DNA of 32,134 bases from the NCBI GenBank assembly GCA_000992015.1, contig LBSQ01000001.1, positions 19,473 through 51,606 of the forward strand, given 5' to 3'. The stretch's first letter is position 1; each line of letters opens with the position of its first letter. Origin of the DNA: Parcubacteria group bacterium GW2011_GWA2_37_10 (GTDB lineage: Bacteria; Patescibacteriota; Minisyncoccia; Minisyncoccales; Staskawiczbacteraceae). Below are positions 1 to 32,134 of this stretch, one piece after another. Both the position numbers and the translations under genes were made by a program. The notes beneath the pieces were generated by a model. That model was not told the origin of the DNA. It did not search any database and saw only the letters and a list, made by a program, of their open reading frames with translations.

Positions 1-2312
1 TTTGCGTCAATCATTTGCAAAAGCTGATGAAACATTCTGTGGCCTTCATTTTTATATTCAACCAAGGGATCCTGGCCGCCATAAGTTCTTAACCTTACCG
101 AGTCGCGCAAATGGTCCATATCTGAAAGATGCGCCTGCCATAAATTATCTAAAACCTTTAAACTCACAAATTTTTCAACTTGATGCATATCTTCCTCGCC
201 GATTTCTTTTTCTTTTTTATTATAATCCCCTTCTGAAAAACCTGCTTTTTTAAAAATTTCCAAAATTTTATCTTTTAATCCGCCCGCTGGCGGATTGGCT
301 GCTAAAAATTCATATCGTTTCTTATATATAATTTCCCTGTGCTTATTCATTACGTCATCATATTCCAATAAATGGTTTCTTGCGTCAAAATTGAATCCTT
401 CAATTTTTGACTGGGCAGATTCAATGGCTCCTGAAATCATATTCGCCTGAATCGGCTCGTCATCTGGAACTTTTAAAGCAGTCATTAAGTTTTTTATTTT
501 ATCTCCGCCAAAAATTCTCATCAAATCATCTTCCAAAGAAACAAAAAATTGCGAAGAACCCGGGTCGCCCTGTCTGCCTGCTCTTCCCCTTAACTGATTA
601 TCAATTCTTCTGGCGTCGTGCCTTTCTGTGCCCACAACGTGCAAGCCGCCCAGCTCCCCAACCCCTCGAGAATCATCGAGGTTTGGCGGATTACCGCCGA
701 GAATTATATCAACTCCTCTGCCTGCCATATTTGTTGCAATTGTTACAGCTCCCTTTTTTCCTGCCTGCGCAATAATTTCTCCTTCTCTTTCATGATTTTT
801 TGCATTTAAAATTTGGTGAGGAATTCCTTTGACTTCCAATAATTTTCCCAGATACTCATTTCTTTCAACAGACCTTGTGCCAACCAAAACCGGCTGGCCT
901 TTTTTGTTCAACCCCTCTATTTCTTTTACTACGGCTGAAAATTTTCCGCTTTCTGTTTTGAAAACTTTGTCGGCCAAATCTTTTCTTACCATTGGTTTAT
1001 TGGTCGGAATTACCGCAACCTCAAGATTGTAAACTTTGTCTAATTCCTCGGCCGAGGTTATTGCGGTTCCTGTCATTCCTGATATTTTTTTATAAAGCCT
1101 GAAATAATTTTGGAATGTGATTGTGGCTAATGTCAAAGATTCCGGTTTTACTTCCAAATTTTCTTTTGCCTCAACTGCCTGATGAAGCCCGGCAGACCAT
1201 CTGCGTCCGGGCAGAATTCGGCCCGTAAATTCATCAATAATCATTATTTCTCCGCCTTTTACAACATAATCTCTGTCTTTTAAAAATAAAACTTTGGCTC
1301 GCAAAGCCGATTCTAACTGATGGGTTATTGTAATGTCGTTGTCTAACCAAGGGTCAGATCCCAAACTTTTTATAACTCTGTTCTGCCCGGCTTCAGTAAA
1401 ACTGACTGCTTTCATTTTTTCGTCAACCGTGTAATCTGCCTGCCCTGAGCCCGCCGAAGGGACTTGCCCTGAGCCCGCCGAAGGGTTTCCTTCTAAAGGC
1501 AAAACAATTTTTGCAAACTGGTAATATTTTTCCGTTGCCTCTTCTTCCTGGCCGGAAATAATTAAGGGCACGCGCGCCTCATCAATTAAAATTGAGTCAA
1601 CCTCGTCAACAATGCAAAAATTAAATCCTCTTTGCGCCATTTGAGATAAATCATAAACCATGTTGTCGCGCAAATAGTCAAAACCAAACTCATGGTTTGT
1701 GCCATAAGTAATATCTGCCTCATATGCTTCTCTTCTTGAACAAGGTTTCAAAAATTCCTGCACAACTTTAAACCCTCCTAAAATATCTCTTTCTTTATCT
1801 AAATTATTTTTGTAATTGGCATCATAAATATAACCTGATTCGTTCACAATGCATCCTACAGACAGCCCCAAAGCATCATATATTTGCCCCATCCAAACCA
1901 TGTCCCTCTTGGCCAAATAGTCGTTTACAGTTACAATGTGCACCCCGCGACTTTCTATCGCGTTTAAATAGGCAGGTAACGTAGCTGACAAAGTCTTACC
2001 TTCGCCAGTGCGCATTTCGGCAATTTTGCCTTGGTGCAAAACAATGCCCCCAATCAACTGGCTGTCAAAGTGTCTCTGGTTTAAGGTTCTTTTTGCGGCT
2101 TCTCTTACCAATGCAAAAACCTCTGGAAGAATATAATCCAGAGTTTGGCCTTTTGCCAATCTTTCTTTAAACTCTTTTGTTTTTTCTTTTAGCTGTTCTG
2201 CAGAAAATTTCTGAAATTCCGGCTCAAAAGAATTTATTTTTTCAACAATGGGCGCCAATCCCTTTATATATTTTTCATTCGGATCCCCGAAAATTTTGCT
2301 AAAAATTGACAT
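1..2312 (-). CDS. secA: Preprotein translocase ATPase SecA (C-terminus beyond window)
   Basis: SecA is the ATPase motor that pushes unfolded preproteins through the SecYEG channel. The reverse strand reads open from an ATG at 2312 to the left edge, giving 770 visible residues. It is absent from the ORF track, presumably because it is cut by the window edge. Seen directly: Walker A MRTGEGKT (about residues 100-107), the DEAD-box-like VDEVDSILIDEAR, the helicase motif RGRAGRQGD, and the helical-scaffold motif EYDDVMNKHRE. The last SecA zinc tail is not visible. Three short GC-rich palindromic stretches appear as in-frame insertions near residues 277-292, 544-550 and 673-678 (see repeats). No Shine-Dalgarno precedes the ATG, and a TATAAT box lies only about 17 bases upstream, so the leader would be very short. 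An hpf gene two genes upstream recalls the hpf-secA neighbourhood of Firmicutes. Identity is certain. Confidence 0.97.
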   Translation of the reverse strand, partial: MSIFSKIFGDPNEKYIKGLAPIVEKINSFEPEFQKFSAEQLKEKTKEFKERLAKGQTLDYILPEVFALVREAAKRTLNQRHFDSQLIGGIVLHQGKIAEMRTGEGKTLSATLPAYLNAIESRGVHIVTVNDYLAKRDMVWMGQIYDALGLSVGCIVNESGYIYDANYKNNLDKERDILGGFKVVQEFLKPCSRREAYEADITYGTNHEFGFDYLRDNMVYDLSQMAQRGFNFCIVDEVDSILIDEARVPLIISGQEEEATEKYYQFAKIVLPLEGNPSAGSGQVPSAGSGQADYTVDEKMKAVSFTEAGQNRVIKSLGSDPWLDNDITITHQLESALRAKVLFLKDRDYVVKGGEIMIIDEFTGRILPGRRWSAGLHQAVEAKENLEVKPESLTLATITFQNYFRLYKKISGMTGTAITSAEELDKVYNLEVAVIPTNKPMVRKDLADKVFKTESGKFSAVVKEIEGLNKKGQPVLVGTRSVERNEYLGKLLEVKGIPHQILNAKNHEREGEIIAQAGKKGAVTIATNMAGRGVDIILGGNPPNLDDSRGVGELGGLHVVGTERHDARRIDNQLRGRAGRQGDPGSSQFFVSLEDDLMRIFGGDKIKNLMTALKVPDDEPIQANMISGAIESAQSKIEGFNFDARNHLLEYDDVMNKHREIIYKKRYEFLAANPPAGGLKDKILEIFKKAGFSEGDYNKKEKEIGEEDMHQVEKFVSLKVLDNLWQAHLSDMDHLRDSVRLRTYGGQDPLVEYKNEGHRMFHQLLQMIDA
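277..296. repeat. GC-rich palindrome inside secA (AATCCGCC...GGCGGATT)
   Basis: Perfect 8-base arms AATCCGCC / GGCGGATT with a 4-base loop. It is read in secA as NPPAGG (about residues 673-678), in the linker after the helical-scaffold start. The G+C richness contrasts sharply with the AT-rich surroundings, and the residues fall where SecA proteins vary in length. It is probably an in-frame palindromic repeat insertion. Confidence 0.6.
664..681. repeat. Palindrome inside secA (CCTCGA-N6-TCGAGG)
   Basis: Perfect 6-base arms around a 6-base loop, translated in secA as part of NLDDSRG (residues 544-550), just before the conserved GELGGLHVVGTERH stretch. SecA length varies here between species, so a repeat origin is likely but less certain than for the 1441-1485 element. 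Confidence 0.45.
1441..1485. repeat. Two tandem 21-base GC-rich repeats inside secA
   Basis: Two identical copies of a 21-base unit containing CCCTGAGCCCGCCGAAGGG lie at 1441-1461 and 1465-1485, with a 24-base (8-codon) period, so the reading frame is kept. SecA reads them as PSAGSGQV and PSAGSGQA (about residues 277-292), directly before the conserved DYTVDEK stretch of the preprotein cross-linking domain. The unit is much richer in G+C than the surrounding gene. It looks like a dispersed palindromic repeat that has duplicated inside an essential gene. Confidence 0.8.
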
Positions 2313-2328
2313 ATAGTTATTCTGTTAT

Positions 2329-2355
2329 ATTATACGAAAAACCGCATTTATTCAA
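2329..2355 (-). promoter_or_regulatory. Possible secA promoter with very short leader
   Basis: On the reverse strand a perfect TATAAT (2329-2334) is preceded, at a short 15-base spacing, by TTGAAT (2350-2355), which lies inside the upstream terminator hairpin. Transcription would start about 10 bases before the secA ATG, leaving no room for a Shine-Dalgarno. The -10 box is strong; the -35 box is weak. Confidence 0.4.
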
Positions 2356-2363
2356 TGCGGTTT
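2336..2363 (-). terminator. Rho-independent terminator after the speD-like gene
   Basis: On the reverse strand, AAACCGCAT / ATGCGGTTT form a 9-base stem with a short loop, followed by a run of T. It lies between the end of the AdoMet decarboxylase gene and secA, so it would end the upstream transcript just before secA begins its own. Confidence 0.75.
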
Positions 2364-2383
2364 GAAGACAAAATGGTTTATTG

Positions 2384-2788
2384 TTATTCTTTTGTGGCGC
2401 CGCGGAGGGTGGTATTAAAAACAAGGTTTTGCGCCTTAAAAAAGTTTTTTGTGAAATCAACTGCTTTTTGCTGGTCGTAAAATTTGCAGGAAAATATATC
2501 AATGAAAACAGAGTTATCTGTTTCAGCAAAGTGTCCCGATATTAAAGAAGTTTCTATCAATTGAGCTAAGCTGTATCCCGAAACTTTCGGGTCTTCGCCA
2601 AAACGCGCGACTACCGGCTCTCCGAATCTTTTCATGTCTATTAAATCGCAAACTTCAATGGCATATTGTTTTATTTTTTCTCCGCTGCTTATAGTTTCGT
2701 GGTCGCACCCAAATAAATCTATTGAAGTGAGCATTCCCCATACGCCCCTACGTTCATACTCACTTTCAGAAATTGTGTTATTATTCAT
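2384..2788 (-). CDS. speD: S-adenosylmethionine decarboxylase family protein (pyruvoyl enzyme)
   Basis: The family decarboxylates AdoMet for polyamine synthesis; some homologs have become ornithine or arginine decarboxylases. The protein is 134 residues from the ATG at 2788. The TTG used by the ORF track at 2824 overlaps the hpf end and is less likely. Seen: SIDLFGCD near the N-terminus, then TSLISGHF and DIFSC. Aligned to the Thermotoga-type enzyme, the pyruvoyl-forming Ser (S81), catalytic His (H86) and Cys (C101) keep the family spacing of 5 and 15 residues. The usual E-S-H around the cleaved serine is T-S-L here, so cleavage would be between Thr and Ser. Family membership is well supported; the substrate is not. 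It lies between hpf and secA and ends at a hairpin terminator. Confidence 0.78.
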   Translation of the reverse strand: MNNNTISESEYERRGVWGMLTSIDLFGCDHETISSGEKIKQYAIEVCDLIDMKRFGEPVVARFGEDPKVSGYSLAQLIETSLISGHFAETDNSVFIDIFSCKFYDQQKAVDFTKNFFKAQNLVFNTTLRGATKE

Positions 2789-2820
2789 CTTTTTCAATTT
2801 TATATTATGCCGAATATCTG

Positions 2821-3213
2821 TCAAGGTGTGAATAAATCGCGGCGGCGAGGACGACGCGCTAAATCATTTTTTTTTAATTTATATTTTTTAATCTCCTGCT
2901 GTAACTTGTCTTTAATTTCCACGACGGTCAAAAACAAATCGTTTCCGGCTGATTGCGCCATTATTTTTTTACCGGGCAATAAAATTCTTGCCTCTGACCT
3001 GAAAACATTGCCTTTGTTATGGTGTTTACTTTCTTTTTCAATCTCAAAAAAAACTTCTGCTAATGTTTTTTTATCCCGCCTGGAATTCGCCAAAGGGTCT
3101 TCCTCGCGCTTTAAAACATCTATAAATTTTTTAAGACTTCCGATTTTTTCTTCAATAAAACTTTTAAGCGGCGCTGTTAATTCAAGATTTTTTGTTCTGA
3201 TTAAAATTTTCAT
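2821..3213 (-). CDS. hpf: HPF/RaiA-type ribosome hibernation factor
   Basis: The protein binds the 30S decoding region and inactivates or dimerises idle ribosomes. At 130 residues it has the short form, with no long C-terminal dimerisation domain. The N-terminus MKILIRTKNLELTAPLKSFIEEKI and the later EARILLPGKKIMAQSAGNDLFLTVVEIKDKLQQEIKKYK match the beta-alpha-beta-beta-beta-alpha family pattern, and the tail is basic (RRPRRRD). The start ATG at 3213 lies directly after a short repeated motif, TATCGCTACGGTAAAA. The order hpf, speD-like, secA resembles the hpf-secA neighbourhood of Firmicutes with one gene inserted. Confidence 0.88.
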   Translation of the reverse strand: MKILIRTKNLELTAPLKSFIEEKIGSLKKFIDVLKREEDPLANSRRDKKTLAEVFFEIEKESKHHNKGNVFRSEARILLPGKKIMAQSAGNDLFLTVVEIKDKLQQEIKKYKLKKNDLARRPRRRDLFTP

Positions 3214-3234
3214 AATTTTTACCGTAGCGATATA
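3214..3234. repeat. Dispersed motif copy 1 (TTTTTACCGTAGCGATATA)
   Basis: One of three near-identical copies in the window (others near 13540 and 26105). The shared core is GTAGCGATAT preceded by a T-run. This copy lies immediately upstream of the hpf start. Confidence 0.55.
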
Positions 3235-3241
3235 ATTATTT

Positions 3242-4153
3242 TCATAAAATTTGCACCTCTGTCTCTAATGATACGTCAGAAGTTTTTTTAACTTTTTTTT
3301 GAACCAATTTAATTAAAGCCAGAACATCTTTGGCTTTGGCGTTTCCTAAATTAATAATAAAATTTGCATGCTGCAGAGATATCTGGGCTCCACCTATTTT
3401 TTTGCCCTTGAGCCCGGCTTTTTCAATTAATTCTCCTGCTCGGATAACCTTACCCCTTTTTTCAGGATTCACAAAAACCGAGCCGGCAGAGGGAAATGTT
3501 ACGGGGTGGCTATTTTTTCTGTAACTCATAAATTTATTCATTCTTCCTTTTATTTCCTCTTTATTTCCTTTTTTAGGCGTAAAGGTCGCAGAAATAATTA
3601 TCAAATTTTTTCTCTTTTTAAAGATGCTATTTTTTAATGAAAACTTGCACTGCTCTTTTGAAAAAAATTTAGTTTTCAGGTTTTTTATATCTAACGCCTC
3701 AATGCTCTCTATCCAGTCTGAAACTTTTTCATTAAATGCCTGCGCGTGCCCATATACGGCTCCGCCAACTGTTGCCCCCGGAATTCCGGATGCCCATTCA
3801 AATCCTGAAAAACTATTTTCTGCCGCGCAATCCGCTAAATCATAGAGGGTGGTTCCGGCGAAAGAAAAAATCTTGTCTTCTTCCGCTTTGCACCCTAAAA
3901 TTTCAATTTTTACAACCAGTCCGTTAAACCCTTTGTCTAAAACCAGAACATTGCTGCCGCCGCCCAATATGAAAACAGGCAGTTTAAGCTCTTTTGCGAT
4001 TTTTACGGCGCAAAGTAAATCTTCTTTAGATTTTGCAACAAAAAAATATTTGGCCGGTCCGCCGATTTTAAATGTTGTATGGTTCTTTAACGGAATATTT
4101 TTCTGGACATCCGGTAATTCTTTTTTCAATTTTTCTAAAATTTGGTCTTCCAT
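3242..4153 (-). CDS. murB: UDP-N-acetylenolpyruvoylglucosamine reductase MurB
   Basis: MurB uses FAD and NADPH to reduce UDP-GlcNAc-enolpyruvate to UDP-MurNAc, the second committed step of cytoplasmic peptidoglycan synthesis. The protein is 303 residues, normal for the short (type II-like) form. Seen: the N-terminal NHTTFKIGGPAKYF, the FAD-binding GGGSNVLV, the SGIPGATVGGAVYGHAQAF stretch, YRKNSHP, the proton-donor motif GSVFVNP, and the C-terminal LETEVQIL with its conserved Glu. The ATG lies one base after the stop of the upstream protease/peptidoglycan-binding gene, so the two are very likely co-transcribed and translationally coupled. Its presence indicates that the organism makes peptidoglycan. 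Confidence 0.97.
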   Translation of the reverse strand: MEDQILEKLKKELPDVQKNIPLKNHTTFKIGGPAKYFFVAKSKEDLLCAVKIAKELKLPVFILGGGSNVLVLDKGFNGLVVKIEILGCKAEEDKIFSFAGTTLYDLADCAAENSFSGFEWASGIPGATVGGAVYGHAQAFNEKVSDWIESIEALDIKNLKTKFFSKEQCKFSLKNSIFKKRKNLIIISATFTPKKGNKEEIKGRMNKFMSYRKNSHPVTFPSAGSVFVNPEKRGKVIRAGELIEKAGLKGKKIGGAQISLQHANFIINLGNAKAKDVLALIKLVQKKVKKTSDVSLETEVQIL

Positions 4154-4154
4154 A

Positions 4155-5806
4155 TTATCCGTCGGATAAAAAGAAATTTATTTTTATTCTTGTTGCTGGG
4201 CCCACAACGCCTGTTCCCGAGAACAGCCCAAGGGGCGCTAAAATTTCTACCCTATATTTTTCCTGAAAACGAATTACGGCTGATCTGGTTAAACTGCCAA
4301 AATATCCCGTCACAAAACCTTCTGGATAAATGTCCACCCCCTGCGATTTTAAAAAAGTTTGCAGACATTTAATCTCGCTATTGTTTGACATTCCAAAAGA
4401 AAGATTATTATTTATCTTAGAACAAGCGCTATTATTGCTATTACCGCCATTTCTCTGGGCAATTATATCCGCAATTTGTTTTTTAAGAGAAGCTATTTGG
4501 TCTAATAATTTTTGAATTAAAACCTGGTCTTCTTGAGACGTCTGCCCCTCAATAGAAACGGTAAAAGTATATGGGTATGTAAATTCAAAACCGTCGAATC
4601 CTTCAATCTTTGTCTGCAGAGAGGGAATAATAATCAGGGAATTGTAGTCTGCGCCAAAATTTTTAATAGTGATTTCTCCCTGTTCTTTTTTATCAAGCTT
4701 TAAAAATTTTATTGAATAATTATTATCCTTGTCAAAAACAATATATGGAACTTGGAAATTTAATCCGGCCGAGCTTGAAAAATTTAGTTTTAAATCGCAC
4801 TATTTCCGACCAAAGGCAAAAAATTAAGCGTGGAATTCAGCCTGAGGTTTTTTAAATTAGCATTTAAATAACAATACTTTATATCAAGAGAACAGTCGTT
4901 GACAACAGATGTTATCGTCCAATTCGTAAAAATCTGGGAAAAATCTTCTTTAACTCCATTTCTCTTCAGAGCATAGTTTATGCTGTTTATGCCGGTAAGC
5001 TTTGATTTTAAGGAATCGACCAGAATATCTATGCCATAATGGTCAATTAAATAATGGGTAAACAGGCTCACAACCCCATAATCATATTTACTTTCCTGCC
5101 ATTCGGTCAAAGAGTCTGTCGGCTTTTCCAAAAAAGTCTGCGCTCTTTTTTGAAGGTTGCTTCCGGAATAAGAAGTGTCATAACCCAGAATATTTGAAGA
5201 ATAATCTGCCCTTGCTTCATTTAACCAGACCTCTTCTTGGACATCAAAAATTTTGTCTTTTTGGTTAAAGGTAATCAGGTGCGCGAGCTCATGGGCCAAA
5301 AATACCTTTATTTCCGGGTTATCAATCTGACTTATCGGCAAATAAAGCATTTCTCTTTCGTTTGAATCAGAAATCTGTAGTTTTAAATATTCATCTGCAG
5401 AACGGAAATAGCCTCCTGTGCCCTCTTTCATTGGATGAAACAGAATGGTAATTTTTGCGTCTCCGTCAACCCCGGGTTTCCATTCGGAACCGAAAACAGA
5501 AGTCAGTGTTGGATAAATCCTGTTAGAAAACTCTGAAGACAAAGAATCTAAATTTAAAAGAATTTCGTTCTGTTTTGCCGGCATTTGAGAATCCAACCAC
5601 TTTTTTTCTACATAAAAATAAATATTAGAAGTGGTTTTAACCAGCGTGGCTGTTGTTTGAGACCTGGCTGACGAGTCATAGTTGCTGTCTATATAAAAAT
5701 TTACGCTGTCGCCGGAATTAACAGCCCTAACGGCTGAAGGCGCGAGTAAAATAAAAAAGAGGGCAAGTATTAAAATTTTTTTGTTTGACACTCCAAAAAA
5801 AATCAT
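4155..5806 (-). pseudogene. Secreted HExxH metalloprotease with peptidoglycan-binding tail, split by a frameshift
   Basis: The first part (5806 to 4790, 338 residues) has a signal peptide (KKILILALFFILLAPSAVRA) and a zinc-protease motif HELAH at 172-176, with a likely third ligand in WLNEARADY (E197). After VGNSA the frame hits a stop. The -1 frame from 4796 stays open for 213 codons to 4155. I translated it: it holds a beta-rich segment, a coiled coil (QKLLDQIASLKKQIADII) and a peptidoglycan-binding domain (IKCLQTFLKSQG...FGSLTRSAVIRFQ). The junction restores a smooth sequence (NSA-DLKLNF) if one base is added near 4797. The track's 78-residue ORF at 4155-4391 is only the end of this tail. 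No canonical slippery heptamer is visible, so a one-base deletion or a sequencing error is more likely than programmed frameshifting. Probable role: cell-wall-anchored surface protease. Confidence 0.8.
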
Positions 5807-5879
5807 GAATTAAATTTTTTTATACAACGGGCCTGATGCTTGCTTTAATATTAACACGATAAAGCGATGCGAGGAAATT

Positions 5880-7748
5880 TTATCCCTTAAACGGCTTATA
5901 ATGAGGCAAAAAACTTCTCAAAATACTGATTATTTTTTCGTCTTGAGGACTGCCTACGATTTTTTTGAGTTCTTCTATCTTTTTCTCTAATTTTACTGAA
6001 TCTATATTGGAAAGATTTGCCATAAAAATTTTTTGGTTTTGCGTCGCAACGGTACCTTCCTCTGCCGTAAGTATTTCTTCAAAAAGTTTTTCACCCGGCC
6101 TTGGTTTTGTAAAAACAATGGCGATGTCTTTGTCTAATTCAAGCCCGGACAATTTAATCATTTCTTTAGCAAGGTCTAAAATTTTAACCGGTTCTCCCAT
6201 GTCTAAAACAAACACTTCCCCTCCTTTGCCCATAGACCCTGCCTGCACAACAAGCAGGCACGCTTCAGAAATCAGCATTAAATATCTTTTCATTTTAGGG
6301 TGGGTAACTTCTACGGGCCCCCCTTTTCTGATTTGCTCCTTGAACGTCGGCATCACGCTTCCTCTGCTGTTTAATACGTTTCCGAATCTTACGGAAATAA
6401 ATTTAACATTATTTTTTTGGTTATATGCCTGGCATATCATTTCGCCAACTCTTTTTGTGGCGCCCATCACCGAAGTCGGATTTACCGCTTTGTCCGTTGA
6501 AATAAAAATAAATTTTTCAACATTGGTTTCCAAACTGACTTGTGCCAAGTTTTTTACGGCAAAAATATTATTTTTTACCGCTTCATCGGGTTGGGCTTCC
6601 ATTAAAGGAACGTGTTTATATGCCGCCGCATGAAAAATAATTTTTGGCCCAAAGTTTTTAAAAACTTCTTCTATTTTTTTTCTGTCTAAAATATTTGCTA
6701 CTAAAGATTTAATCTCCAAGTGCGGAAACTTATTTTTTAGTTCTTCTGAAATATTAAAAATCCCGGTTTCGTCTTGGTCTAAAAGCATAAGCAGAGACGG
6801 ATTAAATTTTGCGGTTTGCCTTGATAATTCAGATCCAATTGAACCCGCGGCGCCAGTTATTAAAACCACTTTATCTTTTATAAAATTTTCAATTTGTTTT
6901 ATTTCTAACGAAACCCGTTCTCTTCCCAATAAATCCTCCACCCCAACATCTTTGAGGCTGCGCAAAGATAAGTGGCCGTTGATAATTTCGGTTATCGGCG
7001 GTGTAATTTTAATTTTTTTTAATCCTGCCTTCTTTCCATTTTCAATTGCATTTTTAATTGTTTTTCCGCTTGCCGACGGCAGTGCAATAACCATTTGTTC
7101 AATCTGATATTTTTTTACAATTTTTTGGATATCTTCAATTTTTCCTAAAACTCTAAGCCCATGAATCGTTATGTTTTGTTTTATGGAACTGTCATCAATA
7201 AATCCAACCGGAGTATACGGGCTGTTTACAGCCGAAAACATGCTTCTTAAAATCTGCTCTCCGGCATCTCCCGCTCCGATAATAAGTATTTTTTCCTTTT
7301 TCAGCAACCTGTTGGACCCGATAATGTGCAAATAAATTCTTTTGGCAAAACGCAAGGCTCCGCACAAAACAAATACAAAAATATAACTTATAAAAATAAT
7401 TGACCTTGGGAAAGTTGCGAAGGAGGTAAAATCTTTGGAAATATAAATCGCAGCTCCCAAAAACAAGAAGGAAATGCTTGTAGCCTTAAACAAAGAAATC
7501 AACTCGCTGGCTGAAACATAAGACCACGAAAAAGAATAAAGCCCCTGAGAATAAAATATAGGGATAGTAAAGATTATGGCGAGCCCGGCGGTTTCAAAAA
7601 TAAAGTGTAAATATTGCGCAGGCACGAGGCCGTCAAATCTTATTAAAAAAGCCAACCAAACCGAAACAGCAATTAAAATTACGTCTGTCAAAATAAAAAA
7701 TATATTGCGTGTTACAATTGTTTTTTTAAATAGAGAATGAAAGTTCAT
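5880..7748 (-). CDS. Membrane-bound nucleotide-sugar 4,6-dehydratase (PglF/CapD/WbpM-like)
   Basis: Enzymes of this family convert UDP-GlcNAc to the 4-keto-6-deoxy sugar, the precursor of bacillosamine- or QuiNAc-type residues. The protein is 622 residues, the usual length. About four N-terminal membrane segments (residues 17-140) are followed by a first Rossmann unit (LIIGAGDAGEQ, 156-164) and a catalytic dehydratase domain with TGAAGSIG (298-305). It also has ISTDKAVNPTSVMGATK (416-432), where Met replaces the usual SDR Tyr, as in PglF-type dehydratases. It starts in a 4-base overlap with the upstream aminotransferase, which should use its keto product. The exact sugar is not determined by sequence. 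Confidence 0.93.
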   Translation of the reverse strand: MNFHSLFKKTIVTRNIFFILTDVILIAVSVWLAFLIRFDGLVPAQYLHFIFETAGLAIIFTIPIFYSQGLYSFSWSYVSASELISLFKATSISFLFLGAAIYISKDFTSFATFPRSIIFISYIFVFVLCGALRFAKRIYLHIIGSNRLLKKEKILIIGAGDAGEQILRSMFSAVNSPYTPVGFIDDSSIKQNITIHGLRVLGKIEDIQKIVKKYQIEQMVIALPSASGKTIKNAIENGKKAGLKKIKITPPITEIINGHLSLRSLKDVGVEDLLGRERVSLEIKQIENFIKDKVVLITGAAGSIGSELSRQTAKFNPSLLMLLDQDETGIFNISEELKNKFPHLEIKSLVANILDRKKIEEVFKNFGPKIIFHAAAYKHVPLMEAQPDEAVKNNIFAVKNLAQVSLETNVEKFIFISTDKAVNPTSVMGATKRVGEMICQAYNQKNNVKFISVRFGNVLNSRGSVMPTFKEQIRKGGPVEVTHPKMKRYLMLISEACLLVVQAGSMGKGGEVFVLDMGEPVKILDLAKEMIKLSGLELDKDIAIVFTKPRPGEKLFEEILTAEEGTVATQNQKIFMANLSNIDSVKLEKKIEELKKIVGSPQDEKIISILRSFLPHYKPFKG

Positions 7749-8905
7749 TTTATTTTTTGCGCTAAACTTATTGCTTCTTTCAAATTTTTAACCACAAATT
7801 CTATTTCCTCTTCTTTCAAATTATTAAAAAGGGGCAGCGCTAATGTTCTTTTACTGACATTTTCTGCTATTGGAAAATCGCCCTCTTTGTATCTAAACTC
7901 TTTTTTATAAAACGGCTGCGAATGGATTGTTTGAAAATAATTTCCGCATTGGATTCCCCTCTCTGCCATCTTTTTAATTATCACATCCCTCTTACCGGAT
8001 AATTTCCCGCTTAATTTTATAACATAAACAAACCAGCTTAATTTGTTTCCGGATTTTACAAAAGGAACTTCAATCCCTTCAATTGATTTCAGCCTTCTAT
8101 TATATATGCCAGCAACTTTTGCCCTTTTACCTAAAATTTCTTTGATCCGCTTCATTTGAGCAATTCCCATGGCGCAGCTCATCTCGTCCAATCTGTAATT
8201 ATAACCCAGCCTTATATGCTCTAACCATTTTCCATTTTTTTTCTCTCTGCCCTGATTTGCCATACTGCGGCAACTCTCTGCAATTTTGCGATTATTAGTT
8301 AGAATCATTCCGCCTTCTCCGGTTGTTATCTGCTTATTTGGATAAAAGGCATAAATTGCGGCATCTCCAAAACTTCCGCATTTTTCGCGCTTAGCGCGTA
8401 GTGAGCCCGTCGAACTATACTCTGACCCCAGCGCTTCGGCTGAATCCTCTATCAAAAATAATTTATGCTTTTTCACAATTTTCTGCAATTCGTTCCAATC
8501 AGCGGGCTGAGAAAAAACATCAACCGCTAAAATTGCCTTTGTTTTTTCGGTAATTTTTTCTTCTATTTTTTTAACGTCAATATTAAAAGTTTTTTCGTCT
8601 ATATCTATGAAAACGGGTTTTGCTTTTTCAAACAAAATACAATTTGACGAAGCTATAAAAGAAAAAGGAGTTGTAATTACCTCGTCTCCGTCTTTAATGC
8701 CCAGCGCCCTTATAATAAGATGCAATCCGCTTGTTCCGCTGTTCACTGCCACGGTAAACTTTACTCCGGCGAAATCAGCCATTATTTTTTCAAACTCTTT
8801 ATATTTTTCTCCCAAACTCAAAGAAGAGGTTTCTAAAACCTCTGCCACGGCTTTCTTCTCTGAATTTGTTATGTCCGGTTTTGACAGCGGAATTTTATAT
8901 TTCAT
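7745..8905 (-). CDS. DegT/DnrJ/EryC1-family sugar aminotransferase
   Basis: A PLP enzyme expected to aminate the 4-keto sugar made by the downstream dehydratase. The protein is 386 residues. Seen: NSGTSGLHLIIRAL (cofactor phosphate binding), EDSAEALGSE (the Asp that contacts the PLP ring), and FYPNKQITTGEGGM with the Schiff-base Lys (K191). Between SE and KCGSFGDAA there is an extra stretch, YSSTGSLRAKRE (about 164-174), encoded by a GC-rich palindromic insert; in homologs the two flanks are separated by only a few residues. It overlaps the acetyltransferase gene upstream by 11 bases and the dehydratase gene downstream by 4. Confidence 0.94.
   Translation of the reverse strand: MKYKIPLSKPDITNSEKKAVAEVLETSSLSLGEKYKEFEKIMADFAGVKFTVAVNSGTSGLHLIIRALGIKDGDEVITTPFSFIASSNCILFEKAKPVFIDIDEKTFNIDVKKIEEKITEKTKAILAVDVFSQPADWNELQKIVKKHKLFLIEDSAEALGSEYSSTGSLRAKREKCGSFGDAAIYAFYPNKQITTGEGGMILTNNRKIAESCRSMANQGREKKNGKWLEHIRLGYNYRLDEMSCAMGIAQMKRIKEILGKRAKVAGIYNRRLKSIEGIEVPFVKSGNKLSWFVYVIKLSGKLSGKRDVIIKKMAERGIQCGNYFQTIHSQPFYKKEFRYKEGDFPIAENVSKRTLALPLFNNLKEEEIEFVVKNLKEAISLAQKIK
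8386..8411. repeat. GC-rich palindromic insert inside the aminotransferase gene
   Basis: A CGCGCT-T-AGCGCG palindrome (8386-8398) followed by TAGTGAGCCCGTCGAAC. It is read in frame as STGSLRAKRE between two conserved aminotransferase blocks. G+C is far higher than in the gene around it. The unit differs in sequence from the repeats in secA, so it belongs to another repeat family. Confidence 0.7.
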
Positions 8906-9299
8906 TTTTGAGAAACTTTATCACTTTTGCCGGCGCGCCATAAGCAATCACATTATCTGGAATGTCTTTGTTGACAAAACTATATGCTCCAATAATAGAA
9001 TTTTCACCAACAGTAACTCCCGGCATAATTGTAGAATGCGTTCCTATTTTGCAATTCTTTTTTAAAACCACTTTTCCTTTTTTATTATCAATTGTAGAAA
9101 CAGAATAAATTGAGCAATGGGACCCAATCTGAACACCAACGGTAATTTCAATCCCGAACTTTGCATTCATATAAGTAAAAGCGCCAATGTCTGTATTTTT
9201 GCCCAATTTAAGATTTTCCGGGTTTTTAACAACCCAATTATATTTTGTCGGTTTGCCGTCTTCTATTTCCGGCGCTAACCAATTTTTAAATCTGCTCAT
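8895..9299 (-). CDS. Hexapeptide-repeat (left-handed beta-helix) acyltransferase
   Basis: Probably transfers an acetyl (or other acyl) group to an amino sugar. The protein is 134 residues, one short LbH domain with repeating I/V-G-x-x turns (LGKNTDIGAF, VGVQIGSHCSI, NCKIGTHSTIMPGVTVGENSIIGAYSFV) ending in the common VIAYGAPAKVIKFL closure. It lacks the N-terminal Rossmann-like domain of PglD. It overlaps the PIG-L gene by 4 bases upstream and the aminotransferase by 11 bases downstream, so acetylation of the amino group introduced by that aminotransferase is a natural guess, though not proven. Confidence 0.88.
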   Translation of the reverse strand: MSRFKNWLAPEIEDGKPTKYNWVVKNPENLKLGKNTDIGAFTYMNAKFGIEITVGVQIGSHCSIYSVSTIDNKKGKVVLKKNCKIGTHSTIMPGVTVGENSIIGAYSFVNKDIPDNVIAYGAPAKVIKFLKNEI

Positions 9300-9964
9300 T
9301 TTATTTCTCTGACGAGCATAAAGGCTTCTGCATATCTTTTGCCGACCTCCATGCCCCTCTTTTGCGCTAATATTTTTATACCTTCTAAAGACCTTGGGTG
9401 AGGATATTCTTTTAATTCTGACTTATAACACTGTATTGCTTTTATTTTATCATCTAAAAAATCTGAAATATTTTCATAATAATTAGGAGTAAAAATATTT
9501 CCTGCGCCTTGGGCTGGATTAGACCATTCTGTTTCAGACAAAACCTCATAACAAAACACTTTTTTAACAGGAGAATCGGGTCTGGGTCTTACTGCCACCA
9601 AAGCGGATTCAGCAACCAGTTTATGGTCTTTATTAATGTCTCCAGAAAACGGTATAAAAACTATTTCCGGCCCTACTTCTTGAACTACTTTTGAGATAGA
9701 GTCATTTAACTTTTTTTGAGAAATTATATCAAGTTTCACTGTCGGAAAATCTAAAAGAAATAATTTGCTAATTCCGAGTGTTTTTACCGACAACTCTATT
9801 TCTTTTTTCCTGTTTGTTATAAATTCTTCTGACCAGTCTGGAGTATATGCCTTAGTGACAATGCAAAGAAAAACCTCGTCCCCTTTTTCTGAATATTTTT
9901 TTATTGTTCCTCCGCAACCCAAAACCTCGTCGTCCGGATGCGGAGCTATTACTAAAATTTTCAT
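9296..9964 (-). CDS. PIG-L/LmbE-family N-deacetylase
   Basis: Zinc-dependent deacetylases of this family act on GlcNAc-type groups. The protein is 222 residues and begins at the ATG at 9964. Seen: the N-terminal zinc and catalytic motif APHPDDEVLGCGGT, and later IFIPFSGDINKDHKLVAESAL with the third zinc-binding His region. It is first in a four-gene unit with acyltransferase, aminotransferase and dehydratase. It could remove an acetyl group that the acyltransferase replaces with another acyl group. The leader is A/T-rich with no Shine-Dalgarno; a promoter candidate lies 29 bases upstream. Confidence 0.92.
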   Translation of the reverse strand: MKILVIAPHPDDEVLGCGGTIKKYSEKGDEVFLCIVTKAYTPDWSEEFITNRKKEIELSVKTLGISKLFLLDFPTVKLDIISQKKLNDSISKVVQEVGPEIVFIPFSGDINKDHKLVAESALVAVRPRPDSPVKKVFCYEVLSETEWSNPAQGAGNIFTPNYYENISDFLDDKIKAIQCYKSELKEYPHPRSLEGIKILAQKRGMEVGKRYAEAFMLVREIK

Positions 9965-9992
9965 AAAAATAACTTATCTTTTTTATTATTCT

Positions 9993-10020
9993 ATATTATC
10001 AGATTTTTGCCTTAAATCAA
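9993..10020 (-). promoter_or_regulatory. Promoter candidate for the PIG-L to dehydratase unit
   Basis: Reverse strand: TTGATT (10015-10020), 16-base spacer, TAATAT (9993-9998) preceded by TGA, giving an extended -10. It lies between the PP2C terminator and the PIG-L ATG, where a new transcript is needed. Confidence 0.5.
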
Positions 10021-10024
10021 CATA

Positions 10025-10063
10025 CAAAAAAAGGCTGATGCCCGACAAGAGACATCAGCTTTT
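10025..10063 (-). terminator. Rho-independent terminator of the PP2C-like gene
   Basis: Reverse strand: GCTGATG / CATCAGC stem around a loop of about 12 bases, followed by seven T. It begins about 5 bases past the stop codon of the PP2C-like gene and isolates that gene from the PIG-L operon. Confidence 0.85.
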
Positions 10064-10067
10064 ACTT

Positions 10068-10946
10068 TTACAACAACTTGATTTCCACTGCAGAAGCCTC
10101 TGGCCAGCCAGTTATATGAGATAGAGAGTCCTCGGTCTCATCTCGCCATTGCAGGACAGTCGGTAAACCACCACTCGCGTAAAGACTCCAAACATTCAAA
10201 GCCGTTCCTTCTTTGCGCGCGGGATTCATCGCCGCTGAAGTAAGCAAACCGTCACTGCCCAGTAGAATAAACTGCGGACGAGATAAACAGTTGATTTTCT
10301 TTACCATCCAGCACTCTTTCAGGGCCGGATCGCCGTTTAACAGGGGATATCCGCCCTTCCCGATGTTCTTGTTGGCGCAACGGATTTTCCTGGCTGAAAA
10401 GATCGGAAAGTAGATATCCCAAGCGCGGCCTTTGTCACCCTCTGTCTGCTTAAAACACTCCGCGATAGTAGCATTCGCTTCCTGCTCGTCTTTGAAAGCG
10501 GCCTGGTCAAACCCGGTAAGAAAAGATATACTATCGTTATACTTGACAAGGGCAAAACAATCCCCAGCGATAACGAAGGTAATTTTTGCCGGACCGAAAT
10601 GGCAAACAGCAAAGCTTGCCCCGCCAACATCTTGCCCCCTTGTAGGATCCTTTCCCTGAACATTGTGGGCCCGGCGAATTCGGCTGTTAGCATTAAGCGC
10701 AAATTCCTCAACATCAACCGGAGCGGACACAGACATCCCAGCCGAACAAAACTCTTTTGTCGCCACTTGTCCTCCGGTAAGACCTCCAGGATATATCAGC
10801 GGCGGATTGCTGGGGCTGTATCCAGCTGAAACACCATCAGATACCCCGAAAAGACCTGCCTGCGCGTTGACGAAAGCCCCATCTTCTTTAGGCGCTTTTT
10901 CGTCAGATGGCGCTCTGTAGAAAGACTTTGCTGAAAAAAATTTCAC
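10068..10946 (-). CDS. PP2C-like serine/threonine phosphatase domain protein, foreign composition
   Basis: The PP2C (PPM) family removes phosphate from Ser/Thr using two metal ions. The protein is 292 residues from a GTG at 10946, preceded by a clear AGAGG. Visible PP2C landmarks in order: ED (21-22), GVSDG (34-38), GGASFAVCHF (108-117), a buried strand ending IAGD (126-129), and LLGSDGL (D232). The final family Asp-Asn is replaced by Glu-Ala in PEASAV (282-287), so metal binding at that site may be altered. No membrane segment or signal peptide is seen. It is a single-gene unit with its own promoter and terminator. One sampled line (10621-10680) has 34 G+C in 60, far above the glycan genes. 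Family call from motifs only; substrate unknown. Confidence 0.7.
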   Translation of the reverse strand: MKFFSAKSFYRAPSDEKAPKEDGAFVNAQAGLFGVSDGVSAGYSPSNPPLIYPGGLTGGQVATKEFCSAGMSVSAPVDVEEFALNANSRIRRAHNVQGKDPTRGQDVGGASFAVCHFGPAKITFVIAGDCFALVKYNDSISFLTGFDQAAFKDEQEANATIAECFKQTEGDKGRAWDIYFPIFSARKIRCANKNIGKGGYPLLNGDPALKECWMVKKINCLSRPQFILLGSDGLLTSAAMNPARKEGTALNVWSLYASGGLPTVLQWRDETEDSLSHITGWPEASAVEIKLL

Positions 10947-11005
10947 CTGAAACCTCTCTTTCTATGGGTTGGTGGATAGTTGCATATTTTCAAAAATCTA
11001 CTAAC

Positions 11006-11034
11006 ATCCTATAATAAAATTATAAATTTGTCAA
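11006..11034 (-). promoter_or_regulatory. Promoter of the PP2C-like gene (TTGACA-N17-TAGGAT)
   Basis: Reverse strand: perfect TTGACA (11029-11034), 17-base AT-rich spacer, TAGGAT (11006-11011), then about 50 bases of leader and a strong Shine-Dalgarno before the GTG. It matches the promoter of the Nudix-like gene in spacing and all but one base of the two boxes. Confidence 0.65.
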
Positions 11035-11050
11035 TCATTGACTCCTGCAT

Positions 11051-11752
11051 TTACACTTTATCGGCGGAATTAATAATTTCCAAACTTTTCGGACCGCAAT
11101 TAAATAATAAGTCAATTACGGAAAGGTTTTCTAAAAACGGCGCAAATCTTTGAGAATAAACCGGGTGCTCAAATTCTGAAAAAATAAGTTTGAGATTGTT
11201 TTTTTTCAACTTTTCTTCCTCAATATAAAGTTTCCCTCCAACCCCCGAAAAATAGGTATCAGCCTTAAATTTTTTGCATAATTCAATTATCAAATCGGTT
11301 TTATGGCCTTTAAAATCAAAGCCTGAACTTTTAATAATGGGGGTCTTAATTTCTAACTTTTCTTCCAAATAGCAAATAATGTTTTCATTTAAATCAGAAA
11401 GTTTTTGCCATTTTTGGGAATATAGTTTTTCAAAAAAATCACAATAAACATCAAAAAATGGGGTTTTTTTATAGTTAAAATAAATGGTTTTCCAGTGCTG
11501 TCTTGCCCAAGGGATGGAGTTATCTATTTCTACTTCATTTATTTTTTGATATCCTTTACCACTAGTGACAACCGGCACCGTGAGCCAAAGCCACCCCTGA
11601 GAGTTAGAAGAAGTTCTAATCCGATTCCTATTCTGAAAACTTCCATCGTAAAACTGAACATGGTCAACTAAAATAAACTTGTCAGCCTTTGCTATTTTAT
11701 AAAAAAAGCCGAGGTAAGGAAGGTATTCTGGCTGATGCGCTGAAATAATCAT
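11051..11752 (-). CDS. WbqC-family protein
   Basis: WbqC-like proteins occur in O-antigen and other glycan clusters; their reaction is not well defined in my knowledge. The protein is 233 residues. The family signature is at the N-terminus: ISAHQPEYLPYLGFFYKI, then DHVQFYDGSFQNRNRI and GWLWLTVPV. A later SGFDFKGHKTDLIIELCK and DTYFSGVGGKLYIEEEKL also fit the family. It overlaps the upstream sugar transferase gene by 4 bases, so it is the last gene of that transcript. The PP2C-like unit begins right after it. Confidence 0.9.
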   Translation of the reverse strand: MIISAHQPEYLPYLGFFYKIAKADKFILVDHVQFYDGSFQNRNRIRTSSNSQGWLWLTVPVVTSGKGYQKINEVEIDNSIPWARQHWKTIYFNYKKTPFFDVYCDFFEKLYSQKWQKLSDLNENIICYLEEKLEIKTPIIKSSGFDFKGHKTDLIIELCKKFKADTYFSGVGGKLYIEEEKLKKNNLKLIFSEFEHPVYSQRFAPFLENLSVIDLLFNCGPKSLEIINSADKV

Positions 11753-12372
11753 TTTATGTTTGTTGGTGGAGGGAGATTAATCCCATCTTTGCCATAAACT
11801 CCTTTTCTGGAAAGAACGGCAAAAAAACCAATAAATAATATTTTAAAATCCAGCCATAAAGACTGGTTATCAACATACCATGCATCATATTCTAATCTTT
11901 TTTCCCACGACACCAGCCCCCTGCCCTTAATATCCACCAGGCAGACCAATCCAGGTTTTACTAATAATCTTTTCTTCCATAATTCATTTAAAAAACTGTC
12001 TTGATTCGGATACCTAGGCAATGGCCTTGGTCCGACCAAACCCATATCTCCTTTGATTATATTAATCAACTGTGGCCATTCGTCAAGCGTCCATTCCCTT
12101 AAAAATTTACCTAATTTTGTTATCCGAAAATCATTTTCCGCAGAAGCCAAACCTAGCCCCATATTCTCCGCGTTTCCTACCATTGTCCTAAATTTCCAAA
12201 TTCTAAATATCTTCCCGTTTTTGCCTAACCTTTCTTGTTTAAAAAACACCGGTCCTTTTGAATCCAATTTTATTAGAATAGCCATAAAAACAAAAACAGG
12301 ACTTAAAATAATAAATATGATTAAGGCCGGTAGAAAGTTTGCCGAATTTCTAACAAATTCCTGAAAATTCAT
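11749..12372 (-). CDS. Initiating sugar-phosphate transferase (bacterial sugar transferase family)
   Basis: Transfers the first sugar phosphate from a nucleotide sugar to undecaprenyl phosphate, starting glycan assembly on the inner face of the membrane. The protein is 207 residues, the short single-domain (PglC/WbaP-core) form. It has one hydrophobic N-terminal segment (FLPALIIFIILSPVFVFMAI), then the signature FFKQERLGKNGKIFRIWKFRTM, LREWTLDEWPQLINIIKGDMGLVGPRPL with the catalytic Asp-Glu, and a C-terminal KPGL motif. The full-length polyprenyl HPT extra domain is missing. The PglF-like dehydratase gene nearby suggests that its donor could be the modified sugar, but this is inference. Confidence 0.95.
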   Translation of the reverse strand: MNFQEFVRNSANFLPALIIFIILSPVFVFMAILIKLDSKGPVFFKQERLGKNGKIFRIWKFRTMVGNAENMGLGLASAENDFRITKLGKFLREWTLDEWPQLINIIKGDMGLVGPRPLPRYPNQDSFLNELWKKRLLVKPGLVCLVDIKGRGLVSWEKRLEYDAWYVDNQSLWLDFKILFIGFFAVLSRKGVYGKDGINLPPPTNIK

Positions 12373-13538
12373 TTTATTTTTTTATCAATAAGCCGCTGAT
12401 ATTCATTTTTTAATCTGTCTAAAACCAATTCATGGCTAAATTCCTTTAAAATCTTTTCTCTGCCGCGCTTGCCCATTTCTTTTGCTATATCCGGGTTGTC
12501 TAAAATGTATAAAATTGCCTCGGTCAGTTTTTCCACATTTTTTACCGGGACCAAAATCCCTGTCTCTCCATTGCTGACCGCCTCAGGGCATCCTCCGGTG
12601 TTGCACGCTATCACCGGTATTTCCATTGAAGACGCTTCTAAAATTGACGCCCCCACTCCTTCTCTGTGAGTTGGTAAAACAAATATATCCATTAATGGAT
12701 ATATTTCATCAACATCGCTTCTTTCTCCTAGAAAAATTACATTTTTTTCTATACCGTATTCTTTGACAACTTCAAGGTCCACTTTATCTTTTTTTTCAGG
12801 CTCTCTTGGACCAACAATCAGGAGCTGGGTATCGGGAAATTTACTAATCGCATGCTTAAATGATTCAAAAAGTTCAAGGTAGCCTTTTTCTTCAACTAGT
12901 CTGGCCACAATGCCGATGACTTTTTTATCTAAGCCTATTCTAAGCCGCTTCTTTTTATTTATAATAAATTTTTCAGAAAATCTTTCGGGATTAAATCTGC
13001 CGGTATCAATGTCTCTGCCCAAATATTTTAACAAATCTGGCCTGCAAATTCTTTCTTCAATTGCTTTTCTAACCACATCTTTGCTCACGGAAAAAATGAC
13101 ATCGGAATACTTAGCTGTAAATCTTTGCAAAAAAGTGAAAAACTTTCTTTGCGTCCAACGCGTATCCGGCGAAAGGTCAAACCCATGCAAAGTATCCATA
13201 ATAATTGGGACGCCGGCTAATTTTGCGGCTAATTGGCCATAGATTTCAGGTTTTGGAGTGTGAGTATGAACTATATCAAACTTCTCTTTTTTGAAATATA
13301 AAAACAGTTGAAAAAAGGCGACTATGTCTGCGCGTGGAGAAAATGACCTTCTCTTAAATCTTATGGTTTTTACCTTAATGCCGCTCTGCCCGATGTCTTT
13401 AATCCATTTCCCCTCAGAGCAGATGGCTGAAACATCGTATCCTTGCTTCTGCAAAAATTTCAGCTGATTCAAAAGCATAAACTTTAAAGTAATATCAACT
13501 GAAGCAACACAGCAAACTTTAATTTTTTTATGTTCCAT
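12369..13538 (-). CDS. Glycosyltransferase family 4
   Basis: A retaining GT-B glycosyltransferase acting on the lipid-linked glycan. The protein is 389 residues with an N-terminal acceptor domain (FDIVHTHTPKPEIYGQLAAKLAG) and a C-terminal donor-binding domain. The latter contains IGIVARLVEEKGYLELFESF and the E-x7-E motif EGVGASILEASSMEIPVIACN followed by GGCPEAV. It overlaps the sugar transferase downstream by 4 bases and the epimerase remnant upstream by 11. Its position next to the initiating transferase makes it a candidate for adding the second sugar. Confidence 0.95.
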   Translation of the reverse strand: MEHKKIKVCCVASVDITLKFMLLNQLKFLQKQGYDVSAICSEGKWIKDIGQSGIKVKTIRFKRRSFSPRADIVAFFQLFLYFKKEKFDIVHTHTPKPEIYGQLAAKLAGVPIIMDTLHGFDLSPDTRWTQRKFFTFLQRFTAKYSDVIFSVSKDVVRKAIEERICRPDLLKYLGRDIDTGRFNPERFSEKFIINKKKRLRIGLDKKVIGIVARLVEEKGYLELFESFKHAISKFPDTQLLIVGPREPEKKDKVDLEVVKEYGIEKNVIFLGERSDVDEIYPLMDIFVLPTHREGVGASILEASSMEIPVIACNTGGCPEAVSNGETGILVPVKNVEKLTEAILYILDNPDIAKEMGKRGREKILKEFSHELVLDRLKNEYQRLIDKKIK

Positions 13539-13913
13539 ATTTTAGCGTAGCGATATAATTTTCAGCATACCATTTAATCGACAGAGATATTCCTTTTTTA
13601 AGAAAATAATTTGGCTTATACCCTAAAATCATTTTTGCTTTTGAAATATCTGCAACAAATTTTACCACCTCTCCCTTTCGGTTGCCTCTTATGATTATTT
13701 TACTTTTACTGTTTAATTCTTTCTTTATAATTTCGGCGGCTTTAACCAATTTCTCGCCTTTGCCTCCGGCAACATTAAAAATATCGTTATGAATTACCAA
13801 ATCAAAATCAACGGGCAATTTTGCGATATCGCTTTTATTAGAAGTTTTTCAAAAAGTCTGGTGCCAATAGTTCCGCTTGAACCGGTTATTAAAATTTTTT
13901 TAATTCTCTCCAT
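13528..13913 (-). pseudogene. Decayed NAD-dependent sugar epimerase
   Basis: Starting at an ATG at 13913, the reverse strand reads MERIKKILITGSSGTIGTRLFEKLL, the N-terminal Rossmann strand and GxxGxxG of an extended SDR epimerase. It then changes frame. The next frame continues as KSDIAKLPVDFDLVIH, typical of the middle of the NAD domain, and jumps straight to NDIFNVAGGKGEKLVKAAEII and the C-terminal family end (DISKAKMILGYKPNYFLKKGISLSIKWY). About 60% of a normal epimerase of about 300 residues is missing, including Ser-Tyr-Lys. The track's 96-residue ORF is only the second fragment. This is a gene remnant with at least two deletions and one frameshift. Confidence 0.82.
13540..13563. repeat. 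Dispersed motif copy 2 (TTTTAGCGTAGCGATATAA)
   Basis: Second copy of the motif also found at 3214 and 26105. Here it forms the last codons (NYIATLKYG) of the epimerase remnant, just upstream of the GT4 start. Confidence 0.55.
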
Positions 13914-14782
13914 TATTTTTTGCTTCGACAAAACGGCAATCTAAACATAAACGCCCGTGATTTAACTAACGTCAAGCGCAACTTCTGTTTTTGCTTATAT
14001 GGCAAAAAAGAATAAAAAAAGCTTGCCCAGCAAAGTAAAATAGCTTTTTTATAACTCGGGTAATCATTTTTGTATTGCTTCCTCATTTTTATATTAAGCC
14101 ATATTTTTCTTCGCGAGCTGTTCTTTCTGGAGAAAAATATTTCACTGCCTTCTTTTTCCAAATAATAAATAAAATATTCCTGAAAATTATAAAATTTAGA
14201 TATTTTGCCCATTTTAAGCCACAAATCTAAATCAGCCGAATAATCAAACAATGCGTTGTAACCTGCGGCTTTTTCCCAAATATCCTTCCTAAAAAGAGCC
14301 GAGCTGTGAGCAATCAGATTATTAGCAGAAAGTATTGATTTTCTAATTTCTCTGTCATGCTCCGGAAATACAAACCTCGCAATTTCATTATTCTTTATAT
14401 CTATTTTTATCATGCCTCCGCCGACTAATCCATAATCATTATTTTTTTCCATAAATTCTACTTGCTTTTTAATTTTTTGGGAATCAATCCAAATATCATC
14501 GTCGTCTAAATTGGCGATATATTTTCCCTTAGTCGCCCTTATTGCTTTATTCAAGCTTTTGTACGAACCTATGTTACTCTTGTTCTTGAAACTTCTAATC
14601 CGCGAATCTTTTTTCAAATACTCAAAAATTATTTTGGGAGTGTCGTCAGTTGAACAATCGTCCGTTATAATCAGCTCTATATTTTTATAGGTTTGCCCCA
14701 ATACGCTGTCAATCGCTTTTTTTATATACTTTGCCCCATTATAGGTAGATATAACAGCTGAGACTAATGGTTGTTGACTCAT
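13913..14782 (-). CDS. Glycosyltransferase family 2
   Basis: An inverting GT-A glycosyltransferase. The protein is 289 residues. Seen: SAVISTYNGAKYIKKAIDSVLGQTYKNIELIITDDCSTDDT (nucleotide-binding N-terminus, quoted here as family pattern), KYIANLDDDDIW (the DxD metal motif) and HSSALFRKDIWEKAAGYNALFDYSADLDLWLKM (acceptor-side ED-like motif). There is no membrane segment, though the basic C-terminus could bind the membrane surface. Its stop overlaps the ATG of the epimerase remnant, so the remnant is still inside the transcript. Confidence 0.95.
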   Translation of the reverse strand: MSQQPLVSAVISTYNGAKYIKKAIDSVLGQTYKNIELIITDDCSTDDTPKIIFEYLKKDSRIRSFKNKSNIGSYKSLNKAIRATKGKYIANLDDDDIWIDSQKIKKQVEFMEKNNDYGLVGGGMIKIDIKNNEIARFVFPEHDREIRKSILSANNLIAHSSALFRKDIWEKAAGYNALFDYSADLDLWLKMGKISKFYNFQEYFIYYLEKEGSEIFFSRKNSSRRKIWLNIKMRKQYKNDYPSYKKAILLCWASFFYSFLPYKQKQKLRLTLVKSRAFMFRLPFCRSKK

Positions 14783-14804
14783 TTTATTAACTTACTATCG
14801 CGGG

Positions 14805-15761
14805 TTAAATTATTTTTTTCGTTTCTAACCAGACTATCATATCAAGGGGAAACGTTTGCCAATGCTCTTTTATAATTCTAAATTTATTTTTATGCAATAA
14901 ATCAATCAAATCGTCATATTTCCAATGAAAAATGTGGGAGGTAGCCCATCCTTTTTTCTTAAGCGCTTTATTGATCGCCGCTTCAATAAGATTTTTAAAA
15001 CCGCCAATCCGAAATTTGTAAACAACGTCCGAAACTAAGCGGCGCAAAAAAGTATCTCTGTTTTCTGCCCTTGAAAATGATTTTCCGCCAAAAACCGTTG
15101 AACTGATAATTAATATGCCCCCTGTTTTAAGAACACGGTAGGCCTCTTTTATGGCAAGATACGGATCTGAAAAGTGATCCATGGCCGATTTTATATGGAC
15201 AACATCAAAAGTGTTTTTGACAAAAGGAAGATTTTCAGCGCAGCATGCTAAAAAATTACAGGGTTCAAGCAGACGAGGGTAAGCCTTTAACAGATTCGGG
15301 CGCAATTCAAAATTTTCAAACCCGTTTATAAGCGGATCAACGGATATATACAAAGGCACGTTGTCTCTTTTAATAAATTGACGTAGTTTCCCCTCTCCTC
15401 CGCCGATATCAAGCACTTTTCCTTTAATATTAAATTCTTTAGCATATATTTCCTTGAGGGACTCAACTTCATTAGAAAATACTAAAAAATCATCTTTTTT
15501 TGTATAACGTTCAAAATAACCATTCATATAATCATTTTGAACCGCTAACCAATTCTTTAATCCTCTGTTCATACAATAATCGGGTCTATGAATGCGAAAA
15601 TCAAAAACCTTATCCTTTAATCCTCTTTGAGGAATATCCTGCGAAGGATATTTACTGGCGCAAACTTTGCAAATAAACTCCTTGTCCTGTATTTTAAGGG
15701 GCTCCTTGCATAAAGGGCAACAAAGAGTTTTTATGATTTCTGCGTCTAGTTTTACATACAT
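14805..15761 (-). CDS. SAM-dependent methyltransferase with N-terminal zinc ribbon
   Basis: Predicted class I methyltransferase. The protein is 318 residues. The N-terminus has a Trm112-like zinc ribbon (CCPLC ... CKVC, about residues 14-34). The methyltransferase core follows: VLDIGGGEGKLRQF (SAM motif I), then FDVVHIKSAMDHFSDPYLAIKEAYRVLKTGGILIISS (motifs IV to VI). Zinc-ribbon methyltransferases of this shape are common in surface-glycan clusters, where they methylate sugars or lipid-linked intermediates. The target here is unknown. Gaps to neighbours are only 6 and 22 bases. Confidence 0.9.
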   Translation of the reverse strand: MYVKLDAEIIKTLCCPLCKEPLKIQDKEFICKVCASKYPSQDIPQRGLKDKVFDFRIHRPDYCMNRGLKNWLAVQNDYMNGYFERYTKKDDFLVFSNEVESLKEIYAKEFNIKGKVLDIGGGEGKLRQFIKRDNVPLYISVDPLINGFENFELRPNLLKAYPRLLEPCNFLACCAENLPFVKNTFDVVHIKSAMDHFSDPYLAIKEAYRVLKTGGILIISSTVFGGKSFSRAENRDTFLRRLVSDVVYKFRIGGFKNLIEAAINKALKKKGWATSHIFHWKYDDLIDLLHKNKFRIIKEHWQTFPLDMIVWLETKKII

Positions 15762-15767
15762 AATTTT

Positions 15768-17060
15768 TTATATCTTGTCGGTATTGTAAATTTCATGCCA
15801 TTTTTTTTTAAAATATAAATAAAAAACCGCCAGTAAAAATAATTCAGTGATAGCCGTGGCAATTATTGCTCCCATCGCATTATATCTAATAATTAAAAAA
15901 TAATTAAGGATAATGTTCAGTATAGACGCAAGCCCGCTGGCCACTAAAACCTTTTTCTGCTCGTTTGAACCGGATAAAAACCAGTTGTAAACATAAGATA
16001 AAGATTTGACCAATATAATAAAAGACAATACTTTTAAAAGCGCAACCGACGCCGAATAATCTAATGAATAAATTTTTATTACAAGAAAATTTGCCGACAA
16101 AAATAATCCGATGCTCAGCAAAAAACCGATGGCAACCATAACCAGCCTATAGTTGAAAAATATTTTTTGTAATTCTGTTTTATTTTTTTCATAAAAATAT
16201 GAAATTTTAGGAAAAAAACTCATGGTAACAACGCTTGGAACGATAAAAACCGCGAGAAACAGGTTATAGGCGGCATTATAATATCCCACCTCCTCCATAT
16301 TAGAAAATATTCCCAACATTACCGAACCCATTACAAAATATATCATATAAAAAATACCTGAAAATAAAAACGGCCAGGCTTTTTTAGCAATTTCTTTCCA
16401 TATTTTGAAGTCAGCCTTAAAAGACGGCCTGAGAAGATATGCTTTAAGAAAAAACAACGAAAAAGAGGCGCCTATAAAACTTGCTATTAAAAATGCGGAA
16501 GAAATAAATAGAACGGAACTTTTGTTTAAAATAAAAAAAGCCGACAGAACCAATAGGCATAAACTTTGCGCTATTCTGCAAACAGCCTCGTACTCCATTT
16601 TTTCGTTAGCTCTGAAAATTGCCTGAAAAAGCGCCGCAAAGTTATTTATTACAATATAAAGACTCAAAAAATAAACTAAATTTATCACCATCGAATCTCT
16701 GCTCAATAGCCTAATTGCTAATGCGGCAAGCGCCGTTACTGCCAGTCCTAAAATTAATTTCATCGTCAAAATATTGCCGATGTACTCAGAAGATTTTGTC
16801 TTATCCCGGGCAAGTTCCCTGATAATTAACATAGTAAAACCAAAATCAACAAATACGGCAAAAAAACTTACAAAGCTCAAAGCAAAACTCCACTTACCGT
16901 AGGTTTGCGGGCCCAAATAACGAGCCAGCCAAATAAAAACCAGAAAATAAATTCCGTTGCTGAAAAACTCGGCTAAAGCAAGCCAAAAGGCATTCTTTAA
17001 AAGGGTTTGTTTAATCCCTAAATTTTCAAAAAAAATAGTTTTGATGATTTTTATTTTCAT
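15768..17060 (-). CDS. Wzx-type polysaccharide flippase
   Basis: Moves lipid-linked oligosaccharide across the cytoplasmic membrane. The protein is 430 residues with roughly 12-14 hydrophobic segments, normal for the MOP/PST superfamily. The N-terminus KNAFWLALAEFFSNGIYFLVFIWLARYLGP followed by YGKWSFALSFVSFFAVFVDFGFT is the classic Wzx opening. Helix-rich repeats continue to AIIATAITELFLLAVFYLYFKK. It overlaps asnB by 4 bases. A second flippase fragment lies at the right edge of the window. Confidence 0.93.
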   Translation of the reverse strand: MKIKIIKTIFFENLGIKQTLLKNAFWLALAEFFSNGIYFLVFIWLARYLGPQTYGKWSFALSFVSFFAVFVDFGFTMLIIRELARDKTKSSEYIGNILTMKLILGLAVTALAALAIRLLSRDSMVINLVYFLSLYIVINNFAALFQAIFRANEKMEYEAVCRIAQSLCLLVLSAFFILNKSSVLFISSAFLIASFIGASFSLFFLKAYLLRPSFKADFKIWKEIAKKAWPFLFSGIFYMIYFVMGSVMLGIFSNMEEVGYYNAAYNLFLAVFIVPSVVTMSFFPKISYFYEKNKTELQKIFFNYRLVMVAIGFLLSIGLFLSANFLVIKIYSLDYSASVALLKVLSFIILVKSLSYVYNWFLSGSNEQKKVLVASGLASILNIILNYFLIIRYNAMGAIIATAITELFLLAVFYLYFKKKWHEIYNTDKI

Positions 17061-18934
17061 TTTTTATCTATAAATTGTCTGTGCCATAACTCAAAATTTA
17101 AAATCAGCCAAAATTGGGAATCAAGCGGTTGATTTTTATTTTGATAATTTTTGTAGAGTTTTTCCATATATTCAAAATTGAAGTAACCCCTTGATTTGGT
17201 TTTTTTATCAAAAATTATTTCAAATAAATAATTTTTCAATTTTCCCTTAAACCAAATGTTTGTTGGGACGGCGAGACCGTGCTTTATTTTTTTCAAAATT
17301 TTCTTTGGTAAAATGTCTTTCATCGCCTCCTTTAAAATATACTTAGTTTTAAAACCTTTTATTTTATATTTTGCCGGAATTGAATTGGCAAAATCAACCA
17401 AATGATGATTTAAAATAGGAGATCGTGTTTCTAAACCAAATGCCATACTTGCTTTATCAATCTTTTCTAAATAGCAATCGGGTAGCCAGATTTTCTGGTC
17501 TAAATACAAAATTTTATCAAGCAGGTTTTCCGGTTGATAACGGAAAAAATATTTTTTGTAAATTTTGAGAGGGTCTTCCTTAAAAGCGGGCAATTCCGGA
17601 TTAAAAAGGTTGCTAATCATATCCTTGGAAAAAAATGCCAGCCAATTTGTATACCTCGTCAAATCATCTTCAATCGGCATAGTTTGAATGAATTTTTTTG
17701 CACTTCGTAATCCCGGCAGTAGTTCAATGGATTTTTTGAATATGCTACTTTTGAAAAGCCGATTAAAAAGTAAAGTTTTAGAACGGTTGCTCTCGGCAAC
17801 AAAGCGGCGGTAGCCTCCAAAAATTTCGTCGCCGCCTTCGCCAGTCAAAACAACTGTTACATACTTCTTTGCAAATTGGCTAAGGTAAAAAACCGGAAAG
17901 GCGGCGGCATCTCCGAATGGTTCGTCATAGTGATAAACAATCTTGTTTAAGATATTTATTAAATCAGGTTCTTTTAAAAATAATTCGTGGTGTTCGGTTT
18001 TGAAATGATTTGCCACAATTTTGGCATCGGCAAGTTCATTAAATTCTTTGCCGGCAATATCAAAACCGACCGAAAAAGTCCTCAACGGAGAAACTCCATT
18101 TTTTGCCATCATCGCAACTACCGAGCTTGAATCAATTCCTCCGCTTAAAAAAGCGCCAAGAGGAACATTTGATACCAATTCATCCTTAACCCCTTCTTCA
18201 AAAAGTTCTCTTATTCTATTTTTATAATATTCTTCTCCTTTGTCTTCTTTGCGGCTGGGTAGCGCTGCGTCCCAATATTCGCAAATGCTAATTTCTCCAT
18301 TTTTTAAAAAAAGATAATGGCTGGGTAAAAGTTTTTTAATCCCCCGGTAAATAGTATCCGGAGCGATAGAGTGGCCAAAAGTAAAATAATTTATCATACC
18401 TTGGCCGTCTATAATCCTCGGAATACTCCTGTCCTCTAATATCGCTTTTATTTCGGAGCCGAAAACAAATTTTTCTTTATTTAAAAAATAATACAAAGGT
18501 TTCTCTCCCAAACGGTCTCTAGCCAAAAAAATACTCCTATTTTTTTCATTAAATATAGCGAAAGCAAACATTCCGTCAAATTTTTTGACGCACTCATGTC
18601 CCCATTCCTCAAAACTATGCAAAATAACTTCGGTGTCGGTTTTTGATTTAAATTGGTGGCCGATTTTCTCAAGGTCTCTCCTTATCTTTTGAAAGTTGTA
18701 AATTTCGCCGTTAAATACTACTCTCAGAGTTCCGTCTTCGTTTGCCATCGGCTGGCGGCCGGCAACCGAAATATCAATAACCGACAGCCTTCTGTGACCT
18801 AATCCTACGTTTTTGTTTATATAAACACCTCCATCGTCCGGGCCGCGATGGCTTAAGGCATCAACCATTTTTTTAAGCAAAAAAGAATCTACTGGATTTT
18901 CTTTTAGGTTATAAATTCCGGCAATTCCACACAT
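17057..18934 (-). CDS. asnB: Asparagine synthetase (glutamine-hydrolysing) AsnB
   Basis: Makes asparagine, or in glycan clusters amidates carboxyl groups such as uronic acids, using glutamine and ATP. The protein is 625 residues, the usual length. It begins MCGIAGIYN with the catalytic Cys2 directly after Met, which fixes the start. The glutaminase domain carries SHRGPDDGG, VFNGEIYNF and SKTDTEVI; the synthetase domain carries the ATP loop LSGGIDSSSV and LTGEGGDEIFGGYRRF, then DKASMAFGLETRSP and GFKTKYILKEAM. Its place between a flippase and a UDP-sugar dehydrogenase-like gene favours a role in decorating the glycan with amides, but ordinary asparagine supply cannot be excluded. Confidence 0.95.
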   Translation of the reverse strand: MCGIAGIYNLKENPVDSFLLKKMVDALSHRGPDDGGVYINKNVGLGHRRLSVIDISVAGRQPMANEDGTLRVVFNGEIYNFQKIRRDLEKIGHQFKSKTDTEVILHSFEEWGHECVKKFDGMFAFAIFNEKNRSIFLARDRLGEKPLYYFLNKEKFVFGSEIKAILEDRSIPRIIDGQGMINYFTFGHSIAPDTIYRGIKKLLPSHYLFLKNGEISICEYWDAALPSRKEDKGEEYYKNRIRELFEEGVKDELVSNVPLGAFLSGGIDSSSVVAMMAKNGVSPLRTFSVGFDIAGKEFNELADAKIVANHFKTEHHELFLKEPDLINILNKIVYHYDEPFGDAAAFPVFYLSQFAKKYVTVVLTGEGGDEIFGGYRRFVAESNRSKTLLFNRLFKSSIFKKSIELLPGLRSAKKFIQTMPIEDDLTRYTNWLAFFSKDMISNLFNPELPAFKEDPLKIYKKYFFRYQPENLLDKILYLDQKIWLPDCYLEKIDKASMAFGLETRSPILNHHLVDFANSIPAKYKIKGFKTKYILKEAMKDILPKKILKKIKHGLAVPTNIWFKGKLKNYLFEIIFDKKTKSRGYFNFEYMEKLYKNYQNKNQPLDSQFWLILNFELWHRQFIDKK

Positions 18935-18937
18935 ATG

Positions 18938-19765
18938 TTAATTTCTTTTTGAAAATTTTTTAGGATCGTTTATTGACTGACCCTCCAACAATTGGTTGTT
19001 AATTTCTTCGGCTGTTTTGTGAAGTTTTAGGTCAATGCCGATACTGTCGGCAAATTTAATTAAGGATTTGATATCTTTTGGCAGGCATTTACCGCCATAG
19101 CCCCGATAGCCCTTGTGAAAAACCTCAAGGTGGGTTCTTCCTATTCTTTTATCAGCCGCTGCTGATTCTGTAACCATATCATAATTAATATTCAATTTTT
19201 GGCACAAATCATACATCTGGTTGGCGAAAATTACCTTAATTGAAAACCAAGTATTGCCAAAATACTTAACCATTTCAGCTTCAGTGGAAGGCATTATTTT
19301 TTCAAATGGCGCCAAGGGCAAAATTTGCATAATATCTCCTGCCACATTATAACTTTCTTTTGTATGCCCTATTATTTGCCTGTCTGGATATTCCATATCT
19401 TGGTCTGCCGTTGTTTCAGTTAAAAATTCAGGGTTGAATAAAAACTTATGTTTTGAATATTTTTGCTGAAGAGCTTTGGTGGTTCCCGGAATAACGGTTG
19501 ATTTTATCACTATTATTTTTTCTCCAGAAATATTATCGCAAGCGTCTTCAATAAAAGACAAATCAAATCCTTTTTCTGCGTCAAAAGGAGTGGGAACGCA
19601 AATAAATATAACATCTGCATTGTTTATTTCTCCAACAGAGCCCTCATTTTTTCCCTTGTCGTAAAATAAAACCGTAAATTCCCTCTTATCAAAATATCTC
19701 TTTACCGCTCCCCCCACCATTCCCAATCCCATAATTCCTATTTTAAATTTTTTATTATTTTCCAT
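18938..19765 (-). CDS. UDP-glucose/GDP-mannose 6-dehydrogenase-like protein, short form
   Basis: The family oxidises a nucleotide sugar to its uronic acid in two NAD-dependent steps. I place the start at the ATG at 19765 (275 residues); the track start four codons upstream is a TTG. Seen: GIMGLGMVGGAV (NAD), FICVPTPFDAEKG, STVIPGTT, NPEFLTETTADQD, and the catalytic Cys in YGGKCLPKDIKSL (C227). Family members usually exceed 380 residues; the C-terminal nucleotide-sugar-binding domain is absent and the protein stops shortly after the central helices. There is no frame-shifted extension, as asnB begins 3 bases after the stop. It may be a truncated but active variant, or one that needs a partner. 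Confidence 0.85.
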   Translation of the reverse strand: MENNKKFKIGIMGLGMVGGAVKRYFDKREFTVLFYDKGKNEGSVGEINNADVIFICVPTPFDAEKGFDLSFIEDACDNISGEKIIVIKSTVIPGTTKALQQKYSKHKFLFNPEFLTETTADQDMEYPDRQIIGHTKESYNVAGDIMQILPLAPFEKIMPSTEAEMVKYFGNTWFSIKVIFANQMYDLCQKLNINYDMVTESAAADKRIGRTHLEVFHKGYRGYGGKCLPKDIKSLIKFADSIGIDLKLHKTAEEINNQLLEGQSINDPKKFSKRN

Positions 19766-20669
19766 AGTTTTCTTCAAACCATTTTTTAGTAATATTTACC
19801 CCGTCTTTAAAATCGACATTGGGCTTCCACGAAAGAAGATTTTGGGCCAACGTGGTGTCTGCCTGGGTGTGGCGGGGATCTCCGATTCGGGCTTCAAAAT
19901 ACTGAACTTCTCCTCCCAGCAATCCAGCCAGATAATTTATGGAATAAGAATTTTCCTGGCCGATGTTTATCACCTCTCCTCCTTTTATTTTAGAACTCTC
20001 TGACGCCTTAATATTGGCGTCAACCACATCTTCAACAAAACAAAATCCTCTAGTTTGCTCTCCGTCGCCGTATATAGTAAAAGGTTTATTTTGTGACTTC
20101 AGTTTTAAAAATTTGCCGAGAACTAGGCTGTAATCAGAATTAAAATCAATCCTTGGGCCGTAAACATTAAAATATCTTAAACAGACAATTTGAATTTTAA
20201 AAAGGCTGACAAACATTTTCGCGTATTGCTCGCCTATTAATTTCTGCAGGCCGTATGGGCTCAAAGGATTCGGGGACATATTTTCCACAAGAGGCAATTT
20301 TTCTTGCGCACCGTATATAGAAGAAGACGATGCAAAAACAACTCTTTTCACCTTGCTATCAACTGCTGCCTTAAAAACATTCACCGTGCCCAAAACATTC
20401 ACCTTTGATGTATTCACCGGATCTTCTATGGACAGAGGAACCCTTGGGATAGCGGCTAAATGAAAAACATAATCTACTCCATTAAAAATTGGGCTGATTT
20501 TTTCAAAATCGCAAACATCTTCCTTAAAAAAATTTGCCTTGGGATTTAAATTTTTAAGATTGCCTGTTGAAAGATTATCAATCACAACAACATCGTGTCC
20601 CAGCTCTATTAATTTATCAACAAGATGACTACCTATAAAACCCGCTCCCCCGGTGACTAAATATTTCAT
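19755..20669 (-). CDS. NAD-dependent sugar epimerase (extended SDR, GalE/WbpP-like)
   Basis: Predicted to epimerise or otherwise modify a UDP-sugar. The protein is 304 residues, normal. Seen: TGGAGFIGSHLVDKL (NAD loop, residues 6-20), DNLSTG, FHLAAIPRVPLSIEDP, the catalytic Ser in ASSSSIYG, Tyr-x3-Lys in SPYGLQK, and RYFNVYGPR. It overlaps the dehydrogenase-like gene (11 bases from the chosen start) and the membrane protein upstream by 4. Together with the dehydrogenase it could supply a galacturonic- or related uronic-type donor, an inference from gene order only. Confidence 0.94.
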   Translation of the reverse strand: MKYLVTGGAGFIGSHLVDKLIELGHDVVVIDNLSTGNLKNLNPKANFFKEDVCDFEKISPIFNGVDYVFHLAAIPRVPLSIEDPVNTSKVNVLGTVNVFKAAVDSKVKRVVFASSSSIYGAQEKLPLVENMSPNPLSPYGLQKLIGEQYAKMFVSLFKIQIVCLRYFNVYGPRIDFNSDYSLVLGKFLKLKSQNKPFTIYGDGEQTRGFCFVEDVVDANIKASESSKIKGGEVINIGQENSYSINYLAGLLGGEVQYFEARIGDPRHTQADTTLAQNLLSWKPNVDFKDGVNITKKWFEENYGK

Positions 20670-22225
20670 GTTGTTAAAAAATCTAATTTTTTAGAAAAAA
20701 ACTTAACTATCTTGTTGTTTGAGGCCCAATTAATTCCAAGCGGCGCTAAACAGAAAAGAGATATAAAGGCTGGAATCCTAATTCTGGTTGTTATGCCAAA
20801 ATTGGCTATAAAAACAGAAAGTACGCTCAATAATAATATACTGAAAAAAAGCAGGGTAAAAGCATGCGACCTAATAGGTTTTTTTATTCCTTTTATTATA
20901 AAAAATATAGAAAAATACAAAAGAATGGTTTCGGGTAAAATTAGAAAATGCCTCAAATACCTCATTTGCCAAGGAAAAGGACCTAATGAAGCATAAATAA
21001 AAGATGTTAAAGAATTTTTTAAAAAGGTAAAGGGATTTTCAAATCCCGTCTTTACTATTACATTAGATCCTCTACCTCTTTTTGTAATAGGATTATCAGT
21101 AAAGCCAGAAGGTTTGGGTTCAGTGGCCACAGAGGGTTCAGTGGCCACAGAGGGTTCAGTGGCCACAGAGGGTTCAGTGGCCACAGAGGGTTCAGCGGCC
21201 ACAGAGGGTTCAGCGGCCACAGAGGGTTCGACAATCACAGGGGGCTCAGTAGTTGGCGGAACTTCAGGATTAGCAACAGCAAGAAATTCTCTATAATAAG
21301 TAATCATTTTTTGATTAATAAAGGCCTTCATAAAATTAATTCCAAAATATCCTGACCCGTTAGATGTTCCTCCTGAAATATTAGGCAAAAAACCCAGAAG
21401 AATAATAATTATAATCCCATAGATTAATCTTTTTTTTATTTTTAAATTTGAAAATAAAAACCAACAAACAATAAAAGTTAAAAGGGCAGTAGTGGCGATA
21501 TAAAGACGAAAATGGAATAAAACGCCCAAAGCAATATAAAAAATTAGAAATTTGAGCCAAGAAAACGCTTTAAGTAATTTTAAAATTGCTAACAACGCAA
21601 TTGAACATAATAAGACGACCAAAGCGTCTTTCAACAATAAACTTCCGAAAAAAAGTAAACTGGGATAAATGCTTACAATTAATCCCGCAAGAAAAGCTTC
21701 TTTTTTTGAACCGCCAATCTCCATAACTGTTAGATAAACAAAAATAACTAAAAGGGCAACTAACCAAGCATTAAACATTTGACCAATAAACGCTTGCGGC
21801 AATGTCAAAGTATAAATATAACCAAGAATAACTGGATAATTATGACCAACGTCCAATCCCTGTAAGGAAAAATTTCCCTGACGAATCCTTTCTGATATCT
21901 GTCGAGCTACAACGTCATACTCTGAATAATCTCCAGCGCCCCCGCTAAACGGCTGAAATCCAGTGTAATGAACAAAGAATACCGTTCCAATGTGGATTAA
22001 AAAAGCAATTAAAAAAAGTATATATACTGTTTTTGTTTTAAAACCTATTTTTTTAAGTATTAAAAAGGTGGTTGCTGTTAAAAAAACAATAAAGACGACC
22101 CCTACGGCCAGCGTTTTGTCAAACAAAGAAACTGCCGCCAAAAATAAACAGCTCGAAATGATTGTTGTTATTAAATGAGGAGAAGAAAAACTTTCTTTCA
22201 ATATAGATATAATTTTTCTGAACAT
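20666..22225 (-). CDS. Multi-pass membrane protein, GT-C/PMT-like, with an extracytoplasmic tandem repeat
   Basis: 519 residues with about 11 hydrophobic segments. An early loop, GGAGDYSEYDVVARQI (about residues 96-111), has acidic residues placed like the catalytic loop of GT-C lipid-linked glycosyltransferases, followed by a NYPVILGYIYTL segment typical of PMT_2/GT39-like proteins. It may transfer a lipid-linked sugar outside the cell, or act in polymerisation; the sequence does not decide. Between residues about 325 and 380 lies a loop rich in Pro, Glu, Thr and Ser that contains six near-perfect SVATEP/SVAAEP repeats. The 18-base unit keeps the frame, so copy-number change would lengthen or shorten the loop only. 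Confidence 0.72.
   Translation of the reverse strand: MFRKIISILKESFSSPHLITTIISSCLFLAAVSLFDKTLAVGVVFIVFLTATTFLILKKIGFKTKTVYILFLIAFLIHIGTVFFVHYTGFQPFSGGAGDYSEYDVVARQISERIRQGNFSLQGLDVGHNYPVILGYIYTLTLPQAFIGQMFNAWLVALLVIFVYLTVMEIGGSKKEAFLAGLIVSIYPSLLFFGSLLLKDALVVLLCSIALLAILKLLKAFSWLKFLIFYIALGVLFHFRLYIATTALLTFIVCWFLFSNLKIKKRLIYGIIIIILLGFLPNISGGTSNGSGYFGINFMKAFINQKMITYYREFLAVANPEVPPTTEPPVIVEPSVAAEPSVAAEPSVATEPSVATEPSVATEPSVATEPKPSGFTDNPITKRGRGSNVIVKTGFENPFTFLKNSLTSFIYASLGPFPWQMRYLRHFLILPETILLYFSIFFIIKGIKKPIRSHAFTLLFFSILLLSVLSVFIANFGITTRIRIPAFISLFCLAPLGINWASNNKIVKFFSKKLDFLTT
21119..21244. repeat. 18-base minisatellite (6 near-perfect units plus one degenerate)
   Basis: Unit TTCAGTGGCCACAGAGGG. Four identical units (21119-21190), two with GCGGCC (21191-21226), then a degenerate seventh (21227-21244). 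Coded on the reverse strand as EPSVAT/EPSVAA. The plus strand is also open here, which produces the spurious 60-residue ORF in the track. Confidence 0.95.
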
Positions 22226-22248
22226 AAATTTTTATGTATTTTTAATTT

Positions 22249-23157
22249 TTATATCTGACTCTTAAAATAATCTTTAATTCCTTTTTTTATATCATATTCT
22301 GGAGAATATCTCAAAAATTCTCTTGTTTCTGTTAAATCTGCCTCTGTGTTTTCTTGATAGTGCTCATATGGGTTATCAATGTATTCTGGCTCAAGATTTA
22401 CGCCAAACGTTTTGTTAAGATTCTTTATTATTTCATTGAATGTTGTTGCCTTGCCTGCGCCAATATTAAAAACACCGCTTTTTTCGCAATCCATAGCCAA
22501 TAAATTTGCTTTAACAACATCTTTTACATAAACTTGGTCTCTTTTCTGCTCCCCGTATTTGAATATTCTCGGCCTCTTGCCTTCTTTCATCTGTAAGTAT
22601 AACTGCCAAATCATACTTGCCATTTTGCCTTTGTATTTTTCGCCTGGGCCATAAACATTAAAATAACGGAGCCCGACAATGTGAAGATTGTTAAAATTTT
22701 CACGGGCGATGTTGTCTGCCTTTAATTTAGAAAGCCCGTATACGTTGGCAGGAACTTCATTTTTGCCTACCAACATTGGAGGCGAAGAGTGGCCGTAAAC
22801 TGCTGCCGAGGAAGCATAAATCAGTTTGGCTCCGCATTTTATGGAAAAATCAAGAACATTTTTAAATCCATCTACGTTGTTGAGCATCATTTTTTTTTCG
22901 TCAAAAACCGTGGTATCTGTAATAGCGGCTTGGTGAAAGATAACATCCAGTTTATAAAAATGTTTGTTAAGATCTATTTCGGCAATGTTTCCGGAAATAA
23001 TTTCTCCTTTAAATCCGACTAAATTATCTGAATTCCCCGAAGAAAAATTATCAATAATATAATATTTGTTGTCGGGATATTTTTCCTGCAATGTTTTAGT
23101 TAGGTTTGATCCAATAAATCCAGCTCCCCCTGTAATTAAAATTTTTTTATTTTCCAT
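22249..23157 (-). CDS. hldD: ADP-glyceromanno-heptose 6-epimerase HldD
   Basis: Converts ADP-D-glycero-D-manno-heptose to the L-glycero form, the last step of ADP-heptose synthesis. The protein is 302 residues, close to the family's roughly 310. Distinctive HldD features: ITGGAGFIGSNL, FHQAAITDTTVFDEKKMMLNN, ASSAAVYGHSSPP, the catalytic YGLSK, and RYFNVYGPGEKYKGKMAS, which is the family's RYFNVYGPxExHKGxMAS with Tyr for His. It overlaps the HldE2-GmhB fusion gene by 11 bases, and that neighbour supports the pathway assignment. Confidence 0.92.
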   Translation of the reverse strand: MENKKILITGGAGFIGSNLTKTLQEKYPDNKYYIIDNFSSGNSDNLVGFKGEIISGNIAEIDLNKHFYKLDVIFHQAAITDTTVFDEKKMMLNNVDGFKNVLDFSIKCGAKLIYASSAAVYGHSSPPMLVGKNEVPANVYGLSKLKADNIARENFNNLHIVGLRYFNVYGPGEKYKGKMASMIWQLYLQMKEGKRPRIFKYGEQKRDQVYVKDVVKANLLAMDCEKSGVFNIGAGKATTFNEIIKNLNKTFGVNLEPEYIDNPYEHYQENTEADLTETREFLRYSPEYDIKKGIKDYFKSQI

Positions 23158-24187
23158 TGTTTAAAATAATATTTACGGCATCTAAAATATTTTTGACATG
23201 ATAATTCGGTTCTAATTTCAGATCAACAGGCATTTTTTTACCGATCTTTATGGTTTTTATGTTTGCCTCTCTGCCAGCAATAATATCTCTGAAATCGTCC
23301 CCCACTATCCAACTTTTGCTTAAATTCAAACCAAAGTCCTCGCCAGCCTTTAAAAGCATGCCTGGCTTTGGCTTTCTGCAAGGACAATTGTCATTTGGCC
23401 CGTGCGGACAGTAATAAATTTTATCAATTCTCACCTCGTTTTTTCTGAGTTCTTTTAGCATCCAATCGTGCAATTTTTTTAAATCTTTTTCATTATAATA
23501 TCCTCTGGCTATTCCAGACTGATTAGTTGCAATAATGATTTTGTGATCAGTTTTTGATAATTTTTTCAAAGCGGAAATCGCGCCGAGAACAAATTTAAAA
23601 TCATCTATTTTGTGAATATATTCGGGTTCGTTTATATTTATAGTCCCGTCGCGGTCTAAAAAAACCGCTTTCACTTCGGGTTTAAAATGAATATTATTAG
23701 TTTTTTGTCCCGCTTGGCGGGATTCCGCTACGCGGGACATCAACCCGCTGGTTGAAAAACCCTGTTGCCATTTTAGAATATGAATTTTTCCCCCATTTTC
23801 TTCAACAACACCCCTTTCAACGCAATTTTTACCCCAGTCAGAACCGTTACAATGAATATCCGGCTTTATTTTTTTTAAAATTTCTTTTGGATTGATTTCA
23901 TCAAAATGGACAACATAATCAACATGTCCAATAGCAGACAGAACTTCCGCCCGCTCTTTTTCCGAATTTACGGGATGATTGGGCCCTTTATATTTTTGAA
24001 CAGAGTTATCGCTGTTTAAAAGAATGGCTAAAATATCCCCCTGCGCTTTTGCCTCTTCCAAAGATTTAATGTGTCCCAAATGCAGAATGTCAAAACTGCC
24101 GTTATAAGTAACGACTTTTTTCCCCTGCTCTTTAAGGTTTTTTACGATCTCAACAATTTCTCCTTGTCTTTTAATCTTCGGATTCAT
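23147..24187 (-). CDS. Fusion: heptose-1-phosphate adenylyltransferase (HldE C-domain) plus heptose-bisphosphate phosphatase GmhB
   Basis: Two consecutive functions of the ADP-heptose route in one chain, 346 residues from the ATG at 24187 (the track start at 24214 is possible too). Numbering from that ATG, residues about 24-150 form a nucleotidyltransferase with GSFDILHLGH, LLNSDNSVQKYKGPNHPVN and GFSTSGLM. Residues about 172-346 form a HAD phosphatase with DRDGT, IIIATNQSGIARG, the zinc motif CPHG...CPCRKPKPGM, and IVGDDFRDI. GmhB removes the 7-phosphate before the first domain adds AMP. The linker carries SRVAESRQAGQK, encoded by a GC-rich palindrome. In Enterobacteria the adenylyltransferase is instead fused to the kinase; here the kinase is a separate gene at 25147. 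Confidence 0.93.
   Translation of the reverse strand: MNPKIKRQGEIVEIVKNLKEQGKKVVTYNGSFDILHLGHIKSLEEAKAQGDILAILLNSDNSVQKYKGPNHPVNSEKERAEVLSAIGHVDYVVHFDEINPKEILKKIKPDIHCNGSDWGKNCVERGVVEENGGKIHILKWQQGFSTSGLMSRVAESRQAGQKTNNIHFKPEVKAVFLDRDGTININEPEYIHKIDDFKFVLGAISALKKLSKTDHKIIIATNQSGIARGYYNEKDLKKLHDWMLKELRKNEVRIDKIYYCPHGPNDNCPCRKPKPGMLLKAGEDFGLNLSKSWIVGDDFRDIIAGREANIKTIKIGKKMPVDLKLEPNYHVKNILDAVNIILNNGK
23707..23738. repeat. GC-rich palindrome at the HldE2-GmhB domain junction
   Basis: Outer arms GTCCCGC (23707-23713) and GCGGGAC (23732-23738), with a second overlapping CCCGC/GGCGGG pairing inside. It is read in frame as MSRVAESRQAGQ in the linker between the two enzyme domains. G+C is much higher than around it. 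Confidence 0.75.
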
Positions 24188-24221
24188 TTTTTTTTTATTA
24201 GACAAATATAACATAATTGTA

Positions 24222-24237
24222 AATATTTTTAAATATT
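24222..24237. promoter_or_regulatory. AT palindrome touching the Nudix promoter
   Basis: AATATTT-TT-AAATATT, a perfect 7-base inverted repeat that ends inside the TTGACA of the Nudix-like gene and sits 35 bases before the HldE2-GmhB ATG. It is a possible operator between divergent genes. AT-rich DNA forms such palindromes by chance, so confidence is low. Confidence 0.3.
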
Positions 24238-24264
24238 GACATTATCATGAATAAATGATAGCAT
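24236..24264 (+). promoter_or_regulatory. Promoter of the Nudix-like gene (TTGACA-N17-TAGCAT)
   Basis: Perfect TTGACA (24236-24241), 17-base spacer, TAGCAT (24259-24264), then about 85 bases of leader containing a small hairpin (CGCAG-GCGT-CTGCG, 24301-24314). The boxes and spacing match those of the PP2C-like gene. Confidence 0.65.
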
Positions 24265-24344
24265 GAGTGCATCTTGAACATTGACAAAATAGTTGTTTTT
24301 CGCAGGCGTCTGCGAACAGCTACTATTGGATTTGTTCGGTTTTG

Positions 24345-24351
24345 GGAGAGG
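24345..24351 (+). promoter_or_regulatory. Strong Shine-Dalgarno that fixes the Nudix start
   Basis: GGAGAGG lies 5 bases before the ATG at 24357. The track's TTG start at 24342 is upstream of this site and is therefore unlikely. Neighbouring glycan genes have only A-rich leaders. Confidence 0.75.
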
Positions 24352-24356
24352 GTGTT

Positions 24357-25070
24357 ATGAACGAACGTAAAAAAATAGTTCTCGCGAAACATCTGATTGG
24401 CAAGGGCGGTTGGGTAAGCCTCTATGGTTTCAACACCGAGGGCGGCCGTCGAGAAATATTGGCGCGAAATAACGGCCACTTTAAAGCGGCCAAGTGCCTG
24501 GTTCTGTACGTTGACAAAAATGTGTGGGAAAAATTGCGTGCTGAGAACAGCAGTGGTCTTCCGACCTTTTTGCGCCGTCTCAAGGCGATTGGATTATCCA
24601 ATTTTCAGGTTTTCCTTTTGGCGGTAGACAGGCCCCTCACGTATTCGGATTCACTGGATCTTGCCGGGCTGACTGCAAACCACCAACTGGAATTATCCGG
24701 AGGCGTAGCTGACGCAGTTGATAAGGACGCTATCGCCACCGGTGTACGGGAAACCTACGAGGAATATGGCTGCACGGCCGCAGATGTCGCGATGACAGCT
24801 CCTTTGGTAGCCGAAGGAGCTCACGTGGCATATGATGCCGGTGGCCAGGTAGAGATCTACTCAATTTCCGTTGCCGTTGTCACACAAAAACCAAGTCCTC
24901 CACGACGCGAAGGCACCATACCGGACAAATGCGTTTTAGTGCCCCTTTTGGAAGCTGAAGAGTTCCTGATGGAACAGGGCAGGCAGGGCATCCTTCTAGA
25001 AGGGCTTGCCTTGACTGCGCTATCTCATCTCGGCCTTGCATTGCATGGCGGATGGAATAGCTTGAGATAA
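24357..25070 (+). CDS. Nudix-like hydrolase, foreign composition, opposite strand
   Basis: Nudix enzymes hydrolyse nucleoside diphosphates linked to another group. The protein is 237 residues from the ATG at 24357. The second half of the Nudix box is intact, RETYEEYG (131-138), preceded by SGGVADAVDKDAIATGV. In the first half the spacing is one residue long, and the expected Glu is Lys or Asp, so the box is imperfect. A family-typical APLVAEGAHVAYDAGGQVEIYSISVAVV follows. It is the only confident plus-strand gene and lies between the heptose kinase and the HldE2-GmhB genes. One sampled line (24661-24720) has 34 G+C in 60, against 17 in 60 at 23521-23580. It has its own promoter, Shine-Dalgarno and terminator. 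Activity on ADP-sugars is conceivable given the location, but not shown. Confidence 0.75.
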   Translation: MNERKKIVLAKHLIGKGGWVSLYGFNTEGGRREILARNNGHFKAAKCLVLYVDKNVWEKLRAENSSGLPTFLRRLKAIGLSNFQVFLLAVDRPLTYSDSLDLAGLTANHQLELSGGVADAVDKDAIATGVRETYEEYGCTAADVAMTAPLVAEGAHVAYDAGGQVEIYSISVAVVTQKPSPPRREGTIPDKCVLVPLLEAEEFLMEQGRQGILLEGLALTALSHLGLALHGGWNSLR

Positions 25071-25104
25071 TGGAATATCCTTCTTGGCGCTAAACTTCAC
25101 AACG

Positions 25105-25137
25105 CCCGTCGGTTGACAAACTGACGGGCTTTTTTTA
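25105..25137 (+). terminator. Rho-independent terminator of the Nudix-like gene
   Basis: GCCCGTCGGTT / CTGACGGGC form a GC-rich stem around a short loop containing GACAAA, followed by seven T. It lies 35 bases past the Nudix stop and just before the end of the convergent kinase gene. Confidence 0.92.
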
Positions 25138-25146
25138 TTGATAATT

Positions 25147-26103
25147 TTAGCTTTCCAAATATTGTTTTAACTCTTCCGGCCCGACTGTTGCTGTACCCAA
25201 TTTGCCAACTACAATCCCAGCCGCGTGGTTTGCAATTATAGTCGCCTGTTCAAGGTTGGCGCCGGCGGCCAAAGCCAGAGTGGCAACAGCCACTACCGTA
25301 TCTCCTGCTCCGCTTACGTCAAACACTTCTCTTGCCACTGCTGGAAAATGTTTGACATTATTGTTTTCAAAAAGAGTTGCTCCCTTAGCTCCCCGAGTGA
25401 GCAAAACACTGCAATTTAATTGCTTCTGAATTATTTTTCCAGCTACCTCAAAATCGCTGACTCCGGATATTTCCAAAGATTCTTTCTGATTAGGGCTCAA
25501 AAGAGTAATGTTTTTGAAGAATGGCGCGTGTTTTGGTTTTACATCGCCAATAATCGGTTTTTTATATTTTACAGCCAAATTGACTATATTTTCGGCTAAA
25601 TTTTTAGTAATCAATCCTTTTGCATAATCTGAAACCACAATGCCGTCCCATTCTTTAATATGCAAAACGATAAATTCCAATAATTTTCTTTCGACATTAT
25701 CGTCAACATATTGAACATCTTCCTTATCTACTCTCACAACCTGCTGGCTTCTGGCAACAACTCTTATTTTCTGAATAGTCGGCTTTTTAGAATGTACCGT
25801 AACTCCTCCTATTTCAATCCCTCTTTTTTTGAACTCTGAAAGCAATATTTTTCCCGCTAAATCTTTTCCTACTAAGCCAACAATGAATGCTTTGCCGCCA
25901 AGAGCGGCAATATTTGCGGCAGTGTTTCCCGCTCCGCCCGGCACAAAACTCTCTCTGGCAACCACAACTACTGGAATTGGGGCTTCAGGCGAGATTCTGT
26001 CGGCATCTCCCCACATAAAGTGATCCAACATTAAATCGCCTATCACTCCGATTTTTTTTCCTTTAAAATTTTCCGTTATTTTAATTAGTTTATTTTTTTC
26101 CAT
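25147..26103 (-). CDS. D-glycero-D-manno-heptose-7-phosphate kinase (HldE N-domain, stand-alone)
   Basis: A PfkB/ribokinase-family enzyme that phosphorylates heptose-7-phosphate at C1. The protein is 318 residues, the length of the isolated kinase domain. Seen: IGVIGDLMLDHFMWGDADRISPEAPIPVV (HldE-specific opening), GGAGNTAANIAALGG, LLTRGAKGATLF, and the catalytic SGAGDTVVAVATLALAAG near the C-terminus. There is no attached nucleotidyltransferase; that activity is in the GmhB fusion about 0.9 kb downstream, beyond the Nudix-like gene. The start ATG at 26103 is preceded by a copy of the dispersed GTAGCGATAT motif. Confidence 0.93.
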   Translation of the reverse strand: MEKNKLIKITENFKGKKIGVIGDLMLDHFMWGDADRISPEAPIPVVVVARESFVPGGAGNTAANIAALGGKAFIVGLVGKDLAGKILLSEFKKRGIEIGGVTVHSKKPTIQKIRVVARSQQVVRVDKEDVQYVDDNVERKLLEFIVLHIKEWDGIVVSDYAKGLITKNLAENIVNLAVKYKKPIIGDVKPKHAPFFKNITLLSPNQKESLEISGVSDFEVAGKIIQKQLNCSVLLTRGAKGATLFENNNVKHFPAVAREVFDVSGAGDTVVAVATLALAAGANLEQATIIANHAAGIVVGKLGTATVGPEELKQYLES

Positions 26104-26104
26104 G

Positions 26105-26128
26105 TTTTTAGCGTAGCGATATTTTTTA
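26105..26128. repeat. Dispersed motif copy 3 (TTTTTAGCGTAGCGATAT)
   Basis: Third copy of the motif seen at 3214 and 13540, here in the 22-base gap between the cupin and kinase genes, immediately before the kinase ATG. Confidence 0.55.
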
Positions 26129-26494
26129 GTCTCCCTTAATTATACGTTTTGAATCTTCTTCATAATGAGTGGTAGAAAATTCAAAAAGGTTTGAGTCTTC
26201 CAGAGCCGTCATTTGGTGCCTTAACCCAATTGGTATCTCAAGGCAGTCGCCCGACAAAAACATATAAGATTTTGCGGTTAAAATATCGTCTTCAAAACTG
26301 ACTTTTATTTCCATTTTTCCTGAAAAAAGATAAAATGTTTCGTGTTTTTTTTCGTGGTAATGAAAACTGCATTTTTTTCCTTTTTCAAAAAATAATAATT
26401 TTCCGCAATACTCCCTGTTGCTTATCCAGTCTTCAAAACCCCATCCTTTTTTATGTCTTTCTGGCTTATATGGTTTTGGCACTTCTTTGCTCAT
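26126..26494 (-). CDS. Single-domain cupin
   Basis: 122 residues forming one cupin barrel. Metal-ligand motif HYHEKKHETFYLFSGKMEI (HxH...E...G), and a second motif with PIGLRHQMTALED supplying the last His. It resembles the C-terminal cupin of type II mannose-6-phosphate isomerases and small sugar isomerase-like cupins. It sits between the heptosyltransferase and heptose kinase genes with gaps of 6 and 22 bases, so a role on a heptose or other sugar intermediate is likely. The missing step of the pathway is sedoheptulose-7-phosphate isomerisation, but nothing in the sequence links a cupin to that reaction. Confidence 0.85.
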   Translation of the reverse strand: MSKEVPKPYKPERHKKGWGFEDWISNREYCGKLLFFEKGKKCSFHYHEKKHETFYLFSGKMEIKVSFEDDILTAKSYMFLSGDCLEIPIGLRHQMTALEDSNLFEFSTTHYEEDSKRIIKGD

Positions 26495-26500
26495 TAAAAT

Positions 26501-27559
26501 TCAACTTTTAGAATTTATAATCTCCTGAACTTTATTAAAAACTATTTCAGGAGTTATTTTTTTTAAACACTCGTGTTTTTTGTTTGTATCGTAATTTTTA
26601 GTAAAAATATCATGATAGCGGTATCTGCATTTTTCTGAAATTATATGCACTCTTGGACCGACGGGTCCGGTTCTTTCCGGAATAGTTGGGCCAAAAATAG
26701 CGATTAAATTAGCGCTAGTTGTTGCGGCAATATGGCTAAGACCGGTGTCTGAAGAAACAAATATTCTACATTGGTCAGTCAAGGCGGCTACCTGGCATAG
26801 TGTTTTCCCAATTACTGATATGGCTTTTTCTTCCAGCTCATTTTGCATTTTCAGACAAAGGTCTTTTTCTCCTAAAGACCCAAAAAGAAGAATAATGGCA
26901 TCGGGGCAGCCGTCTAAAATTTTCTTGCCCAGTTTAATAAAATTTTCTTTAGGCCATAATTTAAATTGCTGAGCTGTGCCCGACCCTATGGAAAAACCTA
27001 TTAAAATTTTATTTTCTAAACTATTTTTTTGAATAAATTCTTCGGCAAATTTTTTATCATCGGCTCCCATCTCAAAAAATGGTAATGGAGCGGGACTTTC
27101 TATCTTTATATCTAAAGCTTTCAATAAATTCAGATTGGTTTCTATTTTATGCTTGTCAACGTCAAGTTTTACTTGATTGGTATAAAATGTCAGTTTAGCT
27201 TTCCTGTATTCTCCCGCCCTGGTTTTAGCTCCAGTCAGAAAGGCGAATAAACTTCCCATCAGTGGATTTACACCGCTGGCGACAAAAACCAAATCATATT
27301 TTTCTTTCCTAAATTTGTGAATAAGTTTAATTTTGCTCAAAAAATTATTCTTTTGAAAATCAAAAAAGAAAATTTTATTGACAAACAAAGAATCTTGAAA
27401 AATTCCTGTCCTGCCCGTAGTGTAGCTGACAAAAATATCTATTATTGAAATTGAATCGGGAAAATTGTTTTTCAAAATCTGCAGGGCCGGCGAAAACATT
27501 ATCAAGTCCCCAACTCCTCCTGGATTTATTATTAAAATTTTGTGAGGGGGTTTTGACAT
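26501..27559 (-). CDS. Glycosyltransferase family 9 (heptosyltransferase-like)
   Basis: GT9 enzymes transfer heptose from ADP-heptose. The protein is 352 residues, normal. Seen: ILIINPGGVGDLIMFSPALQIL at the N-terminus (acceptor-side loop), the inter-domain FSIGSGTAQQFKLWPKENFIKLGKKI, and the donor site VSSDTGLSHIAATTSANLIAIFGPTIPERTGP with the conserved D-T-G-x-x-H. Genes for ADP-heptose synthesis lie directly downstream, so the donor assignment is well supported. The acceptor is unknown; no lipid A genes are in the window. Confidence 0.92.
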   Translation of the reverse strand: MSKPPHKILIINPGGVGDLIMFSPALQILKNNFPDSISIIDIFVSYTTGRTGIFQDSLFVNKIFFFDFQKNNFLSKIKLIHKFRKEKYDLVFVASGVNPLMGSLFAFLTGAKTRAGEYRKAKLTFYTNQVKLDVDKHKIETNLNLLKALDIKIESPAPLPFFEMGADDKKFAEEFIQKNSLENKILIGFSIGSGTAQQFKLWPKENFIKLGKKILDGCPDAIILLFGSLGEKDLCLKMQNELEEKAISVIGKTLCQVAALTDQCRIFVSSDTGLSHIAATTSANLIAIFGPTIPERTGPVGPRVHIISEKCRYRYHDIFTKNYDTNKKHECLKKITPEIVFNKVQEIINSKS

Positions 27560-27562
27560 AAA

Positions 27563-28324
27563 TTAAGGTTTTTTAAAATATACTCCTGTATCGTCTATTT
27601 TAATCAATTCCGGGTTTATTTTTCTTTCTGCAAAAAACTCGTCTAATGCCTTCTTGGCGCCATCCCAACAACCATAATCATCTAAAACAACATATCCTCC
27701 GATTATAACATTATCGTACAAATTATCAAGGCAGACTTTTGTGGATTCATACCAATCGCCATCTAGCCGCAAAAACGCGATTTTACCAATTTTTTCTTTG
27801 GATTCTGGCAGAGTATTTTGAAACCAACCCTTTTTAATTATAATATTGTCTGGGTTAAGCTTTAGTTTTTTAAAAAATATTTCTTTAACATCTTCTAGCG
27901 AGCCAACGCACCTATCTATTGTTTTCAAATTTCCTCCGGCTTTGTTTTGCGCATATTCTTTTGCTATGGGCCCATCTTTTTGTGTCGGCTCGGGTAAACC
28001 CTCAAAAGAATCAAAAAGCCATATCTTTCTGCCAGAGCTAAATTTTTGCGCCTCAAAAGCCATAACAGCAACGCAACCGCCCTTCCAAACCCCGCACTCA
28101 ACAAAAGCGCCAGAGATTTTATTTTTTTCAACTAAATTTGCCAATTCATAAACATTAGACAACCTTGCGTATCCGACCATTGTATAAGGATATACTTTTT
28201 TAAACAGCCATAATTTTTTAAAATTTAAAAAATCTATTAAAGGAATACTTTTTACAAGCATTAACTTTTTGGCAAAGCTAAATAAAATTTTATTTTTTCT
28301 AACTATATTTTTAAATTGTTGCAT
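27563..28324 (-). CDS. TylF/macrocin-type O-methyltransferase
   Basis: A SAM- and metal-dependent O-methyltransferase family first known from antibiotic sugars and common in glycan clusters. The protein is 253 residues. Seen: the family opening YTMVGYARLSNVYELA, SAM site GAFVECGVWKGGCVAVMA, WLFDSFEGLPEPTQKDG, and the metal site AFLRLDGDWYESTKVCLDNLYD...GGYVVLDDYGCWDGAKKALDEF. It starts inside the last codons of the upstream GT4 gene (14-base overlap) and ends 3 bases before the GT9 gene. It probably methylates a sugar hydroxyl of the glycan. Confidence 0.93.
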   Translation of the reverse strand: MQQFKNIVRKNKILFSFAKKLMLVKSIPLIDFLNFKKLWLFKKVYPYTMVGYARLSNVYELANLVEKNKISGAFVECGVWKGGCVAVMAFEAQKFSSGRKIWLFDSFEGLPEPTQKDGPIAKEYAQNKAGGNLKTIDRCVGSLEDVKEIFFKKLKLNPDNIIIKKGWFQNTLPESKEKIGKIAFLRLDGDWYESTKVCLDNLYDNVIIGGYVVLDDYGCWDGAKKALDEFFAERKINPELIKIDDTGVYFKKP

Positions 28325-29465
28325 TATTTTCTAAAAATTTCCATTCTTTAATAATATTCTTAATGTTAAAATCTTTTGCTCTTTGTTTGGATTTCTCAAT
28401 TAAATTATTTGACAATTTTTTATCGGTTAATACGTTTATTACGGCTTCTGCTAATTTTTTTTCGCTGTCTGGTAAAGAATCAATCGGGGGTAAAATTCCA
28501 AACTCTGCGTATTCGATATCTTTTGTTTGGTAATTTATATCAGTTTCAGGAGCCAAAATCTCTCTTGGCCCCGATTTACAATCTGTTGATATAATAGGGA
28601 TGCCGCAAGCCATTGCTTCCAAAATTGAACAAGGCAAACCTTCCCGCAAGGAAGCCAGAACAAATACTTTTGCTTTGGCTAAAAACCTAAATGGGTTATC
28701 CTGACGGCCCAATAAATATACACTATCCTCAAAACCCAATTCTTTAATAAGTTGCTCCAAAAATTCTTTATTCTCACCGGCTCCTAAAATCACTAACTTA
28801 GCTGTTTTAATTTCATTTTTTATTTCCTTAAAAGATTTTATCAGTGATTCGTAATTTTTTTCTATAGACAGTCTGCCCATAGTAATTATAACCGGATTTT
28901 TAAAAATTTCTCCATATTCTGGCTCAATCGGAAAATCCGCTTGTTCTCGGATTTTTTCCACATTCACCGGATTATAAATAATTTTTATTTTTTCTTTTTT
29001 AATTCCGAAGTTGCTTGTCAAATCTTCTGCTACTGTTTTTGAAACGCAAATAACTTTTTTCGATTTATTAAAAAGCAACTTAATTATACTTTTTTCTATA
29101 ATTCCTCCATGAGATTTTGACCAAAGACTGTGCGCGCCTACTAATGTTTTTGAGGGACTTGTTAGAATACCCATCAAATCCGATGGAAATCCAAACGTAA
29201 TTATATAATCCGGGTTTTCTTTTCTGACTATTTTTTTAAATAAAAAAAAACCTTTTAAGAAATAATATATTTTAAACAAAAAACCGTTGGAAAGCGACAT
29301 ATCTAAAGAAATCATTTTCCCCTTATACGGGTAAAAAACCTCATTTTTGAACAAAACAATAATTTTTTCAATTGAATCTGGCAAACCCAAAGACAGATCG
29401 GATACCACTCTTTCTCCACCCCCCATGCTTAAGGTGGGAATTAAAAAAATAACTTTTTTATTCAT
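28311..29465 (-). CDS. Glycosyltransferase family 4
   Basis: 384-residue GT-B enzyme. Seen: FLIPTLSMGGGERVVSDLS (N-terminal glycine-rich loop), the domain linker KIIYNPVNVEKI, VIITMGRLSIEKNYESLIKSF, and the E-x7-E donor motif REGLPCSILEAMACGIPIIST followed by SGPREIL. It overlaps the methyltransferase upstream by 4 bases and TylF downstream by 14. Adds a sugar to the growing glycan; donor and acceptor are not predictable. Confidence 0.95.
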   Translation of the reverse strand: MNKKVIFLIPTLSMGGGERVVSDLSLGLPDSIEKIIVLFKNEVFYPYKGKMISLDMSLSNGFLFKIYYFLKGFFLFKKIVRKENPDYIITFGFPSDLMGILTSPSKTLVGAHSLWSKSHGGIIEKSIIKLLFNKSKKVICVSKTVAEDLTSNFGIKKEKIKIIYNPVNVEKIREQADFPIEPEYGEIFKNPVIITMGRLSIEKNYESLIKSFKEIKNEIKTAKLVILGAGENKEFLEQLIKELGFEDSVYLLGRQDNPFRFLAKAKVFVLASLREGLPCSILEAMACGIPIISTDCKSGPREILAPETDINYQTKDIEYAEFGILPPIDSLPDSEKKLAEAVINVLTDKKLSNNLIEKSKQRAKDFNIKNIIKEWKFLENNATI

Positions 29466-30406
29466 AATTTTGATTCTTTAAGTTCAACTAATATCGTCCC
29501 GTTGTTTCGTCTTAGAATTTTACCCAAAACCCACAAAAATGCCGCCGGAACCGTTCCGATCAAATAATTTTTGAAACAACCCAGAAAATAAACTGTCCTT
29601 AAAAAAAATAAAGATTTTGGCTTATTTTTTGAAACAGTTAAAGATTTGCCGACTAGCCCGGTTCTAAATTTACTTGTCATAGCCTCGGAAAAAGTTTTGA
29701 ATTGCTCCACATAATCAACGCGGGATATACTAAATCCCTTTTTTTTGAATATGTTTGAAACTGCCTGCTCGTTCCATCTGGTAAAATAATGAGGCGGAAA
29801 ATCCCAATGGTTTAAATTTACCAGCATTCTTTCCCTACAAGGCGCGTTTAAAACAACCGTGCCATTGGGTTTCAGCAGGTTTTTGACATTCTGAATAAAT
29901 TCCAACGGGTCATCTAAATAACCTATCACTGCCAAACAACTGATAATATCAAACTTTGGCAAGTCCGTTTTCTTAAAAAAATCCTCAAAAGATAATGCAA
30001 AAACTCTCTCTAATCCAAAATATTCTTTGGCAATTCTGATATTTTCTTTATCAAAATCCACGCCCCAAACTTCGCATCCTCTTTTTTTAAGTTCTGCAAT
30101 AAACTCGCCAGCAGCGCAACCTAAATCTAAAACCCTTGTACCTTTGGGAAAGCTTTTGTGTGTTTTCAAAAATTTTTTGTGGTATCCCGCATAAATTTTT
30201 GGTTTAATGGCATTTTTTATTCTGAAAGCTTTTTCCTCATACCAGCTAAGTTTTGGGATTTCTAAGGGTAGCCAAAATTGAACCTGGCATTCAGAACATT
30301 GATATAAAGAAAATTTATCTTGTTTCTTTTCAAAATCTCTAATAAATTTAAATTTTTTGCCTTGTTTGCAAATTGGACAAATTTTAGGGTATTCTTGAAA
30401 TGGCAT
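29462..30406 (-). CDS. Class I SAM methyltransferase with N-terminal zinc ribbon
   Basis: I place the start at the ATG at 30406 (MPFQEYPKICPIC), giving 314 residues. The track's start at 30586 adds 60 low-complexity residues encoded by an imperfect palindrome and is probably false. Seen: zinc-ribbon cysteines CPIC...CSEC (about residues 10-39), RVLDLGCAAGEFIAEL (SAM motif I), WGVDFD, and DIISCLAVIGYLDDPLEFIQNVKNLLKPNGTVVLN (motifs IV-VI). The overall layout is like the methyltransferase at 14805, but the two differ in detail. The target is unknown. Confidence 0.88.
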   Translation of the reverse strand: MPFQEYPKICPICKQGKKFKFIRDFEKKQDKFSLYQCSECQVQFWLPLEIPKLSWYEEKAFRIKNAIKPKIYAGYHKKFLKTHKSFPKGTRVLDLGCAAGEFIAELKKRGCEVWGVDFDKENIRIAKEYFGLERVFALSFEDFFKKTDLPKFDIISCLAVIGYLDDPLEFIQNVKNLLKPNGTVVLNAPCRERMLVNLNHWDFPPHYFTRWNEQAVSNIFKKKGFSISRVDYVEQFKTFSEAMTSKFRTGLVGKSLTVSKNKPKSLFFLRTVYFLGCFKNYLIGTVPAAFLWVLGKILRRNNGTILVELKESKL

Positions 30407-30426
30407 GATGTTTAAGGCTTTGATGT

Positions 30427-30590
30427 TACCTTGAATTACGAAATGACCTTCAACTCTTTTGCTTTGCTTTTGCCTATGCCTTTGCAAAAATTTTTCGGCA
30501 GAACACCCTGTGTATGCCTCAAAATTTTTGCTTCGGCTCGGCTGAAAATCAAAGCAAATTCGTTCGGAAAGCATTTCGCAACTCAAGGTA
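30427..30590. repeat. 164-base imperfect palindrome (MITE-like) between two genes
   Basis: Outer arms of 19 bases, TACCTTGAATTACGAAATG (30427-30445) and the complement of TACCTTGAGTTGCGAAATG (30572-30590), differ at two positions. Inner matching pairs share one centre near 30508: TTTGCTTTG (30458/30550), GCAAAAATTTT (30484/30521), GGCA/TGCC and ACAC/GTGT. The element supplies the last codons (ELRNAFRTNLL and stop) of the upstream capsule gene and ends about 20 bases before the next start. Such a full-length foldback is not expected from coding sequence. Confidence 0.8.
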
Positions 30591-31991
30591 TATTAATTTA
30601 TAATCATTAGTGTCTTCTTTTTGGCCCGCCAAAATAATACTGCCATTAATCGTATTTCTAAGACACGAAATAATAAAACGACAATTAATATCCTCTAAAC
30701 CATCTATGTTGGGTTTATTGATTAAATCATTTCGCATCTTATTTTTTAATTCCTCAAAGTTTTTTATTTTTTGGCATGCAGGGTGGAAAAAATAAGATGC
30801 GCTTCCCAAAACATAGGTTGTCTTACCGGCGAGGGCTGATTCCATTCCAACGGTGCTGGTCAAAGTGATGACAGCTGCTGATTTTTTAACAATCTGTCCC
30901 ACGTTCTCGCGCGGAGAAATTAAAACCACATTAGGCAGTTCTTTTAGTTTTTTATAAAAACTTCCGGATCTCAACCCAACACAGCCCGGATGCTCTTTCA
31001 CATACAATTTATAAGGAAAGGGCAGGGCAAAGGCGATATTTTTAATGGTGGTTAGTTGGTCGGAGTAATAAGTTGCCCAAATAGATGTAGAAGCTTCCGG
31101 CGGACCCTGCAAAGGATAAAAGAAAAAATTATCATTATCGCTGATTTTAGAAAAAACATTTTTCTGAAATAAAATTTTAAGCTTTCTTTTTTCCGCCTTC
31201 CATGGAGTAGTAAGCGCATACCTCAAAGCGATTTCTGTTTCGTAATCAAAATTTTTAAACTTTTTGCTTCTAAAAAAACATCTCAACAAAAAGGGACCCG
31301 CTTCTTTTATTCTTTTAATATAGTGTTTTAAAATACTTAACTGAGTAAGATAATTTCCCGCCATACCCAAATTAAAATAAGAAGGCAAGGACTCATGGGT
31401 TATAAATTTCTCTATAAAGTTTTGAGCAAATTCTTTTTCTTTTACCGATATATCCTCGTTCCTGATCTCTTTAAAAGTTTTTTCATATTTTGAAAAGGTA
31501 AATTCCGAATCGTAAATGTCTAATCTGCCCTCAAATCTGGAGTTGCCCAACCCAAAATATGGTGCATTGTTGATTTTGCAAAAGTTATAAGCAATTTCGT
31601 GGAATAAACCCGCTGGCGGTTCACCTATTATTACATCTGGTTTTTCCTGCAAAAATAGAAATTCAAAAAATTGATAGGTCTGGGATATTACATTAAACGA
31701 ATTATTATAGCCAAAGAAGCCCGATGGCTTATATCTGTCAAAAGTAGGAAAAAATTCTTTCCACGATAAATTGCCGAACTCTTTTTGGCCTGGTTTATAA
31801 TTTTTAACGCACCAGTCAACCCTAGAGATAAATTTAGCTTTATCGGAAAAAATTTTCTTCTTGGTAAATTCAATAATCTTGCTATTCATAGCAATCAAGC
31901 ATTCATCTCCTTGTTCTATTGCCTGTTCGGCTAATTTAGCGAAAAATTCCGGGAAGCACGAAGAGTTATTTACTATGAAAAGCCATTTCAT
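30549..31991 (-). CDS. Capsule polysaccharide synthesis protein (KpsS/KpsC-like, PF05159 type)
   Basis: Family members transfer beta-Kdo in capsule linker synthesis, though many distant homologs have unknown donors. The protein is 480 residues. Seen in the C-terminal half: NDNFFFYPLQGPPEASTSI, YYSDQLTTIKNIAFALPFPYKLYVKEHPGCVGLR, PNVVLISPRENVGQIVKKSAAVITLTSTVGMESALAGKTTYVLG. These match the GT-B-like donor domain of the family. The N-terminal half (KWLFIVNNSSCFPEFFAKLAEQAIEQGDECLIAM; DVIIGEPPAGLFHEIAYNFC) is the acceptor-side Rossmann domain. The last 13 codons lie in the 164-base palindrome, so the native C-terminus may have been replaced. Its ATG overlaps the stop of the flippase fragment. 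Confidence 0.8.
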   Translation of the reverse strand: MKWLFIVNNSSCFPEFFAKLAEQAIEQGDECLIAMNSKIIEFTKKKIFSDKAKFISRVDWCVKNYKPGQKEFGNLSWKEFFPTFDRYKPSGFFGYNNSFNVISQTYQFFEFLFLQEKPDVIIGEPPAGLFHEIAYNFCKINNAPYFGLGNSRFEGRLDIYDSEFTFSKYEKTFKEIRNEDISVKEKEFAQNFIEKFITHESLPSYFNLGMAGNYLTQLSILKHYIKRIKEAGPFLLRCFFRSKKFKNFDYETEIALRYALTTPWKAEKRKLKILFQKNVFSKISDNDNFFFYPLQGPPEASTSIWATYYSDQLTTIKNIAFALPFPYKLYVKEHPGCVGLRSGSFYKKLKELPNVVLISPRENVGQIVKKSAAVITLTSTVGMESALAGKTTYVLGSASYFFHPACQKIKNFEELKNKMRNDLINKPNIDGLEDINCRFIISCLRNTINGSIILAGQKEDTNDYKLIYLELRNAFRTNLL

Positions 31992-32134
31992 ATTTGCGTA
32001 TTTTTAATAAACGGTTTAATTAATTCCCTTAAAAAAGCGACTTCTTTTTTACCGACGCCTTTAAATAAAAATATCAAAATACCATAAATAAAAGCGCCTA
32101 AAATAATTGATAATATAACATTAAACATACCCCA
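31988..32134 (-). CDS. C-terminus of a membrane protein, probably a second flippase (partial)
   Basis: The reverse strand is open from the window edge for 48 codons to a TGA at 31988-31990, overlapping the next ATG (ATGA). It reads WGMFNVILSIILGAFIYGILIFLFKGVGKKE...: one hydrophobic segment followed by a basic tail, the usual end of Wzx/MurJ-like proteins. Too little is visible for a firm name. It is not in the ORF track because it is short and cut by the edge. Confidence 0.55.
   Translation of the reverse strand, partial: WGMFNVILSIILGAFIYGILIFLFKGVGKKEVAFLRELIKPFIKNTQI

Follow-up and report, generated by a model that had tools for sequence, protein, structure and literature searches.

Within a 32,134-nucleotide stretch of the genome of Parcubacteria group bacterium GW2011_GWA2_37_10, a small member of the Candidatus Staskawiczbacteria, here called the window, a single gene with a promoter, leader and terminator of its own stands among the genes of a surface-glycan region. 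The evidence set out below leads us to consider it fairly probable that this unit, which probably encodes a divergent PP2C-type phosphatase, is a self-contained accessory module, exchanged horizontally within that region, and that it belongs to a class of similarly built units spread over the genome. The gene is a single open reading frame of 292 codons beginning with GTG, and the unit and its surroundings (window 9993-11034 and the two adjoining genes, all on the minus strand) can be listed as follows, with the promoter, leader and intrinsic terminator assigned from sequence and the two neighbours from Pfam.

11051-11752 (-): upstream neighbour, WbqC-like protein, part of a glycan operon and outside the unit
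11029-11034 (-): -35 element TTGACA of the unit's own promoter
11006-11011 (-): -10 element TAGGAT, separated from the -35 element by a 17-bp spacer
10947-11005 (-): leader of 59 nt with a Shine-Dalgarno-like AGAGAGG
10068-10946 (-): PP2C-like (PPM) phosphatase gene, 292 aa, GTG start, G+C 0.499
10026-10063 (-): intrinsic terminator, hairpin followed by T7
9993-10020 (-): exit promoter-like element TTGATT-N16-TAATAT, directly after the terminator, with a conserved spacer end ...AAATCTGA
9296-9964 (-): downstream neighbour, PIG-L deacetylase, part of a glycan operon and outside the unit

The leader ends in AGAGAGGTTTCAG, after which the GTG follows, and the arms of the terminator stem read AAGCTGATG...CATCAGCC-T7. 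A preliminary description of this DNA had proposed a stand-alone, single-gene cassette with a TTGACA-N17-TAGGAT promoter, a Shine-Dalgarno sequence, a GTG start and a hairpin/T7 terminator, and every one of these elements was found in the sequence, with promoter, leader, reading frame and terminator located at 10026-11034. Its count of 34 G+C in the 60 nucleotides at 10621-10680 was reproduced.

Profile searches of Pfam, PHROGs and the PDB with the window protein alone returned no match. Pfam PP2C_2 is matched by four of 12 relatives, at 1.9e-6 for the best of them, and among models of known defence systems, none of which the window protein matches, the PADLOC PP2C model is matched by one relative at 1e-4, a similarity that reflects the fold. 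A search with a four-row alignment led to three named Staskawiczbacteria loci; an AlphaFold2 model built from the window sequence and these three reached a pLDDT of 85.2 and a pTM of 0.87, whereas the prediction from the window sequence alone (pLDDT 31) was of no use. The alpha-beta-beta-alpha PP2C fold is present in this predicted structure, whose 130 PDB matches at E<=0.001 have bacterial PP2C proteins on top, the best being the serine phosphatases Stp1, PstP and MsPP (E 1e-9 to 1e-10). The motifs of the fold are retained as E21-D22, D37-G38, G128-D129 and D232-G233, and the closing Asp-Asn is replaced by Glu283-Ala284 with all remaining acidic metal positions kept, so that the PP2C landmarks and the Glu-Ala substitution of the preliminary description both stand. 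Since Glu occupies the position of the last metal Asp in 11 of 12 relatives, the substitution is a family trait. Motifs, fold matches and the conserved Glu together indicate that the protein is a divergent PP2C whose metal site, though altered, is probably intact. Stp1, PstP, MsPP and tPphA, the bacterial PP2C/PPM proteins with which it is most readily compared, share its fold and the motifs ED, DG, GD and DG; the window protein differs from them in its low identity (~11-17%), in the Glu, in an extra conserved W...NG-P...W segment and in that no Hanks-type kinase accompanies it in the window's genome. In that genome, which is 94% complete, searches found no Hanks-type Ser/Thr kinase (PF00069), no STAS protein, and HATPase_c_2 matches only under the cut-off; thus the usual partners of a PP2C are missing, and the STAS antagonist and anti-sigma kinase of RsbU/SpoIIE partner switching were likewise not found. 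In a separate locus, L072 (G083:C35), three PP2C-like genes are clustered, two of them with a stop codon within the match.

The distribution of the gene is patchy: out of 247 genomes in the order, 30 contain a relative at E<=1e-5, which is not the lineage-wide conservation that would have spoken against the preliminary description. At every locus with neighbours read (in eight genomes of the family and four from other families, the neighbours being named by Pfam in the window and by sequence similarity and our own reading elsewhere), one and the same chromosomal region, devoted to surface glycans, contains or adjoins the gene; it includes a DegT aminotransferase, a CapD/WbpM-like dehydratase and Bac_transf or WecA-like transferases. 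Within family f1 it stands between or beside glycosyltransferase, Bac_transf or WecA-like genes and DegT/CapD, and in four other families it is close to these same genes. The junction itself differs from genome to genome, being WbqC / unit / PIG-L in the window, Bac_transf / unit / WbqC-PIG-L in G007, and WecA-like / unit / DegT in G020, G014 and G011, the last of which carries a second copy. Sites that are filled in one genome are empty in another. As to whether WbqC and PIG-L adjoin where the gene is absent, as the preliminary description asked, the two overlap directly in G007, where PP2C lies one junction upstream; in the window, it is Bac_transf and WbqC that overlap directly. An empty state is also seen in the complete genome G006, whose operon runs uninterrupted with its genes 3-7 bp apart. 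G016, in which no PP2C match was found, provides an empty site: the WecA-like gene ends at C19:4110, and 160 bp, a promoter element (starting at 4271) and DegT/CapD follow with no PP2C gene among them, the CapD-like gene being at 5436.

Within the family, the identities of PP2C pairs show no correlation with those of the adjacent CapD pairs (Mantel r=0.09, 7 loci), though over the order the two do correlate (r=0.38, p=0.017). Such discordance between the PP2C tree and its neighbour is suggestive of exchange, although seven loci are few and do not amount to proof. From the patchy presence, the empty site in G016 and this discordance, it follows that the gene has been gained, lost or swapped among relatives.

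Directly behind one PP2C copy in all eight family carriers, whatever gene lies downstream, there is a promoter-like element of the form TTGATT-N16-TAnTAT with a conserved spacer end (A)AATCTGA. Three of 28 non-carriers also possess such an element, whether at this operon, near it or elsewhere (Fisher p=5e-6 against the eight of eight carriers); the exact element occurs about once per genome, and a reversed control pattern almost never. The second PP2C copy of G011 lacks it. In G016, DegT/CapD is preceded by this element although the PP2C gene is missing. The element may thus be a promoter belonging to the operon, with the unit simply lying upstream of it, and the proposal that it is strictly part of the unit has to be dropped or at any rate held less firmly. 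The element would restart transcription of the split operon.

The composition of the gene departs sharply from that of its surroundings, as had been proposed. Its G+C is 0.499, versus 0.348 for 11051-22225 and 0.360 for 5880-9964, and in its own genome, which was pieced together from stretches for these gene statistics, 21 of the 701 genes of at least 90 aa are richer in G+C. The synonymous-codon score of the gene (+0.081) is exceeded by none of 613 ordinary genes (mean -0.138, SD 0.050), although this score, which was trained on other GC-rich stand-alone genes with the PP2C gene excluded from the training set, mainly repeats the difference in GC3, because that set was picked by G+C. Promoter, terminator and isolation coincide in nine of the 44 GC-rich genes of this genome versus two of the 657 others (Fisher p=3e-10).

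Single genes that are both stand-alone and GC-rich number ~20 in the window's genome and ~30 in G006, and they share a layout of TTGACA-N16-18-TATAAT-type promoters, ~50-nt leaders and mostly strong terminators. A promoter together with a terminator was found for 10/44 GC-rich genes versus 9/657 others in the window's genome (p=2e-8), for 12/44 versus 17/612 in G006 (p=4e-8) and for 5/33 versus 5/200 in G024 (p=0.006); in the out-group G042 (235 kb), the class is weak or absent. These counts are blurred by mechanical ORF calls, some of them antisense to a genuine GC-rich gene, an error from which the association should not arise. When the window's genome and G006 were compared, ordinary genes had a match in the other genome in 353/613 and 371/583 cases (~60%), whereas class proteins did so in 1/20 and 2/30, one of the two in G006 being a tRNA-region artefact. 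GC-richness was confined to genes that combine a stand-alone layout with absence of sharing between genera (median offsets +0.12 and +0.09); stand-alone genes that are shared, and operon genes that are not, have the median G+C of the genome, with an offset of ~0. The window itself holds a second unit of this class, overlooked in the preliminary description, for which no relative was found in 98 related genomes:

24236-25139 (+): promoter TTGACA-N17-TAGCAT (24236-24264), ORF 24357-25070 (G+C 0.52, weakly Nudix-like) and terminator (~25093-25137)

Several individual loci deserve separate mention. A NUDIX-family stand-alone unit outside the window (G000:C1:54872-55426) has relatives in 11 of 36 family genomes, and few such cases exist in the class. 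Two class members, L044 (10188-10884) and L079 (G000:C22:29364-30227), have common flanks, with a TGTCATTGCGAGGAGC-type repeat upstream and a variable cggtaGTaggcgaatcttgcctgagatt downstream, and in a third, L042 (G000:C19:18610), the promoter starts right at the 3′ end of a tRNA-like gene. Judged by eye, L135 and L138 (G006:C1:430996 and 503704), also class members, encode what we take to be STAS-type anti-sigma antagonists. A GC-rich block with a serine-recombinase-like gene, L159 (G042:C3:2724-14573), is probably an integrated element. Terminal motifs and target duplications were sought and rejected, the longest string common to the two flanks being 6.8 versus 6.6 for unrelated flanks; thus no mechanism of transposition is evident.

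Three other explanations were weighed. The preliminary description had likened the unit to a phage moron, which would be a phage-derived gene expressed from the prophage, and the two are indeed alike in consisting of a single gene with its own promoter and terminator and a deviant composition. The unit nevertheless lies outside any phage or prophage and is fixed to the glycan region, glycan genes neighbouring it at every locus read, and its class comprises ~20 scattered units. No relatives were found among 50,697 phage records, 72,556 plasmids or viral contigs, the PHROG searches gave no match, and the viral structures matched by the model are only eukaryotic-virus PP2Cs of the same fold; we therefore regard a moron or prophage remnant as very improbable. 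A different question is whether the protein is a catalytically dead PP2C that serves as a binding or sensor protein, as the replacement of the last metal Asp-Asn by Glu-Ala and the lack of a canonical kinase partner in the genome could suggest. Against this reading, which we judge unlikely, Glu is also able to bind metal, the other acidic positions are kept, and the near-uniform retention of Glu among the relatives suggests a working site. In the exchanged module that we favour, the protein is a putative active phosphatase.

A further view is that the gene is a resident one, kept GC-rich in each host by a class-wide pressure such as GC-biased conversion in genes that recombine often, or selection on these messages, and not foreign. 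Over nine loci, the G+C of the PP2C unit follows that of the host (r=0.94, slope 1.4, mean offset ~+0.12), and the class as a whole is offset by +0.13 in the window's genome (36.5% G+C), +0.12 in G006 (42.6%) and +0.13 in G024 (45.6%), although the class offset is partly built in, because these sets were chosen as GC-rich relative to the host; the PP2C series, which was not chosen by G+C, is the cleaner evidence. All codon positions are shifted in the GC-rich class, and PP2C homologues outside the family are near host G+C and only slightly above their neighbours. This pattern is not what a fixed foreign donor predicts, and transfer from one such donor does not explain a steady offset. The recent transfer proposed in the preliminary description thus survives in part: gain, loss and exchange are supported by the empty site and the discordance with CapD, but an alien donor is doubtful. 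The resident reading has difficulties of its own. Stand-alone genes shared across genera are not GC-rich, so that architecture alone does not cause GC-richness; ribosomal genes have an ordinary GC3, equal to that of the genome, which excludes ordinary translational selection as the cause; leaders in the class are only modestly richer (0.37 versus 0.31); and in the host of lowest G+C the offset is smaller, ~0.06. On balance, we consider a class-wide pressure on resident genes rather unlikely.

For the exchanged accessory module, we envisage an order of entry promoter, leader, one open reading frame and terminator, followed by a promoter that would resume transcription of the remaining host-operon genes and so keep the insertion from being polar. 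The unit would have entered by DNA uptake and recombination, and would since have been gained, lost and swapped among relatives, as one of a genome-wide class. Its product would be a cytosolic, metal-dependent PP2C-type phosphatase, with activity predicted, functionally tied to the surface-glycan region; as its substrate, one may envisage a protein or intermediate involved in making the glycan or in regulating that process. Single-gene transfer among Patescibacteria is already known: such transfers have been reported mostly among these bacteria, with a mean length of ~0.9 kb over the whole community (PMC12455944). In the parts of that report covered here, stand-alone architecture, packaging with promoter and terminator, and a host-tracking G+C offset are not described. 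Integron gene cassettes are likewise mobile single accessory genes, from which the present units differ in having their own promoters and terminators, in being scattered and in that no shared ends were found. The literature searched yielded no account of the class, its packaging or its host-tracking offset. Tentatively, and as a possibility that we hold with considerable doubt, the units may constitute a standing exchangeable class, with 20-30 members in a genome of 0.7 Mb, hardly any of them common to different genera, and with a composition held by some process a constant step above the host, and hence a mobile gene pool of an undescribed kind in Patescibacteria.

The streamlined genomes of Patescibacteria are believed to retain little that is dispensable. 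Those studied here nevertheless hold 20-30 unshared single genes with their own signals, nearly all without known function. If these represent a true exchange system, they would show how such small genomes vary, and the combination of stand-alone architecture, absence from other genera and G+C ~0.12 above the host would be a computable mark of accessory genes. The host-tracking offset offers a direct test case for what sets the composition of a gene. The PP2C unit, for its part, suggests that phosphorylation exerts control at the surface-glycan region, by way of which these epibiotic cells probably encounter hosts and phages.

Follow-up and report, generated by a model that had tools for sequence, protein, structure and literature searches.

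A self-contained Nudix gene inserted antisense within the ADP-heptose operon of a Parcubacteria group bacterium

Nudix enzymes that act on nucleotide-sugar precursors include the GDP-mannose hydrolases NudD/Gmm, and Gmm is located in the colanic-acid cluster. The UDP-X diphosphatase SP_1669 belongs to the same group, with a gene near cell-wall genes and an activity that hydrolyzes precursors of the Mur pathway (PMC3655063). The protein described here differs from these enzymes in sequence and presumably in the sugar concerned, and its gene is an autonomous unit that runs antisense to its neighbors. ADP-sugar and ADP-ribose pyrophosphatases share with it a Nudix box located in the middle of the protein after an N-terminal extension. 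However, it has no significant membership in any curated subfamily model, and no NCBIfam model for the ADP-sugar pyrophosphatase subfamily scored above its cutoff.

The autonomy of the unit has a separate precedent in phage morons, for which an odd base composition is one criterion. The term moron is used for genes that carry their own promoter and terminator (PMC3918226). The unit resembles morons in being a single gene with these two elements, in splitting genes that are adjacent in relatives, and in having a base composition unlike that of its host. Unlike morons, it resides in a chromosomal sugar operon rather than in a prophage. Its flanks are chromosomal glycan genes, and searches of plasmids, phages and viral contigs for homologs of the Nudix protein returned none.

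The window, meaning the whole 32,134-nucleotide stretch of DNA that was analyzed, comes from a 716-kb genome assembly (40 contigs, 94% complete), in which the Nudix unit is carried on a 70-kb contig. The unit spans 959 bp on the plus strand (24188-25146) and consists of a promoter, a leader hairpin, a Shine-Dalgarno sequence, a 237-aa gene and a terminator. The promoter is of the sigma-70 type (TTGACA-17-TAGCAT, 24236-24264), matches 10 of 12 consensus positions and has a TG preceding the -10 element. Within its spacer is a palindrome (TATCAT-6-ATGATA, 24243-24260, no strand assigned) that could be a weak operator, and that would arise by chance about 2% of the time. The leader hairpin (24288-24327, plus strand) has a predicted stability of -17.4 kcal/mol (z -4.5, equaled by 1 of 200 shuffles), and folding of the full 105-nt leader is unexceptional (z -1.1). 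A Shine-Dalgarno-like sequence, GGGAGAGGG, occupies 24344-24352, and the Nudix ORF runs from an ATG at 24357 to a stop codon ending at 25070. The intrinsic terminator (25104-25137) is strong, with a predicted stability of -20.9 kcal/mol (z -6.4) that none of 200 shuffles equaled. On the opposite strand, a weak candidate promoter (TTTAAA-17-TATATT, 24233-24205, 9/12) is positioned to serve the separated hldE2-gmhB gene. An Rfam scan of the entire window and a PADLOC search gave no match, and among direct repeats at the edges of the insert none was convincing as a target-site duplication. The single-gene form also led us to consider an integron cassette, which appears unlikely, as the 3′ inverted repeat looks like a plain terminator.

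These elements agree with the first-pass annotation, which had described the gene as the only one on the plus strand of its cluster; it is the sole plus-strand gene among minus-strand genes from 3242 to 31991. The G+C counts given there, 34/60 for 24661-24720 against 17/60 for 23521-23580, are also exact. Across the entire gene the G+C content is 0.518, compared with 0.357 ± 0.034 for 26 genes of the window (z 4.7), and its codon usage also stands apart (log-likelihood z -4.6). G+C content and codon usage together suggest that the unit was acquired from another lineage.

The unit lies between a gene for heptose-7-phosphate kinase and an hldE2-gmhB fusion, the same neighbors named earlier. The kinase gene, hldE1 (25147-26103, minus strand), matches TIGR02198 at 349 bits (cutoff 345). 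The fusion (23147-24214, minus strand) is assigned from profile matches; its hldE2 domain scores 157 bits with TIGR02199, below the cutoff of 181.5, and its gmhB part exceeds the cutoffs of both TIGR00213 and PRK08942. Downstream is hldD (22249-23157, minus strand), which codes for ADP-glyceromanno-heptose 6-epimerase (TIGR02197, 308 bits, cutoff 274.6). On the other side is a gene for a heptosyltransferase-like family 9 glycosyltransferase (26501-27559, minus strand; PF01075, 1.5e-31). Although hldE1, hldE2-gmhB and hldD are present, no match to gmhA was detected at E 1e-5 in this 94%-complete genome, and the ADP-heptose pathway may therefore be incomplete here. In one relative (G014, locus L005), gmhA adjoins hldE1.

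The proposal that the unit splits a once-continuous heptose operon is well supported by synteny. A close hldE1 was found in 3 of the 57 relatives searched, at 65, 63 and 56% identity. In all three, which are relatives within the family (G005, G004 and G014), an 8-11 bp overlap joins hldE1 to hldE2-gmhB and nothing lies between the two genes, which indicates that the window carries about 959 extra bases, measured from the hldE1 stop codon to the probable ancestral start of hldE2-gmhB. Judging from the relatives, this start was probably the ATG at 24187. The gene is also not a universal resident of the site with matching codon usage, an outcome that would have spoken against insertion. Searches of 247 genomes of the order, and of overlapping family, class and phylum samples, found the Nudix gene in a single other genome, G235, which belongs to another class of the phylum. 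A first scan of genome contigs returned no homolog, and an alignment scan returned only contig NZCO01000016.1 of G235.

Assignment of the protein to the Nudix family is well supported by sequence, mainly through this homolog. The window protein itself scores 13.3 bits (E 0.088) against Pfam NUDIX (PF00293), below the cutoff of 21.1, whereas the G235 protein, which carries a canonical box (GIANMGESLQGAAVREAVEEYG), passes at 30.7 bits (E 3.6e-7). The two proteins are 38-40% identical over residues 17-236/237 (E 1.6e-35), and the match persists with the Nudix box masked (E 1e-28). Identities at the three codon positions of the two genes are 0.51, 0.61 and 0.31, which indicates constraint at the protein level.

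The box of the window protein, GVADAVDKDAIATGVRETYEEYG (residues 116-138, 24702-24770, plus strand), had been described as intact only in its second half. Compared with the canonical GX5EX7REUXEEXGU it has one extra residue, and Asp replaces the first Glu. However, this arrangement corresponds exactly to an accepted elongated variant, GX5DX8REX2EEXG, a pattern listed as GX5DX8REX2EEXGX for human and frog NUDT16 (PMC5389931). The RE..EE.G residues are retained in both the window and G235 proteins. Beyond the box, a PDB search found no significant sequence similarity between NUDT16 and the window protein, and the G235 homolog has the canonical box instead. That homolog has weak PDB matches to MutT and to ADP-sugar pyrophosphatases (E 0.006 and 0.3), and its weak similarities include NUDT5, NudE and MutT. 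An N-terminal extension of about 90 residues is, at the level of sequence, conserved in the subfamily. AlphaFold models from a two-sequence alignment in both orders were unusable (pLDDT 37-38), and a Foldseek search with such a model gave no significant match. By its sequence, the protein is a member of a rare and uncharacterized Nudix subfamily with two known members.

The G235 gene resembles the window gene in context as well as in sequence. It is likewise an antisense autonomous unit with a promoter (TTGACA-17-TATACA, plus strand, 1058-1086, read by eye), a Shine-Dalgarno sequence and a terminator, and it occupies the hldE2/hldD junction of an operon ordered gmhA-hldE1-gmhB-hldE2-hldD. A weak match to a divergent promoter (L034, 1073-1045) is found at the cassette edge facing the downstream hld gene. 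Comparison of this junction in sister genomes (loci L042, L043, L045 and L057) showed a 4-bp overlap of hldE2 with hldD in G089, G137 and G205 and a 4-bp gap in G213. Because the junction is closed or nearly closed in these four genomes, the two arrivals look separate, and the insertions at different hld junctions could reflect separate events or movement of the gene after one. The HldE1 proteins of the two loci are only 37% identical and the operon layouts differ, which argues against block transfer of the operon. No Nudix gene was seen at a dozen or more further hld loci of the phylum, or in the gaps of the hld operons L042-L044.

That so rare a gene has reached the same pathway twice favors a functional link, probably hydrolysis of ADP-heptose. 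The first-pass annotation had called the position beside ADP-heptose genes telling. A link to the pathway is plausible, and the homolog, which lies in a second ADP-heptose operon and at another junction, strengthens that view, whereas the generality of autonomous G+C-rich genes in this genome, described below, weakens it; overall, the earlier interpretation is partly supported. No sequence feature of the window protein fixes the substrate, and ADP-heptose is the best guess because the gene sits in an ADP-heptose operon in both cases. SP_1669 offers a precedent, by analogy, for a Nudix enzyme that acts on nucleotide-sugar precursors of an adjacent pathway.

The reading we favor, at a little under even confidence, is that a horizontally acquired antisense unit encodes a Nudix enzyme that hydrolyzes the ADP-sugar of the surrounding pathway and serves as a valve. 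A self-contained one-gene unit inserted antisense at the hldE1/hldE2-gmhB junction, as the synteny shows, and its enzyme would most likely convert ADP-heptose to AMP and heptose 1-phosphate, restraining the ADP-heptose pool. Its own promoter would allow the valve to be set independently of the operon, and the downstream hld genes might start from the divergent promoter at the cassette edge.

It is also quite possible that the unit is neutral or generic cargo, one of many single-gene insertions in surface-glycan clusters, whose Nudix protein performs general nucleotide house-cleaning with no role in heptose metabolism. We sampled 272 kb of the genome (the window and L072-L084, with crude ORF calling) and found 13 interior genes with a G+C content of 0.45 or more. 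Both a promoter and a terminator accompany seven of these, compared with 10 of the 241 remaining genes (Fisher 2e-6). An orientation antisense to both neighbors is seen in 7 of the 13 and in 14 of the 241 (1.2e-5). Two of the high-G+C calls lack a promoter and probably represent spurious ORFs. The Nudix insertion thus belongs to a broader moron-like class scattered through the genome, and is itself less singular for that reason. Moreover, another Nudix gene (L073:3266-3820, on contig C1 of the same genome; G+C 0.49, PF00293 1.6e-6) lies antisense in a glycan operon. Other hld operons in the class of G235 have also been interrupted, at the gmhB/hldE2 junction by a gene of 192 aa (L043:2044-2622) and at the hldE2/hldD junction by 0.7 kb of DNA in which no clear gene is seen (L044:757-1489), so recurrence could reflect a tolerant site. 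What generic cargo explains poorly is that the same rare subfamily struck the same pathway operon twice. From about 5 in roughly 900 junctions we estimate a chance of about 0.6%, which might rise to a few percent were glycan clusters preferred targets.

A regulatory role is improbable, although it has some attractions. In this view, antisense transcription and the divergent promoter pair would adjust expression of the downstream hld genes or uncouple it from the operon, and the protein, aided by its N-terminal extension, would sense a nucleotide sugar rather than hydrolyze it. Candidate divergent promoters are present in both cassettes, the promoter spacer contains the possible operator, and the Nudix clan includes non-enzymatic regulators (PMC5389931). 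However, the divergent promoters are weak matches, the palindrome has about a 2% likelihood of arising by chance, Pfam finds no DNA-binding domain in the window protein, and both proteins keep the RE..EE.G residues. That a foreign fragment was joined into the contig during assembly or binning is very unlikely: the assembly is single and fragmented and the composition changes abruptly at the unit, but the unit fits precisely between two complete genes of a long contig, with its promoter and terminator intact, and G235 provides an independent case.

A bolder extension of the hydrolysis reading, which we consider unlikely but worth stating, is that these proteins represent a new subfamily of Nudix enzymes devoted to ADP-heptose, carried on an antisense cassette that has repeatedly entered ADP-heptose operon junctions in Patescibacteria-like bacteria and controls the pool. 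ADP-heptose is a bacterial signal perceived by animal innate immunity as well as a glycan precursor, so a Nudix enzyme for this compound would matter; the literature we searched contained none. The relatives searched have small genomes, and a recurrent cassette, if confirmed, would illustrate a route by which very small genomes acquire regulated genes one at a time within compact operons. Comparison of many genomes could test the broader population of autonomous G+C-rich genes.

A second autonomous unit is present in the same glycan cluster (10068-10946, minus strand; G+C 0.50), again with a promoter, Shine-Dalgarno sequence and terminator. Its 292-aa product resembles a PP2C phosphatase by eye and has no Pfam match. 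Homologs were found in 7 of the relatives searched (L086-L092), most of them amid sugar-cluster genes. Each exceeds its neighbors in G+C content, and high G+C alone is therefore no proof of recent arrival. Finally, the regions upstream of the two Nudix genes have in common an 11-mer, TGACAAAATAG, spotted by eye at 24282-24292 of the window and at 1068-1078 of L034.
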